Assembly (NCBI RefSeq): GCF_035818615.1 | Contig: NZ_JAYKZY010000002.1 | Coordinates: forward strand, 126,501-190,500 | Length of the DNA: 64,000 nt | Direction: 5' to 3' | From: Sphingobium sp. CR2-8 | GTDB lineage: Bacteria > Pseudomonadota > Alphaproteobacteria > Sphingomonadales > Sphingomonadaceae | Part shown: positions 1 through 64,000 of the stretch, piece after piece | How the letters are laid out: every line of letters begins with the position of its first letter | Numbering within the stretch: position 1 is the first letter of the stretch | The notes under the pieces: model-generated | Databases searched by the model: none | Seen by the model: only the letters and a program-made list of their open reading frames with translations | What the model was told of the DNA's origin: nothing | Made by a program: the position numbers and the translations under genes

Positions 1-475
1 GCCAATGTTCAAACAGTTGCAGCAATTGTGCCGACGCCGAACCGTCCAGCGGCCTTTGCGTGCCCGGTTGCACGTCGAGCCGTAAATTACTGGGTGAATT
101 GACGCGGAACAGACAAAGGCGCACGTCACCCTGCCGAACATAGAAAGTCGCGGTTTCCTCTGTCTCGAACGCCAGCTTGGCGAGGATCGGCTGCACATGC
201 CGCTCCAGGTCGCTGCCTTCCCTGAAGATAGAGTTGAGACGCGCGACCTCGCTGCCGAGCTGATATTGACCGTCGGGCATGCGCACGAGCAGGTTATAGC
301 GTTCAAGCGATACCGCCAGACGCAGGATGGTGCTTTTCACCAGTCCGGTGCGCTCCGCCAATTCGGCGAGGCCCAAAACGCCGTCGCCCTGCTTGAAGCT
401 CGTCAGCAGAAGCAGCCCTCTTTCGAGGGCTGCGACGCCTTCGAGTGCGGGCCTGTCTTTAACATCTGTCGCCAT
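1..475 (-). CDS. IclR-family transcriptional regulator (partial, C-terminus outside window)
   Basis: About 158 N-terminal residues are visible; the rest lies beyond the left edge. Residues 12-70 form the IclR winged helix-turn-helix, with LEGVAALERGLLLL and LAELAERTGLVKSTILRL as first and recognition helices. The ligand-binding domain begins after residue 80 (FETEETATFYVRQGD). The start at 475 is preceded by TGAGG; an in-frame ATG at 487 is possible. The gene is last in a minus-strand operon behind a TBDR and an RraA-like aldolase, 51 nt after the latter. IclR proteins usually bind short dyads, and the two dyads at 4119 and 5819 are candidate targets; that assignment is inference. Confidence 0.9.
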   Translation of the reverse strand, partial: MATDVKDRPALEGVAALERGLLLLTSFKQGDGVLGLAELAERTGLVKSTILRLAVSLERYNLLVRMPDGQYQLGSEVARLNSIFREGSDLERHVQPILAKLAFETEETATFYVRQGDVRLCLFRVNSPSNLRLDVQPGTQRPLDGSASAQLLQLFEHW

Positions 476-526
476 TGCAATCCTCATTACTCCGACTGCT
501 GTAGCGGACAGGTTTGGATCAGGCTA

Positions 527-1201
527 TCAAATCCCTTCGCATCCGAGGCGGTTAAGGGCTTCTTCGACCCATGCCCGGGGATTTTCGCCGCGGCGGATTT
601 TTTCCATCTGCTCGGTTTCGGCGGCATGTTTGGCGGCCGCCTTGGCGCACACAGCCTCTGCCTCGTCGATCCCGACGGCCAGCAAGCCATCGTCATCGCC
701 CAGGATGAGGTCGCCGGGATGGATCACCATGCCGTCGATCGCTATGGGGACATTCACTTCGCCCGGTCCGTCCTTGTAGGGACCACGATGGGTAATGCCC
801 GCCGCGAAAACCGGAAAGCTTCCCGCCCGGATCGCGGAAGCGTCGCGAATCGCGCCATAAATGACGATCCCAGCCAGCTGCCGACTTTCCGCATGCGCCA
901 CCATCAATTCGCCGATCAGCGCGTTCGTAAGGTCGCCGGACCCGTCCACGACCACGACGTCGCCCGGTTGCGCGATGTCCAGCGCCCGGTGCAGCATGAG
1001 GTTGTCGCCCGGCCGCGCCTTCACAGTCACGGCCGGTCCGGCAAGCACGCCCCCACCGTGCATCGGGCGTAGCGCCGTGCCGCCCGCGAACATGCGATTC
1101 ATGGCGTCGCTGACATTGGCGACCGGCAATTGCGCGGCGCGCTTGACCAGATCAGCCGACACACGCCGCTCGACGGGCAGGACCCGAAATCCGATGCTCA
1201 T
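527..1201 (-). CDS. RraA-family aldolase/decarboxylase-like protein
   Basis: A 224-residue protein of the RraA / 4-hydroxy-4-methyl-2-oxoglutarate aldolase fold, of typical length. The family signature is visible: VSDAMNRM near residue 32, GDNLMLHRAL, DVVVVDGSGD, GELMVAHAESR, and GAIRDA, whose Arg-Asp pair contributes to the Mg-dependent oxaloacetate/HMG-type active site. GGAG lies 7 nt before the ATG. It starts 18 nt after the TBDR gene ends, so the two are cotranscribed. Members split C4-C6 oxo acids or act as RNase E regulators; in this catabolic setting a 2-oxo-acid aldolase is likelier, but the substrate is unknown. Confidence 0.85.
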   Translation of the reverse strand: MSIGFRVLPVERRVSADLVKRAAQLPVANVSDAMNRMFAGGTALRPMHGGGVLAGPAVTVKARPGDNLMLHRALDIAQPGDVVVVDGSGDLTNALIGELMVAHAESRQLAGIVIYGAIRDASAIRAGSFPVFAAGITHRGPYKDGPGEVNVPIAIDGMVIHPGDLILGDDDGLLAVGIDEAEAVCAKAAAKHAAETEQMEKIRRGENPRAWVEEALNRLGCEGI

Positions 1202-1219
1202 ATAATCTCCAGTGCGGGG

Positions 1220-4051
1220 TTAGAATTTGAAGCGGAAGCCGACGCGGTAGATGCGGCCGAACGTGTCGTAGAGCTGGGTGTTGGTAGCCACAGCGATCGA
1301 TCCATCGCCAGGCGCGAATGGCGGGTCCTGGTCGAGGACATTCTGCACGTTCAGATACAGTTCCGCCCCTTTACCCAACTGCTCGAACTTGTAGGCGAAA
1401 CGCATGTCCCAATAGGCCTGCGCCTTGATATCCTGAAGGTCGACGGCGGCTGGCCCCTTGGTGTTGTCGTAGCGCCCACCGCCGATGAAGCGGACCTGAT
1501 TGAAGAAGTTGAAGTTGCCGCGATTGAAATCTGCCTGCGCGTTGAACCGCCAGTGCGGGTTGGCGTTGATCCCCACTTCGCCCGCCCGGTCGATCGAAGG
1601 CGATCCGGGCGTCGTCGTCGCAAGCTTCCCGACATAGGAGATGACGCTGCGGAGCGACAGTGAGGTCGCATCGTCGGCAAGCGGCACACGATAGCTCAGT
1701 TCGACGTCCACGCCATTGGTTTCAAGCGTGGACAGGTTGATCGGATAAGCGGTCAACGCTGAGATATTTCCCGCCGCATCCCGCTGGATGAATCCGCAAG
1801 CAAGCTGGTTGCCGGCAAAGCACTGATCGACGCCCTGCTGCGCGGACAGCGAACCGATCGCGTCATTGATCTTGATGTCGTAGTAATCCGCCGAGATGCT
1901 GAAGCCCGGAATGAACGCCGGTTGCAGCACAGCCCCGAGCGTCAGCGTATCGGCCTTCTCCGGTTGCAGATTGGCGTTGCCGGTCGTCGTGATGAAGATC
2001 CCGGACGTGCGGATATTATTCCTGAAAGGATCGACCACGGTAGCGGACTGGGTCCGGCCGCTGGTGAAGAGTTCAGACAGGTTGGGCGCGCGAATATCGC
2101 GAGAGCGGGTGGCACGCAGGCGCAGCGCGCTGATCGGCGTCCAGCTGAGGCCCGCCTTCCAGGTCGTCACGCCGCCGCTGGTGGAATAATCGGTATAGCG
2201 AACCGCACCGTTAAATTCGAGATCGCGAGCGAACGGCTGATCCTTCAGCAGCGGAATCACGGTTTCGACATAGCCTTCCTTGACGTCGTAGCTGCCCGCC
2301 CAGGGTTGCGGATTGGCGAACAGGAATGCGCCTGCTTGCGACAGGGCATCTACGCTCAGTTGCGCCTGCTCCTTGCGATATTCGCCGCCCGTGGCGAAAG
2401 AGATGGGGCCAGCCCAGCCTTCGAACAGCGTTCCCGATATATTGATAGCGGCGACGTCTTCCTTGAAGGTCGAATCGGTTCGGCTAACCCCACGTGTGTA
2501 AGCGAGCGCCGCCGCCGAAGGCGACCCGACGCCGAACACGTTGAAGGGTGCGCAGCCGTCATTGGGATTGGTGAGAGTTGACCGGCAGACGATCTGGCCA
2601 TTGGCCGGATTGACGACGGCATCGACCGCGCGCGTGAAGTTGGGCGTGATCTCATTGTTGATGACGTCGGTCTGCTGCTTGGTCCGGCCGTGCTGATAAT
2701 AGCCATTGACCTTCAGTCCGGCGAGTTCGCCCTTGAAACCGGCGACGTAACGATCCGTCTTGGTATCGACCGACACGTCCGTCAGGCCGCCTTCGATCGA
2801 CCAGCGAATCATGCTGAGCGACGTCACCTGTGGGTTTGCGGCGAGCATCGTGCGCAGCTGTGCAGGCAGAAAGGCGTTGTCGCGCCGGATGGTGATGAGG
2901 TTGGTCGCCAAGTGGCGGTTGGTCGAGGTGGAATAGCGCGTATTGGTCGTGCCATAGGACGCTTCGCCGAAGATGGACCATTTATCCGTCAGATCATATT
3001 CTGCGCGGCCGAAGAAAGCGGCGCGTTCCAGCGGACGGTTAATTTCCTGCAGGAGCTCGGTGTTGACGCCGTCGCCACCGATCTGCTGGGTTGCGGTGCT
3101 GTAGGAACCGTAGCTGTAGGGCAGGACCGTACCCCCCGGTCCGAATTGCAGTGCACGGAACATAGCGTTCTGCGCCGCTGTGCCACCATTGCCAGTGGTG
3201 ATCAGGCCACCATAGCTGCCGATCGCGCGAACATCCTCCGCCCCGATCAGCGCGGGGCCGCCAGCCGGACCGTTGATAAGATTGGAGCCGCGACGCGCCC
3301 AATCCCGTTCGCCTTCCAGAATACCCTTATTGCGATAATATTCGGCGCTCGCCAGCAGATGCAGGCGATTGTCCGCCAGAGCCAGGCCCCCGGTTAGCGT
3401 TCCGCGCAGCTCCTGATTGTCGCCCGCATCGGCAATGCCCGAAGAAATTTCACCCTTCAGCCCTTCGAAGCGGGTGTCGAGCACGAAGTTGACCACGCCT
3501 GCGACCGCATCCGAGCCATAGGCTGCGGACGCGCCGCCGGTGACGACATCGACTCGCTGAATGAGGCCGGCTGGCAGCAGATTGACGTCCACCGTGCCAA
3601 ACTGGCTGGCGGCGACGAAGCGGCGACCGTCCAGCAGCGTGAGCGTGCGGACCGCGCCCAGATTGCGCAGGTTGAGGAAGCTCTGGCCGCCACCCTGCGT
3701 GCCACTGGCGCGCTGCGGCCCGCTCGTAGCAGTCAGCGCCGGCAGCGTCCGCAATGAATCGGCGATGGTGGACGGCGCGGCCTTGGTCAACTGGTCGGCG
3801 CTCAGAACGGTAACAGGCGTGGGCGTGGTAAAGCCGCTGCGCCCGATGCGCGATCCCGTCACGATGATATCGGGAGCGTTATTGGCTTGCGGAGTCGCTT
3901 CTTCCGCGACGGTTCCCGGCTGCTCGACCACCGCCTGCGTCGCAGGATCAGGAACAGTCTGTGCCGCAGCCAATGGAATGGCAACGATCGTCGCAACACC
4001 GCTCAACAAGGCGGTACGGCTAACACGCGTCATGAAAGCACTGATCTTCAT
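1220..4051 (-). CDS. TonB-dependent outer-membrane receptor
   Basis: 943 residues. The signal peptide ends near AAAQT (residue 31). A plug domain follows (DIIVTGSRI, then LNLRNLGAVRTLTLLDGRR and GGASAAYGSDAVAGVVNFVL), then a long beta-barrel ending in the aromatic terminus RFKF. This plug signature is typical of the large sphingomonad/Caulobacter receptors for plant-derived or organic-acid substrates. The start is supported by GGGGAGAGGG just upstream. It leads the operon receptor, rraA-like, iclR. The 26-bp dyad at 4119-4144 lies 68 bp upstream of the start and probably controls it. The ligand cannot be read from sequence. Confidence 0.95.
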   Translation of the reverse strand: MKISAFMTRVSRTALLSGVATIVAIPLAAAQTVPDPATQAVVEQPGTVAEEATPQANNAPDIIVTGSRIGRSGFTTPTPVTVLSADQLTKAAPSTIADSLRTLPALTATSGPQRASGTQGGGQSFLNLRNLGAVRTLTLLDGRRFVAASQFGTVDVNLLPAGLIQRVDVVTGGASAAYGSDAVAGVVNFVLDTRFEGLKGEISSGIADAGDNQELRGTLTGGLALADNRLHLLASAEYYRNKGILEGERDWARRGSNLINGPAGGPALIGAEDVRAIGSYGGLITTGNGGTAAQNAMFRALQFGPGGTVLPYSYGSYSTATQQIGGDGVNTELLQEINRPLERAAFFGRAEYDLTDKWSIFGEASYGTTNTRYSTSTNRHLATNLITIRRDNAFLPAQLRTMLAANPQVTSLSMIRWSIEGGLTDVSVDTKTDRYVAGFKGELAGLKVNGYYQHGRTKQQTDVINNEITPNFTRAVDAVVNPANGQIVCRSTLTNPNDGCAPFNVFGVGSPSAAALAYTRGVSRTDSTFKEDVAAINISGTLFEGWAGPISFATGGEYRKEQAQLSVDALSQAGAFLFANPQPWAGSYDVKEGYVETVIPLLKDQPFARDLEFNGAVRYTDYSTSGGVTTWKAGLSWTPISALRLRATRSRDIRAPNLSELFTSGRTQSATVVDPFRNNIRTSGIFITTTGNANLQPEKADTLTLGAVLQPAFIPGFSISADYYDIKINDAIGSLSAQQGVDQCFAGNQLACGFIQRDAAGNISALTAYPINLSTLETNGVDVELSYRVPLADDATSLSLRSVISYVGKLATTTPGSPSIDRAGEVGINANPHWRFNAQADFNRGNFNFFNQVRFIGGGRYDNTKGPAAVDLQDIKAQAYWDMRFAYKFEQLGKGAELYLNVQNVLDQDPPFAPGDGSIAVATNTQLYDTFGRIYRVGFRFKF

Positions 4052-4365
4052 TCACCCTCTCCCCAAAAATTGGCTCGTGCCACTTATGGGCAGCTTCATA
4101 CGCGTCCCAAAAATGATTGCAACGATATTTTGAAACGCTGTTGCGTTTATTCTCGCAAAGCATAAAACATAATGAGTGACTCGTGGAGCGAGCGTGTGGA
4201 GAGGATAATTTTATGACTTTGTTGAGGCACCGCCTTCGCGCGACATCGGCGTATGCGTGTTAACGATCGGTTGCGGCGTAGCGCGCTGAGCGCATCCATA
4301 GACATGAAGACCAGGACGGGCGTGTCGACTAGTCCCTCCGCGACATTTTAAGCAAGAGACAGGAT
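4052..4365. other. Divergent intergenic region between TBDR operon and HTH-like gene
   Basis: 314 bp without a gene, AT-richer than its surroundings near 4110-4220. It holds the 26-bp dyad listed separately and presumably the promoters for the minus-strand receptor operon and for the plus-strand gene at 4366. I saw no RNA gene or terminator. Confidence 0.6.
4119..4144. promoter_or_regulatory. 26-bp dyad operator, copy 1
   Basis: GCAAC and GTTGC arms flank the core ATATTTTGAAACG. It matches the site at 5819-5844 at 23 of 26 positions. It lies 68 bp upstream of the TBDR start on the minus strand. Shared position and dyad form suggest an operator for the local IclR regulator (inference). Confidence 0.7.
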
Positions 4366-4611
4366 ATGAGCAGCGACCTCGACAGCAAGCGGCCGCCTGT
4401 CGGCCAGACCTTCATCGATCCGGCGATCGTCGAGACCATGAAAAGACTAGCGACCGGGCAAACGGACGAGGCGCTCAATAGCCGGTTCGGCATCAGCTAC
4501 AATACATGGCGAAAACTGGTTGCCGGGCAGCCGGTACGCCGGTCGCTGGCCGAGCGGGTGACGTGCCGCGTCAGCCAGATGACGCAATGTGCCGACAGAC
4601 CTAGCGCCTAA
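4366..4611 (+). CDS. Small HTH-like protein of unknown function
   Basis: 81 residues, not recognised as a named family. The centre (GQTDEALNSRFGISYNTW, then a basic helix with VRRSLAERV) reads like a helix-turn-helix: a helix, a tight turn at GIS, and a putative recognition helix with Arg and Lys. A modest ribosome site (AGGAT) precedes the ATG. It lies 38 bp before the metallo-hydrolase gene on the same strand and may be its operon partner. It is either a small DNA-binding protein or a protein-interaction adaptor; I cannot decide which. Confidence 0.6.
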   Translation: MSSDLDSKRPPVGQTFIDPAIVETMKRLATGQTDEALNSRFGISYNTWRKLVAGQPVRRSLAERVTCRVSQMTQCADRPSA

Positions 4612-4649
4612 TCGATCGCAACGCCGACCCAAAGTTCAGGAGACTATAT

Positions 4650-5724
4650 ATGCGCTTCATCCGATTACTCCCTGCCGCCATGATGATTCCTGTCATCACG
4701 GCGCCGGTGCTGGCGCAGCCTGACGACATTGAGCGCACGGTCGCTGCGTCGCCCAGCCCCAACGGTGGGCGTCCCGAAATTCATAACGTGGACGAAATGC
4801 GCAAAATGGGCGGCTATACAGCGCCCGGGGCGCGTGCCTATGCCGATATGGCGGCCGAAGCGGGGGCAAGCTCTGGCCTGTAACCCTCTATTACCGCTGT
4901 CAGGCGGTGCGTGAACGCAATCCGCTAAAAGCGCCCGCGCCCAAACCGATGGAAGTGTTCGACAAGGTCTATTCCATCGGCACGGCGGAAAATAATATAT
5001 GGGCGATCGATACGAAAGACGGGATCATTCTGCTCGACGCTTTGACGACTGAGCAGGACGCGAAGAACGTCATTGTCAAGAATATGCAAACACTGGGTCT
5101 GGACCCCAAGCGTATCCGCATAATTCTTATCACGCATAATCATCTCGATCATTTCGGCGGCGCCGCCTATCTCAAATCCTTGTCCGGCGCTAAGATCGCG
5201 ATGAGCGAGGCGGATTGGACCGCCAAGGTCAAATGGGGCACTTTGCCGGTCAAGAGCGGCGACGATTTCTACCTGACCGACGGGCAGACGATCACGCTGG
5301 GGGATCAGCGCATGACCGTGCTTCTGACGCCCGGCCATACGCCGGGCACCGTGTCTCTGCTGTTCCCGGTGACGGACAAGGGCATGCCGCATATGGCGTC
5401 GCTGTTCGGGGGCAGGGATCACCGCGCGATGTGCCGTCCCTCCTGGAATTTCGCCGGTCGCTCAATCATTTTGCCGACTACACCGACCTGATGCAAGCTG
5501 ACGTCGTGCTATCAAACCATACGGTAGGCGACGACGGCCTGACCAAGGTCGCTGCGCTGCAAAAACGCAAGCCGGGCGAGCCGAATCCCTATGTTGTTGG
5601 GCGTGAAGGCGTCGTTCGATATGATGCCGGATGGCGCTCCTGCTTGAGCGCCGACATTGACGAGGCAGTGAAGAAAGCTGCGCCAAATAGCTTCCTTCCA
5701 GCGCTCAACCCGCTGCGTCCCTGA
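4650..5724 (+). pseudogene. Exported metallo-beta-lactamase-fold hydrolase, broken by two 1-nt losses
   Basis: The reading frame is in three pieces that together give one protein of about 358 residues. Piece 1 (4650 to about 4865) has a signal peptide, MRFIRLLPAAMMIPV to LAQP. Piece 2 (about 4867-5410) carries the zinc motif THNHLDHFGGA and the later metal His in TPGHTPGTV. Piece 3 (about 5413-5724) has GQGSPRDVPSLLEF and the C-terminus. Both junctions fit one G missing from a run: GGGGG at 4862-4866 and at 5408-5412. The fold resembles subclass B3 hydrolases. If the losses are sequencing errors, this is an intact periplasmic hydrolase; if real, a pseudogene. Ribosome site AGGAGA precedes the ATG. 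Confidence 0.85.
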
Positions 5725-5818
5725 GCAGGACGTGATGCGAGCTATTGGCCGCGTCTTTCTGGTTGATACAGCGAAATGGACAGTTGCCAGCGATCTTCGC
5801 GTCCCGAATTTATCCAAC

Positions 5819-5844
5819 GCAACTATATTTTGAAACGTCGTTGC
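5819..5844. promoter_or_regulatory. 26-bp dyad operator, copy 2
   Basis: Same arms (GCAAC/GTTGC) and core (ATATTTTGAAACG) as the site at 4119-4144, with 3 mismatches. It sits 67 bp before the dehydrogenase start codon, so the dehydrogenase-MFS pair is probably coregulated with the TBDR operon. Confidence 0.7.
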
Positions 5845-5911
5845 ATTTTGTATAGGGCCGTTTAAAAGCATCATTTATGTCGGATAGCCGACCAGCAAGG
5901 ACGAGGATTCA

Positions 5912-6895
5912 TTGAGCAAGGACATTCCCACCGCCCTGATCGTAGGCGGCCAGATTTCGCCAGCGGCGGTGGCCGTCGCTCAGGCGCGCGGCGTTGCGCT
6001 GACCTCCTGCGATCCTTATCCGACGCCTGAACAATTGATCGCCACGGCCAATGCCTGCGGGGCGAAGGCGCTCATCATCCGCATGGGTCGCGTGACTGCG
6101 CAGGCGTTGGATGCCATTCCCAGCCTCAAGATCATCGCCAAGCATGGCGTGGGCGTAGATGGCATCGATCTTGGCGCTGCGGCGAAGCGGGATGTACCGG
6201 TCGTGATCGCCGGCGGGGCCAATGCGCAGTCGGTGGCGGAGCAAGCCCTTGCGCTGCTGCTGAGCGTCGCCCGCTCGACGGCCTATCTTGACCGCCGTTT
6301 ACGCGCGGGTGCCTGGGACAAATCCACCTATGCCGGGACCGAATTGACCGGCAAGTCCATCGGTCTGATCGGCCTGGGCGTGATCGGTCGCGCGTTCCTT
6401 ACGCTACTTGCCCCCTTTGGCATGACGGTCCGGGTCTATGATCCCTATCTGTCGGCCGACCGCTTACCCCATGGGGCGCAGATGGTGGAAAGCATCGACA
6501 CCCTGCTGGAGGCGAGCGATATCGTGAGCCTGCATTGCCCACTGACACCGGACAATTGCGGCTTGATCGACGCGGCTGCGCTAGGCCGGATGAAGGATAA
6601 TGCCATCCTCATCAACACGGCGCGCGGGGAACTGATTGACGAACCCGCCTTGGTAGAGGCGCTGCGTACCGGCGTCATTGCCGGCGCCGGGCTGGATACT
6701 TTTGCCAGCGAACCGACCGGTGCGGACCATCCGCTATGGACGCTCGACAATGTCGTGGGGAGCCCGCACGTCGGCGCCAATACGCATGAGGCGCGTGTTC
6801 GCGTAGGCATCAGCTGCGTCGAGCAGATTGCGGATTATCTCGACAGCGGGCGCATCGATCCACGTAATCATGTCAACGCCATGGCGAACGCCTGA
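5912..6895 (+). CDS. D-isomer-specific 2-hydroxyacid dehydrogenase
   Basis: 327 residues, the usual length. An N-terminal catalytic lobe is followed by the NAD(P)-binding signature GLIGLGVIG (about residues 151-159). The catalytic triad is visible as Arg in INTARGELID, Glu in ASEPTG and His in SPHVGANT. It should interconvert a 2-hydroxy acid and its 2-oxo acid in the cytoplasm (glyoxylate/hydroxypyruvate reductase or phosphoglycerate-dehydrogenase-like). The start is TTG with GAGG 5 nt upstream. It precedes an anion MFS transporter by 72 bp and follows dyad copy 2, which suggests a role in hydroxy-acid catabolism. Confidence 0.93.
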   Translation: MSKDIPTALIVGGQISPAAVAVAQARGVALTSCDPYPTPEQLIATANACGAKALIIRMGRVTAQALDAIPSLKIIAKHGVGVDGIDLGAAAKRDVPVVIAGGANAQSVAEQALALLLSVARSTAYLDRRLRAGAWDKSTYAGTELTGKSIGLIGLGVIGRAFLTLLAPFGMTVRVYDPYLSADRLPHGAQMVESIDTLLEASDIVSLHCPLTPDNCGLIDAAALGRMKDNAILINTARGELIDEPALVEALRTGVIAGAGLDTFASEPTGADHPLWTLDNVVGSPHVGANTHEARVRVGISCVEQIADYLDSGRIDPRNHVNAMANA

Positions 6896-6967
6896 TCTCG
6901 CAGTCCAATAAGTCCACTTAGAATGACAATAGGCCGCCTTAGAAGCGGCACATAAGGAGAAGCAGAG

Positions 6968-8263
6968 ATGACCGGCGCTTCCACTCTGGAAATGCGGACC
7001 ATGCGCAAGGTGACTTGGCGTCTGCTGCCTTTTCTCATGCTTTGCTATCTTCTGGCATTCATCGACCGGGCCAATGTGGGAATGGCCTCGCTTCAGATGA
7101 ATGCCGACCTTGGCCTCAGCAGCCGGGTCTTCGGTTTCGGCGCGAGCCTCTTCTTCGTCGCCTATTTCCTGATGGAAGTGCCCAGCAACCTGATGTTGCA
7201 GAAAGTGGGTGCACGTTTCTGGATCGCGCGCATCATGGTGACATGGGGGCTGGTATCGACCTGCATGGCCTTTGTTTGGGACGCGCATTCCTTCTACGTC
7301 ATGCGCTTTCTGCTGGGAGCCGCAGAAGCAGGCTTCTTCCCCGGTGTCATCCTGTACCTGACCTATTGGATGCCGCCCGCCTATCGCGGGCGCACCCTGG
7401 CGATGTTCGCCATCGCCATCCCCGTGTCCAGCTTCATCGGATCACCGCTGTCGGGCCTGTTGCTGGCGATGGACGGGCTGGGTGGTTTGCGAGGCTGGCA
7501 ATGGCTGTTCATTTGCGAAGGGATACCCACCGTCCTGCTCGGTTTCGCTTGCCTCAAGATGCTGACCGACCGACCCGCCAAGGCTGCCTGGCTGGCGGAC
7601 GACGAACGCGCCTGGCTTGCGGGCGCGCTGGAAGTGAACGCTGCCAACAAGCCGCTGGTCGATGGATCGGCCTGGCGGCTGATCAGGACGCCCGCCTTCT
7701 GGGCAATGGTCATCGCCTGTTCCGGCGCGTCGGCGGCCGGCAGCGTATTGGGCGTGTGGCAGCCACAGTTGCTCAAATCCTTTGGCCTTACCGACTTGCA
7801 AACCGGACTCGTCAACTCGGTTCCTTACGGTGTCGCGGCGATCGCGATGATCTTTTGGGGGCGGCATTCGGACAAGACCGGCGAACGCCGCTGGCACACC
7901 GCCCTTCCACTTCTGCTGATCGCGGTCGGGACTATCGGCACCTTTGCGGTCGGCGGCTTGGCACCGACTGTGTTGCTGCTTACCCTCGTGCTCGCGGGCG
8001 CTTATTGCTTCAAGGGGCCGTTCTGGAGCATGGCGTCGACCTGGCTGTCCGCCAGCACCGCCGCCGCTGGGATCGCGGCGATCAATGCCACCTCCAACCT
8101 GATCGGCGGGGGACTGATGGTCAATGTCTACGGGCTGATCCATGACGCCACGGACAGCTATGTGCTAGCGCTCCTGCCGCTCGCGTTTCTAACTGTCGCC
8201 AGCGCAATCGCGGTGCTGATTGTCGGTCGATCTGTCCGCTCCAAAGCATCTGTGATCAGGTAA
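6968..8263 (+). CDS. MFS transporter, anion:cation symporter (ACS) type
   Basis: 431 residues with about 12 hydrophobic segments. FIDRANVGMASLQM in the first loop is the ACS-family signature seen in tartrate, galactonate and phthalate carriers; MEVPSNLML and the central hydrophilic loop (residues 190-225) also fit. It should import an organic acid with protons across the inner membrane. AAGGAG lies upstream, with a short GCCGC/GCGGC hairpin at 6933-6949. It probably shares the dehydrogenase transcript. Its C-terminal part (GAYCFKGPFWSMAS) is echoed in the remnant at 8371-8553. Confidence 0.93.
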   Translation: MTGASTLEMRTMRKVTWRLLPFLMLCYLLAFIDRANVGMASLQMNADLGLSSRVFGFGASLFFVAYFLMEVPSNLMLQKVGARFWIARIMVTWGLVSTCMAFVWDAHSFYVMRFLLGAAEAGFFPGVILYLTYWMPPAYRGRTLAMFAIAIPVSSFIGSPLSGLLLAMDGLGGLRGWQWLFICEGIPTVLLGFACLKMLTDRPAKAAWLADDERAWLAGALEVNAANKPLVDGSAWRLIRTPAFWAMVIACSGASAAGSVLGVWQPQLLKSFGLTDLQTGLVNSVPYGVAAIAMIFWGRHSDKTGERRWHTALPLLLIAVGTIGTFAVGGLAPTVLLLTLVLAGAYCFKGPFWSMASTWLSASTAAAGIAAINATSNLIGGGLMVNVYGLIHDATDSYVLALLPLAFLTVASAIAVLIVGRSVRSKASVIR

Positions 8264-8370
8264 TTTTTCGCAAACCTCTGACATAATGAAAGTCGTGATC
8301 GGCGAACAACGTCCTATGACCGTGCGAATTATCCGGGCCCACCTATAGCATCTGGCGATCGGCTGGGGGC

Positions 8371-8553
8371 ATGGCCTTCGTTCTCATGGGCGCCTACTGC
8401 TTCAAGGGGCCATTTTGGAGCATGGCTTCAAGCTGGCTCTCCGGCCGGACGGCGGCAGCGGGCATCGCCGGTATCAACGCGACGTCAAACCTGCTTGGCG
8501 GCGGATTGATGGTCAGCCTTCATGGCATCATCCATGACGCGGCGGCTTGGTAG
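8371..8553 (+). pseudogene. Remnant of a second ACS-type MFS transporter (C-terminal part)
   Basis: About 60 codons match the preceding transporter (GAYCFKGPFWSMAS, TAAAGIAGINATSNLLGGG, GLMVS, IIHDA) and then hit a stop where the parent continues through its last helix. The DNA has diverged at many third positions, so this is an old paralogue or the tail of a lost neighbouring transporter, not a recent copy. The flanks 8264-8370 and 8554-8811 hold no gene I can support. Confidence 0.8.
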
Positions 8554-8832
8554 TGAAAGCCCGACTTTCGCACAGATGATAAACTGGCAGACGTCTGTTT
8601 CCCGCGGCTGGATAGCTGACAAGCCCGGCCGTCACTCTTTGGCATCTGCAATCGTCCGGCACAGTAAAGCGCGGCATGAGACCATAATCTATCGTGGGCA
8701 GAATTCGCAGAATTTAGCCCTGCCGTGATGACATTCAGTGCGGCATGGGCCAAGAGTATATCCGCTTAAACTCGCTCGTCCGTTGGTCTTGCGGCTAAGC
8801 GGTTCCGTCAGATGTGGACTTCGCGCTCGCTT

Positions 8833-9837
8833 ATGAAATCGCCCAGAGCCTCCAGCCTCGCCGACCTGGCCCAGATTGCCGGCGTATCCGTGGCGACAGT
8901 CTCGCGATCGCTGTCTGGCAGTTCCGTTATAGCGCGAGCGACCCGTGAGCGGATCGAGAAGCTTGCGCAGGAGCATGGCTTTCAAGTCAACCGCGCCGCC
9001 CGCAATCTCCGCCTCGGGCGCACCGGGGCGATCGGCGTGGTGCTGCCGCTTGGCCATGAAACGCAGCAGCATCTGTCCGATCCCTTCTTCATGAGCCTCA
9101 TCGGCCCACTGGCCGACGCGCTGGCCGATCGCGGCTACGACCTGCTGCTTTCGCGCGTCATTCCCACCGACGGCCAGTGGCTGGACCGGATCGTCGATGG
9201 CGGACGCGTCGATGGCGTGCTGCTGATCGGCCAGTCGGACCAGATCGACACGATCGAACGCGTGGCCGCGCGCTATGCGCCCCTGATCGTCTGGGGCGCG
9301 CAGGTCGATGGCTATGCGCAACTGACCGTGGGGTCGGACAATGTCGCGGGCGGGCGGATGGCGGCCGACCATCTGTTGGCGCAGGGCCGCCGGCACCTGG
9401 CCTTTTTCGGCAATCCCGACATACCCGAATTTGCCGCCCGCCATGCCGGATTTCGTACGGCGCTGGCGCAGGCAGGCATGGACGACGGCCGGCTGCTGCC
9501 CGCCCATCTGACGACACAGGCATCCTATGACGCGATCCGCGCCTTCCTGGCCGATCATCCGCCGATCGACGGGATCGTCGCGGCGTCGGACGTGATAGCC
9601 ATGAGCGCCTTGCGGGCGCTGGGCGACGCCGGGCTGCGCGTGCCGGGCGATGTGGCGGTGGTCGGCTATGACGACGTCATGGTCGCGTCGCAGACCACCC
9701 CGCCGCTCACGACCATCCGGCAGGACGTTGCGCGCGGCGCGGCGCTGATGGTGGCGCTGTTGTTCGATCAGCTGGCCGGAACGCCCGCCGTATCGGCCTG
9801 CATGGCGCCACAACTGGTGCTGCGCGCGTCTGCCTGA
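8833..9837 (+). CDS. LacI-family regulator of the sucrose locus
   Basis: About 334 residues. The N-terminal LacI helix-turn-helix (SLADLAQIAGVSVATVSRSL) and hinge are followed by a periplasmic-binding-like effector domain (GAIGVVLPLGHE to the C-terminus). An in-frame ATG at 8812 would add seven residues; neither start has a clear ribosome site, and 8833 fits family N-termini better. It is convergent with the sugar permease gene, 3 nt apart. The two GCAA(A/T)CG(A/T)TTGC palindromes at 11240 and 11273 are the likely operators. It probably represses sucrose uptake and hydrolysis. Confidence 0.93.
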   Translation: MKSPRASSLADLAQIAGVSVATVSRSLSGSSVIARATRERIEKLAQEHGFQVNRAARNLRLGRTGAIGVVLPLGHETQQHLSDPFFMSLIGPLADALADRGYDLLLSRVIPTDGQWLDRIVDGGRVDGVLLIGQSDQIDTIERVAARYAPLIVWGAQVDGYAQLTVGSDNVAGGRMAADHLLAQGRRHLAFFGNPDIPEFAARHAGFRTALAQAGMDDGRLLPAHLTTQASYDAIRAFLADHPPIDGIVAASDVIAMSALRALGDAGLRVPGDVAVVGYDDVMVASQTTPPLTTIRQDVARGAALMVALLFDQLAGTPAVSACMAPQLVLRASA

Positions 9838-9840
9838 CGG

Positions 9841-11174
9841 TCAGGTCGGGATGACCGCCCGCGCCGCCGGGCGATCCCGAATCGCCAGTGTCGCAACCGC
9901 CGCCAACAGCATCAATAGTCCCGCCAGCATCAGCACATGGCGCGGATCGCCGCCCAGCAGCGGGTGATAGATCAACGGCATGGTCAGGCTTTCGATCATC
10001 ATCGGGATGACGATGAACATGTTGAAAATGCCCATATAGATGCCGGTGCGGGTGGGGGGATGCTGTCAGCCAGGATGATATAGGGATTGCCCATCATGCT
10101 CGCCCAGCCAAGGCCGATGCCGATCATCGGCACAAACAGCATCGCCTGGCTCGAACACCAGGGCAGGGCCAGCATCGCCACGCCCGCCGCCGCGACGCTG
10201 ACGGCATGAACCGGTCGCGCGCCGATCCTGCGGGCGATCGGGACCATGGCGAAGGCCGCGACGAAGGCGATGAAATTATAGAAGCCGCCGATCTGGCCGT
10301 TGACCAGCACCGCCTGGCGAAAGCCCGCGCTGCTGGCGTCCGCCGTATCGTAGAGCGACCGCGCGATGGCGAAGGCGACGAACTGCCAGTAGCAGAACAT
10401 GGCATACCATTGGAACAGCATGGCGATGGCCAACTGACGCATCGGCGCGGGCATTTCGATGATCGCTTGCTTGAGGTCGCGCAACGTCGTGCGGGCGGAC
10501 AGCGGCTCGGCCCGCATCGCCGCGATCTCCTGCGCGCTCAGCGGCAATTCGGGCACGCGCAATACCGACCAGAGGATGGTGGACAGTGACAGCACCGCGC
10601 CGACGATGAAGGCGATCCGCGTGATGACCGGAATGCCCGACGGATCGATCGCATCGGCGTTCAGCCCGCCCCAGACCAGCAGGGACGGCGCCAGATAGGA
10701 CAGCGTCTGGGCGAGGCCCGTAAAGGCGCTCTGCGTCAGGAAGCCGAGCGGCCGTTGCGCCGGGTCGAGCCGGTCGCTGACATAGGCGCGATAAGGCTCC
10801 ATCGTGACATTGTTCGCCGCGTCCAGCACCCAGAGCAGGCTGGCCGCCACCCACAGCGCCCGGCTGTAGGGCATGGCGAACAGGCACAGGCTGCACAGTA
10901 TCGCGCCGATCAGGAAATAGGGGGTCCGCCGACCAAAGCGGCTGACGGTGCGATCGCTCATCGCGCCGATGATCGGCTGTATCAGCAATCCCGTCATCGG
11001 CCCGGCCAGCCACAGCAATGGCAACGACGCCTCGTCCGCACCCAGATAGGAATAGATCGGCCCCATATTGCTTTGCTGCAATCCGAAGCTGAACTGAAGC
11101 CCCAGAAAGCCCAGATTCATCTGCACGATCCGCCCCAGCGAAAGGTGCGGCTTACGGAATATCGGCTCGCTCAT
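9841..11174 (-). pseudogene. MFS sugar (sucrose-type, SLC45/GPH-like) permease with a 1-nt frameshift
   Basis: Two frames join to a permease of about 444 residues. The main part (11174 to about 10060) has GLQFSFGLQQSNMGPIY, the motif [11 protein letters not shown] and about ten helices. The remainder (from MGIFNMFIVIPM, 10035 to 9841) gives the last helices. The break falls at a run of six G on the plus strand (10054-10059), where seven would restore the frame, so it may be a sequencing error. The start at 11174 follows GAGAGGGAAAG. It is divergent from the sucrose TBDR across two LacI operators and should carry sucrose over the inner membrane. Confidence 0.85.
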
Positions 11175-11239
11175 GATCTTTCCCTCTCCGGTCCGCCGGA
11201 CTGTTGCCGTCCTTGACGGCTTTGTCAGTATCGATGTTC

Positions 11240-11251
11240 GCAAACGATTGC
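11240..11251. promoter_or_regulatory. LacI-type operator 1 of the sucrose locus
   Basis: GCAAACGATTGC, a near-palindrome with the central CG typical of LacI-family sites. It lies between the divergent permease (start 11174) and TBDR (start 11338). The partner site at 11273 is its reverse complement, 33 bp away centre to centre. Confidence 0.8.
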
Positions 11252-11272
11252 AATCTGTGTGACCGCCCTATT

Positions 11273-11284
11273 GCAATCGTTTGC
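11273..11284. promoter_or_regulatory. LacI-type operator 2 of the sucrose locus
   Basis: GCAATCGTTTGC, the exact reverse complement of operator 1. The spacing of about three helical turns places both on one DNA face, which suits cooperative binding by a LacI dimer or tetramer. It lies 53 bp upstream of the TBDR start. Confidence 0.8.
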
Positions 11285-11337
11285 AAAAAAGATCATCAGC
11301 AACTCAAGCTGAAACGAATCGGCGTGGGAGAGAAAAG

Positions 11338-13815
11338 ATGAAAAGGCAGTTCCAGACATTTCTACTGACGTCGGCGACCCTGATGGTGGCGAATCCCGCC
11401 CAGGCGCAGCAGCAGCCCGACGTCGCGCCCCAGTCCGCAACCGACGCAGCCGCCCCTGTCGCCCCCGACGATGAAATCGTCGTGACGGCGGTCGCGCGCG
11501 GTCAGAACCGGCTGAACAGCAGCGTCACCGTCAGTTCGCTCAGCAGCGACGACATCGCCAAGGCGGCCCCCCGCTCGGTCGCCGAAATCTTCCGCAACCT
11601 GCCCGGCATCCGCTCCGAATCCTCGGGCGGCGAAGGCAATGCCAATATCTCGGTCCGTGGCCTGCCGGTCGCATCGGGCGGCGCGAAATTCCTGCAATTG
11701 CAGGAGGATGGCCTGCCGGTTCTGGAATTTGGCGACATCACCTTTGGCAATGCCGACATCTTCCTGCGGTCGGACTTCAATATCGGCCGCGTCGAATCGG
11801 TGCGCGGCGGATCGGCCTCCACCTTCGCGTCCAATGCGCCTGGCGGCGTCATCAACATGATCTCCAAGACCGGCGAGCAGGAAGGCGGCGCCATCCAGGC
11901 GACGGCGGGCATCGACTATCGCGACTATCGCCTGGACTTCGACTATGGCGGCCGGATCAGCGACAGCCTGCGCTACCATATCGGCGGTTTCTACCGCCAG
12001 GGCGAAGGACCGCGCAAGGCGGGCTATGACGCCAACAAGGGCGGCCAGATCAAGGCGAACATCACCAAGGAATTTGCCGGCGGCTATATCCGTCTCTACG
12101 GCAAATATCTCAACGACCGCGCCATCGGCTACCTGCCCAACCCCGTGCTGGTGACGGGCAGCAACAGCAATCCCAAATATCAGGATCTGCCCGGTTTCAG
12201 CATCAATGGCGACACGCTGCATTCGCGCTATTTCCGCGACAATGTGACGCTGGACGGCAGCAACAACCCGGTCACCCGCGATATTCGCGATGGCCAGCAT
12301 CCCGTCGTTTACGCCGTCGGCCTGGAATCGCAATTCGAACTGGGCGATGGCTGGAACGTCACTGAACGCTTCCGCTATTCGGACGTATCGGGCGGCTTCA
12401 CCTCGCCCTTCCCCTCGGCGGTCGATACCGGATCGGCGATCGCGACCGCGTTGGGCGGCGCGGGATCGAGGCTGTCCTATGCCAATGGCCCCAATGCGGG
12501 TCAGGCGTTCAACGGCAATAATTATCTGGCGCAGATCGTGCTGTTCGACGTCAAGATCAACAGCCTGAACAACATCACCAACGACCTGCGCGTCAGCCGG
12601 GATTTCGATACCGGCCTAGGCAAGCTGACCGCGACGGCCGGCTTCTACAAGTCGCGCCAGACGATCGCCACCGACTGGCTGTGGACCGCGCACCTCCTCG
12701 AAGTAACCGGCGGTGGTAACGCGGCGCTCGTCAACCTGACCAATGCAGCGGGTCAGTCGCTTACGCAGAACGGCACCTATGGCTATGGCGCGACCTTCTT
12801 CGGCAATTGCTGCCGCCGCAGCTACGATGTCGACTATAACACCAACGCGCCCTTCGCGTCCTTGAGCCTGGCCACAGGCGCGCTGACCCTGGACGGCAGC
12901 CTGCGCTATGATTTCGGCAGCGCCAAGGGCACGATCGCAGGGGCGGACCTGGGCGGTGGGCGCATAGGCGTCGTCAGCCGCGACATGAACGGCAACGGGG
13001 TCATCTCCGTGCCCGAAACCAGGGTATCGGTTATCCCGGCGCTGACGGCACCGGTCGATTACAGCTATGAATATCTCTCCTACTCTTTCGGCGCCAATTA
13101 TCGCCTGGCCGATGATGTCGCGCTGTTCGCACGCTACAGCCGGGGCGCTCGGGCCAATGCCGATCGACTGCTGTTCGGCCCGGCCGTCAGCACGACCACC
13201 GGCAATCTGACCGACAGCGGCGCGGCGGTCGATTTCGTCAAGCAACTGGAAGGCGGCGTCAAATATCGCAACGGCGGCCTGACGCTAAACGCCACCGCTT
13301 TCCACGCCAGGACCGAAGAACAGAATTTCGAGGCGACGACACAGACATTCTTCAACCGCAACTATCGCGCCTATGGCCTGGAACTGGAGGGCGGCTACCG
13401 CACCGGCCGGTTCAGCATCACGGCGGGCGGCACCTATACCGACGCCAAGATCGCCAGCGACGTACTGAACCCGGCAGTCGTGGGCAATCGTCCCCGCCGC
13501 CAGGCCAAATTCCTCTACCAGGTCACACCGCAATATGATGCGGGCATCTTCACTGTCGGCGCGAACGTCATCGGCACATCCAGCAGCTATGCGCAGGACA
13601 TCAACCAGCTGAAGCTGCCCGGCTATACGCAGGTCAACGCCTTCCTGACGGTCAAGCCGATGGAGCGCGTCCAACTCTCGCTCAACGCCAACAACCTGTT
13701 CGACGTCAAGGGCTTCACCGAAGCGGAGGATGCCGCCATCCCCGCCAACGGCATCGTCCGCGCCCGCTCGATCAATGGTCGCACCGTCTCCGCCTCCGTC
13801 CGGTTCGACTTCTGA
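11338..13815 (+). CDS. TonB-dependent receptor, probable sucrose receptor
   Basis: 825 residues from the ATG at 11338, which has GGGAGAG upstream. The signal peptide ends at NPAQAQ (about residue 23). The plug follows (DEIVVTAVARGQNR, ISVRGLPVASGG, VESVRGGSASTFASNAPGG), then a barrel ending in SVRFDF. A canonical EF-hand-like loop, DMNGNGVISVPE, is at 12982-13017. It shares a LacI-controlled divergent promoter region with the sugar permease and precedes GH68 and fructokinase genes, an arrangement like the Xanthomonas sux locus. Sucrose import across the outer membrane is inferred from context. Confidence 0.93.
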   Translation: MKRQFQTFLLTSATLMVANPAQAQQQPDVAPQSATDAAAPVAPDDEIVVTAVARGQNRLNSSVTVSSLSSDDIAKAAPRSVAEIFRNLPGIRSESSGGEGNANISVRGLPVASGGAKFLQLQEDGLPVLEFGDITFGNADIFLRSDFNIGRVESVRGGSASTFASNAPGGVINMISKTGEQEGGAIQATAGIDYRDYRLDFDYGGRISDSLRYHIGGFYRQGEGPRKAGYDANKGGQIKANITKEFAGGYIRLYGKYLNDRAIGYLPNPVLVTGSNSNPKYQDLPGFSINGDTLHSRYFRDNVTLDGSNNPVTRDIRDGQHPVVYAVGLESQFELGDGWNVTERFRYSDVSGGFTSPFPSAVDTGSAIATALGGAGSRLSYANGPNAGQAFNGNNYLAQIVLFDVKINSLNNITNDLRVSRDFDTGLGKLTATAGFYKSRQTIATDWLWTAHLLEVTGGGNAALVNLTNAAGQSLTQNGTYGYGATFFGNCCRRSYDVDYNTNAPFASLSLATGALTLDGSLRYDFGSAKGTIAGADLGGGRIGVVSRDMNGNGVISVPETRVSVIPALTAPVDYSYEYLSYSFGANYRLADDVALFARYSRGARANADRLLFGPAVSTTTGNLTDSGAAVDFVKQLEGGVKYRNGGLTLNATAFHARTEEQNFEATTQTFFNRNYRAYGLELEGGYRTGRFSITAGGTYTDAKIASDVLNPAVVGNRPRRQAKFLYQVTPQYDAGIFTVGANVIGTSSSYAQDINQLKLPGYTQVNAFLTVKPMERVQLSLNANNLFDVKGFTEAEDAAIPANGIVRARSINGRTVSASVRFDF

Positions 13816-13852
13816 TCTTCGTCTTTCCGAGGCGTTTCACGCCCGCGGAAAT

Positions 13853-13894
13853 CATGGTCTCCACCGGTGACTGCACGCACCGGTGGAGACCATG
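13853..13894. terminator. Perfect 17-bp inverted repeat (hairpin) between TBDR and GH68 genes
   Basis: The arms at 13853-13869 and 13878-13894 are exact reverse complements (CATGGTCTCCACCGGTG) around an 8-nt loop. This would form a very stable hairpin 38 bp after the TBDR stop. No T-tract follows, so it may act as a transcript stabiliser or partial terminator that lowers expression of the downstream enzymes. Confidence 0.65.
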
Positions 13895-13936
13895 GCCCAA
13901 CGCCCTGCCCTTCACCGCCCCGCCCATGGATGCCCG

Positions 13937-15049
13937 ATGATGACAAGCCACTGGACCGCCGCCCATGTCGCCGGGATCGACCGTGCGACCATGGCCTGCG
14001 CGCCGCTGATCGCCCGGCCCCGGCCCCTGATCGCGGGCGTCGACCTGTGGGATTATTGGCCGGTGCAGGAAGAGGACGGGTCGCAGGCGCAGATCGCAGG
14101 CGGCACCCTGTTCATCCTGCTCTCCGCCCCCGCGCTGCTGGACCCGGACGCGCGCCATGGTATGGCCCGGCTGCGCCTGATGCACCGGGTGGGCGACGCC
14201 TGGCACGACCTTGGCCTGTTGTTCGACCATGGCTTTTCGCCCGGCAGCCGCGAATGGTCGGGCTCGGCGATCGTGTCGCCCGACCATGGCCATATCACCC
14301 TCTATTATACCGTCGCGGGCACGCGGGGCGAACACGCGCTCAGCTTCAGCCAGCGCCTGTTCGAAACACAGGCCTCCTTGTCGGTGGAGGGCGACGCGAT
14401 CACCCTGTCGCCCTGGTCGACGCCCATCGAAATGCTGGTCCCCGACGGCATCGACTATGTGCGCGATATGGAGGGCGGCGGGGCGATCGGCACGATCAAG
14501 GCGTTCCGCGATCCCGCCTTCTTCCGCGATCCCGCCGATGGTGCGTCCTATGTGTTCTTCGCCGCGTCGCTGGCGCAATCGACATCCTTCTGGAACGGCG
14601 CGGTCGGTATGGCGCGGCGCACTCCGGATGGCGAATGGCAACTGCTGCCGCCGTTGATCGCTGCCGATGGCCTGAACAACGAACTGGAACGGCCGCATGT
14701 GATTGTCCATGACGGGCGCTATTATCTCTTCTGGTCCACCCAGCAAAAGGTGTTTGCCGATGACGGCCCGGCCGGTCCCAATGGCCTTTATGGCATGACG
14801 TCCGACAGCTTGGGCGGACCATGGCGACCGATCAACGGCACCGGCCTTGCCTTCGCCAATCCGCCCCAGGCACCGTTCCAGGCCTATAGCTGGTTCGTAC
14901 TGCCCGACCTCACCGTCCAGAGTTTTGCCGATATGACCGGCATCGCGCATGTCCCGACCGATCCCGCAGAAGCCCGTCGCCATTTCGGTGGCGCGCCCGC
15001 GCCCGACCTGCGGCTGGGGATAGAGGGAGATAGGATATGGCTGGCATGA
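13937..15049 (+). CDS. Glycoside hydrolase family 68 sucrose hydrolase/fructosyltransferase, cytoplasmic
   Basis: 370 residues. The GH68 catalytic residues are visible: nucleophile Asp in DLWDYWPVQ, transition-state Asp in the RDP motif KAFRDPAFF, and acid/base Glu in NELERPHV. It has no signal peptide, unlike secreted levansucrases, so it should cleave sucrose taken up by the adjacent MFS permease into glucose and fructose (or fructosides). It overlaps the fructokinase gene by 13 nt, which consumes the fructose. The start at 13937 is chosen because the upstream frame from GTG 13883 runs through the hairpin. Confidence 0.9.
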   Translation: MMTSHWTAAHVAGIDRATMACAPLIARPRPLIAGVDLWDYWPVQEEDGSQAQIAGGTLFILLSAPALLDPDARHGMARLRLMHRVGDAWHDLGLLFDHGFSPGSREWSGSAIVSPDHGHITLYYTVAGTRGEHALSFSQRLFETQASLSVEGDAITLSPWSTPIEMLVPDGIDYVRDMEGGGAIGTIKAFRDPAFFRDPADGASYVFFAASLAQSTSFWNGAVGMARRTPDGEWQLLPPLIAADGLNNELERPHVIVHDGRYYLFWSTQQKVFADDGPAGPNGLYGMTSDSLGGPWRPINGTGLAFANPPQAPFQAYSWFVLPDLTVQSFADMTGIAHVPTDPAEARRHFGGAPAPDLRLGIEGDRIWLA

Positions 15050-15954
15050 CCATGGACGAACCGCTGATCGTCGGGCTGGAACTGGGCGGCACCAAATGTA
15101 TCGCCACGCTGGCGCAGGGCCGCACGATCCTGCGTCAGCAACGCTGGCCGACCGGCGCGGCTGACACGCTTAACCTCCTGTCGGACGCGCTGACGCTCTG
15201 GCAGCGCGAAACCCCGTTTGCCGCGATCGGCATCGCCAGCTTCGGGCCCTTGCACCTCAACCCGAACGCGCCCGATTTCGGCCATATGGGCAACACGCCC
15301 AAGCCCGGCTGGGCGGGGGTCGATATTTACGGCCATTTCGCCAGCCGCTTTGCCGTGCCGATCGCCATCGACACCGACGTCGCGGGCGCGGCCCTGGCGG
15401 AGGGGATGTGGGGCGCGTCGCAGGGATGCAAGGTTCACGCCTATGCCACCATCGGCACCGGCGTCGGCCTGGGACTGGTGGTGAACGGACGAGCGGTCCA
15501 CGGCCATCTCCATCCCGAAGCCGGGCATGTCCGCATCCGCCGCCAGCCGGGCGATCCTTTTGCTGGCGCCTGCCCCAGCCATGGCGACTGTCTGGAAGGG
15601 CTGGTAGGCGGCCCCGCGCTTGCCGCCCGCTCGTCGATCCCTGCGGCCGATATGACGGACGAAGACCCGCTTTGGCAGACCGTCGCCGCTGACCTTGCCG
15701 AATGGACGAGCACGCTCATCCTCACCCTCTCGCCCGAACGGCTGGTGCTGGGCGGTGGCGTCATCCAGGCGCGTCCCATGCTGCTCCCGCTCATCGCACG
15801 GCGCACCGCCGACCTGCTCAACCTCTATGTCGAGGATCTCGACGCTCCCACCCTGGAACGGCTGATCGTCGCGCCTGGCCTGGGTGCCGATGCCGGCCCT
15901 CTGGGCGCGATCCTGCTGGGCCAGAACTCTATTGTCGGGCGGATCGACGTTTAG
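15037..15954 (+). CDS. ROK-family fructokinase
   Basis: 305 residues. The phosphate-1 loop LELGGTKCIA lies near the N-terminus, the ROK region VHGHLHPEAGHVRIRR is followed by a zinc-type cluster with Cys and His (CPSHGDC), and VLGGGV is near the C-terminus. ROK fructokinases phosphorylate fructose with ATP in the cytoplasm. It is the last gene of the TBDR-GH68-fructokinase unit. Glucokinase activity cannot be excluded, but the GH68 partner favours fructose. Confidence 0.9.
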   Translation: MAGMTMDEPLIVGLELGGTKCIATLAQGRTILRQQRWPTGAADTLNLLSDALTLWQRETPFAAIGIASFGPLHLNPNAPDFGHMGNTPKPGWAGVDIYGHFASRFAVPIAIDTDVAGAALAEGMWGASQGCKVHAYATIGTGVGLGLVVNGRAVHGHLHPEAGHVRIRRQPGDPFAGACPSHGDCLEGLVGGPALAARSSIPAADMTDEDPLWQTVAADLAEWTSTLILTLSPERLVLGGGVIQARPMLLPLIARRTADLLNLYVEDLDAPTLERLIVAPGLGADAGPLGAILLGQNSIVGRIDV

Positions 15955-16272
15955 AATTTCCGTGCGAGAGGATGTGTGATTCATCGGGTTCTGTGTTTTG
16001 CCGCGGAACGGGTGATGGATATCGAGCGATACACGTTGAGCGAGGACCAGTGGCAGCGGATTGACGGATATTCATGGGCAAATCAGCCGCCCTACAAGCG
16101 GAAGCTACCAGCGCGAGAAAGCCAGATTTCGATCGAAACGGCCGTTTCTTCATTGGACAAGAACTGTCGGGCTTAGTCGACAGATGCCGGAGAAGCGGAA
16201 CGTCTGCTGCATATCGCGATCTTCGAGCACGTTAGGTGAATGGACCTGTTGTAGGGCTCCACCTACACGCCG
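15955..16272. other. Intergenic region with a possible transposase N-terminal scrap
   Basis: 318 bp between convergent genes. A plus-strand frame from 16015 reads MDIERYTLSEDQWQRI, like the first residues of IS5-type transposases, but then departs from the family and stops at 16174. No terminal inverted repeats were seen. It may be a decayed insertion-sequence end or chance. Confidence 0.3.
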
Positions 16273-17358
16273 TCACGCCTTCGGTGCGGCGTCTTTCCTC
16301 GCGAAATGAATGTCCACCCGCATTCCCGTTCCTGTACCGGGCGTCACCGTCCAGTCGGCCTTGGCATTCTGGCGCAGGGACTGGGCGATTACAGCGCCCA
16401 GCTTCCCGGCTTTTGGCCAAGTCGTTCCTTCGGCCAAACCCACACCGTCGTCGGCAACGACCACGCGACATCCTGTCTCGTCCACCAGGCTATGCAGGGT
16501 GATGGTGCCGCCTTCCCCATCGGGAAAGGCGTGCTTGAGCGAATTGGTCAGCAGTTCGTTGACGACCAGGCCTGCTGGCATGGCCACATCCAGGGCGACC
16601 GGCCAAGTGTCGATCTTCAAATCGAGCCTTATGCCTTCTGGCGCATGCGCCTGCATGACCGACGAAGCGATCTGGCTCAGATATATGCCAAGGTCGATCG
16701 TATCTCCATGCCCCTCGGTCGAAAGCGAGCGATAAAGCAGCGCCAGCGAATTGATCCGGCCCGCGAGCCGATCGAACCGCTCACCTGTTTCCTGATCGGC
16801 CACGTTGCGCGCTTCCATCCGGATGAGCGCCGTGATCATCTGGAGGTTGTTTTTTACCCGGTGCTGCAGTTCGAACAGCAATGTGTCCTTGTCGCGAAGA
16901 GACTGGCGCATCGCTTCGTCGTCTTCGCGAAGGCCCTGGCCCGTCCTGGCAAGCGCGACCAGCCGGAAAAGGGGCTCGCCATGATCATCCTCGATCGTGT
17001 TCGACCAGGCATCGACATTGACCGTCTCCCCGTTGAGAGTGATCGAGAAAGTGCCGATATATTCCTCATCGCGTTCTACCGCATCGCTGAGCCGCCGGTC
17101 GTCATCCGGCGCGGAGGCGACGCCGGGCAAGGCGTGCCAACTCAAGCCGACAAGGTCTGCCGCAGGCTGCCCGGTCAGCCGTTCGAACTCAAGATTAGCA
17201 TATGTGATCCGCTCTGAAGGCGACAGTTCGGAGACCGCGATCGCTACAGGCATGTGATCGAGAAACTGCTTGAAGCGGTCGCTCTCCAACGCATCGGCCA
17301 GTCCCGGCGTATCGAGCAATTGTCCGACCTGTGCCGGTCCGTTTTCCATATTATCCAA
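16273..17358 (-). CDS. PAS-containing HisKA_2-family sensor histidine kinase
   Basis: 361 residues, cytoplasmic with no membrane segment. A PAS domain spans about 25-140 (ITYANLEFERLTGQ, then TFSITLNGETV). The HisKA_2 dimerisation domain carries the phospho-His in ELQHRVKNNLQMI, and the HATPase_c domain has the N-box VVNELLTNSLKHAF and DDGVGL. No receiver domain is fused and no response regulator is adjacent. The start is TTG, supported by GAGGGAG about 8 nt upstream; the ATG at 17349 lies too far from it. Such kinases often feed light, redox or general-stress signalling in alphaproteobacteria; the signal here is unknown. Confidence 0.92.
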   Translation of the reverse strand: MDNMENGPAQVGQLLDTPGLADALESDRFKQFLDHMPVAIAVSELSPSERITYANLEFERLTGQPAADLVGLSWHALPGVASAPDDDRRLSDAVERDEEYIGTFSITLNGETVNVDAWSNTIEDDHGEPLFRLVALARTGQGLREDDEAMRQSLRDKDTLLFELQHRVKNNLQMITALIRMEARNVADQETGERFDRLAGRINSLALLYRSLSTEGHGDTIDLGIYLSQIASSVMQAHAPEGIRLDLKIDTWPVALDVAMPAGLVVNELLTNSLKHAFPDGEGGTITLHSLVDETGCRVVVADDGVGLAEGTTWPKAGKLGAVIAQSLRQNAKADWTVTPGTGTGMRVDIHFARKDAAPKA

Positions 17359-17571
17359 CAGCGAACTCCCTCGCAGCCATTTAGCATGAAAGAATGCAAG
17401 AAAGCACGGAATTGAGGGAAGGTCGATGAAGGGCGCCTACCAGCCTGTCGATTATGGGCATCTGATGCCCTCGGTCGTCAGGAAAACTTCCTTTATCCGC
17501 TGCGCAGGAAATCTTGGCTTCACAAGCTATTAGCATCTGCGTCGTAGCCTCAAGGTTCAGGAGGCATAGAC

Positions 17572-18354
17572 GTGCGGACAGGTTGTGAAGGGTGCAGGCA
17601 AGACGGGCATGATTTCGATATCGCAATGGCTTTTCAGCCTATTGTCGATATCGAGTTGGGACGCCCATTCGCGTTCGAGGCGCTGGTGCGCGGCAGCAAT
17701 GGCGAGGGCGCTGGGGAAATTCTCGCGCGGGTAACGCCTGAGAACCGCTATGCCTTCGATCAGCAATGCCGCGTCGCCGCGATCGAGGGGGCGGCCGCCG
17801 CCGGCATTCTCAACACCGACGCCCGCCTGTCGATCAACTTCCTGCCCAACGCCGTCTATTCGCCCGTTGCCTGCATCCAACTGACTTTGAAAACGGCCAG
17901 GAAAACCGGCTTTCCCACCGATCGGCTCATCTTCGAATTTACCGAAAACGAGGAGATTACCGACACCGATCATGTGCAGACCATCGTCGATTCCTATCGC
18001 AAGATGGGGTTCGGCACAGCCATTGACGATTTCGGCGCAGGCCATGCGGGCCTGGGCCTGCTCGCTAAATTTCAGACCGATTATATTAAGCTGGACATGG
18101 ACTTGGTGCGCGGCCTGGACACAAGCATGCCCCGTCGGCTGATCGTCGAGGGCGTTCTTCGGATCGCGCGCTCCCTCAATATCACCGTCATCGCCGAGGG
18201 TATCGAGACGATTGGGGAATATGAAGCGCTTCGCGCCCTTGGCGTTCGCTATATCCAAGGCTATCTGCTTGCGCGTCCCGGGTTCAAGGTCCTGCCTCAA
18301 GTAGTCTTGCCCAAAGAACCCATCATGGTTGCCGCACAAGCCGCGACCCGTTAG
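17572..18354 (+). CDS. EAL-domain cyclic-di-GMP phosphodiesterase
   Basis: 260 residues, essentially a stand-alone EAL domain. Catalytic motifs are intact: FEALVR, FEFTENE, DDFGAGHAG, KLDMDLVRG, VIAEGIET and QGYLLARP. It should hydrolyse c-di-GMP to pGpG. The short N-terminus has a Cys pair (CEGC) that could bind metal or sense redox. The start is GTG with AGGAGG 8 nt upstream. It is divergent from the PAS histidine kinase (213 bp between them), so a functional link is possible. Confidence 0.92.
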   Translation: MRTGCEGCRQDGHDFDIAMAFQPIVDIELGRPFAFEALVRGSNGEGAGEILARVTPENRYAFDQQCRVAAIEGAAAAGILNTDARLSINFLPNAVYSPVACIQLTLKTARKTGFPTDRLIFEFTENEEITDTDHVQTIVDSYRKMGFGTAIDDFGAGHAGLGLLAKFQTDYIKLDMDLVRGLDTSMPRRLIVEGVLRIARSLNITVIAEGIETIGEYEALRALGVRYIQGYLLARPGFKVLPQVVLPKEPIMVAAQAATR

Positions 18355-18488
18355 AGGCTTCTACGCCTTGCTGAAGGGCAACGATTAAGTTGGTCTTGCC
18401 AAACCTGATGGAGCGCAACATCCCCGGGTTTCCTGCCAAATCTCGCAGGAATGTTTGCGTTTGTGGATGCTCGGCCTAATCTTGCCCG

Positions 18489-18938
18489 ATGGATCGCGAA
18501 GACATACATCCTGAAGCCGCAGTGGCACCTGGATATCTGGCAAATCACGCTGCGCGTGTGTTCAACCGTAACGTGGACAACGCGCTTCGCGAACATGGCT
18601 TGTCCCTGAGCCTCCTTGGACCATTATTGCTGCTGTCATGGCGCGGACCGATGCTCCAAAGGGATCTTGTCCAGGCTTCCGCTGTCAAACAGCCGGCAAT
18701 GGTCGCGCTTCTCGGCAAGCTGGAAATGATGGGCCTCATCGCCCGGTCGCCTGCGCCTGATGACCGACGGGCCGCCCTTGTCTCGCTCACGGGCGCAGGC
18801 GCGCGAATGGCCCAGATCGGTGGCGAAGCCTTGCGCGCTGAGAACAAGCATGCGCTTGCCAACCTGTCGGCGGCAGAGGGTGAAATGCTGATATCTTTAC
18901 TTCAGCGCCTCATCACCGGATTGGAACAGGGAACATAA
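18489..18938 (+). CDS. MarR-family transcriptional regulator
   Basis: 149 residues with the MarR winged helix: RDLVQASAVKQPAMVALLGKLEMMGLI, then the wing motif DDRRAALVSLT. It is followed at 42 bp by a FAD monooxygenase gene on the same strand. The usual role is repression relieved by an aromatic or lipophilic ligand, so it probably controls that monooxygenase. Confidence 0.9.
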   Translation: MDREDIHPEAAVAPGYLANHAARVFNRNVDNALREHGLSLSLLGPLLLLSWRGPMLQRDLVQASAVKQPAMVALLGKLEMMGLIARSPAPDDRRAALVSLTGAGARMAQIGGEALRAENKHALANLSAAEGEMLISLLQRLITGLEQGT

Positions 18939-18980
18939 ATATCACTCGTGATGTTCTTAAGCTGAAAAGGAGCGATGCTC

Positions 18981-20165
18981 ATGGCTAAGAATATCTTGAT
19001 CACCGGTGCAAGCATAGCGGGCAATGCCGCTGCAGCCGCTCTGTGCGAACTTGGGTTTGACGTCACGGTGGTGGAGCGGGCGCCGACCTTTCGCGATGGC
19101 GGGCAGAATATCGATGTGCGCGGCGTGGGACGCGAAGTGCTTCGCCGCATGGGGCTGGAGGGTGCAGCGCTGGCCCAAGGCACGGGCGAAGAAGGGACCA
19201 TGTGGGTGCATGCCGACGGTAGCGCCGCAGCCAGGTTCATGGCCAGCGAGATCGACGGGGACGGGCCGACCGCGGAGATGGAGATATTGCGGGGCGACCT
19301 TGCGCGCATCCTGTACGAAGCAGCCAAAGTGCGCGTTCAATATAGGTTCGACGATCATCTGGTTTCGGTCGACGATATGCCCGATGGCGCCATGGTGACG
19401 TTCGCGAACGGAGAATGTGCGCGCTATGACGCCGTGATCGTGGCTGAGGGCGTCGGCTCGGCGACGCGCGACCTCGTCTTTCCCGGCGAAAACGATCCGC
19501 GCTGGATGGATCTTACGATCGCCTATTTCACCATTCCCAAGACATCGACTGACGACCGGATGTGGCGCTGGTTCAATGCGCCGGGCAAGCGCAGTGTTTC
19601 TCTTCGCCCTGATCGGCACGGCACGACGCGCGCCATGTTGTCGGTGGCCAAGAAGGCGGCGGGCGAGCAGGATTGGGACACGGAACGTCAGAAGTCTTTC
19701 CTGCATGACCTGTTCGCGGATGCCGGATGGGAAACGCCTCGCATTCTGGCGGGCATGGACGACGCTGACGATTTCTATTTCGATGCTCTACGACAGGTGC
19801 GAATGCCCCGCTGGTCATCCGGGCGCGTCATACTAACCGGTGACGCTGCCTGGTGCGTGACGCCGCTGGGCGGCATCGGCGCTACGCTTGCGGTGACGGG
19901 CGCCTATGTTCTCGCGCAGGAACTGGCCCGCCATGAGAAGATCGCCGCAGCGTTCGAAGCCTACGAACAACGCATGCGGCCTATGGTAGACGACGGCCAG
20001 GGCATTCCCAAGCTGGCACCACGATTGATGCATCCCAAAAGCGGTTTTGGCATCCGGTTGCTGCATAGCGTTCTTGGCGTAGCGAGCCTCCAACCCGTGC
20101 GGGACATGACGGCCAGGATGATCGGCAGCCCTGGAAAGCAGGTGGACCTGTCAGCATATAGATGA
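18981..20165 (+). CDS. Class A FAD-dependent monooxygenase
   Basis: 394 residues. The FAD-binding Rossmann motif NILITGASIAGNAAA is at the N-terminus (GxSxxG variant) and the second FAD motif TGDAAWCVTPLGGIGAT is near residue 290, as in aromatic hydroxylases and TetX-like enzymes. AAGGAG at 18967-18972 lies 8 nt before this ATG but only 2 nt before the ATG at 18975, so 18981 is chosen. It probably hydroxylates an aromatic or polyketide-like compound with NAD(P)H under the neighbouring MarR regulator. It lacks the overall pattern of HpxO urate hydroxylase. Confidence 0.88.
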   Translation: MAKNILITGASIAGNAAAAALCELGFDVTVVERAPTFRDGGQNIDVRGVGREVLRRMGLEGAALAQGTGEEGTMWVHADGSAAARFMASEIDGDGPTAEMEILRGDLARILYEAAKVRVQYRFDDHLVSVDDMPDGAMVTFANGECARYDAVIVAEGVGSATRDLVFPGENDPRWMDLTIAYFTIPKTSTDDRMWRWFNAPGKRSVSLRPDRHGTTRAMLSVAKKAAGEQDWDTERQKSFLHDLFADAGWETPRILAGMDDADDFYFDALRQVRMPRWSSGRVILTGDAAWCVTPLGGIGATLAVTGAYVLAQELARHEKIAAAFEAYEQRMRPMVDDGQGIPKLAPRLMHPKSGFGIRLLHSVLGVASLQPVRDMTARMIGSPGKQVDLSAYR

Positions 20166-20602
20166 AACTCTTTGCGGTTCGGATCGCAGGGACCACCATA
20201 TCGGTCTGCATGTGCCGCAACGACACCGCTGCAAATGCAACATTGTCCTTCCGGCGGGGCAGCATATTTTATCGACCGCGACTTGGGTGTTCGCGACCCT
20301 GGCGCGCAAACCAAAATTGGGATCCCCGCGCGCCACATCCGAGTGACCACATCACGCATGGGCGCGGGGTCGAAGGCGAGGGGCATTATATCTCTTGCGA
20401 TCATTCCACCCGTCGTCCGCGCTCTCGTTTGCACGGGATGGGGCCGGCAATGGCGACCAAAGGCATCGTCCCGGCGGTCGCGATGTCGACCGCGATCCTT
20501 TTTGGCCACGGACCGCATCCATGGAAGGTACACTATTTTTTGCAACGATCTGTGCAAGTCATTCTGTTGGATCGCTGCGGTTAGATCGGCCTAAAGGGGG
20601 GC
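20166..20602. other. Intergenic region upstream of the purine operon
   Basis: 437 bp. The right end holds the 43-bp promoter element at 20533-20575. The left part has no gene I can support. A minus-strand frame around 20290-20400 (MPLAFDPAPMRDVV, RMWRAGIPILV) faintly resembles a sugar-binding protein but is interrupted. A purine-sensing riboswitch cannot be excluded by eye. Confidence 0.4.
20533..20575 (+). promoter_or_regulatory. 43-bp purine-regulon promoter element, copy 1
   Basis: Starts with CTATTTTTTGCAACG and shares TCATT and ATCGC blocks at identical spacing with 43161-43203; I count 33 of 43 positions identical. It contains TTGCA-N8-TGCAA, a dyad of LysR type. It ends 27 bp before the first gene of the 18-gene purine operon. 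A target of the LysR regulator at 42218-43153 is the likeliest reading. Confidence 0.7.
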
Positions 20603-21733
20603 ATGGTGCGCGTATCAAAGCCTTCCTTCCTGCCCGATCCCTTTTTGATCTGCCTGATCGCAACGGTTGTCGGCGCATCGTTCATCCCGGTGCGCGGCGC
20701 TGCCATTCCCTGGGTCGAGGCGACAACGGATTTTGCGATTGCGTTGCTTTTTTTCCTGCACGGGGCAAAATTATCGCGCGAGGCGGTGCTGGCCGGCGCG
20801 GGCAACTGGCGGCTCCACCTTTATGTTCTGAGCTCCACCTATATTCTTTTTCCTCTGATCGGCCTGACTTTGGTCGCCTTGTTGCACGGCCATGGCAATG
20901 ACTTGCTGCTCAAGGGTCTTGTTTACCTCAGTCTGTTGCCATCGACGGTCCAGTCCTCGATCGCCTTTACCGCGATTGCGGGCGGCAATGTCGCCGCGGC
21001 GGTCTGTAGCGCGTCCCTGTCCAATATTGTCGGCATTATCCTGACGCCACTTCTGGTCGGCCTGTTCATGGCGGTCGACGGCGGGGGTAGCGCTTTTTCC
21101 TGGCACTCGGTTCAGGCGATCGCGCTGCAACTGCTCGTCCCCTTTTTGGCAGGGCATCTGATGCGGCCATGGATCGGCGCGTTTATCGACCGCAACAAGC
21201 GGTTGTTGATGCCTGTTGATCGTGGGTCGATCCTGCTTGTCGTCTACACCGCGTTCAGCGCCGCCGTGGTGAGCGGCATCTGGACTGAGGTGGGCATCTT
21301 CGACCTCCTTATGCTGTTGCTGCTCAGCCTGGTGATGCTGATCGTCGTGATGGGCGCCAATCTGGGCCTTGCGCGGCTGGTGGGTCTGCCACGCGCGGAC
21401 ATGATCGTTTTACTGTTTTGCGGGTCGAAGAAGAGCCTTGTGTCAGGCGTGCCGATGGCTGGCGCGTTGTTCCCGGCGGCGCAGGTCGGCATCATCATCC
21501 TGCCGCTGATGATCTTTCATCAGGTGCAACTTTTCCTGTGCGCCGCGCTCGCAAGCCGGTTCGCACGTGCAGGGCGTGCGCGTCCGCTCATCCCTCGGAC
21601 CGTGGCCGAAATCGAAAGCGCGTCGCAGCGGCTGGGCCTGACCATTGCCGAACCCTGTATGGCGGGCGTTACCGCTAATCTCGCCCTGCTGGACCGCCAC
21701 GCCGACACCTTGTTCAAAACCGAGACACCGTGA
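20603..21733 (+). CDS. SBF-like (YfeH-type) permease fused to an HpxX/AtzG-like C-terminal domain
   Basis: 376 residues. Residues 1-325 form a bile-acid:sodium-symporter-like permease with about ten helices (LFFLHGAKLSREA, SIAFTAIAGGNVAAAVCSAS, CGSKKSLVSGVPMA), as in E. coli YfeH. Residues 330-376 (VAEIESASQRLGLTI, GVTANLALLDRHA) match the small AtzG/HpxX (DUF4089) subunit that normally is a separate protein partnered with an AtzE/HpxY amidase. The next gene is that amidase, overlapping by 4 nt (GTGA). No stop or homopolymer separates the halves; an internal GTG at 21602 lacks a ribosome site. AAGGGGGG precedes the ATG. The transported substrate is unknown; a ureide or carboxylate is plausible. 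Confidence 0.85.
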   Translation: MVRVSKPSFLPDPFLICLIATVVGASFIPVRGAAIPWVEATTDFAIALLFFLHGAKLSREAVLAGAGNWRLHLYVLSSTYILFPLIGLTLVALLHGHGNDLLLKGLVYLSLLPSTVQSSIAFTAIAGGNVAAAVCSASLSNIVGIILTPLLVGLFMAVDGGGSAFSWHSVQAIALQLLVPFLAGHLMRPWIGAFIDRNKRLLMPVDRGSILLVVYTAFSAAVVSGIWTEVGIFDLLMLLLLSLVMLIVVMGANLGLARLVGLPRADMIVLLFCGSKKSLVSGVPMAGALFPAAQVGIIILPLMIFHQVQLFLCAALASRFARAGRARPLIPRTVAEIESASQRLGLTIAEPCMAGVTANLALLDRHADTLFKTETP

Positions 21734-23067
21734 AGTCGGCGCTAGAGATCGCTGCCGCCGTCCGGTCGGGTCAGACCAGCGCCATGGCCGTGCTGGATGA
21801 TTGCCTCGCGCGATTGGATATGCACGCTGGGCCATTGGTCGCCATAACACGCATGCTGACCAGTCGCGCCCGGACAGAGGCCGCCGCCGTCGATGCCGCC
21901 ATCGCGGCCGGGCGCGATCCGGGGCCGCTCGCGGGCGTGCCCTATGGTGTCAAGGATCTGTTTGACATATGCGGCCTGCCGACGACGGCGGGATCCAGCC
22001 TCTATGCCGATGCAACGCCCGCGCAAGCCGATGCGGACGCGATCAGGCGCCTGCGCATGGCAGGTGCAGTGCTGGTCGCGACGCTTAACATGGACGAGTT
22101 CGCCTATGGCTTCGCCACGATCAATGCCAGGCACGGCACGACGCGCAACCCCCATGACCTTGACCGCCTGGCCGGTGGCTCATCTGGCGGATCGGCGTCG
22201 GTGGTTGCGGCCGGACTGCTGCCATTCTCGCTAGGGTCCGACACCAACGGATCAATCCGCGTGCCCGCCAGCTTGACCGGCATCTATGGTTTGAAACCCA
22301 CCCATGGCGCACTGCCAATGGGTGGGGTATTTCCCTTTGCCGATAGTTTCGACGATATCGGTCCCTTTACCCGTTCGACCGCCGACATGCAGTGTCTCTG
22401 GCAGATATTGGGCGGGGTCGACATGACGGTCAGTGATCCGATCCGGGTCGCACGGCTCGGCGGACGTTTCCGCGACAATGCCGATCCCGACCAGATCGTA
22501 GCGATCGACAGCATCGCGCCCGACGCGCCACTGATCGAACTGCCCGACATTGCTCGCGCACGCTCCGCCGCTTTTCTGATTACCGCTGCCGAAGGCGGCA
22601 GGCTGCACCGCGCATCATTGTGCCGCGACGCGATGGCGTTCGACCCGGCCACGCGGGATCGCCTGATAGCAGGCGCCCTGCTGCCCGATACGCTGTATGA
22701 CGCTGCCCAGCGATTTCGCGCGGACTATAAGCGACGCATCACCGCCATCATGGAAACCTATGATGTGCTGCTGGCCCCTGCGGCGCCCTGCGTAGCGCCG
22801 TCGATCGCGGACCCGCGCATTCTGATCGACGGCGCGTTGTCGCCCGCCCGCGCGGATCTCGGCATCCACAGCCAGCCGATCAGTTTCACCGGCTTGCCAT
22901 CCCTGTCCGTGCCGTTGCGCCGTCCGGGCCGGTTGCCGCTGGGGTTGCAACTGATAGGCAGGGCAGGGAGCGAGGCGACATTGTTCCGCCTGGCTGCGAC
23001 ACTGGAAGATAAGGGACTGACCGGCGTGACATCGCCGACGGGCGCATTTCGGGGGGACGCTTCATGA
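21730..23067 (+). CDS. hpxY: HpxY/AtzE-like amidase
   Basis: 445 residues of the amidase-signature family. The Ser-Ser-Lys machinery is visible: Lys in PYGVKDLFD, and AGGSSGGSASVVAAG with the cis-Ser and nucleophile Ser (SDTNGSIRVPAS). HpxY of Klebsiella and AtzE of cyanurate degraders hydrolyse small ureide-type amides together with HpxX/AtzG. Here the partner domain is fused to the upstream permease. The likely substrate is oxalurate, made by the aminotransferase further down; this is inference from the hpx context. The GTG start overlaps the preceding TGA. Confidence 0.85.
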   Translation: MKSALEIAAAVRSGQTSAMAVLDDCLARLDMHAGPLVAITRMLTSRARTEAAAVDAAIAAGRDPGPLAGVPYGVKDLFDICGLPTTAGSSLYADATPAQADADAIRRLRMAGAVLVATLNMDEFAYGFATINARHGTTRNPHDLDRLAGGSSGGSASVVAAGLLPFSLGSDTNGSIRVPASLTGIYGLKPTHGALPMGGVFPFADSFDDIGPFTRSTADMQCLWQILGGVDMTVSDPIRVARLGGRFRDNADPDQIVAIDSIAPDAPLIELPDIARARSAAFLITAAEGGRLHRASLCRDAMAFDPATRDRLIAGALLPDTLYDAAQRFRADYKRRITAIMETYDVLLAPAAPCVAPSIADPRILIDGALSPARADLGIHSQPISFTGLPSLSVPLRRPGRLPLGLQLIGRAGSEATLFRLAATLEDKGLTGVTSPTGAFRGDAS

Positions 23068-24413
23068 CGGACGTGGTGATAAAGCCGGGGGCAGGGCGGC
23101 TGGAACGCTATTTTGGGCTGTCCGCACGCGGGACGTCGGCCCAGACCGAGATATTGGCCGGTTTCACCACCTTTCTGACCATGGCCTATATCGTGCTGGT
23201 CAATCCCGCGATCCTGGGGCAGGCAGGGATGCCCATCGCGGCGGTGGCGGCCGCGACCTGCTTCGCTGCCGCCTTTGGCTCCATCCTGATGGGACTGGTC
23301 GCCAACACGCCGCTGGCGCTGGCGCCGGGCATGGGGCTTAACGCCTATTTCAGCTTCACCGTCGTGCAGCAGATGGGCGTTCCCTGGCCAATCGCGCTGG
23401 GCTGCGTTTTCATTTCCGGCATCGCTTTCCTCCTCCTGACCCTGACCGGGGTACGGCAGATGATCGTGGCCGCCATCCCGATGCACCTTTTCGCGGCGGT
23501 CGCGGGTGGCATCGGACTGTTCATCGGCTTCATCGGCCTGAAGAATGCGGGCATCGTCGTCGCCAATCCCGCAACCTTCGTAGCGCTGGGCGACCTCAAA
23601 GCGCCTGGCGCCGCGCTTGCCCTGTTCGGCCTGCTGGTCATCGGCGTGCTCAGCGTCTGGAATGTGCGCGGCGCGATGCTGATCGGCATCGTCGCGACGA
23701 CATTGGTGGGCTGGCTGTGCGGGCAGGTGGTCGTCAGCCCCGAACCTTACAGCCTCGACGCCTTGACCGGCACGGCCTTCAAACTCGACCTGTCGGGTGT
23801 GTTCGGCCTCACTGGCAGCCATGGCCTGGGCCTCCTCGAAATCCTGTTCGTCTTCCTCTTCGTCGACCTGTTCGACAATATCGGCACGCTGGTGGCCGTC
23901 ACGAAACGGGCGGGCCTGATGGACAAGGCCGGGCGCATCCCCGGCCTCAACCGCATCCTGCTGGCCGACGCCGCCGCCACGGTCGTCGGGTCGGTGGCGG
24001 GCACCAGCACCGTCACCTCCTATGTCGAAAGCGCGGCGGGCGTTCAGGCGGGCGGGCGCACCGGGCTCACGGCGGTCGTCACCGGCATCCTCTTCCTGGC
24101 CACCATGTTCGTTGCCCCCTATGCCCAGCTCGTCCCGCTGGCGGCGACCGCGCCTGCGCTCATCATCGTGGGTGGCCTGATGCTGTTGCCCCTGACGGAA
24201 GTGGAGTGGGAAGATCCCCTCTCGGCGATCCCCGCTTTCCTGACCGTGGCGATGATCCCGCTGACCTTCTCGATCGCCAATGGCCTGGCCTTCGGCATCA
24301 CCGCCCACGCGATCTTGAAGCTGTTGCGCGGCACCGCGAAGAGGACCGACTGGTTCCTCTTCCTGCTCGCCGCCCTGTTCGTTGCCCGCTTCATCTGGAT
24401 GGGGGCGGCTTGA
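23064..24413 (+). CDS. NCS2-family (AzgA-type) purine permease
   Basis: 449 residues with about 12-13 membrane segments. RYFGLSARGTSAQTEILAG and FLTMAYIVLVNP are the AzgA-branch N-terminal signature; NIGTLVAVTKRAG, and GTSTVTSYVESAAGVQAGGRTGL in the substrate-binding half-helices, also fit. The branch imports adenine, guanine or hypoxanthine with protons. It overlaps the amidase by 4 nt and the next gene by 1 nt. It feeds adenine deaminase, guanine deaminase and XdhAB encoded in the same operon. Confidence 0.93.
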   Translation: MTDVVIKPGAGRLERYFGLSARGTSAQTEILAGFTTFLTMAYIVLVNPAILGQAGMPIAAVAAATCFAAAFGSILMGLVANTPLALAPGMGLNAYFSFTVVQQMGVPWPIALGCVFISGIAFLLLTLTGVRQMIVAAIPMHLFAAVAGGIGLFIGFIGLKNAGIVVANPATFVALGDLKAPGAALALFGLLVIGVLSVWNVRGAMLIGIVATTLVGWLCGQVVVSPEPYSLDALTGTAFKLDLSGVFGLTGSHGLGLLEILFVFLFVDLFDNIGTLVAVTKRAGLMDKAGRIPGLNRILLADAAATVVGSVAGTSTVTSYVESAAGVQAGGRTGLTAVVTGILFLATMFVAPYAQLVPLAATAPALIIVGGLMLLPLTEVEWEDPLSAIPAFLTVAMIPLTFSIANGLAFGITAHAILKLLRGTAKRTDWFLFLLAALFVARFIWMGAA

Positions 24414-25327
24414 TGCGTGCTTTCTGCCTTGCCCTGTGCGCGTTGCTGCTGCCCGTTTCGGCGCTGGCCAAGCCACTGGACCGGACGCCGCGCACCGTGG
24501 TCATGACCGCCTTCGCGCCCGAATGGGATGCGCTGGCCCATTCCATCGCCCGGCCCAGAACACACCATATCAATGGCCTGACCATGCTGACCGGCACCAT
24601 GGCGGGAAAGCCTGTGCTGTTGATGCAGAGCGGCGTCAGCATGGTCAATGCCGCGATGAACACCCAATTGGTGCTGGATCGCTTCACCGTGAAGCGGATC
24701 GTCTTTTCGGGCATTGCGGGCGGGGTCGATCCCGCCCTGTCGATCGGCGATGTCGTCGTGCCGGAGGATTGGGCGCAATATCTGGAAGTCTCGTTCGCGC
24801 GCCAGACGCCGCAGGGCTGGGTCGTACCCGAACCTGTCGACGCAGAGGCGCCGCCGCCTTTCGGCATGATGTATCCCCGTGGCGTACGGCTGGGTAATGC
24901 GACGGAAGCGCCGCGCCGCCATTATCGACAGGCCGTCGATCCGGCGCTGTTGGCGCTCGCCCGAAAAGTTGCGGTCGGCGTGACGCTGCGCCGCTGCGTC
25001 GATGGCAAGGCGGACGCGGCCCGATGTCTGGCCCATGACCCCAAATTCGTCGTCGGCGGCACAGGCGTCAGCGCCGGTGTCTATGCCGACAACGCCGAAT
25101 TTCGTGACTATCTCGCCACCGCCTGGAAAGCGCGCGTGCTGGACATGGAAAGCGCGGCGGTGGTGCAGGTCGCCTATGCCAACAGCGTGCCCGCCATCGT
25201 GTTCCGCAGCCTGTCGGACCTGGCCGGGGGTGACGCGGGTGCAAACCAGATGAACACCTTCATGGCGCTGGCCTCGGTCAACAGCGCCGACGTCGTGCGC
25301 GCATTCGTCGCGGCGCTGCCGGACTAG
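24413..25327 (+). CDS. Exported nucleosidase/phosphorylase-superfamily protein
   Basis: 304 residues with a signal peptide (MRAFCLALCALLLPVSALA). The mature part has the PNP/MTA-SAH nucleosidase fold: TAFAPEWDAL, the loop SGIAGGVDPALSIGD, and LDMESAAVVQVA with the ribose-binding Met-Glu pair. It should cleave the N-glycosidic bond of purine nucleosides in the periplasm, hydrolytically since free phosphate is scarce there. Its place right after the base permease supports release of bases for import. A Cys pair (RRCVDG, ARCLAH) may form a disulfide. Confidence 0.85.
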   Translation: MRAFCLALCALLLPVSALAKPLDRTPRTVVMTAFAPEWDALAHSIARPRTHHINGLTMLTGTMAGKPVLLMQSGVSMVNAAMNTQLVLDRFTVKRIVFSGIAGGVDPALSIGDVVVPEDWAQYLEVSFARQTPQGWVVPEPVDAEAPPPFGMMYPRGVRLGNATEAPRRHYRQAVDPALLALARKVAVGVTLRRCVDGKADAARCLAHDPKFVVGGTGVSAGVYADNAEFRDYLATAWKARVLDMESAAVVQVAYANSVPAIVFRSLSDLAGGDAGANQMNTFMALASVNSADVVRAFVAALPD

Positions 25328-25328
25328 G

Positions 25329-26915
25329 ATGATGACGCATTCCACCATCAGCGGCACGAACGGCATGGTGACGGCGCCCCACTGGCTGGCGGCGCAAACA
25401 GGCTGCGCCGTGCTGAAGGACGGCGGCAATGCGGTGGAGGCGGCGGTCGCCGTCGCCGCAACGCTGGCGGTCGTCTATCCGCACATGACCGGAATAGGCG
25501 GCGACAGTTTCTGGCTGGTCGCGCAGCCGGATGGATCGATCGACAGCGTGCATGGCTGCGGCGGCGCGGCGGCAATGGCCGATCTGGGCCTCTACGCGGG
25601 TCATGCCGCGGTGCCGACGCGCGGCCCGCTCGCCGCCAATACGGTGGCAGGCACGTTGTCGGGCTGGGCCGCGCTGCTGGAAAGCGGCGGCGGCACCTTG
25701 CCCCTGTCCCGGCTGTTGCGTGACGCCATCCATCATGCCGACAATGGCGTAGGGGTAACGCGCGGAGGCGCGGCCATCGCGGCGGCCAAGGGGGACGAAC
25801 TGCGCATCCAGCCTGGCGCCTATGCCGCGATCTTCGAACCCGATGGCGCGCCGCTGCATGAAGGCGCGACCTTGCGCCAGCCAGCCCTTGCCGCCACTTT
25901 GCGGGCGATCGCCGCCGATGGAATCGCCGATTTCTACACCGGCGCTCTCGCCGACAAGGTGGCCCAGGATCTGGCAGCGCTGGGCAGCCCGGTCGGTCGC
26001 GAAGATCTGACCGCGCATCGCGCGACCCGTCCCGTCCCGCTGACGACCCGGATCGGCGGCATGGACCTGATCAACAGCGCGCCCCCGACGCAGGGTTTCG
26101 CATCGCTCCTGATCCTGGCCCTGTTCGATCGCCTCTCCGCCGCGCAGGCAGATGGCTTCGACCATGTCCATGGCCTGGTCGAAGCCACCAAGCAGGCGTT
26201 CCTGCTGCGCGATATCCATGTCGGCGACCCTGACTTCCATGATTTCGACTATCAGGGCCTGCTGGCCGACCCGCACGCGTTGGATGCCATCGCCGCCTCG
26301 ATCGATCCGGCCCGCGCCATGCCCTGGCCCCGGCCGTCGGCGCAGGGCGACACCTGCTGGTTCGCCGCAGCCGACAGGGATGGACGCATAGTCAGCGCCA
26401 TCCAGTCTACCTATTTTGAATTCGGGTCGGGCCTGGTCCTGCCGCAGACCGGCATCACCTGGCAAAATCGGGGCAGCAGCTTTCGGCTGGCGGTGGATGG
26501 CTGGAATGTGCTGGCGCCCGGCCGCAAGCCCTTCCACACGCTCAACCCCGCGCTGGCCCGCTTCGACGATGGGCGGCTCATGGCCTATGGCACGATGGGC
26601 GGCGAAGGCCAGCCGCAGACCCAGGCGGCGCTGTTCACCCGCTATGCCCGGTTCGGCGTCGACCTTCAGCAGGCAATCAGCGCCCCGCGCTGGCTGTTGG
26701 GACGAACCTGGGGCGAGGACAGCACCACGCTCAAGCTGGAAGATGGGTTCGACGATGCGCTCTACGCGCAGCTCGCCGCCGCCGGTCATGATGTCGAGCG
26801 TGTCGGGCCGTTGACCGCGCTGATGGGCCATGCCGGTGCCATCGTCCGCCATGCCGACGGCCGCCTCGACGGCGCGACCGATCCGCGCAGCGACGGGCAG
26901 GTGGCGACATGGTGA
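25329..26915 (+). CDS. hpxW: HpxW-like oxamate amidohydrolase (gamma-glutamyltransferase fold)
   Basis: 528 residues of the Ntn-hydrolase GGT family without a signal peptide. The autoprocessing/nucleophile Thr is Thr342 in QGDTCWFAAADRDG. IQSTYFEFGSGLVLPQTG and WQNRGSSF downstream are the pattern of the oxamate amidohydrolase HpxW rather than classic GGT (TTHFSVVD). It should convert oxamate to oxalate and ammonia, the last nitrogen-releasing step of the hpx route. It starts 1 nt after the previous stop and overlaps the next gene by 7 nt. Confidence 0.85.
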   Translation: MMTHSTISGTNGMVTAPHWLAAQTGCAVLKDGGNAVEAAVAVAATLAVVYPHMTGIGGDSFWLVAQPDGSIDSVHGCGGAAAMADLGLYAGHAAVPTRGPLAANTVAGTLSGWAALLESGGGTLPLSRLLRDAIHHADNGVGVTRGGAAIAAAKGDELRIQPGAYAAIFEPDGAPLHEGATLRQPALAATLRAIAADGIADFYTGALADKVAQDLAALGSPVGREDLTAHRATRPVPLTTRIGGMDLINSAPPTQGFASLLILALFDRLSAAQADGFDHVHGLVEATKQAFLLRDIHVGDPDFHDFDYQGLLADPHALDAIAASIDPARAMPWPRPSAQGDTCWFAAADRDGRIVSAIQSTYFEFGSGLVLPQTGITWQNRGSSFRLAVDGWNVLAPGRKPFHTLNPALARFDDGRLMAYGTMGGEGQPQTQAALFTRYARFGVDLQQAISAPRWLLGRTWGEDSTTLKLEDGFDDALYAQLAAAGHDVERVGPLTALMGHAGAIVRHADGRLDGATDPRSDGQVATW

Positions 26916-28156
26916 GCGCTCTGCCTCCTGGCGGCGCGCGCGCCGTGGCCCGCTGCGATATGCTGGGCGTCGCGCCCTTCAGCGACATGGAAGGCGGCCT
27001 TTATCGCGGCTATCTGACCCCGGCCTATGCCGCCGCGCAGGATGCGCTGGCCCTATGGATGGCACAGGCGGGCATGGTCGTCCGCCGCGATGCCGCCGCC
27101 AACCTGATCGGTCGCTATGACGGCGGTCGGCCCGGTGCCCCCGCGCTTCTGATCGGCAGCCATCTCGACAGCGTGCGCGACGGCGGCCGCTATGACGGAC
27201 CACTGGGCATCATGCTGGGTGTCGAGGCCGTGGCGGCATTGCACCAAAGCGGCAAACGCCTGCCTTTCCCGATCGAAGTCATCGCTTTTGGTGATGAGGA
27301 AGGGTCGCGCTTCCCCTCCGCCATGCTGACCAGCCGCGCTGTTGCGGGCACGCTGGTGCCCGAAGCGCTCGATATCGTCGATGCGGACGGTGTCCCGCTG
27401 TCGCAGGCGGGCGTCAGCGTGCCCGACTATCTTGCCGCCGCGCGCCCGCCCGGCACGACGCTCGCCTATCTCGAAGCGCATATCGAGCAGGGGCCGGCGC
27501 TGGAAGCGGCTGGTCTGGCCGTTGGCACCGTGACCGGTATCGCCGCGCAACTGCGCTATCAGGCCGTCGTCACGGGCATGGCGGGACATGCGGGCACCAG
27601 TGCGATGTCGCTGCGCCGCGATTCGTTGGCGGGCGCGGCCGAGATGATCCTGGCCATCGAAACGATCGCCCGCGCCGATGCTTCCGATCTGGTGGCGACC
27701 GTCGGGCGGATCGCGGGGTTGCCCGGCGCGCCTAATGTGATCGCCGGGGAGGTGCGTTTCTCCATCGACATCCGCTCAGGCGACGAAGCGCGGCGGGATC
27801 GGGCGGCGGACGCCATATTGGACGCCCTTGTCGCCATCGCCGATCGCCGTGCGCTCGATGTCGACATCCAGCGCGTCCACGATCTGCCCGCCAGTCCGTG
27901 CGATCCAGCGCTCATGGACCTCATGGACGCCGCCACCGCCGCTGCGGGTCATCCGGTCCGCCGCCTCGTATCAGGCGCGGGGCATGACGCCATGGTAATG
28001 GCCGCGCTGTGCCCGACCGCCATGATCTTCATCCGCTGCAAGGGCGGCATCAGCCATCATCCTGCCGAACATGTCGATCCTGCCGATGCCGATGCGGCGC
28101 TAAAGGTCATGCTTGGCTTCATCGACCGATTGGGAGCGACCTTTGACCCTGCTTGA
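26909..28156 (+). CDS. M20-family allantoate amidohydrolase-like enzyme
   Basis: 415 residues. The two-metal site of the allantoate/ureidoglycolate amidohydrolase and carbamoylase family is visible: GSHLDSV, GGRYDGPLG, GDEEGSRF, EAHIEQGP, and a distal His in SHHPAEH. Allantoate amidohydrolase (AllC, HpxK) releases ammonia and CO2 from allantoate to give ureidoglycine, the substrate of the aminotransferase encoded next. It lies between hpxW and that aminotransferase, overlapping both. N-carbamoyl-amino-acid hydrolase is the alternative reading but fits the operon less well. Confidence 0.87.
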   Translation: MVSALPPGGARAVARCDMLGVAPFSDMEGGLYRGYLTPAYAAAQDALALWMAQAGMVVRRDAAANLIGRYDGGRPGAPALLIGSHLDSVRDGGRYDGPLGIMLGVEAVAALHQSGKRLPFPIEVIAFGDEEGSRFPSAMLTSRAVAGTLVPEALDIVDADGVPLSQAGVSVPDYLAAARPPGTTLAYLEAHIEQGPALEAAGLAVGTVTGIAAQLRYQAVVTGMAGHAGTSAMSLRRDSLAGAAEMILAIETIARADASDLVATVGRIAGLPGAPNVIAGEVRFSIDIRSGDEARRDRAADAILDALVAIADRRALDVDIQRVHDLPASPCDPALMDLMDAATAAAGHPVRRLVSGAGHDAMVMAALCPTAMIFIRCKGGISHHPAEHVDPADADAALKVMLGFIDRLGATFDPA

Positions 28157-29477
28157 CCCCCTGCTCTTTGGCGAAGTCGACCCACCGCAGCGGTTGCTGA
28201 TGGGCCCGGGGCCGGTCAATGCCCACCCCCGCGTACTGCGCGCCATGTCGGCCGACCTGCTGGGTCAGTTCGATCCCGAAATGACGGGCTATATGAATCA
28301 GGTCATGGCACTTTACCGCCCGATCTTCGGCACGCACAACCCATGGACGATGCTGATCGACGGCACCGCGCGCGCAGGCATAGAGGCCGCGCTGGTATCG
28401 CTGGTCGCACCGGGCGACACTGTGCTGGTCATCAATTTCGGTCGTTTTGGCCTGCTGCTGCGCGAAATCCTGGCCCGCATCGGCGCCGTCATCGCAACGG
28501 TCGATGCGCCCTGGGGCGAAGTGGTGCCGATGGAGGCGATTGCCGCCGCCATCGCACGCACCGCCCCTAAAGTCGTCGCCTGCGTCCATGGGGACACATC
28601 GACCACCATGGCCCAGCCGCTCGACGGTTTGGGAGGGCTGTGTCGCGCGGCGGGCGCCTTATGCTATGTCGACGCCACCGCGACCATCGGTGGCATGGAG
28701 ATCGCGGCGGACCGTTGGGGCGTCGACATCGTCACCGGCGGTTTGCAGAAATGCCTGGGCGGACCGTCCGGCTCGGCGCCGATCACCATTTCGGACCGGG
28801 CAGCCGACCATATCTTTGCCCGTCGCCATGTCGAGGCGGGCATTCGCAGCGCAGACAGCGTCGACGGGGCAGGGCCGCGCATCGGCTCCAACTATTTCGA
28901 CCTCGCCATGATCATGGACTATTGGTCGGACAAGCGCCTGAACCATCATACCGAAGCGACATCGATGCTCTACGCCGCACGGGAATGTGCGCGGGTGATG
29001 CTGGGGGAGGGCGCGCAGGCCTGTTATGCCCGCCATGCCGCGGCGGGCCGGGCGATGAGCGCGGGCCTGCGCGCCATGGGCCTCACGCTCTTTGGCGACG
29101 ACGCCCATCGCATGACCAACGTGACCGGCGTGTTCATCCCCGACGGGGTCGACAATGACCGGGTCCGCACCGCCATGCGCAATCATTTCGAGATCGAGAT
29201 CGGCACCGCCTTTGGCCCGCTTCAAGGGCGCATCTGGCGCATTGGCGCGATGGGCTATAATGCGATGAAGCATAAGGTGCTGATCACGTTGGGCGCTTTG
29301 GAGGCCTGTCTGATGCAGGAAGGCTTCACCCTGCCCCCGGCGCGGCGGTGCGCGCGGCGCTGGAGGCGTGGGACGCATGATCCTGCCCCGCGACCTTATC
29401 GGCTATGGGCCGAACCCGCCCGATCCGCGTTGGCCCGGCGGTGCGCGTATAGCTGTCCAGTTCGTTGTCAATTATGA
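28143..29477 (+). CDS. Ureidoglycine-glyoxylate aminotransferase-like (class V), C-terminus shifted by 1 nt
   Basis: Class V PLP aminotransferase of the PucG/HpxJ type: RLLMGPGPVNAHPRVL, DATATIGGMEIAAD, and the PLP-lysine Lys203 in GGLQKCLGG. It should transfer ammonia from ureidoglycine to glyoxylate, giving oxalurate and glycine. The TTG start has GGAG 7 nt upstream. After FTLPP the frame changes at a run of five C (29334-29338). With six C the protein would end AAVRAALEAWDA at 29380, overlapping the next ATG by 4 nt like its neighbours. As given, it runs 32 residues of nonsense into puuE. A sequencing error is likely. Confidence 0.85.
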   Translation: MTLLDPLLFGEVDPPQRLLMGPGPVNAHPRVLRAMSADLLGQFDPEMTGYMNQVMALYRPIFGTHNPWTMLIDGTARAGIEAALVSLVAPGDTVLVINFGRFGLLLREILARIGAVIATVDAPWGEVVPMEAIAAAIARTAPKVVACVHGDTSTTMAQPLDGLGGLCRAAGALCYVDATATIGGMEIAADRWGVDIVTGGLQKCLGGPSGSAPITISDRAADHIFARRHVEAGIRSADSVDGAGPRIGSNYFDLAMIMDYWSDKRLNHHTEATSMLYAARECARVMLGEGAQACYARHAAAGRAMSAGLRAMGLTLFGDDAHRMTNVTGVFIPDGVDNDRVRTAMRNHFEIEIGTAFGPLQGRIWRIGAMGYNAMKHKVLITLGALEACLMQEGFTLPPARRCARRWRRGTHDPAPRPYRLWAEPARSALARRCAYSCPVRCQL

Positions 29478-30264
29478 GGAGGGCGCCGAAAACAACGTCC
29501 TCAACGGCGACAAAAGCTCTGAAGCCTTTCTGTCCGAAATGGTTGGCGCCACCAGCCACCCGGCGCGCGCCATGGCGATGGAAAGCCTCTATGAATATGG
29601 CAGTCGCGCGGGCTTCTGGCGGCTGCACCGCCTGTTTGCCGAACGCGGGCTACCGGTGACGGTGTTTGGCGTCGCGAGGGCAATGGCGATGAATCCGGCA
29701 GCGGTCGACGCGATGCTGGCGGCCGATTGGGAAATCGCCAGTCACGGCCTGAAATGGATCGACTATCAATATGTGCCGGAGGATGTGGAGCGCGCCCATA
29801 TCGCGGAGGCGATCGCCCTTCACCAGAGCCTTACCGGCACGCGCCCGCTCGGCTGGTATCAGGGCCGCACCTCGCCCAACACCGCTCGGCTTGTGGCGCA
29901 GGACGGCGGCTTTCTCTACAATGCCGACAGCTATGCCGACGACCTGCCTTACTGGGATCATCTGCACGGCCGACCGCAACTTGTCGTGCCCTACACGCTC
30001 GACGCCAACGACATGAAGTTCGCCGCGCTCAACGGCTTTACCGAGGGCGATCAGTTTTTCCGCTATCTGCGCGACACGTTCGACCAGTTGCGCCGCGAGG
30101 GCGGCCGGATGATGTCGATCGGCCTGCACGGCCGCATCGCCGGTCGACCGGCCCGCGCTGCCGCGCTCGCCCGCTTCCTCGACCATGTCATCGCTTGTGG
30201 AGACGCATGGGTCGCCCGCCGCATCGACATTGCCCGCCACTGGATGGAGGTCCACCCCGCATGA
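29377..30264 (+). CDS. puuE: Allantoinase, polysaccharide-deacetylase type (PuuE/HpxB)
   Basis: 295 residues. The N-terminus MILPRDLIGYGPNPPDPRWPG and the motif VNYEEGAENNVLNGD are diagnostic of the metal-independent PuuE allantoinase. SHGLKWIDYQYVPED and GWYQGRTSPNT continue the NodB-like barrel. It hydrolyses allantoin to allantoate. It is unrelated to amidohydrolase-type AllB. The ATG overlaps the restored aminotransferase stop by 4 nt, and the stop overlaps hpxZ by 4 nt. Confidence 0.93.
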   Translation: MILPRDLIGYGPNPPDPRWPGGARIAVQFVVNYEEGAENNVLNGDKSSEAFLSEMVGATSHPARAMAMESLYEYGSRAGFWRLHRLFAERGLPVTVFGVARAMAMNPAAVDAMLAADWEIASHGLKWIDYQYVPEDVERAHIAEAIALHQSLTGTRPLGWYQGRTSPNTARLVAQDGGFLYNADSYADDLPYWDHLHGRPQLVVPYTLDANDMKFAALNGFTEGDQFFRYLRDTFDQLRREGGRMMSIGLHGRIAGRPARAAALARFLDHVIACGDAWVARRIDIARHWMEVHPA

Positions 30265-30653
30265 CCATAGACGATCCGATTTTGCTCGCCGAAATCACCG
30301 CCGCTTTCGCCGAATATGAGCGCGCGCTGATGGCGGACGACGTGCCCGCCATGGACGCGCTGTTCCACGACGCACCCACCACCAATCGCTATGGCGTGGG
30401 CGAAGTGCTGTACGGCATCGAGGAGATTCGCGCCTTTCGCAAAGGCCGCGGCGGATCGCCCCAGCGCACATTGGGGAAGGTCGCGATCACCGTCTATGGC
30501 GACAACTTCGCCACCGCCGATGCCGAGTTCTTTCGCGAAAACAGCGACCGGCGCGGCCGCCAGACGCAAAGCTGGGTCAAGTTCGCCGACGGCCCCTTTG
30601 GTGGCTGGAAAGTCGTATCGGCGCATGTCAGCCTGGAGGGGAACACGCATTGA
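30261..30653 (+). CDS. hpxZ: HpxZ-like protein (DUF3225/AtzH-like)
   Basis: 130 residues of the SnoaL-like fold. NRYGVGEVLYGIEEIRAFRKGR and RQTQSWVKFADGPFGGWKVVSAHVS are the DUF3225/AtzH pattern. HpxZ is encoded with HpxWXY in Klebsiella and is thought to assist or belong to the amidase step; its exact reaction is not established. Here it lies between puuE and the OHCU decarboxylase gene, with 4-nt overlaps on both sides. Confidence 0.85.
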   Translation: MTIDDPILLAEITAAFAEYERALMADDVPAMDALFHDAPTTNRYGVGEVLYGIEEIRAFRKGRGGSPQRTLGKVAITVYGDNFATADAEFFRENSDRRGRQTQSWVKFADGPFGGWKVVSAHVSLEGNTH

Positions 30654-31090
30654 GTGCGCTGTTTGAACATAGTCCCTGGGTGGAGGCGCGCGCCGACGCG
30701 CTGCCCTCGTCGGGTGATCGCCATGCCGATCTGATGGCGGTGCTTCATGACGCGACGCCGGACGAGCAATTGGCGCTGATCCGCGCGCATCCCGAACTAG
30801 CGGGCAAGGCGGCGATTGACAGGACGCTGACTGCCGCTTCGGCCGCCGAACAGGCGTCGGCTGGCCTCGATCGCCTGACCCCGCCGGAATATGAACGCTT
30901 CCACGCCCTCAACGCTGCCTATCGTGCGCGCTTCGACTTTCCCTTCATCATCTGCGTGCGGTTGACCGACAAGGCGGGTATATTGGCCGCCATGGAACAA
31001 CGCCTGGGCCATAGTCGCGACGAGGAAGTCGCAACCGCCCTGGCCCAGATCGGCGAGATCGTCCGGCTTAGGCTGGAGGACGCCGCATGA
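30650..31090 (+). CDS. 2-oxo-4-hydroxy-4-carboxy-5-ureidoimidazoline (OHCU) decarboxylase
   Basis: 146 residues. FEHSPWVEARA, LIRAHPELAGK with the catalytic His, and YERFHALNAAYRARFDFPFIICV are the family signature (UraD/PucL N-domain/HpxQ). It decarboxylates OHCU to S-allantoin. The start is TTG with GGAGG 10 nt upstream. The protein begins almost at FEHSPW, so the usual 15-20 residue N-terminal helix is missing or short. It is next to the flavoprotein and HIU hydrolase genes, giving the urate to allantoin segment of the pathway. Confidence 0.92.
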   Translation: MSALFEHSPWVEARADALPSSGDRHADLMAVLHDATPDEQLALIRAHPELAGKAAIDRTLTAASAAEQASAGLDRLTPPEYERFHALNAAYRARFDFPFIICVRLTDKAGILAAMEQRLGHSRDEEVATALAQIGEIVRLRLEDAA

Positions 31091-32517
31091 TTGCCCCCAT
31101 CGGCCTGCCCGCGCTGGAGGCGGAACTTGCCCGGCAACTCGTCCTGATCGGCCATGGCGGCACCGACTGGACCCGGCCGCGCGTCCATCCCCAAGGGCAT
31201 GTTTATGACGTGGTCATTGTTGGCGGCGGGCAAAGCGGCCTAGCCGCTGCCTTTGGCCTCATGCGCGAACGGGTGTCCAACATCCTCGTCATAGATGAAA
31301 ATCCCGCCGGGCTGGAAGGGCCGTGGGATACCTATGCGCGGATGATAACGCTGCGCACGCCCAAGGAACTCAACCCCATCGATTTCGGCATTCCCGCTTT
31401 GGCCTATCGCGCCTGGTGGGAGGCGCAGCATGGCGCAGCGGGCTGGGACGCGGTTGGCAAGATCGCGCGCGGCGACTGGATGGCCTATCTGCGCTGGTAT
31501 CGTCGCGTTCTGGGTATCCCGGTGCGCAACGACACGCGGCTGAAACGCATCGAGCCAATGGGCGATGGCCTCCATCGCCTGCATCTCGACGGCCAGCCGT
31601 CGTTGCTGGCGCGCAAGGTGGTGCTGGCCACCGGCATCCAGGGCGGAGGCGAATGGCATATCCCGGCCATGATCCGCGATGCGTTGCCGCGCAGCCTATA
31701 CGCCCATACCAGCGAACCGATCGACTTTGCCGCACTGACAGGCAAGCGGATCGGCATATTGGGTGGCGGGGCGTCGGCGTTCGACAATGCAAATGCGGCA
31801 TTGTCCCTGGGCGTGGCCGCGACCCATGTCTTTATCCGCCGCCCGGTGTTGCCGCGCATCAACCCGATCCGCTTCATGGAGCGGGTGGGCTTTACCGGCC
31901 GCTATCCAGCGCTGGACGATGCGGAAAAATATGCGGTGATGGCGTCCTTCCTGGGCCATAATCAGCCGCCGACCAACGACACATTCGATCGCGCAGCCGC
32001 CTGGCCGGGTTTCTCGCTGCATCTGGGCGCGCCCTGGCTGGGGGTCGAGCAAGCCGATGGCGCCGTGCGCGTCACGACACCGCAGGGGGAGCATGCATTG
32101 GATTTCCTTGTCCTGTCCACCGGGCTGGTCAGCGACCCTGGCCTGCGCCCCGAACTGAGCCTGGTCGCCAACGGCATCGCTCGCTGGGCCGATCGATTCA
32201 CGCCTTCGCAGGGCGACGCCAACGCGCTGATCGACGCGCATCCCTATCTGGGGGATGGTTTTGAACTGCTGCCCCGTACCGACGATGACGCGATGATGCT
32301 GCACGGCCTGTTCGCCTTCAACTATTCCGCGCTCATCAGCCTGGGCCTGTCGGCTTCCGCCCTGTCGGGCCTGCGCACCGCGCTGCCACGACTGGTGAAG
32401 GCTCTGACCGACCAGCTTTTCCTGGACGATCGCGGCGCACTGGTCGCCGACCTGCTGGCCTATGACGAGGCGGAATTTGTCGGGCAATGGCCACGACCCA
32501 CGGAGGCGGCGGCATGA
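31087..32517 (+). CDS. Two-dinucleotide-fold flavoprotein monooxygenase, candidate urate hydroxylase
   Basis: 476 residues. The FAD motif [15 protein letters not shown] starts near residue 41 and an NAD(P)-binding motif [14 protein letters not shown] near 222, as in class B (FMO/BVMO-like) monooxygenases. [15 protein letters not shown] follows the first domain. It is encoded between OHCU decarboxylase and HIU hydrolase with 4-nt overlaps on both sides, exactly where a urate-oxidising enzyme would be expected. No uricase, PuuD or HpxO (class A fold) is present. I therefore infer that it oxidises urate to 5-hydroxyisourate; a role on another purine cannot be ruled out. Confidence 0.72.
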
Positions 32518-32846
32518 AGGCGGGCCTTTCCACTCATGTCCTCGACACCAGCCATGGTTGTCCTGCCGCCGGGGTCGCGCTGCGCCTGATCGACGGCGAA
32601 GGGACCCTGTTATTCGCCGCCGTCACAAATCTGGACGGCCGCTGTCCCGGCCTGCCGGCGGTGCCGCCGGGGCGCTATCGGCTGGAATTTTCGGTCGCCG
32701 CCTATTTTGCCGGACGCGGCGTGGCCCTTGCCGACCCACCCTTCCTCGATACCGTGGTGCTGGACTTCGGCATCGCCGATCAGGGCCATTATCATGTCCC
32801 CTTGCTCGTCTCGCCCTATGGCTATTCGACGTACCGGGGGAGTTGA
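32514..32846 (+). CDS. 5-Hydroxyisourate hydrolase (transthyretin-like)
   Basis: 110 residues, the size of bacterial HIU hydrolases. [17 protein letters not shown] supplies the first catalytic His; TNLDGRCP and [19 protein letters not shown] supply the others and the diagnostic C-terminal YRGS tetrapeptide. It hydrolyses 5-hydroxyisourate to OHCU. No signal peptide, so it is cytoplasmic. GGAGG lies 8 nt before the ATG. Its presence implies that urate is oxidised in this organism. Confidence 0.95.
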
Positions 32847-32847
32847 G

Positions 32848-34275
32848 GTGAGCGTGCGTTTTCTGTTGAATGGCGAGACGGTCGAGATCGCCGATGTCGA
32901 TCCTACCGCCACGCTCCTTGATCATCTGCGCTACACGATGCGCCGCACCGGCACCAAGGAGGGCTGTGCGGAGGGTGATTGCGGCGCCTGCACTGTGCTG
33001 CTGGGCGAACTGGATGGCGACGCGATGGCCTGGCGCGCGGTCAATGCCTGCATCCTGTTCCTGCCTATGCTGCATGGTCGGGCGCTGCTGACGGTCGAAA
33101 GCCTTGCCCCTGCGGGCGCACTCAACCCGCTTCAGGCTTGCATGGCCGCCAATGGCAGCTCGCAATGCGGCTTCTGCACCCCGGGCTTCGTCATGTCTCT
33201 TTATGGTCGATGCGTCGGCGCCAGCGGCCATGACCTGCCGGTGGCCGATGTGCTGGCAGGCAATCTGTGCCGGTGCACCGGCTATGGTCCGATCCTGGCG
33301 GCTGGCGAGGCGGTCGGCACGCTGCCGCGCGACGATAGGGCGACCGTGGCCGCGCTCAAGGCGTTGTCGGACGGGCCCGGCACGTCTGGCCAGCATAGCG
33401 AACGCCGCTGGTTCGCGCCGCGCAGCTGTGCCGCGTTGGCCGACCTACTCACCGAACATCCCGATGCGCGCATGGTCGCGGGCGCGACCGATGTCGGCTT
33501 GTGGGTGACGAAGGGGTTGCGCAGCATCGATACGCTGATCTTCCTGGGCGACATCGCTGAATTGCAGGGGATGGAGGAAAGTCCGGAGGGCGTTCAGCTG
33601 GGCGCGGGCGTGCGCTATGCCGATGCCCATGGCGCCTTTGCGCGCCTTCACCCCGATTTAGGCGAACTCATCCGGCGGATCGGCGGCTTGCAGGTCCGCA
33701 ATGCCGGAACGGTCGGCGGCAATATCGCCAATGGCTCGCCGATCGGCGACGGGCCGCCCGCCTTCATCGCCCTGGGTGCGCAACTGACATTGCGCAGCAA
33801 GGACGGACGCCGGATCATGCCGCTGGAGGACTATTTTCTCGACTATGGCCAGCAGGACCGTCGTCCTTTCGAATTTGTCGAAAGCCTCTGGATTCCCCGC
33901 CCCGGCCAGGATGCCGTCATCCATATCGCCAAATTGTCGCGCCGCTTCGACAGTGACATTTCTGCGGTATGCGGCGCGTTCCATCTGACCGTGCGGGATG
34001 GGATCATCGCCGCCGCGCGCATCGCCTTTGGCGGCATGGCTGCCACGCCGCGCCGCGCACCGCTGTGCGAAGCCGCGCTGGTCGGCCAGCCGTTCACGCT
34101 GGCCACGATGAACCAGGCCGCCACCGCCCTGCGCACCGACTATACCCCGCTGTCCGATGTGCGTGGCTCCGCTGCCTATCGGCTCGACGTCGCCGCCAAT
34201 CTGCTGCCGCGCCTGTGGCATCAGGCGCAGGGTCAGGCCGTGTCGGTGCTCGACCTGGATGCCGTCCATGGCTGA
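32848..34275 (+). CDS. xdhA: Xanthine dehydrogenase, Fe-S/FAD subunit
   Basis: 475 residues. Residues 1-160 carry both [2Fe-2S] clusters: GCAEGDCGACTV (plant-ferredoxin type) and SQCGFCTPGF with NLCRCTGYGPI. From about 190 the FAD-binding domain follows (MVAGATDVGLW, GGLQVRNAGTVGGNIANGSPIGD), ending in the CO-dehydrogenase-flavoprotein C-domain. It passes electrons from the molybdenum subunit to NAD. The GTG start follows GGGGGAG; the previous stop is 1 nt upstream. It overlaps xdhB by 8 nt. Confidence 0.95.
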   Translation: MSVRFLLNGETVEIADVDPTATLLDHLRYTMRRTGTKEGCAEGDCGACTVLLGELDGDAMAWRAVNACILFLPMLHGRALLTVESLAPAGALNPLQACMAANGSSQCGFCTPGFVMSLYGRCVGASGHDLPVADVLAGNLCRCTGYGPILAAGEAVGTLPRDDRATVAALKALSDGPGTSGQHSERRWFAPRSCAALADLLTEHPDARMVAGATDVGLWVTKGLRSIDTLIFLGDIAELQGMEESPEGVQLGAGVRYADAHGAFARLHPDLGELIRRIGGLQVRNAGTVGGNIANGSPIGDGPPAFIALGAQLTLRSKDGRRIMPLEDYFLDYGQQDRRPFEFVESLWIPRPGQDAVIHIAKLSRRFDSDISAVCGAFHLTVRDGIIAAARIAFGGMAATPRRAPLCEAALVGQPFTLATMNQAATALRTDYTPLSDVRGSAAYRLDVAANLLPRLWHQAQGQAVSVLDLDAVHG

Positions 34276-36577
34276 TCGCGACGCCGCCTGGGGTGTGTTG
34301 CCCAAACCGTCGCACCCGCATGATAGTGCGCATCTGCACGTTACCGGCGCGGCCCGCTACGCCGATGACGCGCCGGAACCGGCCGACATGCTCCATCTCG
34401 CCTTTGGCCAGAGCATCCATGCGCATGCCCGTATCGTGGCCATGGACCTGTCCGCCGTGCGTGCGGCCGAGGGGGTGGTCCATGTCTTCACCGCCGCCGA
34501 TATAGTCGGCGCCAATGACGTCAGCCCGGTGGCGGGCGACGACCGTCTGCTGGCCGATGGCGAAGTGATCTGCGTCGGACAGGCCATCTTCCTGGTCGCC
34601 GCCACCAGCCAGCGCGCCGCGCGCCGGGCCGCACGCCTTGGCAAGATCGAATATGAACCGTTGCCTGCCTGCCTGACGATAGAGGCGGCGCAACTGTCCA
34701 ACTCGTTGATCGAACCGACCCAGCGCATGGCGCGCGGCGATGCGGATGCCGCGCTGGCGACCGCGCCCCATCGCCTGACCGGCGGCTTCGACATGGGTGG
34801 GCAGGATCATTTCTACCTGGAGGGTCAGGTGGCGGTCGCGACTCCTGGCGAGGACGGCCAGATTCATCTGCTCAGCTCCACCCAGCATCCCAGCGAAGTC
34901 CAGCATCTGGTCGCCCATATGCTCCACCGCAGTTCCGCCGACGTGACGGTGGAGGTGCGGCGCATGGGCGGCGCCTTTGGCGGTAAGGAGACGCAGGCCG
35001 CCCTGTTCGCCGCCGCCGCCGCATTGGTCGCGGACAGGACCGGTCGCCCCGCCAAGTTCCGCTGCGACCGGGACGACGACATGGTGATGACTGGCAAGCG
35101 CCATGCTTTCCGTATTGGCTATGATGTCGGCTTCGATGCTTCGGGCCATGTGCTGGCGCTGCGCCTGCGCCTGGCCTCGCGCTGTGGCGCCACGGTCGAT
35201 CTGTCCCCTGCGATCAACGACCGGGCGATGTTCCATGCCGACAATTGCTACTGGCTGCCCGACGTCGAAATCCTGTCGGAGCGGCTGAGGACCAACACCG
35301 TTTCCGACACGGCCTTTCGCGGCTTTGGCGGGCCACAGGGGATGCTGGCGATCGAGCGGGTGATGGACGATGTCGCCGCGCATCTGGGCCATGATCCACT
35401 CGCCGTCCGCTGCACCAATCTCTACGGACCCGGTCGCGATGTCGCGCCCTATGGCATGACCATTGCCGACAATATCGCGCCGCAACTCATCGCCCGCCTG
35501 CGCGCCGACGCCCGCTACGACGCCCGCAGCGACGCGATTGCCGCCTTCAACGCCACAAGCCCGATCATTAAGAAGGGGATAGCCCTGACCCCGGTCAAGT
35601 TCGGGATCAGCTTCACCACCACCCATTTGAATCAGGCTGGCGCGCTGGTGCTGGTCTATGCCGACGGATCGATCCAGATCAATCATGGCGGCACGGAAAT
35701 GGGGCAGGGCCTCTATATCAAGGTGGCGCAGGTCGTCGCCGACGTCTTCGCCGTTCCGATCGACCAGGTACGGATCACCGCCACCCGCACCGACAAGGTG
35801 CCCAATACATCGGCCACTGCCGCCTCGTCCGGCGCGGACCTCAACGGCATGGCCGCCTATAATGCCGCAATGACGATCCGCGACCGGCTCACCGGCTTCC
35901 TCGCCCGCACCTTCGACTGTGCCGACAGCGCCGTTCGCTTCACGCCCGAAGGCGTGATGGCCGGGACGCAGCGCCTAAGCTTCGCCCAGCTTTGTCGCAA
36001 GGCGCATATCGGCCGCATATCGCTCGCCGCCACCGGCTATTATGCCACGCCCGGCATCGCCTATGATCGCGCTGCGCATCAGGGCCGCCCCTTCTATTAT
36101 TTCGCCTACGGCGCCGCGGTGGCGGAAGTTGCGATCGACACGCTGACCGGCGAGCATAAGGTGCTGGCCGTCGACATCCTCCACGATGTCGGGCGATCGC
36201 TCAACCCGGTGATCGACATCGGCCAGATCGAGGGCGGCTTCATCCAGGGGCAGGGATGGCTCACGACCGAGGAGCTGATCTTCGACGATCAGGGCCGATT
36301 GCTCACCCATTCGCCCGCGACCTACAAAATCCCCACCGCGTCCGACCGGCCGACCCATTTGACGATCAACCTGTGGGACGGGGAAAATGTCGAACCGACC
36401 ATCAATCGCTCGAAGGCCGTCGGCGAACCCCCGTTCATGCTCGCCATCTCGGTCTTTTCCGCTCTGACCCGCGCGGTGGCCGCCGTCGCACCGGATATAC
36501 GCGCGCTGCCGCGCCTCGACGCGCCGGCCACACCCGAACGCATCCTGCGCGCCGTGACGGAGCATCGCATCCGATGA
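34268..36577 (+). CDS. xdhB: Xanthine dehydrogenase, molybdopterin-binding subunit
   Basis: 769 residues. Mo-cofactor and substrate motifs are visible: GGQDHFYLEGQVA, RRMGGAFGGKETQA, DTAFRGFGGPQGM, NHGGTEMGQGLYIK, NTSATAASSGADLNG, and the catalytic Glu in GEPPFML near the C-terminus. It hydroxylates hypoxanthine to xanthine and xanthine to urate using water. The start ATG at 34268 overlaps xdhA by 8 nt. With xdhA and xdhC it forms a complete XdhABC set. Confidence 0.96.
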   Translation: MADRDAAWGVLPKPSHPHDSAHLHVTGAARYADDAPEPADMLHLAFGQSIHAHARIVAMDLSAVRAAEGVVHVFTAADIVGANDVSPVAGDDRLLADGEVICVGQAIFLVAATSQRAARRAARLGKIEYEPLPACLTIEAAQLSNSLIEPTQRMARGDADAALATAPHRLTGGFDMGGQDHFYLEGQVAVATPGEDGQIHLLSSTQHPSEVQHLVAHMLHRSSADVTVEVRRMGGAFGGKETQAALFAAAAALVADRTGRPAKFRCDRDDDMVMTGKRHAFRIGYDVGFDASGHVLALRLRLASRCGATVDLSPAINDRAMFHADNCYWLPDVEILSERLRTNTVSDTAFRGFGGPQGMLAIERVMDDVAAHLGHDPLAVRCTNLYGPGRDVAPYGMTIADNIAPQLIARLRADARYDARSDAIAAFNATSPIIKKGIALTPVKFGISFTTTHLNQAGALVLVYADGSIQINHGGTEMGQGLYIKVAQVVADVFAVPIDQVRITATRTDKVPNTSATAASSGADLNGMAAYNAAMTIRDRLTGFLARTFDCADSAVRFTPEGVMAGTQRLSFAQLCRKAHIGRISLAATGYYATPGIAYDRAAHQGRPFYYFAYGAAVAEVAIDTLTGEHKVLAVDILHDVGRSLNPVIDIGQIEGGFIQGQGWLTTEELIFDDQGRLLTHSPATYKIPTASDRPTHLTINLWDGENVEPTINRSKAVGEPPFMLAISVFSALTRAVAAVAPDIRALPRLDAPATPERILRAVTEHRIR

Positions 36578-37494
36578 GCGAATGGCTGGACTGGCTGCGC
36601 GCAACCGTCGGCAAAAAATCGGGCGCGCTGGTCAGCATCGTGGCGAGCGAAGGCTCCGCGCCGCGCGGGGCGGGGACGCGGATGCTCGTCACGGACGACG
36701 CGCTCTATGGCACGATCGGCGGCGGCCAGCTCGAATATCGCGCGGTCGAGCAGGCGCGTGCCATCTTGGCCCACCCGCCGGGGCATTGGCGGGTGCAGGA
36801 TTATCCGCTGGGGCCGCTGCTGGGCCAATGCTGCGGCGGGCGCGTGCGGCTGCTTATCGAACATCTCGATCCTGCAACCATGGACTGGCTGGCCGATGCC
36901 GCAGACGAACGCATCCTGGTCTCGACGTTCATGCCCGACAGGGTGGAACGCTATGTCAACGATCATGCCCTGCCATCCAGCCTGTCGGCACGCGGCGACC
37001 GCCCCCGCGCAGGCGACAGCCTGGCGGAGATTATCGGCCAGCATTGTCGGCCGGTCTATCTGTTCGGCGCTGGCCATGTGGGACAGGCGATCGCCCGCCA
37101 CGCCGTCAATCTGCCACTTCGCCTCTCCTGGTTCGATACCCGTCCGGTGTTCGAAACGATCGAAGGAGTCGCCGTGGTGCCCGAATTGGCGATCGAACAC
37201 TGTGTTGCGGATGCGCCGGAAGACGCCGCCATCCTTATCCTGACCCACGACCATGGACTGGACTATCGCCTGACCCTTGCTGCTCTCGTCCGCTCGCCTT
37301 GCGCCTTTATCGGCCTTATCGGCTCCGCGACCAAGGGTGCCCGTTTCCATGCGCGGCTGGCGAAAGACGGTGTCGACGCGCAGACGCGCGGCCGTCTGAC
37401 ATCGCCGATCGGCGTACCAGGCGTCATGGGCAAGGAGCCTGATGTCATCGCCATCGCCGTTCTGGCCCAACTGCTCCAATTGAGGGCGTCATGA
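36574..37494 (+). CDS. xdhC: XdhC, molybdenum cofactor insertion chaperone
   Basis: 306 residues. The N-terminal XdhC/CoxI domain has SEGSAPRGAGTRMLV and GQCCGGRVRL; the C-terminal Rossmann domain has LFGAGHVGQAIARHA and FIGLIGSATKG. XdhC binds and sulfurates the molybdenum cofactor and delivers it to XdhB. It overlaps xdhB and the guanine deaminase gene by 4 nt each. Confidence 0.95.
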   Translation: MSEWLDWLRATVGKKSGALVSIVASEGSAPRGAGTRMLVTDDALYGTIGGGQLEYRAVEQARAILAHPPGHWRVQDYPLGPLLGQCCGGRVRLLIEHLDPATMDWLADAADERILVSTFMPDRVERYVNDHALPSSLSARGDRPRAGDSLAEIIGQHCRPVYLFGAGHVGQAIARHAVNLPLRLSWFDTRPVFETIEGVAVVPELAIEHCVADAPEDAAILILTHDHGLDYRLTLAALVRSPCAFIGLIGSATKGARFHARLAKDGVDAQTRGRLTSPIGVPGVMGKEPDVIAIAVLAQLLQLRAS

Positions 37495-38801
37495 CGGCGG
37501 AAGCTAGGACTCTGCGGGGCTTTCGCGGCGAACTCCTGTCGGTATCGCGCGACCCGCGACTGCATCCCGACGCGGTTCGCCACGAACCGGACGGCTTGCT
37601 GGTGGTGGAGGATGGCATCGTCATCGCGCGGGGCGATCATGCGCAACTGGCTCCCCGCTATCCGGGGCTGGGGATCCACCCGTTGCCCGGCCTCATCGTC
37701 CCAGGCTTCATTGACGCCCATGTCCATTATGCGCAGATGGATCATATCGCCTCGCACGGCGCACAATTGCTCGACTGGCTCGATCGCCATATTTTCCCGG
37801 CCGAAAAGGCCTTTGCCGACCGCGCCCATGCGGATCGCACCGCGACGCTTTTCCTGGACGAGTTGCTGCGCAACGGTACGACCAGCGCACTGGTCTTTCC
37901 CACCGTCCATGCCCTTTCGGTCGATGCCCTTTTCGACGCGGCGCTGGACCGGAACATGCGCATAGTGTCGGGCAAGATCCTGATGGACCTGGGACCCGAT
38001 GGGCTGGCCGATACGGTCGATAGCGGCCGGGACGACAGCGACGCGCTGATCCGGCGGTGGCGCGGGCGCGGACGCCTTGGTTATGCGATCACGCCACGCT
38101 TCGCCCTGACCTCCTCGGACGCGCAATTGCAGGTGGCGGGCGCCCTGCTGGCCGACCATCCCGACACGCTGTTGCACACCCATCTGGCCGAAAATGTCGA
38201 CGAATGCGCTGCGGTGGCCGATCGCTTTGCGACGGCGCAGGATTATCTGGACGTCTATGACGGCTTCGGTCTGGTCGGCGACCGATCGGTCTTCGCCCAT
38301 GGCGTCCATCTGTCCGACCGCGCCTGCACCCGCCTGGCGCACAGCGGCGCGGGGATCGCCGTCTGCCCCAGTTCCAACCTGTTCCTGGGGTCGGGCTTCT
38401 TCGACTTCGGGCAGGCGGACGCCCATGGCGTGCGCGTGGGTCTTGGCACCGACATTGGCGCCGGCACCTCCTTCTCGCTGCTTCATACCGCCGGTTTGGC
38501 CTATCAGGCTGCGCTATCGCGCCATTATCCGCTCGATCCCTTCCGCGCGCTCTATCTGGCGACGGCGGGCAGCGCCGCTCTGCTGCGGATCGACGATCGG
38601 GTCGGCGGCCTGGAGCCGGGGCAGGAGGCTGACTTCGTCGTGCTGGATGGCAACGCCACGCCATTGCTGGCGCGCCGCACGGCAAAAGCCACGCTTGCAG
38701 AACGCCTGTTCGCGCTGCAAATCCTGGGCGACGACCGCGTCGTCGCCCGGACTTATATCATGGGCCAATGTGCCTGGGACCGAAGAGGCATATTATCATG
38801 A
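37491..38801 (+). CDS. guaD: Guanine deaminase
   Basis: 436 residues of the amidohydrolase superfamily. PGLIVPGFIDAHVHYAQ provides the HxH zinc ligands and the guanine-deaminase pattern; HTHLAENVDE, FAHGVHL and VGLGTDIGAGTSFSLL supply the other ligands and substrate contacts. It converts guanine to xanthine and ammonia in the cytoplasm, feeding XdhAB. Operon overlaps of 4 nt on both sides. Confidence 0.94.
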   Translation: MTAEARTLRGFRGELLSVSRDPRLHPDAVRHEPDGLLVVEDGIVIARGDHAQLAPRYPGLGIHPLPGLIVPGFIDAHVHYAQMDHIASHGAQLLDWLDRHIFPAEKAFADRAHADRTATLFLDELLRNGTTSALVFPTVHALSVDALFDAALDRNMRIVSGKILMDLGPDGLADTVDSGRDDSDALIRRWRGRGRLGYAITPRFALTSSDAQLQVAGALLADHPDTLLHTHLAENVDECAAVADRFATAQDYLDVYDGFGLVGDRSVFAHGVHLSDRACTRLAHSGAGIAVCPSSNLFLGSGFFDFGQADAHGVRVGLGTDIGAGTSFSLLHTAGLAYQAALSRHYPLDPFRALYLATAGSAALLRIDDRVGGLEPGQEADFVVLDGNATPLLARRTAKATLAERLFALQILGDDRVVARTYIMGQCAWDRRGILS

Positions 38802-39802
38802 CCGATCTCGACAGTTTCATCATCGGGCTGCCCAAGGCCGAACTCCATCTCCATATCGAGGGCAGTCTGGAGCCGGAACTCATGTTCGCTCTCGCCCGGC
38901 GTAACGGTGTCGCCATTCCCTATGCCAGTGTGGAGGACGTCCGTGCCGCCTATGCCTTCGGCAATCTTCAGGACTTTCTCGACATCTATTATGCCGGAGC
39001 GGACGTGCTGCGGACACGGCAGGACTTCCACGATCTCGCCGCCGCCTATTTTGAACGCGCCGCGGCGGACGGCGTCGTCCATGCCGAACTCATGTTCGAC
39101 CCGCAGACGCATACCGATCGCGGCATCCCCTTCGGCACGGTCATTGAAGGGCTGCTGTCCGCCATGGATGATGCGCAAACCCGCCACGGCATCAGCAGCG
39201 TGCTCATATTGTCCTTCCTGCGCCATTTAAGCGAAGAGGCAGCGTTCGAGACGCTGGCCGCCGCGCAACCTTGGCTGGACCGTATCGCCGCCGTCGGTCT
39301 CGACTCTTCCGAAAACGGCCATCCACCGGAAAAATTCGCGCGTGTTTTCGCTGCCGCCGCCGCAAAGGGCCTGCGCCTGACCGCGCATGCCGGTGAAGAA
39401 GGCCCGCCCGCCTATGTCTATCAGGCGCTCGATCTGCTCCATGTCGACCGGATCGACCATGGCAACCGCGCGCTGGAAGATGATGCTCTGGTCGATCGGC
39501 TGGTGCGAGAGGAAATGACGCTTACCGTCTGCCCGCTCTCCAACCTCAAACTCTGCGTGGTCCATGATATGGCGGATCACCCGCTCGACCGGATGCTGGC
39601 ATTGGGCTTGCGCGCCACGATCAATTCGGACGATCCGGCCTATTTCGGCGGCTATATCGTCGACAATTATCGTGCGGCGGCAACAGCGCGCGGCCTCACC
39701 CGCGCGCAACTGGGCCAGCTTGCCCGCAACAGCATTGCAGGTGCGTTCCTCCCAGCCGACAGGATCGCCGCCCAACTTGAACGTCTGGATGCCTATCTAT
39801 GA
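38798..39802 (+). CDS. Adenine deaminase (adenosine-deaminase-like fold)
   Basis: 334 residues. KAELHLHIEGSLEPEL gives the HxH ligands, AHAGEEGPPAY the third zinc His and Glu, IDHGNRAL the catalytic His, and INSDDPAYFGGYI the Asp pair. The SDDPAYFGGY form is that of adenine deaminases rather than adenosine deaminases, so adenine to hypoxanthine is the probable reaction. This matches a cell that imports bases. It overlaps the previous and next genes by 4 nt. Confidence 0.88.
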   Translation: MTDLDSFIIGLPKAELHLHIEGSLEPELMFALARRNGVAIPYASVEDVRAAYAFGNLQDFLDIYYAGADVLRTRQDFHDLAAAYFERAAADGVVHAELMFDPQTHTDRGIPFGTVIEGLLSAMDDAQTRHGISSVLILSFLRHLSEEAAFETLAAAQPWLDRIAAVGLDSSENGHPPEKFARVFAAAAAKGLRLTAHAGEEGPPAYVYQALDLLHVDRIDHGNRALEDDALVDRLVREEMTLTVCPLSNLKLCVVHDMADHPLDRMLALGLRATINSDDPAYFGGYIVDNYRAAATARGLTRAQLGQLARNSIAGAFLPADRIAAQLERLDAYL

Positions 39803-40896
39803 GGCTGCTTGCTGCTCTGCTTGCGCTGCTCATGACCATCGGCGTCGCCCATGCCGATACGCCCCGGCGCAAGGTCATCATTGATGACGAGGGCTTTGCG
39901 CTGATGCACCTCATGCTGCTAGAGGCGCCCGACGTCGATGTGCTGGGCATCACCACGGTATCGGGCAACGTCTGGGCAAATCGTGCGACCGCCATGGCCC
40001 TGCGCGGGCTGGAAATCGCCCACCGCACCGACGTGCCGGTCGTCAAGGGCGCGACATATCCGCTGCTCAACACGGAAGTCATGACCGACCGCTGGGAAGC
40101 TCTCTATGGCAAGCTGACATGGAAAGGCGCCTGGATGAAGCAATGGGTCGAACCGACCCAGCAAACCACCCCGCCCTATTTTGGTCCCGATGATCCGGTG
40201 GACCTGCCTGAAGGTAATCCAACGACCAAAGCGCGCGACGAGATCGCCGCCAATTTTCTGATCCGCATGGTTCGCCAACATCCCGGCGAAGTGACGATCA
40301 TCGCCGCTGGACCGCTCACCAACCTCGCGCTTGCCCAGCGTCTCGACCCTGCCTTCGCCAGCCTGGCAAAGGCGCTTGTCTATATGGGTGGCTCTCTCAA
40401 TCCCCGGCAAAGGTTGGACAATCGCGCCGCCGCGGACTTTGCCCGCGAATTCGTCAACACGCCCCGCCGCGAATTCAACATCCGCTTCGACCCCGAAGCC
40501 GCCAGCATCGTTGCCCGCAGCCCGTGGAAAGCGATCACTGTCGTCCCCGTCGATCCTTCGACCGGCACGCAGCGCAGCCGCGCGCTGCTGGATCATATGG
40601 CAAAATCAGCCAGCCCCGACCTCGGCCGCTTCATCAGTGCTTTGGAACCCGGCTTCCCTCTTTGGGACGAGATCGCAGCGGGCGTCTGGCTCGATCCGAC
40701 GCTCGTGACCGATCAGCAAGCCCTCTATGTCGATTATAACAGCCAGTTCGGCCCGGGCTATGGCGACATGCTCTCTTGGTTTGCGCCTTATCGCCCCGGC
40801 CTTGGCGAGCAAGCTGCCACCGTCATCCGCACGATCGACGCTCCTCGACTGGAAGCGCTGATGGTTCGCCTGATGGCTAATAGTCGGCCAAAATGA
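39799..40896 (+). CDS. Exported nucleoside-hydrolase-family protein with altered metal motif
   Basis: 365 residues with a signal peptide ending GVAHA (residue 19). It has the inosine-uridine hydrolase fold: ITTVSGNVWANR, VVKGATYPLL, IIAAGPLTNLALA, and a C-terminal Asp in PLWDEIAAGVWLDP. The usual calcium motif DTDPGxDD is replaced by IDDEGFALMHL, so only part of the Asp cluster is kept; a distinct exported subgroup. It probably hydrolyses purine nucleosides in the periplasm, or binds them. It is the last gene of the 18-gene operon; its stop lies in a small hairpin (40883-40903). Confidence 0.85.
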   Translation: MRLLAALLALLMTIGVAHADTPRRKVIIDDEGFALMHLMLLEAPDVDVLGITTVSGNVWANRATAMALRGLEIAHRTDVPVVKGATYPLLNTEVMTDRWEALYGKLTWKGAWMKQWVEPTQQTTPPYFGPDDPVDLPEGNPTTKARDEIAANFLIRMVRQHPGEVTIIAAGPLTNLALAQRLDPAFASLAKALVYMGGSLNPRQRLDNRAAADFAREFVNTPRREFNIRFDPEAASIVARSPWKAITVVPVDPSTGTQRSRALLDHMAKSASPDLGRFISALEPGFPLWDEIAAGVWLDPTLVTDQQALYVDYNSQFGPGYGDMLSWFAPYRPGLGEQAATVIRTIDAPRLEALMVRLMANSRPK

Positions 40897-40903
40897 GGCC
40901 GAC
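40883..40903. terminator. Hairpin at the end of the purine operon
   Basis: GTCGGCC and GGCCGAC form a perfect 7-bp stem with a 7-nt loop that contains the TGA of the preceding gene. The T-tract is weak. It lies between convergent genes and is a possible bidirectional terminator. Confidence 0.4.
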
Positions 40904-41028
40904 TTCGACGTTAGGATAAGCGCCATAGGCGTTAGCCAAGGGCTACATGCACAACGGCATTCATCTCGTCAGCGCCGAAGGGTGGATGCCATTTCCGTTA
41001 GGATGTCCCGCCATGACGGCGCGATCAG

Positions 41029-41607
41029 TTAGACGTCCCCGTCGCCCAGCCAATGTTCGGTTTGCGGCGGAAGATATGCCGCCATGCGATCCAGCAATCT
41101 GTTCGGGTCATCATCGATCAGCAGCATCTCGCGGTGGCGCGGCTGGAGGAAACCCTCCGCCACCACCGAGTCGATGAAGGTCGACATCGGCGTGTAGAAA
41201 CCGTTGACGTTGAGCAGCCCACACGGCTTTTCATGATAGCCAAGCTGCGACCAGCACCAGGCTTCGAATATCTCCTCCAGCGTCCCGATGCCGCCGGGCA
41301 GGCACAGGAAGCCATCGGCGAACTTCGCCATCATCGCCTTGCGTTCATGCATGGTCTTGACGACATGAAGTTGCGTAATGCCCGGATGGTCATGTTCGCG
41401 CGCGCGCAGCGCTTCGGGGATCACGCCGATTACTTCACCACCCGCCGCGCAGACGGCATCGGCGATCACGCCCATCAGCCCGACAGTCCCGCCGCCATAG
41501 ACCAGGCCAATGCTCCTTTCCGCCAGGAGAGCGCCCACGCGCTCGGCAGACTGCCGATAGACAGGGGAGTTGCCGGGCGAGGAACCCAGATAGACGCACA
41601 CCCGCAT
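41029..41607 (-). CDS. LOG-family nucleoside-5'-monophosphate phosphoribohydrolase
   Basis: 192 residues. MRVCVYLGSSPGNSP, VYGGGTVGLMGVIADAV and PGGIGTLEEIFEAW (the PGGxGTxxE active-site motif) define the LOG / lysine-decarboxylase-like family. Members cleave AMP or modified AMP to base and ribose 5-phosphate. The ATG at 41607 is 1 nt after the upstream phosphoribosyltransferase stop, so the two are cotranscribed. It faces the purine operon, consistent with nucleotide-to-base recycling. Confidence 0.9.
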   Translation of the reverse strand: MRVCVYLGSSPGNSPVYRQSAERVGALLAERSIGLVYGGGTVGLMGVIADAVCAAGGEVIGVIPEALRAREHDHPGITQLHVVKTMHERKAMMAKFADGFLCLPGGIGTLEEIFEAWCWSQLGYHEKPCGLLNVNGFYTPMSTFIDSVVAEGFLQPRHREMLLIDDDPNRLLDRMAAYLPPQTEHWLGDGDV

Positions 41608-41608
41608 T

Positions 41609-42139
41609 TCAGGCCAGTCGCTCGGGCACGGACAGCGCCTCTTCAACGATCCTGTTCTTGGCCCCTACAGCTTCCCAAGGGAAAACGAACCAGCGCTTAT
41701 CCTCGTCCCGGTCGATCATCTCCGCCCAATAATCCACCATCACACGCGATCGGCTGTTGGTGATGATGACGGCAAACCGCAGATTGTCGCCATTGCAGCC
41801 ATTGTCCGCCAGCAACCGTCGCACATAGTCGATCGTGCCGCCGCTATCGTTGATGTCATCGATGAACAACAGGCGCTGACCCGCCGCGCTCTTGGCCGCG
41901 ACCTTGGCCAGCAATTCGTCGGCAAAGCCGGGCACCTTGGAACTATGGTCGATCGAGAGCATGGGCAATTCGGTCTGATGCGAGATATAGACCGCAGGGA
42001 CCAGCCCGCCGCGCCCGATGCCGATGATGAAATCGGGCTTCCACTGACCCTGCACGATCTGTCGCGCCAACATCTGGACGTCGGCGACGAAGGCATCGTT
42101 GGAGATATAATGCAACGCAGGCTCGGCAGTGTGGCTCAT
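41609..42139 (-). CDS. Purine phosphoribosyltransferase-like protein
   Basis: 176 residues of the type I PRTase fold. IIGIGRGGLVPAVYIS and the PRPP-binding motif LLFIDDINDSGGTIDYV are clear. Most similar in layout to xanthine/hypoxanthine (gpt-like) phosphoribosyltransferases. It should salvage a purine base to its nucleotide, balancing the degradation pathway beside it. Cotranscribed with the LOG gene; ribosome site weak. Confidence 0.85.
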   Translation of the reverse strand: MSHTAEPALHYISNDAFVADVQMLARQIVQGQWKPDFIIGIGRGGLVPAVYISHQTELPMLSIDHSSKVPGFADELLAKVAAKSAAGQRLLFIDDINDSGGTIDYVRRLLADNGCNGDNLRFAVIITNSRSRVMVDYWAEMIDRDEDKRWFVFPWEAVGAKNRIVEEALSVPERLA

Positions 42140-42217
42140 GGCAGAAGGTCCGTTGAAGGTCGGGGAAGACCGTTCGTTATCGGGTCTTCACCCATTGGGC
42201 AATCGGCTGCCGCGCAG

Positions 42218-43153
42218 TTATGCCACCGCCGGGCCGTCGATCGATATCGGATAGCTCAGCTGCGGAAAGCCGTTTTCGATTTCCTGCAATACGATCCCCG
42301 CGGCGTAGGATGGGGTGCGCGCAGATGCGGTGCAGAGCGCTAGCGTCATCGGCCGCAATATCGGGTCGGAAATCTTGGTGAAAGACAGGATACCGCGGCG
42401 TACCTCTGTAATGACGTCAAGCGAAGTCAGCACGCCGATGCCCACCCCCTGGGTGACGAGCGAGGTGATCATCTGGATGTTGTCGGACGATACGGCCCGG
42501 TCGATTACCACGCCTGTCGTCCCCTCCAGCACGGCGATCTGCTCATAGACCGCCAGCGGTTCGGCTGGCACGATCAGCCTGGACCCCACGCAGCTGGAAA
42601 AGCGTGCCTCCCTCTTGGCACCCAGAGGATGCCCGGTCGGCGTGACGAAACCCAGCACCACCTCCACAAAGGATCGAACCGCAAGGTCGCGGACCGTCTG
42701 CGGCTCGAAGAATATACCAAAATCCACCTCGCCGCGCACGGTCGCCAGCCGCGCGGCATCATTTTCCAGCACCCGCACCCCGATGGTGATGCCGGGATAT
42801 TTGCTCTGGAGCGCCTGGATCGCTGCCGGGACATAGCCTTTGGCCAGCGCGTCGATGACGGCAATATCGACATGGCCCCGCTTCAAGCCACGCAGGTCTT
42901 CTATTTGCGCGCGCACATCGGCCATGTTCTTCTGCCATTTGCTTCCGGCGGCCATCATGATTTCACCCGCCGCCGTCAGGCGAAGGCCGGTCGGCAACCG
43001 CTCGAATAGCGGCATCCCCAGATTGGCTTCGACGTTTAAAATCTGCCGATCGATCGCAGACGCCGACACGTTCAGTTCGTCGGCCGCGCGACGGATCGAT
43101 CCCAATCGACCTACTGCGATGAAATAGCGCAAGAAACGTGAAAGTGCCGGCAT
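42218..43153 (-). CDS. LysR-family regulator, probable regulator of purine catabolism
   Basis: 311 residues from the ATG at 43153 (a GTG at 43159 adds two). The N-terminal HTH is LGSIRRAADELNVSASAIDRQI; the substrate-binding domain follows from residue 95 (GHVDIAVIDALAKGYVP). It is divergent from the purine TBDR. The 43-bp element at 43161-43203 abuts its start, and its twin precedes the 18-gene operon, so it probably autoregulates and activates both purine operons. The inducer is unknown; a urate-pathway intermediate is plausible. Confidence 0.88.
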   Translation of the reverse strand: MPALSRFLRYFIAVGRLGSIRRAADELNVSASAIDRQILNVEANLGMPLFERLPTGLRLTAAGEIMMAAGSKWQKNMADVRAQIEDLRGLKRGHVDIAVIDALAKGYVPAAIQALQSKYPGITIGVRVLENDAARLATVRGEVDFGIFFEPQTVRDLAVRSFVEVVLGFVTPTGHPLGAKREARFSSCVGSRLIVPAEPLAVYEQIAVLEGTTGVVIDRAVSSDNIQMITSLVTQGVGIGVLTSLDVITEVRRGILSFTKISDPILRPMTLALCTASARTPSYAAGIVLQEIENGFPQLSYPISIDGPAVA

Positions 43154-43160
43154 ACCCACC

Positions 43161-43203
43161 CTATTTTTTGCAACGCTGCGTCGAATTCATTGCATTTGAT
43201 CGC
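43161..43203. promoter_or_regulatory. 43-bp purine-regulon promoter element, copy 2
   Basis: Matches 20533-20575 at 33 of 43 positions, with identical spacing of the blocks CTATTTTTTGCAACG, TCATT and ATCGC. It lies directly before the divergent lysR gene and upstream of the TBDR. A LysR autoregulatory/activation site is the likely role. Confidence 0.7.
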
Positions 43204-43469
43204 ACCACGTCAAGTCCCTAGTTGCAATGCATATAACACCGCCTGCCGGCGATTGGTGGGATCGGAACCGTGCGTGGTGCAGCGCACCCTTGCAAATTAT
43301 GCGGCGTCTGGGTCGCGTCTGGCTTTGACAAATCTGTCGTCAAGAATGGATGGCGCTGAAATTTCTCAATGAAATGCGGCCGCCGAACAAAAGAGGAGAG
43401 GAACAGGGGGCATTAACCAGCAGGGCGATGAACTCACGCCGCCCTGTTTCGATCGGGGGTATCTTATTC
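43204..43469. other. Leader region upstream of purine TBDR
   Basis: 266 bp between the LysR element and the chosen TBDR start. A purine-rich, ribosome-site-like stretch (AGGAGAGG) at about 43394-43401 has no start codon at proper distance, so the true TBDR start (ATG at 43350, 43428 or 43470) is uncertain. No other gene seen. Confidence 0.5.
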
Positions 43470-45938
43470 ATGGCGAACATTGACCGCTTGCATGGACTGC
43501 ACGACTTGGCGTCGCATCAGGCCCGCCGCACCCGACCTTTCAATATGATGGCAGCGGCACTGCTGGCGTGCACGGCTCTATCCACACCGGTCTGGGCGCA
43601 GGATGGCGCCCCTGTCGACGCGCCTGATCAAGGTGCCGAAATCGTCGTGACCGGTGCGCTCGAAGCGCTGCCGCTCAAGGATGTCGGCTCCATCTTCGGC
43701 TTCAACAAGACGCTGCTGGAAACCCCGCGCTCGGCCTCGACTATCAGTAGCGAGCAGATCGAACGCTTTGGCATCACCAATATCTACGATCTCGTCGCCC
43801 AGTCGCCCGGCACCTTCACCAACAGCTTCTTTGGCGTGGGCGGCGCGCTCGACATTCGCGGCACGCCCGGCGAAGTCTATTTCCGCGGCGTCCGCCGCCT
43901 CGACAATCCGGGCAACTATCCCACCCCCATCGGCGCGTCGGAACGGATCGATATCGTGCGCGGCCCCTCCTCGCCGATCTACGGCCCGTCCAAGACGGGC
44001 GGCTACATGAATTTCGTGCCCAAATCGGCCCGCGTCGCAGGCGGCGCTTTGATGAGCGGGCCTGAAGGCGAAATCAGCTACACCCGCGGCAGTTGGGACT
44101 ATAATGTCCTCAAGGCCCAGGTCCGCGGCCCGGGCAAGATCGGCACTGCGGAATTTGGCTACAGCCTCTATGCCGAAATAGAGGATTCGGGCAGCTATTA
44201 CGACAATATGTCGACCAAGCAGACGATCCTGCAAGCCGCGTTCGACAGCCAGATAACCGATACGCTGCGCATCGAATTCGGCGGCATGTACCATAATTTC
44301 AAGGGGCAGCAGAATGGCGGCTGGAACCGCCTCACCCAGGATCTGGTCGACGACAACACCTACATCACCGGCGCGGCCAAACCTCTCGACACCGATGGCG
44401 ATGGCCAGTTGTCGCAGGCAGAACTGACCGGCAGGGGCCTCAATCCGTTCGGCGGCTTCGCCTGCGGCGGCGGCGTATTTGCCGCATCCATCACCGACGC
44501 ATGTTATTCCAGCGCCGCGCCGCTGGCACTGGCCGATGTGGGCACGGCCAAGCTGAGCCGCAGGAAGGTGTTGACCGGCAAGAATGATCGTCTCGATAAC
44601 ATCGCCAAGACCGGCTATTTCGACATCATCTACAATGCCGAGAGTGGGCTGGAGATCAAGAACCAGTTCTTCTACGACGGCATCGACAATATCAACGAAA
44701 ATAGCTATGGCTTCTCGCAATTCCACAAGTCATGGGTGATCGAGGACAAGATCGTCCTGTCGAAGACCTTCGAGAATTCGGCAGGCAAATTCTCGGTGCA
44801 GGCATCGCCGTCGATCCGCTATACGAAGTTCGATCATGGTGACGATTTCAACTTCGAATATTTCCATCGCGTCGACCTGACCAAGGGCTATACGCCCCTG
44901 TCCGACCGCCTGCTTTCGACCGAATGCGACTGCCTCTACACCAACAATCTCAAGGGTCATTATACCGACTATGGCATGGCGGGCCTGGTCGACCTGGACT
45001 TCGACTTCGGCCTCGACCTCATCGGTGGCCTGCGCTACGACAAGATCGACGTTGAATCGACCAATCTGCTGACCAAACTGCAAACGACCGCAGGCGTGAC
45101 GCCGACCGGATCGGGGAGCAAGGGCGGCTGGTCGTGGAACGGCAGCGCGTCCTACAAGCTGCCCTTCGGCATCGTTCCCTATGTGACGGCCGCGCGCCAG
45201 ACGACGGTGATCGCGGGCCAGGGATCCGAAATCGACCCGGCCACCGCGATCGCGGGCACCTTCATCACCGCGTCGAAACTCTATGAGGCGGGCGTGAAGG
45301 GCAGCTTCCTCAACAACATGCTCTATACCGCCGTCTCGGTGTATAAGCAGGAACGGACCGACCACAATATCCAGTCTTCCACCGTCAACCAATCGGTCGA
45401 GACCAAAGGTGTGGAAGCGGAGTTCCGTTGGTCGGTGGACAAGCATTTCCTCGTCACCGGCGCTTATACCCGCACCGTCGTCACCAACCTGACCTTTCTG
45501 GATGCGGGCACGACCTTCAGCTTCTTCGGGATCGAGGATCTGATCAACGTCTCCAATCCGGGGCTGTATCTGGGCGGCCAGCAGGGCGGCCTGGTGCCGA
45601 TTCCCAACAAGGCGGCGGCGCGCCGTGCAGGCATTCCCAAGAATCTCTATTCGCTCACCGGCACCTATTCCTTCGACAGCGGCCTCGCCTTCTCCGCCAG
45701 CGTGGTCAAGGTGGACTCGGTCTATTCGGGCCAGTCGCGGGTCGTAAAACTGCCCGCCTACACGCTGGTCGATGTCGGGGTATCTTATGAGAAGGCTGAT
45801 TGGCTGTTCCGTCTGAACGTCAAGAACCTGACCAACGAAACCTACTATCGCGCCAACTTCACCGAATTGTTCGGCAGCACGATCGTCCTGCCCGAACGGC
45901 CGCGCAGTTATCAGGCAACGATCTCCTATAAATTCTGA
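43470..45938 (+). CDS. TonB-dependent receptor, probable purine/nucleoside receptor
   Basis: 822 residues from ATG 43470. The signal peptide ends at PVWAQ; an unusually long basic stretch (HLASHQARRTR-like) precedes its hydrophobic core. The plug has AEIVVTGALEALPLK, GALDIRGTPGEVYFRGVRR and ERIDIVRGPSSPIYG; the barrel ends SYQATISYKF. An EF-hand-type loop, DTDGDGQLSQAE, is at 44388-44423. It leads the operon with NUP, 8-oxoguanine deaminase and NCS2 permease and is divergent from the purine LysR gene, so nucleosides or bases are the likely ligands. Confidence 0.9.
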   Translation: MANIDRLHGLHDLASHQARRTRPFNMMAAALLACTALSTPVWAQDGAPVDAPDQGAEIVVTGALEALPLKDVGSIFGFNKTLLETPRSASTISSEQIERFGITNIYDLVAQSPGTFTNSFFGVGGALDIRGTPGEVYFRGVRRLDNPGNYPTPIGASERIDIVRGPSSPIYGPSKTGGYMNFVPKSARVAGGALMSGPEGEISYTRGSWDYNVLKAQVRGPGKIGTAEFGYSLYAEIEDSGSYYDNMSTKQTILQAAFDSQITDTLRIEFGGMYHNFKGQQNGGWNRLTQDLVDDNTYITGAAKPLDTDGDGQLSQAELTGRGLNPFGGFACGGGVFAASITDACYSSAAPLALADVGTAKLSRRKVLTGKNDRLDNIAKTGYFDIIYNAESGLEIKNQFFYDGIDNINENSYGFSQFHKSWVIEDKIVLSKTFENSAGKFSVQASPSIRYTKFDHGDDFNFEYFHRVDLTKGYTPLSDRLLSTECDCLYTNNLKGHYTDYGMAGLVDLDFDFGLDLIGGLRYDKIDVESTNLLTKLQTTAGVTPTGSGSKGGWSWNGSASYKLPFGIVPYVTAARQTTVIAGQGSEIDPATAIAGTFITASKLYEAGVKGSFLNNMLYTAVSVYKQERTDHNIQSSTVNQSVETKGVEAEFRWSVDKHFLVTGAYTRTVVTNLTFLDAGTTFSFFGIEDLINVSNPGLYLGGQQGGLVPIPNKAAARRAGIPKNLYSLTGTYSFDSGLAFSASVVKVDSVYSGQSRVVKLPAYTLVDVGVSYEKADWLFRLNVKNLTNETYYRANFTELFGSTIVLPERPRSYQATISYKF

Positions 45939-45951
45939 CGGGAAGGACAGG

Positions 45952-45984
45952 GGGGCGTCGACGCGTGTCGTCGCGTCCCCTTTT
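45952..45984 (+). terminator. Possible terminator/attenuator after the TBDR
   Basis: GACGCG (45960-45965) pairs with CGCGTC (45972-45977), extended by G/C runs on both sides and followed by TTTT at 45981-45984. It lies between the receptor and downstream enzyme genes and could reduce read-through, giving more receptor than enzyme. Confidence 0.4.
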
Positions 45985-46061
45985 CATTACGGACAAGGAC
46001 AGCCATCATCATTCGTTTCCTGACATCTGCCGCCGCGCTTGCAATCGCGTGCCTTGCCCCG

Positions 46062-47108
46062 ATGCCGGTCGCCGCTGCTCAGCCCGCGCCCGCCAGCATC
46101 GAAAGCTGTGCCCCCGGCGGCGCCTGCGCCACCCCGCTGCCCGTTCGTGTCATCATCGTGTCGATGTTCGAAATCGGTGAGGATAGCGGCGACAAGCCCG
46201 GCGAATTCCAGCTCTGGAAGGAACGGCGCCATCTCGACATGCGCATTCCCTTCCCGCAGTCCCATCACGACCTCTATTATGATCCCAAGACCCAAGTGCT
46301 GGGCATGGTCACGGGCATGGGCAACATCAAATCGGCGACGGCGACCATGGCGTTGGGCCTCGACCAGCGGTTCGACCTTTCCCGTGCCTATTGGCTGGTG
46401 GCGGGTATTGCGGGCATAGATCCGCAGGACGCGTCGATCGGTTCGGCCGCATGGGCACGCTATCTGGTCGACGGCGACCTCGCGCATGAAATCGACGCGC
46501 GGGAAATCCCTGCCGACTGGAAAAGCGGCTATTTTGCGCTGCACAGCAAGGGTCCAAACGATCCCAGCCCGCCTGTGGGGCAGGGCGAGATATTCGAAAT
46601 CAACCCCGCCTTGCGCGACTGGGCCTTCAACCTGACCAAGGACATCGTCCTGCCCGACGATCCTTCGATCCGCAGGGAAAGGGCGCGTTTTACCAACCAC
46701 CCGATGGCCAGGCGTCCCCCCTTCGTACTGAAGGGGGATCAACTGGCGGCGATGACCTTCTGGCATGGCGGGCGGATGACCGGCTGGGCCAATGACTGGG
46801 TGCGATATTGGACGCAGGGGAAGGGCGAATTCGTCACCTCCGCGATGGAGGAAACCGGCACCTATCAGTCGATCGTCTATCTCGACCAGATCGGCCGGGT
46901 GGACAAGGACCGGTTCATGGTGTTGCGCGCGGGCAGCAATTTCACCATGCCGCCGCCCGACGACACCGCCGCCCATTATCTGCTGACCGAAAATGAAGGC
47001 TATGCTGGCATGACCGCCGCGCTTGAAAGCCTCTACCTGGTCGGGTCCAAAGTGGTGGACGAACTGGTCGGCCATTGGGACCGCTACGAAAAGACCGTGC
47101 CGCAATAG
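46062..47108 (+). CDS. Purine nucleoside permease (NUP)-family periplasmic protein
   Basis: At least 348 residues of the NUP/PF06516 family: VSMFEIGEDSGDKPGEFQLW, GMGNIKSATATMALG, AGIAGIDPQDASIGS, EETGTYQS and VLRAGSNFTMP. It is related to the nucleoside-phosphorylase fold and in bacteria is exported. In-frame codons upstream (46008-46061) read RFLTSAAALAIACLAPMPVAAAQ, a good signal peptide, but its first codons are ATC-ATC-ATT. The true start is therefore non-canonical or mutated; AAGGAC precedes it. It probably binds or cleaves purine nucleosides in the periplasm. Confidence 0.82.
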   Translation: MPVAAAQPAPASIESCAPGGACATPLPVRVIIVSMFEIGEDSGDKPGEFQLWKERRHLDMRIPFPQSHHDLYYDPKTQVLGMVTGMGNIKSATATMALGLDQRFDLSRAYWLVAGIAGIDPQDASIGSAAWARYLVDGDLAHEIDAREIPADWKSGYFALHSKGPNDPSPPVGQGEIFEINPALRDWAFNLTKDIVLPDDPSIRRERARFTNHPMARRPPFVLKGDQLAAMTFWHGGRMTGWANDWVRYWTQGKGEFVTSAMEETGTYQSIVYLDQIGRVDKDRFMVLRAGSNFTMPPPDDTAAHYLLTENEGYAGMTAALESLYLVGSKVVDELVGHWDRYEKTVPQ

Positions 47109-47109
47109 C

Positions 47110-48471
47110 ATGGCCCTTACCGTCATCCGCAACGCCGACGTGCTTGCATGCATGGATGATCCCCGGCGGGAGGTTGCCGACGGGGCGGTCGCGTTTCGGG
47201 ATGGGGTCATATTGGCCGCGGGAACCACGGCGGATATGGCATCCTGGCTGGCCGAGGCCGACGATGTTGTGGACGCGCGTGGCTGTGTCGTCACGCCCGG
47301 CCTCGTCAACACCCACCATCATCTTTACCAGTCCCTGACCCGTGCGCTGCCCGGCGCAATCAATGCTTCGTTGTTCGACTGGCTCAAGCGGCTTTACCCC
47401 ATCTGGGCGCAATACCGCCCGGAAGACGTGTTTGCCGCGACCCAGCTAGGCCTCGCCGAACTGGCCTTGTCGGGCTGCACGCTCACTTCTGACCATCTCT
47501 ACCTCTTCCCCAATGGCGTGACGCTGGACGACACGATCGCCGCCGCGCAGAGCATCGGCATCCGTTTCCACCCCACGCGCGGCGCGATGAGCGTGGGGGA
47601 AAGCGATGGCGGCCTGCCGCCCGACAGTCTGGTTGAGGATGAGCGCGCGATCCTCAACGACACGATCCGCGTGATCGACCGCTTCCATGACGCGAGGGAG
47701 GGAGCCATGGTGCGCGTTGGCGTGGCGCCCTGTTCGCCCTTTTCGGTGAGCCAGGGTCTGATGCGCGACGCGGCTTTGCTCGCCCGCGACAAGGGGGTGA
47801 TGCTGCATACCCATCTGGCCGAGGATGCCGACGATGTAGCCTTTTCGTTGGAACGTTTCGGTTGCCGCCCGGGTGATTATGCGGAAAGCCTGGGCTGGGT
47901 CGGCCCGGACGTGTGGCACGCCCATTGCGTCCAGCTGGATGCGCGCGAAATCGCCCTGTTCGCGCGGACCGGCACGGGCGTGGCCCATTGCCCCTGCTCC
48001 AATTGCCGTCTTGGTTCCGGCATCGCCCCGCTCAAATCCCTGTTCGAACAGGGCGTGTCGCTTGGCCTGGGCGTCGATGGGTCTGCCTCCAGCGATAGCG
48101 GCAATCTTTTGCTGGAGGCGCGCCAGGCCATGCTGCTCCAGCGCGCGATCGGCGGTCCGGCCGCCTTCGATCCACGGGACGCGCTATACATCGCCACGCG
48201 GGGCGGCGCAGAGATGCTGGGCCGCCGCGACTGCGGATCGATCGCGCCGGGAAAGCGGGCCGATATCGTCCTGTGGGACGGTGTGAACTTCGCCTCCATG
48301 GGGGCATGGGACAAGGTCGCCGGCTTGATCCTCAGCCCGCCCACGGGCGCGCGCGATGTCTTTGTCGAAGGACGCGCGGTGGTGCGCGACGGGCAACTGG
48401 TGCAGGCCGACCGTGCCTCCATTCTGCGCGCCGCCGACCGCTCGCTTAACCGCCTGATGAGGCTGGCGTGA
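47110..48471 (+). CDS. 8-Oxoguanine deaminase
   Basis: 453 residues of the ATZ/TRZ amidohydrolases. VTPGLVNTHHHLYQSLTRA gives the metal HxH. TRGAMSVGESDGGLPPDSLVEDE, HTHLAEDADD, CPCSNCRLGSGIAP and LGVDGSASSDSGNLL are the 8-oxoguanine deaminase pattern. It converts 8-oxoguanine to urate and ammonia, entering the pathway past XdhAB. It starts 1 nt after the NUP stop and precedes a NCS2 permease by 34 nt. Confidence 0.92.
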   Translation: MALTVIRNADVLACMDDPRREVADGAVAFRDGVILAAGTTADMASWLAEADDVVDARGCVVTPGLVNTHHHLYQSLTRALPGAINASLFDWLKRLYPIWAQYRPEDVFAATQLGLAELALSGCTLTSDHLYLFPNGVTLDDTIAAAQSIGIRFHPTRGAMSVGESDGGLPPDSLVEDERAILNDTIRVIDRFHDAREGAMVRVGVAPCSPFSVSQGLMRDAALLARDKGVMLHTHLAEDADDVAFSLERFGCRPGDYAESLGWVGPDVWHAHCVQLDAREIALFARTGTGVAHCPCSNCRLGSGIAPLKSLFEQGVSLGLGVDGSASSDSGNLLLEARQAMLLQRAIGGPAAFDPRDALYIATRGGAEMLGRRDCGSIAPGKRADIVLWDGVNFASMGAWDKVAGLILSPPTGARDVFVEGRAVVRDGQLVQADRASILRAADRSLNRLMRLA

Positions 48472-48505
48472 TGACCCGGCCGCCTGCCAGCCTGTGGAGT
48501 GCCCC

Positions 48506-49894
48506 ATGACCGTCACCCATTGCCCCATCTCAGAAAGTGGCACCGCGCACGCCACCGGCATCATGACGGCGCAGCAGGCGGGCGATCCCGATTATTTTCC
48601 CGGTCTTGCCGTCGCTATGCCCTTGGGCGTCCAGCATGTGCTGGCGATGTTCGTCAGTAACCTGACCCCCGCGATCATCGTCGCGGGCGCGGCCGGTTTC
48701 GGTTTCGGATCGGCCGACCCCGCGCCCATGATCTACATGATTCAGATGGCGATGCTGTTCGCAGGCATCGCCACCCTGATGCAGACCATCGGCATCGGCC
48801 CGGTCGGCGCGCGTCTGCCGATCGTTCAGGGGACCAGCTTCGCTTTCCTGCCGGTCATGATCCCGATCGTCGCGGGGCAGGGGGTCGCGGCCATGGCGCA
48901 ACTGACCACCGCTGCCATCTTCGGCGGGCTGTTTCACGCCTGTGTCAGCAGTAGCATCGGCCGCATCCGCTTCGCCTTGCCGCCGATGGTCACAGGACTG
49001 GTCGTGCTGATGATCGGCCTGTCGCTGATGCGGGTGGGGGTGCAATATGCCGCCGGTGGCGTCGCGGCGCAGGGTACGCCCGCCTATGGCGCTGGGACGA
49101 GTTGGATGCTGGCGGGAATCGTCGTCGTCGTGACCCTGGGCCTCAGCTTCTACGGGCGCGGGCTATGGTCGACCGCATCGGTTCTGCTGGGCCTTCTCGC
49201 GGGCTATGCGGTCGCTGCGGCGATAGGCCGAGTGTCGCTTGCCCCGGTCGCTGCGGCCGGATGGGTGATGATCCCGCAACCTTTCCACTTCGGCTTTGCC
49301 GTCTCCTTCCCCGCGATTCTGGGTTTCTGCCTCATGGGCTTCATCTCCGCGATCGAATCGATCGGCGCCGTCTCGGCCATCTGCGAAAGCGGCGCCGGTC
49401 GCCCCGCCACCGACCGCGAACTCATCGGCGCGACCAGCGCGGACGGCCTGGGCACCGCGCTGGCGGGGATGTTCGGCGCCATGCCCAATACGTCCTTCAG
49501 CCAGAATGTCGGGCTGATCGCGATCACCGGGATCATGAGCCGCCACATCGTGACGATCGGCGCCCTGTTCCTGATCCTGTGCGGCTTTGCGCCAAAGATC
49601 GGCGCGCTGATCACCACCATCCCGATCGAGATATTGGGCGGCGGCGTGATCGTAATGTTCGGCATGGTCGCCTCGGCCGCGCTCTCGATCCTGTCGGGTG
49701 TGGAATGGTCGCAGCGCAACATGCTGATATTTGGTGTGGCGCTGTCGATCGGCATCGGACTAGCACTGGAGCCGGACGCGGTATCGCACCTGCCCGAAAC
49801 GCTGCGTATCATCCTGACATCGGGCGTCCTGCCCGCCGCGCTGGTGGCCGTGATCCTGAACCTTGTCGTGCCCGATCCTGTCAGCGCTCCATAG
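48506..49894 (+). CDS. NCS2-family nucleobase (urate/xanthine-type) permease
   Basis: 462 residues with about 12-14 membrane segments. YFPGLAVAMPLGVQHVLAMFVSN, GVRLPIVQGTSFAFLP-like GARLPIVQGTSFAFL, and the signature GAMPNTSFSQNVGLIAITGI are those of the UraA/XanQ/UacT branch. FMGFISAIESIGAVSAIC carries the conserved acidic residue. Urate, xanthine or 8-oxopurine import is likely from the adjacent 8-oxoguanine deaminase. The ATG at 48506 has GGAG 7 nt upstream. Its 3' end overlaps the convergent ADGF-type deaminase by 14 nt. Confidence 0.92.
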   Translation: MTVTHCPISESGTAHATGIMTAQQAGDPDYFPGLAVAMPLGVQHVLAMFVSNLTPAIIVAGAAGFGFGSADPAPMIYMIQMAMLFAGIATLMQTIGIGPVGARLPIVQGTSFAFLPVMIPIVAGQGVAAMAQLTTAAIFGGLFHACVSSSIGRIRFALPPMVTGLVVLMIGLSLMRVGVQYAAGGVAAQGTPAYGAGTSWMLAGIVVVVTLGLSFYGRGLWSTASVLLGLLAGYAVAAAIGRVSLAPVAAAGWVMIPQPFHFGFAVSFPAILGFCLMGFISAIESIGAVSAICESGAGRPATDRELIGATSADGLGTALAGMFGAMPNTSFSQNVGLIAITGIMSRHIVTIGALFLILCGFAPKIGALITTIPIEILGGGVIVMFGMVASAALSILSGVEWSQRNMLIFGVALSIGIGLALEPDAVSHLPETLRIILTSGVLPAALVAVILNLVVPDPVSAP

Positions 49895-51395
49895 CTTCGA
49901 AGGTCTGGAGGTCGCGTTCCAGCCTGACCTGCGCCGTGGCTTTGGGACTTGAAGCCAGCCAGGCCCCGCACCCCGGCGTATCGATCATGGCGCAAGCTGC
50001 GACCCGTCCGCCGCCGGGCTTTCCCTGCCACAGGCTGTCGCCGGGCAGGAAGCTGTAATGCAGCCCGTTGCGTATGATCTGCTTCAGGTCCGCATAGCGC
50101 AGCCCCTGTTCGGTAACGGCGCGCAGATATTCGTTGGTCATGTCGCTGCGCGACACGCCCTCATCGTCGGTCGACAGCACCACTGGCACGCCCGCCTCGC
50201 GATAGAGGGACAGCGGATGATCGCTGCCCTTAACGCCCAGGATGACGGCATTGCTGGTCAGGTTGATCTCCACGGCCACCTGATCGCGCGCCATCCGCGC
50301 CAGCAGCGTGGACGCATCGCGTTCATAGGCGATGTCGATGCCATGGCCGATCCGCCTTGCGCCTGCGACCTGCACCGCATCGCCAATGTGAAAAGTCAGA
50401 TCGCGCGACGGCACCAGGCCCAGCGTCAATTCGCCCGCATGGAGCGACAATTTGACCTGCGGATGCCGCGCCTTGAGAAAGGCGATCATCTGCATATGCA
50501 GCGCATAGTCGCGCACTGCGACGGGATCATGTTCGGGCGCGGCGATGTTGACGCCCACGAAACGCGGATCGGCCTGCGCCAAGGCAAAGCCGAAGGCCAG
50601 TTGGGCGAACACCTGCGCGGGCGGATTGGTGCGGATCGCGGTGTAGAGATAGCGCATCTCCACGCCGCAGGCCGGCTTGGGGTTGACCGTCCCGCATCCG
50701 TCGATTGCCGCGACCTGCGCATCATAACCATCATAGTCGGCCTTTGCGCTGGCGATCGCGTCCGGCAACAGCGGCGCAATCTTGGCATAAAGCGCAGCAA
50801 GATCACTGGCGTCGGCATCGGCCATCGTCACGCCCAGCATCCAGCCTGCACGCGCGCCGCTGCCCAACTCGACATAGGATACATGGTCGGCCGCCGCCTG
50901 CTGTCGGGTCAGCGCCATAGCCTCGCCGACATGACGGCTATAGGCTGGCCCGAACGCGTCGAATGTTGCGAAGAAACGGTCATAGCCCGATACCATTGGG
51001 TCGCCCACGCCCGCTTCGAAACCGCGTGTGGAAAAGGCGTCAATCGCGCGCGAATAGTGGCGATAGTGGCGTTCCAGCCCGGCGGCCGGAATCCGGCCCG
51101 GCGCGGTACAGGGCGGTTCGACGATATAATGATTGTCTGTCGCGATGCACAGACCGTCGGCTGCCGCCCAGCGCAGATAATCCTCGGCGAAATTGGCGCC
51201 ACCCGCGTGATTGTGCAGGTCGCCGCCCTTGGGCATGGCCTGTAGGAAGATGCGCAGGCGCGGGCTGCTGCCTGCGATGCGGTCCAGATAGGCGGCCGTG
51301 CGCGCTTCGTTCGACAAGGCGGCGGTGGGCGTCCGCGCCATGATCGGCCCGGCGCTCAGGGTCAGCGCCATCAACAATCCAGCCAACCGCATCAT
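49881..51395 (-). CDS. Exported adenosine deaminase (ADGF/CECR1-like)
   Basis: 504 residues with a signal peptide (MMRLAGLLMALTLSAGPIMA). Catalytic motifs: PKGGDLHNHAGG (zinc HxH), KLSLHAGELT, RRIGHGIDI and VLSTDDEGVSRSD. The long insert between the first motif and the barrel (residues 85-200) with Cys pairs resembles secreted ADGF-type deaminases. It should convert adenosine to inosine in the periplasm. Convergent with the urate-type permease; an isolated gene at the border of the purine island. Confidence 0.9.
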   Translation of the reverse strand: MMRLAGLLMALTLSAGPIMARTPTAALSNEARTAAYLDRIAGSSPRLRIFLQAMPKGGDLHNHAGGANFAEDYLRWAAADGLCIATDNHYIVEPPCTAPGRIPAAGLERHYRHYSRAIDAFSTRGFEAGVGDPMVSGYDRFFATFDAFGPAYSRHVGEAMALTRQQAAADHVSYVELGSGARAGWMLGVTMADADASDLAALYAKIAPLLPDAIASAKADYDGYDAQVAAIDGCGTVNPKPACGVEMRYLYTAIRTNPPAQVFAQLAFGFALAQADPRFVGVNIAAPEHDPVAVRDYALHMQMIAFLKARHPQVKLSLHAGELTLGLVPSRDLTFHIGDAVQVAGARRIGHGIDIAYERDASTLLARMARDQVAVEINLTSNAVILGVKGSDHPLSLYREAGVPVVLSTDDEGVSRSDMTNEYLRAVTEQGLRYADLKQIIRNGLHYSFLPGDSLWQGKPGGGRVAACAMIDTPGCGAWLASSPKATAQVRLERDLQTFEAMER

Positions 51396-51618
51396 CTACC
51401 CCCATTTCGAGGCCTTTCTGACGGCGGCCCTCATGAAGTTCAATGAGGATATTGCGGACATTGTGTTGCCGAAATCAGAGCGCTTGGCTGGCTCGTGGCC
51501 TCGAGCGAACGGTCGTCAAAGCGACCTAAGTTTGTGACTCGCCTGTCCCGTTAACGCGTCCCAATATCTGGACCGAACGATCGATCTTCGATGCGCAGAT
51601 GGCGAAGCTGATCGGAGC
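51396..51618. other. Intergenic region before cytochrome b561 remnant
   Basis: 223 bp. The last ~80 bp read weakly like the missing upstream part of the cytochrome b561 gene with a stop in frame. No other feature seen. Confidence 0.4.
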
Positions 51619-51975
51619 GTGCTGTTGATATTGGCCATTTTGATAGCAATGGTAACGGCTGGCCTGTTCGCAGTGGACGTGGACGGCATCGAATCCGGTC
51701 CACTTGCAGGCTGGATCAGCTTCGATCAGGGGCGCACCGCCTTTGACCTTCACAAAATGCTGTTTAATCTACTCTTGGCGCTTGTGGCGCTGCATGTGGC
51801 TGCGGTCCTTTATTATGTACTGCGCCTACATCACAATCTTATCGGCCCGATGATTCACGGCCGCCGCACCCTGCCAGTTGAGGAAGCGGTCGACCTTGCA
51901 TCCGGATCGCCCTGGAAGGTCATCGTTGGCCTACTCGTGGCCGCCGCCTGCACTTGGGCGACCGGTTTCTTGTGA
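51619..51975 (+). pseudogene. N-terminally truncated cytochrome b561-family protein
   Basis: 118 residues equal to the C-terminal half of a ~180-residue dihaem cytochrome b561: helix 3 (LILAILIAMVTAGLFAVD), the loop GPLAGWISF, helix 4 with haem His in DLHKMLFNLLLALVALHVAAVLYYVLR, then PMIHGRR. The first two helices, with their haem ligands, are missing, so the protein should not work as an electron carrier. GTG start. Probably a decayed fragment. Confidence 0.7.
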
Positions 51976-52231
51976 TCGGCGCGGGTGCGTGCAGCAACGG
52001 GGCCTTGCTATAAGGCATGCTCAAACATCTGATGTGACCCTTTCCGATGAAAGCAGGTTGCAATTGCGTGTTGTTTCTTTCGGTAACCCAGGCTTCTGCT
52101 GCGATTGCGGCATATCGGCGTGAATGAGTTTCACCATTGCGCGCCCGAAGTGAATCGTTTAACTATATTTCATATTATTTCATAAAGTGAACAGAAAACG
52201 CCGAACCGGGCATCACAAAAGGGGGCTGACC

Positions 52232-54493
52232 ATGAGACTGGGACATGTATCGCACACCGCGCTGGGATGCGCGCTGGTCGGAGCGGCATTGGCGGCGGTA
52301 CCTGCTGCGGCACAGATCACGCCGGTTCCCAATCAGGCTGACAGCCCCCCGGATAATATCATCGTCACGGCGCAACGCCGCAGCGACAACATCCGCGACG
52401 TTCCCATCTCGATCAGCGCGATTTCGGGGGACATTGTTTCGAGCCTGACCGTCGGTGGCGAAGACATTCGTGCGCTTGCAGGGCGCGTGCCTAACCTTAA
52501 CGTCGAGTCGACCTTTGGGCGGGTCTTCCCACGCTTCTACATCCGCGGGCTTGGCAATTCCGATTTCACGCTGAATTCCACCGCATCGGTATCGGTCTAT
52601 TACGACGACGTCGTTCTTGAGAACCAGATTCTAAGAAGCATGCCGGCCTTCGATCTCGAGCGGGTCGAAGTGCTGCGCGGTCCACAGGGCACGTTGTACG
52701 GGCGCAATTCGACAGCCGGCGCCGTCAAGCTCATCTCGCAGAAGCCGACCGACACCGTCCAGGGCTATGGCCGCGTTTCCTATGGCCGTTTCAATACGAC
52801 CAGTTTCGAAGGGGCGATCGGAGGTCCGATCGTCAACGACCTGCTCTCGGGTCGAATGTCCCTGTTGTATCAGCGTCAGGGTGGCTCGGTCGAGAACATC
52901 GTCACCGGTCACAAGCTGGGCGGATATGACGACATAGCGGCGCGCGCGCAGCTCTTGTTCGAGCCCGACGACCGATTCTCCGCGCTCCTCCAATTTTCGG
53001 CGCGGTCGCTCAATGGCACTTCGACGCTGTTCAACGGCAGGCAGACGACGCCGGGCTTCGGCGTGTTGCCGTTCAAGAAGTTGCGGATCGCATTGGAGAG
53101 CGACCGGCAGTCGGACCAGGAGGCGCATCAATACGGCTTGAACCTGAACCTGACCTATGACCTCGGCGGGGTAGACCTGACGTCGATTACCTCTTGGCAG
53201 TCGGGCGATTTCTTCACGGTCGGGGATGTCGACGGATCGCCCCGCGCGGCGCTCATCAACACCTCGCGCATCAACGGGCTCGATCAGGTCACCGAGGAAC
53301 TGCGGTTGGCAAGCAAGGGCGATGGCGCATTCAACTGGCAGGCCGGCGTCTATTATTTCCATGAATTGCTGGACTATTCGAACACGACCGCGAACAACAC
53401 ATTCCAGACGTCGGATGGCAGCCCGGGCTTCGGCGCCTATCAGTTCGCGCAGCAAAAGAGCGAGAGTTACGCGGGGTTCGCGCAGGCATCGTACAAGATA
53501 ATCGACGCGCTGACGCTGTCGGGGGGTATCCGCTACACACATGATCGTATCCGGCTGTCGCAGGATACGGCCTTCTTCACGCCGAATCCGGCCGATCTCA
53601 CTGCCGAGCCGAATTTTTCCGGTCCCTTTTACGCGGGTGGAGCCAGAGGACCGTTCCCGGTCACCCAGCCGCGCTTTTCCAGCGCAGGCGAGGGGTCGGG
53701 TCGGGTCACGTGGGACGGGAGTCTGACCTACAAGATCAATCCGCAGGTCAACGTCTATGCCCGCATCGCCCGCGGATACCATTCCGGTGTGATTACCGGA
53801 CAGGCGATCTTCTCCCCGATCGAAACCGCGGGGCCGGAAACAGTCACATCCTATGAGGTGGGACTGAAAAGCGAGTTTCTCGACCGCAAAATCCGCCTGA
53901 ACCTCACCGGCTTCCACTATGTCTACAAGGATCAGCAACTGCCGGTCTTCATCAGGAACGGCTCGGGCGCCGATATCATCAGGCTCATCAACGCTCCGGG
54001 CGGCAAGGGCACCGGTTTCGAAGGTGACATCCAGATCCGGCCCAGCCCCTATTTCGCGTTCGGCGGTCAGATCGGTTATGTCGATACGCGGATCAGCGGT
54101 CGTACGCTGGTCCAGGATCCGCGCTCAGCGACCGGGCAGGTGGACATCGACGGACAGCCGTTCCCGTTCGCACCCAAGCTGACTGCCGGGCTGAACGCGG
54201 ACGCGAAAGTTCCGGTCGGCGAGCGGGCCGAACTGTTCGCGTCGACCGACTGGTCCTACCGCTCCTCGCAGAATTTCTCGCTGACCAGCTTCCTCCAGCC
54301 CGAGTTTCGCACCGGTGGCTGGTGGGAGGGCGGCGTGCGCGCGGGATACCGGATCGACACGCTGGAGGTTGCGCTCTGGTCGCGCAACGTGGCGGACAGC
54401 ACCGGGTTCACCAGCGGGTTGAACGTCAACGGCCTGGCCTATGTCTTCAATGCGCCGCGGACCTACGGGGTTGAGGTCTCGTACCGGTTCTGA
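52232..54493 (+). CDS. TonB-dependent receptor
   Basis: 753 residues; ATG at 52232 has AAAAGGGGG upstream. The signal peptide ends PAAAQ. The plug has NIIVTAQRRSDNIRDVPISISA, RFYIRGLGNSDFTL and ERVEVLRGPQGTLYGRNSTAGAV, the classic iron-complex/pesticin-like form common in sphingomonads. The barrel ends TYGVEVSYRF. It stands alone, followed by a strong hairpin and a convergent PfkB kinase gene. Upstream DNA 52130-52186 is AT-rich and may hold its promoter. The ligand is unknown. Confidence 0.92.
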   Translation: MRLGHVSHTALGCALVGAALAAVPAAAQITPVPNQADSPPDNIIVTAQRRSDNIRDVPISISAISGDIVSSLTVGGEDIRALAGRVPNLNVESTFGRVFPRFYIRGLGNSDFTLNSTASVSVYYDDVVLENQILRSMPAFDLERVEVLRGPQGTLYGRNSTAGAVKLISQKPTDTVQGYGRVSYGRFNTTSFEGAIGGPIVNDLLSGRMSLLYQRQGGSVENIVTGHKLGGYDDIAARAQLLFEPDDRFSALLQFSARSLNGTSTLFNGRQTTPGFGVLPFKKLRIALESDRQSDQEAHQYGLNLNLTYDLGGVDLTSITSWQSGDFFTVGDVDGSPRAALINTSRINGLDQVTEELRLASKGDGAFNWQAGVYYFHELLDYSNTTANNTFQTSDGSPGFGAYQFAQQKSESYAGFAQASYKIIDALTLSGGIRYTHDRIRLSQDTAFFTPNPADLTAEPNFSGPFYAGGARGPFPVTQPRFSSAGEGSGRVTWDGSLTYKINPQVNVYARIARGYHSGVITGQAIFSPIETAGPETVTSYEVGLKSEFLDRKIRLNLTGFHYVYKDQQLPVFIRNGSGADIIRLINAPGGKGTGFEGDIQIRPSPYFAFGGQIGYVDTRISGRTLVQDPRSATGQVDIDGQPFPFAPKLTAGLNADAKVPVGERAELFASTDWSYRSSQNFSLTSFLQPEFRTGGWWEGGVRAGYRIDTLEVALWSRNVADSTGFTSGLNVNGLAYVFNAPRTYGVEVSYRF

Positions 54494-54521
54494 GGCTCTG
54501 GAAAGAGACGACCGGACAGAC

Positions 54522-54550
54522 GGCGCGGCGTCGCTTCGCGACGCCGCGCC
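54522..54550. terminator. Strong hairpin between convergent TBDR and PfkB genes
   Basis: A perfect 13-bp stem (GGCGCGGCGTCGC / GCGACGCCGCGCC) with a 3-nt TTC loop, 28 bp after the TBDR stop and 15 bp after the PfkB stop. Likely a bidirectional terminator, though T-tracts are lacking. Confidence 0.65.
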
Positions 54551-54565
54551 ATTACTCGGCATCGA

Positions 54566-55474
54566 TCATCGCCCGTTCGTTGGCGACTCCCGAGCAACGG
54601 CCTGAGCCCAATCAGGTTTCCGTATAGCCCTTTGACGGGCTGCCAGCATGGCAGCGACCTGGTCCACCGCATGCTGCGCGATTCCAAGAAGGTCGAGGCG
54701 TCCGGCGAGAAGATGCGCGAGCGCTTCCCCGGCGAACGTGTCGCCAGCGCCGGTGGCATCATGTACGGCAACGGGGCTGGCGGCGACGAAACATTCCATC
54801 GCCTTGGATCGAACGCGAACGCCCTCCGCACCATGTGTTTCGAACAAAATCATATCGGGCTTCGCGCCGATCAGAAACGCGTCGATGAGGTGATATTCAG
54901 AGGCGTTGCAGAAGATGACGTCCGCGTGGCGAACCAACTCTCGCCGCAGGGCCGGAGGAAAGCACGCCGGATCGTCCTTCACGATCCAGGCGACCTGCTG
55001 ATCGGCAGAGAGATGATCGAGCGCGCGTGATATCACCACCGGGTCCGCCGCTGCGACGACGATCATGTCGGCGTCGGCGACCAATTTGCGCTGCGCATCC
55101 GACAGATAGGTGGCCACGACGCTGCCAAGATCAAGCAGGCAGGTATAGCCCCCATTGTCGTGATAGACGAGCAGGCAGCAGGGCGTCTTCTCCCCCGGCC
55201 GCTCGACCACCCCGTCCACGCGCACGTCGGACTGGCGGCACGCCTGGCGGTAAGCCTCGGCATGGATGTCGGTGCCGACCGACACGATCGGCCAGGCCGC
55301 GTGGCCATGGGCACTGAGCCGACGACAGGCATAGAGCGCCGCTCCCCCGGCGCGGGGCCAGGCGTCGTCCGCAAAAATATGGGCATCGACCGTGCCGGTT
55401 CCGTTCAACGGATGTCGTGTCGACAGGACATAGTCCAGCGTGGCGAACCCAAGGACAGCTACACGGGCGGTCAT
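54566..55474 (-). CDS. PfkB-family sugar/nucleoside kinase
   Basis: 302 residues. GFATLDYVLSTRHP and WPRAGGAALYACRRLSAHG form the substrate side; HDATGAGDTFAGEALAHLL is the PfkB ATP/anion-hole signature with catalytic Asp. Less ribokinase-like than the protein at 62319. AGGATG is correctly spaced before the ATG at 55474; the ATG at 55483 is not. It is divergent from a TBDR with a TGAAACGTTTCA operator between them, so it probably belongs to the nucleoside/ribose regulon. Substrate unknown. Confidence 0.87.
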   Translation of the reverse strand: MTARVAVLGFATLDYVLSTRHPLNGTGTVDAHIFADDAWPRAGGAALYACRRLSAHGHAAWPIVSVGTDIHAEAYRQACRQSDVRVDGVVERPGEKTPCCLLVYHDNGGYTCLLDLGSVVATYLSDAQRKLVADADMIVVAAADPVVISRALDHLSADQQVAWIVKDDPACFPPALRRELVRHADVIFCNASEYHLIDAFLIGAKPDMILFETHGAEGVRVRSKAMECFVAASPVAVHDATGAGDTFAGEALAHLLAGRLDLLGIAQHAVDQVAAMLAARQRAIRKPDWAQAVARESPTNGR

Positions 55475-55594
55475 CGCACGCATCCTGAACTAGGGGAATG
55501 CAGCTTTATCCGCATCAGAAGTCCTCCGCACATGTCAATTTCGGCCCTGAAGGCCCTTGCAAGAATCATCGAATGAAGTTTATGAAGTAAATAG

Positions 55595-55606
55595 TGAAAC
55601 GTTTCA
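55595..55606. promoter_or_regulatory. LacI-type operator TGAAACGTTTCA, site 1
   Basis: Perfect 12-bp palindrome between divergent PfkB and TBDR genes, 48 bp before the TBDR start. Same sequence as site 3 at 63277, beside the LacI gene. Confidence 0.8.
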
Positions 55607-55653
55607 ATTCCATGACAATGAAACGGGCGACTATATTTGTAGGGGGTTAGACC

Positions 55654-58062
55654 ATGGGGCGATCGATTCGGACGTGTTTCCTGCTTTCCGGCACTGCGCT
55701 CGCTGTACTCGTGCCCCTTCAGGCGTCGGCACAGGCGTCGAGCGACCAGAACGCCGCCTCCGCCACGGCACCTGGCGACAACGGCGCCCAAAGCGACATC
55801 GTCGTGACCGGTGAACGCATCGGTGCTGGTCAGAGCCGCGCGGCCGCTGTCCTGACCGCCGCCGACATCGCCGAACGGCCGCTCGGCGCGGATATTACCC
55901 AGAGCCTGGTCAAGGTGCCCGGCGTCCAAATTTCGACCGGCGATGCGCGGGGCGGGAGCTTTTCGTTCGAACTCTACCTGCGCGGCCTCAACAAGGAACA
56001 GGTCGGCCTGACCATCGACGGCATTCCGACCGGCGACGCACGGTTCAATGGCGGTTCGCCGCCCCAGCGGTTCATCGATTCCAGCAATATCGGCAAGATA
56101 TCGGTCTCGCAGAGCGCAGGCGATATCGGCGCGCCGTCGCGTTTCGCGCTGGGCGGGTTCATCGATTTCGGTACCGACGACCCTGCGACCAGGCCGAGCG
56201 CTGCGTTCGAGGCCGGCTATGGCTCCTACGACTTCTATCGCCAGTATTTCCGCGTCGACAGCGGCGAGATCTGGCGGGGACTGACCGCCTATGGCAGCTT
56301 TTCGCACCAGCAGAACGATGTCTGGGCGGGGCGCAACAGCCGGTCGTCCTATCGCGACCATGCCGAAGCCAAGATCGTGCAGACGTTCGACAACGGATCG
56401 TTCATCAAGGCACGCGTCAGCTACAATGACCAGCGCGACAACGACTTCAACATCATCACCCGCAACGAATTCCTGGCGAACCCGCGAAGCGACCGTGCGA
56501 CCGATGCTCTGACGGGCATTCCGTCGGTCGATGTCGATTATGGCGGTGCGCTCGGCGGAACCCGCGAGGATCTGCTCGCCTATGTCAACGCGCGCCTGCA
56601 GTTGGGGGACCACGTCCAGATCAACATCAACCCCTATTATCAGACGCTGCGGGGCGAATCGAACCGGCAGCAGGATCGGTCACGCCAGCTGGCCGGCGCC
56701 GATCCCTATGCCGTTACCGGCTACAATGCCAATGGCGGGGCGATCCGGCCGACGCTGACGACGACGCCGGCATCCGTGCGCAACGTCGTTGGTGGACCCG
56801 AGGACCTGCGCATCACACCGCGCGATCGCGACCGCTACGGTGTCACCGGGGAGGTGCGGTTCGACAATCTGATCCCGAACAACATGATCCGCTTCGGCGG
56901 CTGGTATGAAGGCAGCAGTTCGACCGAGGAGCGTCGCTTCTACAGGCTGACTAATCCGATCAGCGGCCTCGCCTATAATCGCGACGTCATCAATTATGTC
57001 GAATATTCGCGATCCGCCGATATCGATGTCATGATGCTCTACGCGCAGGACCAGTTCGCCATCATCCCCGATCTGCTGCGCCTCGATGCCGGCGTGACGT
57101 GGATGAAGGTGCGGTACGAGGCGCGGTCGCCGCTGGAATATTCCGCAGCCGTGAAATTCTCTCAAGCCTCCTCGGTCAATCCGAAGATCGGCCTGAGCCT
57201 GAAGCCGGCCCGCCATGTCGAACTGTTCGGCGGCTATGCGAAGAATTTCGCCGGCATACCGGAGGACGCCTTCCTGGGATCGACCGCCGTGATCGCACCG
57301 GCCGACCTCAGTCCGATCCAGACCGAAAATTTCGATCTCGGCGCGCGCTATACCGCCGGCAATTTCGCCTTTTCGGTGCAGGGCTTCCACGTCCATCTCA
57401 AGAACAATATCGGCATCGTGCCGCGCGATCCGAACAATAGCGATGTGGACGAGATTGTGCGTGGCAACGTGGCGACCCGCGCTGCCAATATCCAGGGCGT
57501 CACGACAAAGGGCATCGAAGTGACCGGCCTGGCCGATTTCGGCGTCATCAATGTCTACGCCGCCTATTCCTATCAGGACGCGAAACATGACGATCCGGCG
57601 ATCGGATCGGCCGATCGCCGGAATCTCGCGTCGGTCGCCGTCATCGGCGGCGCGCGCGTACGCGACATCCCCATGCACAGTGCCTTCGGCCAGATCGGCG
57701 TGAAGCCATTCGAAGGCGCGACGCTGAACCTGACCGGTCGCTATGTCGGCAGCCGCGTCGGCGGGCACATCGTCGCGCCAACTACTTTTGCCGAGATCGG
57801 CGTCGAGAAGCTGCCGAGCTACAAACTGATCGGTCTGAACGCGAACTACCGGGTGCCACCCTTCGGTCCTTTCGGCGAGCTGCTGTTCCAGTTCAACGTC
57901 GATAATCTGTTCGATGAGAAGTATATCGGTGCGGTATCGAGTTCCACCGCCAGCCAGCCCGAATTCGGTTACTCCGCCGCCAACCCGACCAATCGCACGC
58001 TCGACCGCTACTTCATCGGGGCGCCGCGCACCTATACTCTTTCCATGCGGGCGAAATTCTAG
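55654..58062 (+). CDS. TonB-dependent receptor of the nucleoside/ribose regulon
   Basis: 802 residues. The signal peptide ends at ASAQA. The plug has SDIVVTGERIGAGQSR, SFSFELYLRGLNKEQVGLTI and DIGAPSRFALGGFIDFG; the barrel ends TLSMRAKF. GGGGG lies 7-8 nt before the ATG. The perfect LacI-type palindrome upstream links it to the nucleoside hydrolase, CNT transporter and ribokinase genes downstream, so a nucleoside is the likely ligand (inference). Confidence 0.92.
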   Translation: MGRSIRTCFLLSGTALAVLVPLQASAQASSDQNAASATAPGDNGAQSDIVVTGERIGAGQSRAAAVLTAADIAERPLGADITQSLVKVPGVQISTGDARGGSFSFELYLRGLNKEQVGLTIDGIPTGDARFNGGSPPQRFIDSSNIGKISVSQSAGDIGAPSRFALGGFIDFGTDDPATRPSAAFEAGYGSYDFYRQYFRVDSGEIWRGLTAYGSFSHQQNDVWAGRNSRSSYRDHAEAKIVQTFDNGSFIKARVSYNDQRDNDFNIITRNEFLANPRSDRATDALTGIPSVDVDYGGALGGTREDLLAYVNARLQLGDHVQININPYYQTLRGESNRQQDRSRQLAGADPYAVTGYNANGGAIRPTLTTTPASVRNVVGGPEDLRITPRDRDRYGVTGEVRFDNLIPNNMIRFGGWYEGSSSTEERRFYRLTNPISGLAYNRDVINYVEYSRSADIDVMMLYAQDQFAIIPDLLRLDAGVTWMKVRYEARSPLEYSAAVKFSQASSVNPKIGLSLKPARHVELFGGYAKNFAGIPEDAFLGSTAVIAPADLSPIQTENFDLGARYTAGNFAFSVQGFHVHLKNNIGIVPRDPNNSDVDEIVRGNVATRAANIQGVTTKGIEVTGLADFGVINVYAAYSYQDAKHDDPAIGSADRRNLASVAVIGGARVRDIPMHSAFGQIGVKPFEGATLNLTGRYVGSRVGGHIVAPTTFAEIGVEKLPSYKLIGLNANYRVPPFGPFGELLFQFNVDNLFDEKYIGAVSSSTASQPEFGYSAANPTNRTLDRYFIGAPRTYTLSMRAKF

Positions 58063-58129
58063 GACGCTAGGTCGAGGCCGAGCCGCTTCCGCAGACACGC
58101 CTTCCGTCAGGTCATTCAGCCGTCAACAC

Positions 58130-59293
58130 TCACTCCGATCCTGTATCGCAAAGCGCTGTGGTTCGTTCGGGGGATTGCCCCAGTTCTCCGGCATCCAACA
58201 TAATGACCTGGGTCTTGCGATGCTCGGAGAAATCATTGTCGGTGACGAAGACGAGGCTGCGATGGCCATTGGCGAGGGGCGGCCCCCAGGCCATGCCCTC
58301 GACATTGTCGATGGCGCCGGAGCGGCCTTCGTCGAACGCGAAGATCAGCCTCTTGGTCACATGTCGAACCTGCGCCCCAGCAAGCGTATCGATACCCGAC
58401 ACGTCCGAAGCATTGCCCAGGCTGGCGCAGTAGAGACGGGGCCGGAACCGAAACGCGCCGTCTTCACCCTTCAGGCCCGACCGTTCGATAACCAGAAGAT
58501 GTCGCGCGTCGATGGACAGGATCTCGCTCACGCCGTTGTCCGAGAGACGGCCTTCCGGCACCGGGCCGATGGGATCGAGCCGATAGGCATATTGCACGGG
58601 CGGCGCGCTCGATCCCGGGACCAGCCGCGTCAACCGGATGTCGGCTCCCTCCTGCCGGGAGGCAACGGGACCATCCTGGAATAGCGGTGCCTCCAGCGAT
58701 AGCCAGAGAGCCTTGCCGTCCGGCGCATAGGACAGGCCCTCGATCGACAGGTTCGGGCGCGGGCCTCGTCGCTGCTCAGGGTCGAGGTTGAAGCTGTCCG
58801 GCAACGGGATGGTAGAAGCGAAACGCCCGGAGCGATCCATCTGGCGGATGGCGGGACCAAAGCCATCGCGGGCATCGCCCTCGCTCAACCAAGTCAGCAG
58901 GCGGCCGTCGGGCTGGAAACGGATGCTTTCGGCGTCGATCGCCTCCTGCCCGATGCCGGGCCGTGGAAATAGCAGTCCAGCGGCCGTGCGAATGGGCGTT
59001 GCCGCCGAGAGCTTGACCTTGGGCGGCCCTTCGGCGCGGACCTCAATGCGCGCCTGCCAGAACCTGGCCTCGGCGTGTTCCGACTTGTCATCGCTAATCA
59101 TCACCCAGGTTTTCGAACGCGGGTCATAGTCGATGCCCGAAACGCCCCCCACCGGAGCGCCGCTCGGGTCGGCATCAGCCGGAATGGTCGTGATGCCCAT
59201 GATTTTGACGCCGGGCATGGGCCGGGCTGCGACGCCTGTCGCCGTCACGGCGGCGAGCGCCAGACCAACTCTTGTCATGCGTCGGATCGTCAT
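58130..59293 (-). CDS. Exported esterase-like / phytase-like domain protein
   Basis: 387 residues from ATG 59293, which overlaps the upstream nucleoside hydrolase stop by 4 nt. The signal peptide is MTIRRMTRVGLALAAV to GVAARP. The rest is a phytase-like beta-propeller (PF13449): GGVSGIDYDPRSKTWVMISDD, DAESIRFQPDGRLLTWLSEG, SIEGLSYAPDGKALWLSLE, and DNVEGMAWGPP with FVTDNDFS. Members often occur with phosphatase or alkaline hydrolase genes; catalysis is unproven. In this operon it could release phosphate from nucleotides so that nucleosides can enter. Confidence 0.82.
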   Translation of the reverse strand: MTIRRMTRVGLALAAVTATGVAARPMPGVKIMGITTIPADADPSGAPVGGVSGIDYDPRSKTWVMISDDKSEHAEARFWQARIEVRAEGPPKVKLSAATPIRTAAGLLFPRPGIGQEAIDAESIRFQPDGRLLTWLSEGDARDGFGPAIRQMDRSGRFASTIPLPDSFNLDPEQRRGPRPNLSIEGLSYAPDGKALWLSLEAPLFQDGPVASRQEGADIRLTRLVPGSSAPPVQYAYRLDPIGPVPEGRLSDNGVSEILSIDARHLLVIERSGLKGEDGAFRFRPRLYCASLGNASDVSGIDTLAGAQVRHVTKRLIFAFDEGRSGAIDNVEGMAWGPPLANGHRSLVFVTDNDFSEHRKTQVIMLDAGELGQSPERTTALCDTGSE

Positions 59294-60297
59294 CGCAGGG
59301 AAGGGATTGCCACCGTTCGCGGGGGTGACGATGCCGTCGAGACAGCCTGTTCGTAAAGATCCAGGAATCCGGCGACATCGATGCCGACCGCGACCGTCTG
59401 CGACGGCGCGTCGTCCCAGGCACCGGGTGGAAAGGACTGTCGGTCCGGCTTCTGGATCGTCTGCCCTGCGGCGATGCCTTCGGTCACGACCCGGATCGGT
59501 CCCGATGAAGTTTCGAACAACCCTGGCGAGACCAGATAGGCCGCCGCCGCCACGTCGTGGATGCAGCACCCGTCCAGCCCGTCATGCTGACGATAGAGCT
59601 GTTCATAGGCGCGAGAAATATCCCAGAGAAATTGCCCCGTGTCTCCGCTCGCGGCAATTCGCTTTGCGCGGACGCTCGGCAGGATGCATGCCGCCGTCAC
59701 GTCCAGTCCGACCATCGTGACGGGCCAGGACGCGCCCAAAACAACGTCTGCGGCATGCGGATCGTTGGCGATGTTGGCTTCCGCCACGGGGGAGACATTG
59801 CCGCGTCGTGTCCCGTGGCCGAACGCCCCGCCCATGACGACGACGTCGCGCGCCAGCGCGGCAATGCCGGGGTCGGCCTGCAACGCCAGCGCAAGATTGG
59901 TCAGCGGGCCGATCGCCAGGATGCTGACGCGGCCGGGATTGTCGCGCAGCATGCGGACAATCTGTTCATGCGCGCAACTGGCCGCAGGCTCGCCGACATG
60001 ATGCTCGCTCACCCCGATATCGCCCAACGCATCATGACCGTGGACGTGGCTTGCGACCGGACGACGCGGGATGGTCAGGGGGTGTTCCGCACCTCTGAAA
60101 ACCGGTGCGTCCATCCCGAAACGATCCGCCAGATACAGCGCATTGCGGGTGGTAGTGGCGATGTCGGCATTGCCGAAGACCGTCGTGATCGCCTTCACGA
60201 CGACATCGGGGCGCGATCGCAGAAACGCGAAGGTCATGGCATCGTCGATTCCCGGATCGGTATCGAGAATGACGATATGTTGGTTGTCAGGAGACAT
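59290..60297 (-). CDS. Nucleoside hydrolase (inosine-uridine preferring type)
   Basis: 335 residues, cytoplasmic. The calcium/ribose motif ILDTDPGIDDAMTFAF is intact, followed by ITTVFGNADIATTTRNAL, VHGHDALGD, AIGPLTNLALAL, VVMGGAFGHGTRRGNV and the C-terminal HDVAAAAYLV. It cleaves nucleosides to base and ribose; ribokinase in the same regulon would phosphorylate the ribose. It lies 9 nt after the TrpF-like gene and overlaps the phytase-like gene. Confidence 0.93.
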   Translation of the reverse strand: MSPDNQHIVILDTDPGIDDAMTFAFLRSRPDVVVKAITTVFGNADIATTTRNALYLADRFGMDAPVFRGAEHPLTIPRRPVASHVHGHDALGDIGVSEHHVGEPAASCAHEQIVRMLRDNPGRVSILAIGPLTNLALALQADPGIAALARDVVVMGGAFGHGTRRGNVSPVAEANIANDPHAADVVLGASWPVTMVGLDVTAACILPSVRAKRIAASGDTGQFLWDISRAYEQLYRQHDGLDGCCIHDVAAAAYLVSPGLFETSSGPIRVVTEGIAAGQTIQKPDRQSFPPGAWDDAPSQTVAVGIDVAGFLDLYEQAVSTASSPPRTVAIPSLR

Positions 60298-60306
60298 GAT
60301 CCGCCC

Positions 60307-60960
60307 TCAGCCGTACACCGCGCGGCACACGGCCTCGCACTTGGCCAGATCGAAGCGATCGTCGGTGCGGACGCCCGATTCCATATCGATCCAGTATTGC
60401 CCGGTATCGATAGACGCGCCGATCGCGGCGACGACGGCTCCGGCCGTGTCGGGCTTGATCCCGCCGGAATAGCCACAGAAAGGGCCGTTCGCTGGCAAGG
60501 CAGGCCAGCGCGCCGCGGCGACGCCGGTGCCGAAAGATGTGTCGAACAACCAATCGAGGCGGGCGTCGGCCGGGAAGTCGGACGAACCTTGCAGCATGGT
60601 GCGGACGCCATGTTTCCGTCCGAACCGGACCGTGCATTCGATCTGAGCGGCGGAGCTGCCCGAAAAGCTGTGGTTGACCTGCACGCGCTGGAAACGGGTC
60701 ACATCGACGGTGGCCTTGTCCGGATCGTTGGCGATCAGCCTGGCCTGCTCGCCGCAGACATGGGCGGCCCAACGCAGGCCTGTCGCCGACAGCAGCGCGT
60801 CACGCTCCGTTGCATCGGGAAACAGGCGTTTGTCGGCCTGGGCATCATCGACCAGGATTCCCCATTCGATGGGATATCGTGCCGAAAGCGCCTGCATGGC
60901 ACTCAGCAGCTGCGGGTCGTCGACCCCGGTGAAAGCGATGAAACTGGGCAGCAATGCCAT
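60307..60960 (-). CDS. TrpF-like (phosphoribosylanthranilate isomerase-like) TIM-barrel protein
   Basis: 217 residues from ATG 60960 with GAGG upstream. MALLPSFIAFTGVDDPQLL begins a TIM barrel; CGYSGGIKPDTAG and YWIDMESGVRTDDRFDLAK match the C-terminal phosphate-binding half of TrpF-like proteins. The N-terminal KICG motif with the catalytic Cys of true TrpF is missing, and no trp genes are near. It lies between a nucleoside transporter and a nucleoside hydrolase, so it may act on a ribosyl or ribose-phosphate compound. Function uncertain. Confidence 0.75.
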   Translation of the reverse strand: MALLPSFIAFTGVDDPQLLSAMQALSARYPIEWGILVDDAQADKRLFPDATERDALLSATGLRWAAHVCGEQARLIANDPDKATVDVTRFQRVQVNHSFSGSSAAQIECTVRFGRKHGVRTMLQGSSDFPADARLDWLFDTSFGTGVAAARWPALPANGPFCGYSGGIKPDTAGAVVAAIGASIDTGQYWIDMESGVRTDDRFDLAKCEAVCRAVYG

Positions 60961-60977
60961 GGGTAACCTCGTCTGGA

Positions 60978-62234
60978 TCAAAAGATGGAATGGAGCAGGC
61001 CCACGACCGTCCCGGTCATGCAGGTCGTCAGGAAAGCGGCGATCAGCGCCTTGGGGCCAAGCTGGACGACCTCCTCCGCCTTTTCGGGCGCCATCGCCGA
61101 CAGCGTCCCGATCAGGATGGCGATGCTTCCGAAATTACCGAAGCTGCACAGCGCGTAGGTCACGACCAGCTGCGACTTTGCGCTGAGCGCCCCGGCGGGC
61201 AAGGCCAGCAGATTGCCATAGGCCACCACCTCGTTCGCCGCGATCTTGGTCCCAAGCAGCGCGCCGACGGTCTGGAAATCACCGACAGATACGCCCATCA
61301 GCCACGCGACAGGCGCGAACAGCCATCCGAAGATCGCGCTGACCGACAGGGGCGCGCCGCCTGTCGGGACCAGGGCCAGCCCCTTGTCGATCAGGGCGAG
61401 CGCGCCGATGAAGACGATCAGCATCGCGATGACATAGGCCGCGACCTTCACGGCATTGATGGTCCCGTGCGTCATCGCGTCCAGCGCACTGCGATAGGGG
61501 TTTTCGAGCGGCAGAGTCGCCCACTCGCGCACGACGTCGCTCGGCACGATGATGCGGGCCATCACGATCGCCATCGGCGTGCTGATGAGCGAGGCGGTCA
61601 GCAGATGTCCGAACGCGTCGGGCATCTTGGGCGCAAGCATCGTTCCCAGCAGGATCATGGTCGATCCGGCGATGACCGACAGACCATCGACCATGATGAT
61701 GAACATCTCTCCGCGCGACAATTTGGGCAGCAGCGGGCGCACCAGCAGCGGCGCTTCGACCATGCCCAGAAAGATGCAGGCGGCCGACGACACGCCGACC
61801 GGGCCGCTCACGCCCATAACGCGGCCCAGTGACCGGGCGGCGATCCGGATGATCCAGCGCAGCACGCCCCAATGCCACAGCAATGCCGCGAGCGCGCTGA
61901 CCAGCAGCACCGCCGGCAGGACCTGAAGACCGAAGATGAAGGTCGACGGATTGCCTTGGGCAGCAACGAACGGCTGGGGGCCACCGCCGAGATAGCCGAA
62001 CACGAACGTCGCACCCGCCGACGCGGACGACTGTACGCTGTCGACGCCGTGGGCAAGGCCGCCAAGCGCGGACGTGATGATCGGAAGCCGGGTGAGAGCG
62101 AGTGCGAGCACGATCTGGATAGCCAATCCGGCGAGCACGGGCCGGAGGACGAAGGCACGGCGATTTTCCGAAATCAGCCACGCCAATCCCAAAAACACGA
62201 CCACCCCGACGCAGGCGCGTATAATCTCACCCAA
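60978..62234 (-). CDS. Concentrative nucleoside transporter (CNT/NupC family)
   Basis: 418 residues with about 10 membrane segments. ATFVFGYLGG, FIFGLQVLPAVLLVSAL, AACIFLGMVEAPLLVRPLL and the C-terminal GNLLALPAGALSAKSQ with YALCSFGNFGSIAILIGT are the CNT core, including the Glu of the nucleoside site. It imports nucleosides with protons or sodium. First gene of the operon CNT, TrpF-like, nucleoside hydrolase, phytase-like. The TTAAACGTTTCA operator at 62285 lies 51 bp upstream. Confidence 0.93.
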   Translation of the reverse strand: MGEIIRACVGVVVFLGLAWLISENRRAFVLRPVLAGLAIQIVLALALTRLPIITSALGGLAHGVDSVQSSASAGATFVFGYLGGGPQPFVAAQGNPSTFIFGLQVLPAVLLVSALAALLWHWGVLRWIIRIAARSLGRVMGVSGPVGVSSAACIFLGMVEAPLLVRPLLPKLSRGEMFIIMVDGLSVIAGSTMILLGTMLAPKMPDAFGHLLTASLISTPMAIVMARIIVPSDVVREWATLPLENPYRSALDAMTHGTINAVKVAAYVIAMLIVFIGALALIDKGLALVPTGGAPLSVSAIFGWLFAPVAWLMGVSVGDFQTVGALLGTKIAANEVVAYGNLLALPAGALSAKSQLVVTYALCSFGNFGSIAILIGTLSAMAPEKAEEVVQLGPKALIAAFLTTCMTGTVVGLLHSIF

Positions 62235-62284
62235 ACCCGCTTCCCTTTCCGCTGCGACTGCAACATTTTCGACGCACTAATAAG

Positions 62285-62296
62285 TTAAACGTTTCA
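62285..62296. promoter_or_regulatory. LacI-type operator TTAAACGTTTCA, site 2
   Basis: One mismatch from the TGAAACGTTTCA palindrome. It lies between ribokinase (stop 62319) and the CNT operon start, so the CNT operon has its own regulated promoter. Confidence 0.75.
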
Positions 62297-62318
62297 TATC
62301 TTCTCGATCGACATTCGT

Positions 62319-63263
62319 CTAGTGTGACAGATGCGGCTGCACCCGCGCTCGCGACGCCAGAAATTCATCGACTTCGTCGGCCGTCGGCAATGCGGTTGCT
62401 GCCCCGGCTTTGCGGACCGCGATCGATGCGGCGGCATTCGCCCGTTCGATCGCCGCCCCCAAGGCCAGGCCATCGGACAGCGCCGCGACCAATGTGCCGC
62501 AGAAACAGTCGCCCGCACCGGTGGTATCGACCGCCTCCGCCTGATGGGCCGACACGACAAGTTTCGCGCCGCTCCTGATCGCGATCACTCCGGCGCGTCC
62601 TCTGGTGACGATCACGGTCTGGTCGTCCCGTGACAGCAGCGCCTTGGCGGCATCGCCGATCTGATCTTCGGTCAGGCCGCTGACCGATGAGCCGATATAG
62701 GCCCCGAGTTCAGGCTCATTGATGACCAGGATGTCGCAAAAAGGAAACAACCGCTTGCCGTCCAGCTTCGCCGGCGCGGCGTTGAGAATACATGTGCTGC
62801 CCGCTCGACGTGCCGTGCGAAGGAATGCGGCGATCGTGGCTAGTGGCGTCTCGAACTGCGCCAACGCGTACCGGGCAACAGGAAGGCGATGTTCGAAATC
62901 CGACGGTGCCAGCGTTCGGTTGGCGCCTTGATCGACGACGATCAGATTCTCACCGGCGCCATTGACCAGGATCGTCGCAAGTCCGGTGGGACTGTGCTCC
63001 CGCCGCCATATGCCGTCCACATCGACGCCACTTTGCGCGAGATAGTCGATGAGTGCGGTGCCACGGTCATCGGAGCCGACGGCGGCGATCATCGCCACCG
63101 TCTTGTTCATGCGGGCGGCGGCGACCGCCTGATTGCCGCCCTTGCCACCCGCACTCACTGACAGACGATCCGCCAGCACCGTCTCACCCGGCGTGGGGAA
63201 GGTCGCGACATGGAACGAGAAATCCGTATTCAAGCTGCCGAGAACGACAATATCAAAAGCCAT
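62319..63263 (-). CDS. rbsK: Ribokinase
   Basis: 314 residues of PfkB type with the ribokinase layout: VLGSLNTDFSFHVATFPTPGETV, SAGGKGGNQAVAAARM (substrate glycine loop), and VDTTGAGDCFCGTLVAAL (ATP/anion hole with catalytic Asp). It phosphorylates ribose freed by the nucleoside hydrolase. It is divergent from the LacI gene across a perfect TGAAACGTTTCA site 13 bp before its start. Confidence 0.93.
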   Translation of the reverse strand: MAFDIVVLGSLNTDFSFHVATFPTPGETVLADRLSVSAGGKGGNQAVAAARMNKTVAMIAAVGSDDRGTALIDYLAQSGVDVDGIWRREHSPTGLATILVNGAGENLIVVDQGANRTLAPSDFEHRLPVARYALAQFETPLATIAAFLRTARRAGSTCILNAAPAKLDGKRLFPFCDILVINEPELGAYIGSSVSGLTEDQIGDAAKALLSRDDQTVIVTRGRAGVIAIRSGAKLVVSAHQAEAVDTTGAGDCFCGTLVAALSDGLALGAAIERANAAASIAVRKAGAATALPTADEVDEFLASRARVQPHLSH

Positions 63264-63276
63264 CTGCCATTTGCCA

Positions 63277-63288
63277 TGAAACGTTTCA
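63277..63288. promoter_or_regulatory. LacI-type operator TGAAACGTTTCA, site 3
   Basis: Perfect 12-bp palindrome between divergent ribokinase and lacI-type regulator genes, consistent with repression of rbsK and autoregulation. Confidence 0.8.
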
Positions 63289-63380
63289 CTTAATATGGTG
63301 GATATGATGTTTGAAGTCCGTTAGCAAGTCCATGCCGTGACGATCCATTCGTCCGGGTGAGCATCGACGGAAGGGCGATC

Positions 63381-64000
63381 TTGGCGAAGCGCATTACATT
63401 GAAGGATGTCGCAAAGGCGGCCGGGGTTTCGCTGGCCAGTGCGTCCTATGCCGTGAACAGGACAGGATCGTTGGGCGAGGAGTCGCGCATTCGTATCCTG
63501 CGCGTCGCAGAAGACCTCGGATACCGCCAGAATATGAGCGCGAAGGCGACGCGGACGGGAAAGACCGGAACGATCGGACTCGTCGTTCCCGATCTGACCA
63601 ACCCGTTTTTCCCCACGCTCGCGCAATCCGTCGTGCAGCGCGCGCGCCACCACGACTATAGCGTCTTCGTCACGGATACCGGGGGCGTCGACGACCTTGA
63701 GAAGGAAGTGCTGAAGGTTCTGGCGGAGCGTGGCGTGGACGGCATCGTCTGGTTCCCGATCCGCGACGTCGACACGGCGGGTGCCAGCATCGCCGATATC
63801 CCGACGATCGTCGTCGATCGATCGGTGCCGGGTTTCGAGACGATCCAGGCCGACTATGCCGGCGGCGGCCGCGCGGCGATCGCGCACCTCATCGAACTGG
63901 GCCACCGTCATATCGGCGTGATCTGCGGACCGATGGATATCGCCAGCATGCGCGACCGGTGCGAAGCGGCGATCCAGACAATCCGGTCCCAGGCGGAATT
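63381..64000 (+). CDS. LacI-family regulator of nucleoside/ribose use (partial, runs off window)
   Basis: About 206 residues visible. The HTH reads TLKDVAKAAGVSLASASYAVNR, followed by the hinge and the ribose-binding-like effector domain (GTIGLVVPDLTNPFFPTLAQ, VDGIVWFPIRDVD, IELGHRHIGVICGP). The TTG start has GGAAGGG 6-8 nt upstream; an in-frame GTG at 63357 is less well placed. Three TGAAACGTTTCA-type sites at 55595, 62285 and 63277 are its likely targets. The C-terminus is outside the window. Confidence 0.92.
   Translation, partial: MAKRITLKDVAKAAGVSLASASYAVNRTGSLGEESRIRILRVAEDLGYRQNMSAKATRTGKTGTIGLVVPDLTNPFFPTLAQSVVQRARHHDYSVFVTDTGGVDDLEKEVLKVLAERGVDGIVWFPIRDVDTAGASIADIPTIVVDRSVPGFETIQADYAGGGRAAIAHLIELGHRHIGVICGPMDIASMRDRCEAAIQTIRSQAE

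Follow-up and report, generated by a model that had tools for sequence, protein, structure and literature searches.

Which enzyme oxidises urate in the purine operon of Sphingobium sp. CR2-8 is the question that this locus raises. The operon lies on the + strand of the window (the whole stretch of 64,000 nucleotides that we analysed, and to which positions refer unless another locus is named). The original prediction had claimed that it encodes XdhABC, HIU hydrolase, OHCU decarboxylase and PuuE, and all of these indeed score over the cut-offs of curated models: uraD, the OHCU decarboxylase gene (30650..31090; TIGR03164, 170 bits, cut-off 96), hiuH/uraH, encoding 5-hydroxyisourate hydrolase (32514..32846; TIGR02962, 107 bits, cut-off 87), xdhA, for the small subunit of xanthine dehydrogenase (32842..34275; TIGR02963, 566 bits, cut-off 467), xdhB, for its molybdopterin subunit (34268..36577; TIGR02965, 1195 bits, cut-off 850), xdhC, for the XDH accessory protein (36574..37494; TIGR02964, 264 bits, cut-off 162), and puuE, for allantoinase (29368..30264; TIGR03212, 509 bits, cut-off 425). 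The starts of the three xdh genes are predicted ones, and that of hiuH, deduced from an ATGA overlap, is most likely 32514 rather than the ORF start at 32487.

The same operon also carries genes for guanine deaminase (37491..38801; TIGR02967, 511 bits, cut-off 375), allantoate amidohydrolase (26909..28156; NF006775, 574 bits, cut-off 479), the AtzH-like HpxZ of the oxalurate branch (30264..30653; NF033625, 143 bits, cut-off 135; PF11533), an AtzE-family amidase (21730..23067; TIGR02715, 531 bits, cut-off 426) and a nucleobase permease of the Xan_ur_permease family (23064..24413; PF00860, E 2.5e-42). A PucG-type ureidoglycine-glyoxylate aminotransferase (28113..29477, with the true start probably slightly downstream) has 3nnk as its best PDB match (E 1.1e-144), while a gamma-glutamyltransferase-like, HpxW-like protein (25329..26915), putatively of the oxamate amidohydrolase type, best matches 5hft (E 1.5e-89), which we take to be Klebsiella HpxW, an oxamate amidohydrolase. 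Given the curated-model matches together with those to 3nnk and 5hft, the operon encodes a purine-to-ureide pathway that probably includes an oxalurate branch.

Two further reading frames on the same strand deserve mention. Directly 5' of the AtzE-family amidase, positions 20603-21733 encode a transporter of the SBF-like type (PF13593) that ends in an AtzG/HpxX-like stretch at its C-terminus, the latter matching PF13318 at 20 bits, under the cut-off of 24; the same transporter/AtzG-like fusion is found in one ORF on a plasmid of Sphingobium sp. V4, where PF13318 reaches 25.2 bits and thus passes the cut-off. An amidase small subunit fused to a transporter looks unusual. The other frame, 18975-20165, encodes a flavoprotein monooxygenase of class A type, which has PRK07588 as a related model (253 bits, below the cut-off of 454) and also matches the tetracycline destructase model at 209 bits, below the cut-off of 550.

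Between uraD and hiuH lies one gene, in what we call the slot. It is an ORF of 476 codons on the + strand (31087-32517), and its ATG overlaps the uraD stop codon (31088-31090) as ATGA at 31087-31090, just as its own stop overlaps the likely hiuH start as ATGA at 32514-32517. The protein was predicted to be a flavoprotein with two dinucleotide-binding motifs, and these are present as GGGQSG (residues 46-51) and GGGASA (residues 226-231). Its best Pfam matches are FAD/NAD(P)-binding families, and neither PF01014 (Uricase) nor PF06181 (PuuD) appears in its Pfam table. In the PDB, the best matches are the flavin monooxygenases 4c5o and 4a9w; with these and with the ArsO family the protein has the N-terminal two-motif region in common, but only about residues 40-233 align and the score is far under the ArsO cut-off, ArsO being the best match in a search of NCBIfam that gave no model over its cut-off (51 bits vs 425). 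The expectation that the protein is not HpxO-like was borne out as well, as it has no match to the HpxO model NF033623 (cut-off 500 bits), and none of its PDB matches at E 0.01 (7 distinct sequences) bears the name HpxO.

The genome of this strain (4.5 Mb in 3 contigs, 99.84% complete) has no match to Uricase PF01014 and none to PuuD PF06181, while the HpxO model gives 11 matches, none of them over 500 bits and the best at 191. The gap in the pathway described in the original prediction is thus found at the level of the whole genome. One could still propose that the operon's flavin monooxygenase has some other purine or pyrimidine as its substrate and that urate is oxidised by a class A HpxO-like protein elsewhere, and the 11 sub-cut-off matches, one of which is encoded in the window at 18975-20165, might be taken to speak for this, as might a Rhizobium relative (41% identity) found near an annotated 8-oxoguanine deaminase gene, with two genes between. 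However, the three best HpxO-like proteins score only 191, 170 and 104 bits against the cut-off of 500 and are matched better by other models (3-hydroxybenzoate 6-monooxygenase, PRK06847 and PRK07588), a similar sub-cut-off background occurs in 12 of 14 control genomes, and none of the 11 matches adjoins the genome's one uraD match. We consider this proposal to be very improbable. An HpxO elsewhere in the genome was accordingly rejected, the candidates being sub-cut-off class A proteins for which other models score better, and the slot gene is the natural candidate for the missing step of urate oxidation.

A scan for relatives of the slot protein across genomes that carry an organism name gave 110, of which we kept the best 80. 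These come from sphingomonads, Xanthomonas, Pseudoxanthomonas, Bacillota and metagenome-assembled genomes (MAGs). The loci were mapped by placing the window genes on each stretch and counting gene order. Within the best 80 of 110, the order uraD-gene-hiuH on one strand occurs in 64 of 67 non-Bacillota loci, the three exceptions being two Pseudoxanthomonas loci without a local uraD and one Caulobacteraceae MAG in which hiuH is further off. Given this conservation of the slot, the idea of a chance ORF was rejected. In Lysobacterales, the slot is found in 20 of 22 loci, the other two being those of Pseudoxanthomonas, which have no uraD there.

The Xanthomonas slot genes encode proteins 65-69% identical to that of the window over nearly the full length. 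A urate oxidase of Xanthomonas that is non-homologous to HpxO has been named HpyO (Michiel et al. 2012, PMID 23760935, as reported in PMC4562309, and cited also in PMC5138847, PMC5270733 and PMC10117892). PMC4562309 (Doniselli et al. 2015) describes HpyO as an enzyme that works with NAD(P)H and FAD and is a member of a hydroxylase family other than that of HpxO, and regards the repertoire of urate oxidases as nearly complete with uox, hpxO, hpyO and puuD, 12 cases in 1689 species being unexplained. All three Xanthomonas genomes tested (L079, L087 and L073) have UraD but lack Uox, PuuD and any HpxO over cut-off, and because of this we identify the Xanthomonas slot gene, by elimination, with the published HpyO. 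A gene of X. campestris is reported to have given an Acinetobacter baylyi strain back the ability to use urate.

A tree was computed from 98 proteins, and one clade of 80 rows (SH-aLRT 99) unites the window gene with those of Xanthomonas and Bacillota; the tree was built by a quick method, and several of its outer rows stand on long branches and are unsure in placement. We also aligned 36 sequences (alignment A1), namely 23 rows of the HpyO clade, 12 distant rows and one intermediate, L010. Twenty positions are fixed in the 23 HpyO-clade rows and present in at most 2 of the 12 distant ones, and L010 (50% identity, in the slot), which was left out of this 23-versus-12 count, agrees with the HpyO clade at 6 of these positions. 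The likeness to HpyO of Xanthomonas comprises 65-69% identity, the uraD-hpyO-hiuH slot, the FAD/NAD(P)-binding motifs and a genome in which no other urate oxidase was found. The two differ in that Xanthomonas belongs to another bacterial order than the window strain, and whereas 38 of the 80 kept loci include relatives of XdhA, XdhB and XdhC, no Xanthomonas stretch shown does.

The original prediction had assigned the protein to a new family, and a genuinely new family of urate hydroxylases, unrelated to any assayed enzyme, might seem plausible from databases: no NCBIfam model passes its cut-off (ArsO, at 51 bits vs 425, being closest), and generic names only are borne by the annotated ones among 25 listed of 281 plasmid records with a relative. 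The identity of 65-69% and the same slot in Xanthomonas, the source of the characterised HpyO, argue strongly against it, and we regard it as very improbable; the part of the original prediction that spoke of a new family thus has to be given up, HpyO being known from Xanthomonas. The proposed function fared better, as the slot position and the pathway gap make the protein very probably an enzyme converting urate to 5-hydroxyisourate. Judging from sequence, and with the Xanthomonas slot gene taken as HpyO by elimination, we are thus highly confident that the window gene is hpyO (31087..32517, +), predicted from its uraD-hiuH slot, its identity to Xanthomonas proteins, its clade and the pathway gap to encode an FAD/NAD(P)H-dependent urate hydroxylase acting on urate.

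HpyO is not the only solution to this pathway step. HpxO, the class A FAD urate hydroxylase of model NF033623, catalyses the same reaction with the same cosubstrates, as stated in PMC4562309, but belongs to another flavoprotein family, and PuuD (PF06181), a membrane cytochrome c urate oxidase that serves the same step, is an unrelated membrane protein. How these enzymes are distributed was assessed by a survey of 147 genomes of the order. An OHCU decarboxylase match is present in 38 of them, and 34 of these 38 have a strong match to PuuD (E at most 9.4e-55), which is the prevalent alternative there. The slot gene (cut at 1e-60) occurs in two, G000 and G410 (82% identity), which are also its only carriers among the 147, and the remaining two (G299 and G360) have neither. 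None of the 147 genomes has the slot gene together with PuuD, none has Uricase, and four (G300, G325, G375 and G391) have a strong PuuD with no OHCU match. The alternation of PuuD and HpyO is the pattern expected of isofunctional enzymes, though it rests on few cases, because only 2 of the 147 genomes carry the slot gene.

As to the two OHCU-positive genomes with neither enzyme, G360 is 85% complete, its OHCU match is a fragment of just 29 residues, and PF06181 matches it only weakly and over a short length. G299 is a complete genome with an OHCU match and has no uricase, PuuD, HpyO or over-cut-off HpxO; its UraD-like ORF (L134, 9349-10209) adjoins a guanine deaminase gene, and tblastn of this 19-kb stretch found no relative of hiuH or hpyO. 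Two other genomes have more distant relatives, one sitting in the slot (G175, 50% identity) and one (G277, 47%) sharing a contig with UraD at a distance of about 7 kb, and neither genome has Uox, PuuD or over-cut-off HpxO.

Bacillota account for 13 of the 80 kept loci (best 80 of 110), at 54-65% identity. The slot order is found in one of these 13 (Mesobacillus, L107); five further loci have uraD and hiuH in the stretch, outside the slot, and seven have neither within it. On a Priestia plasmid, the gene order is permease-uraD-uraH-gene. Of ten proteins encoded beside hpyO at four Bacillota loci, most come from unrelated families and one is a permease of the purine/cytosine type. In all seven Bacillota genomes tested (L081, which is Cohnella thermotolerans, L092, L097, L101, L103, L105 and L107) UraD is present, in some of them with hpyO away from uraD. 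As Uox, PuuD and over-cut-off HpxO are missing from all of these seven UraD-positive genomes, HpyO very probably serves Gram-positive bacteria too. No report of a Bacillota HpyO was found among the papers that literature searches listed or in the Discussion and selected passages of PMC4562309.

Relatives at 36-47% identity are common, and not all of them can be urate enzymes; the fold alone is no proof of substrate. Apart from the case in G277, they are often located elsewhere than in the uraD-hiuH slot. In G208, PuuD adjoins uraD and the HpyO relative is on a different contig, while G035 and G102 both have HpyO relatives and no UraD match. G035 has two HpyO-like genes (L135 and L136), one copy of which adjoins HiuH-like and XdhA/B-like genes. 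An Azospirillum copy is located after sarcosine oxidase and dipeptidase genes. The relative on pRL10 of Rhizobium leguminosarum (L147, 6977-8428; 41% identity) adjoins a gene of the questin oxidase family, has sugar-transporter and amidohydrolase genes around it, is followed by an annotated 8-oxoguanine deaminase gene with two genes between, and is possibly a hydroxylase of another oxopurine. Among the plasmid records with a relative, 279 of 281 lie below 60% identity. A wider scenario may be drawn in which the HpyO lineage would be one branch of a broad class B-like family of flavoproteins that hydroxylate purines and related heterocycles, having spread to Bacillota and there taken the place of uricase in a peroxide-free oxidation of urate, with the rhizobial and other plasmid relatives of 36-47% identity hydroxylating other oxopurines or heterocycles; we offer it as a speculation, and rather doubt that it holds.

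Flavin monooxygenases form a C4a-(hydro)peroxyflavin from reduced flavin and O2, and a plausible course of the reaction of HpyO may be outlined on this basis. The N-terminal Rossmann motif would hold FAD and the second motif NAD(P)H, the reduced flavin would react with O2 to give the C4a-(hydro)peroxyflavin, and this would add a hydroxyl group to C5 of urate, yielding 5-hydroxyisourate and, as the by-product, water rather than H2O2. The unstable 5-hydroxyisourate would then pass to HIU hydrolase and OHCU decarboxylase, the products of the two overlapping neighbour genes.

The HpyO family was thus already described (Xanthomonas, 2012), and the window gene itself appears to hold no novelty as a family; the pathway gap in this strain is very probably closed by a known enzyme. 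Public annotation fails to carry its name, with generic designations (NAD(P)/FAD-dependent oxidoreductase or hypothetical protein) in the listed plasmid records and no NCBIfam model over cut-off. Urate oxidation in some Bacillota and in a small share of the sphingomonads (2 of 147 genomes sampled) would escape surveys that search for Uox, PuuD and HpxO alone, and the 20 discriminating positions could seed a curated HpyO model.
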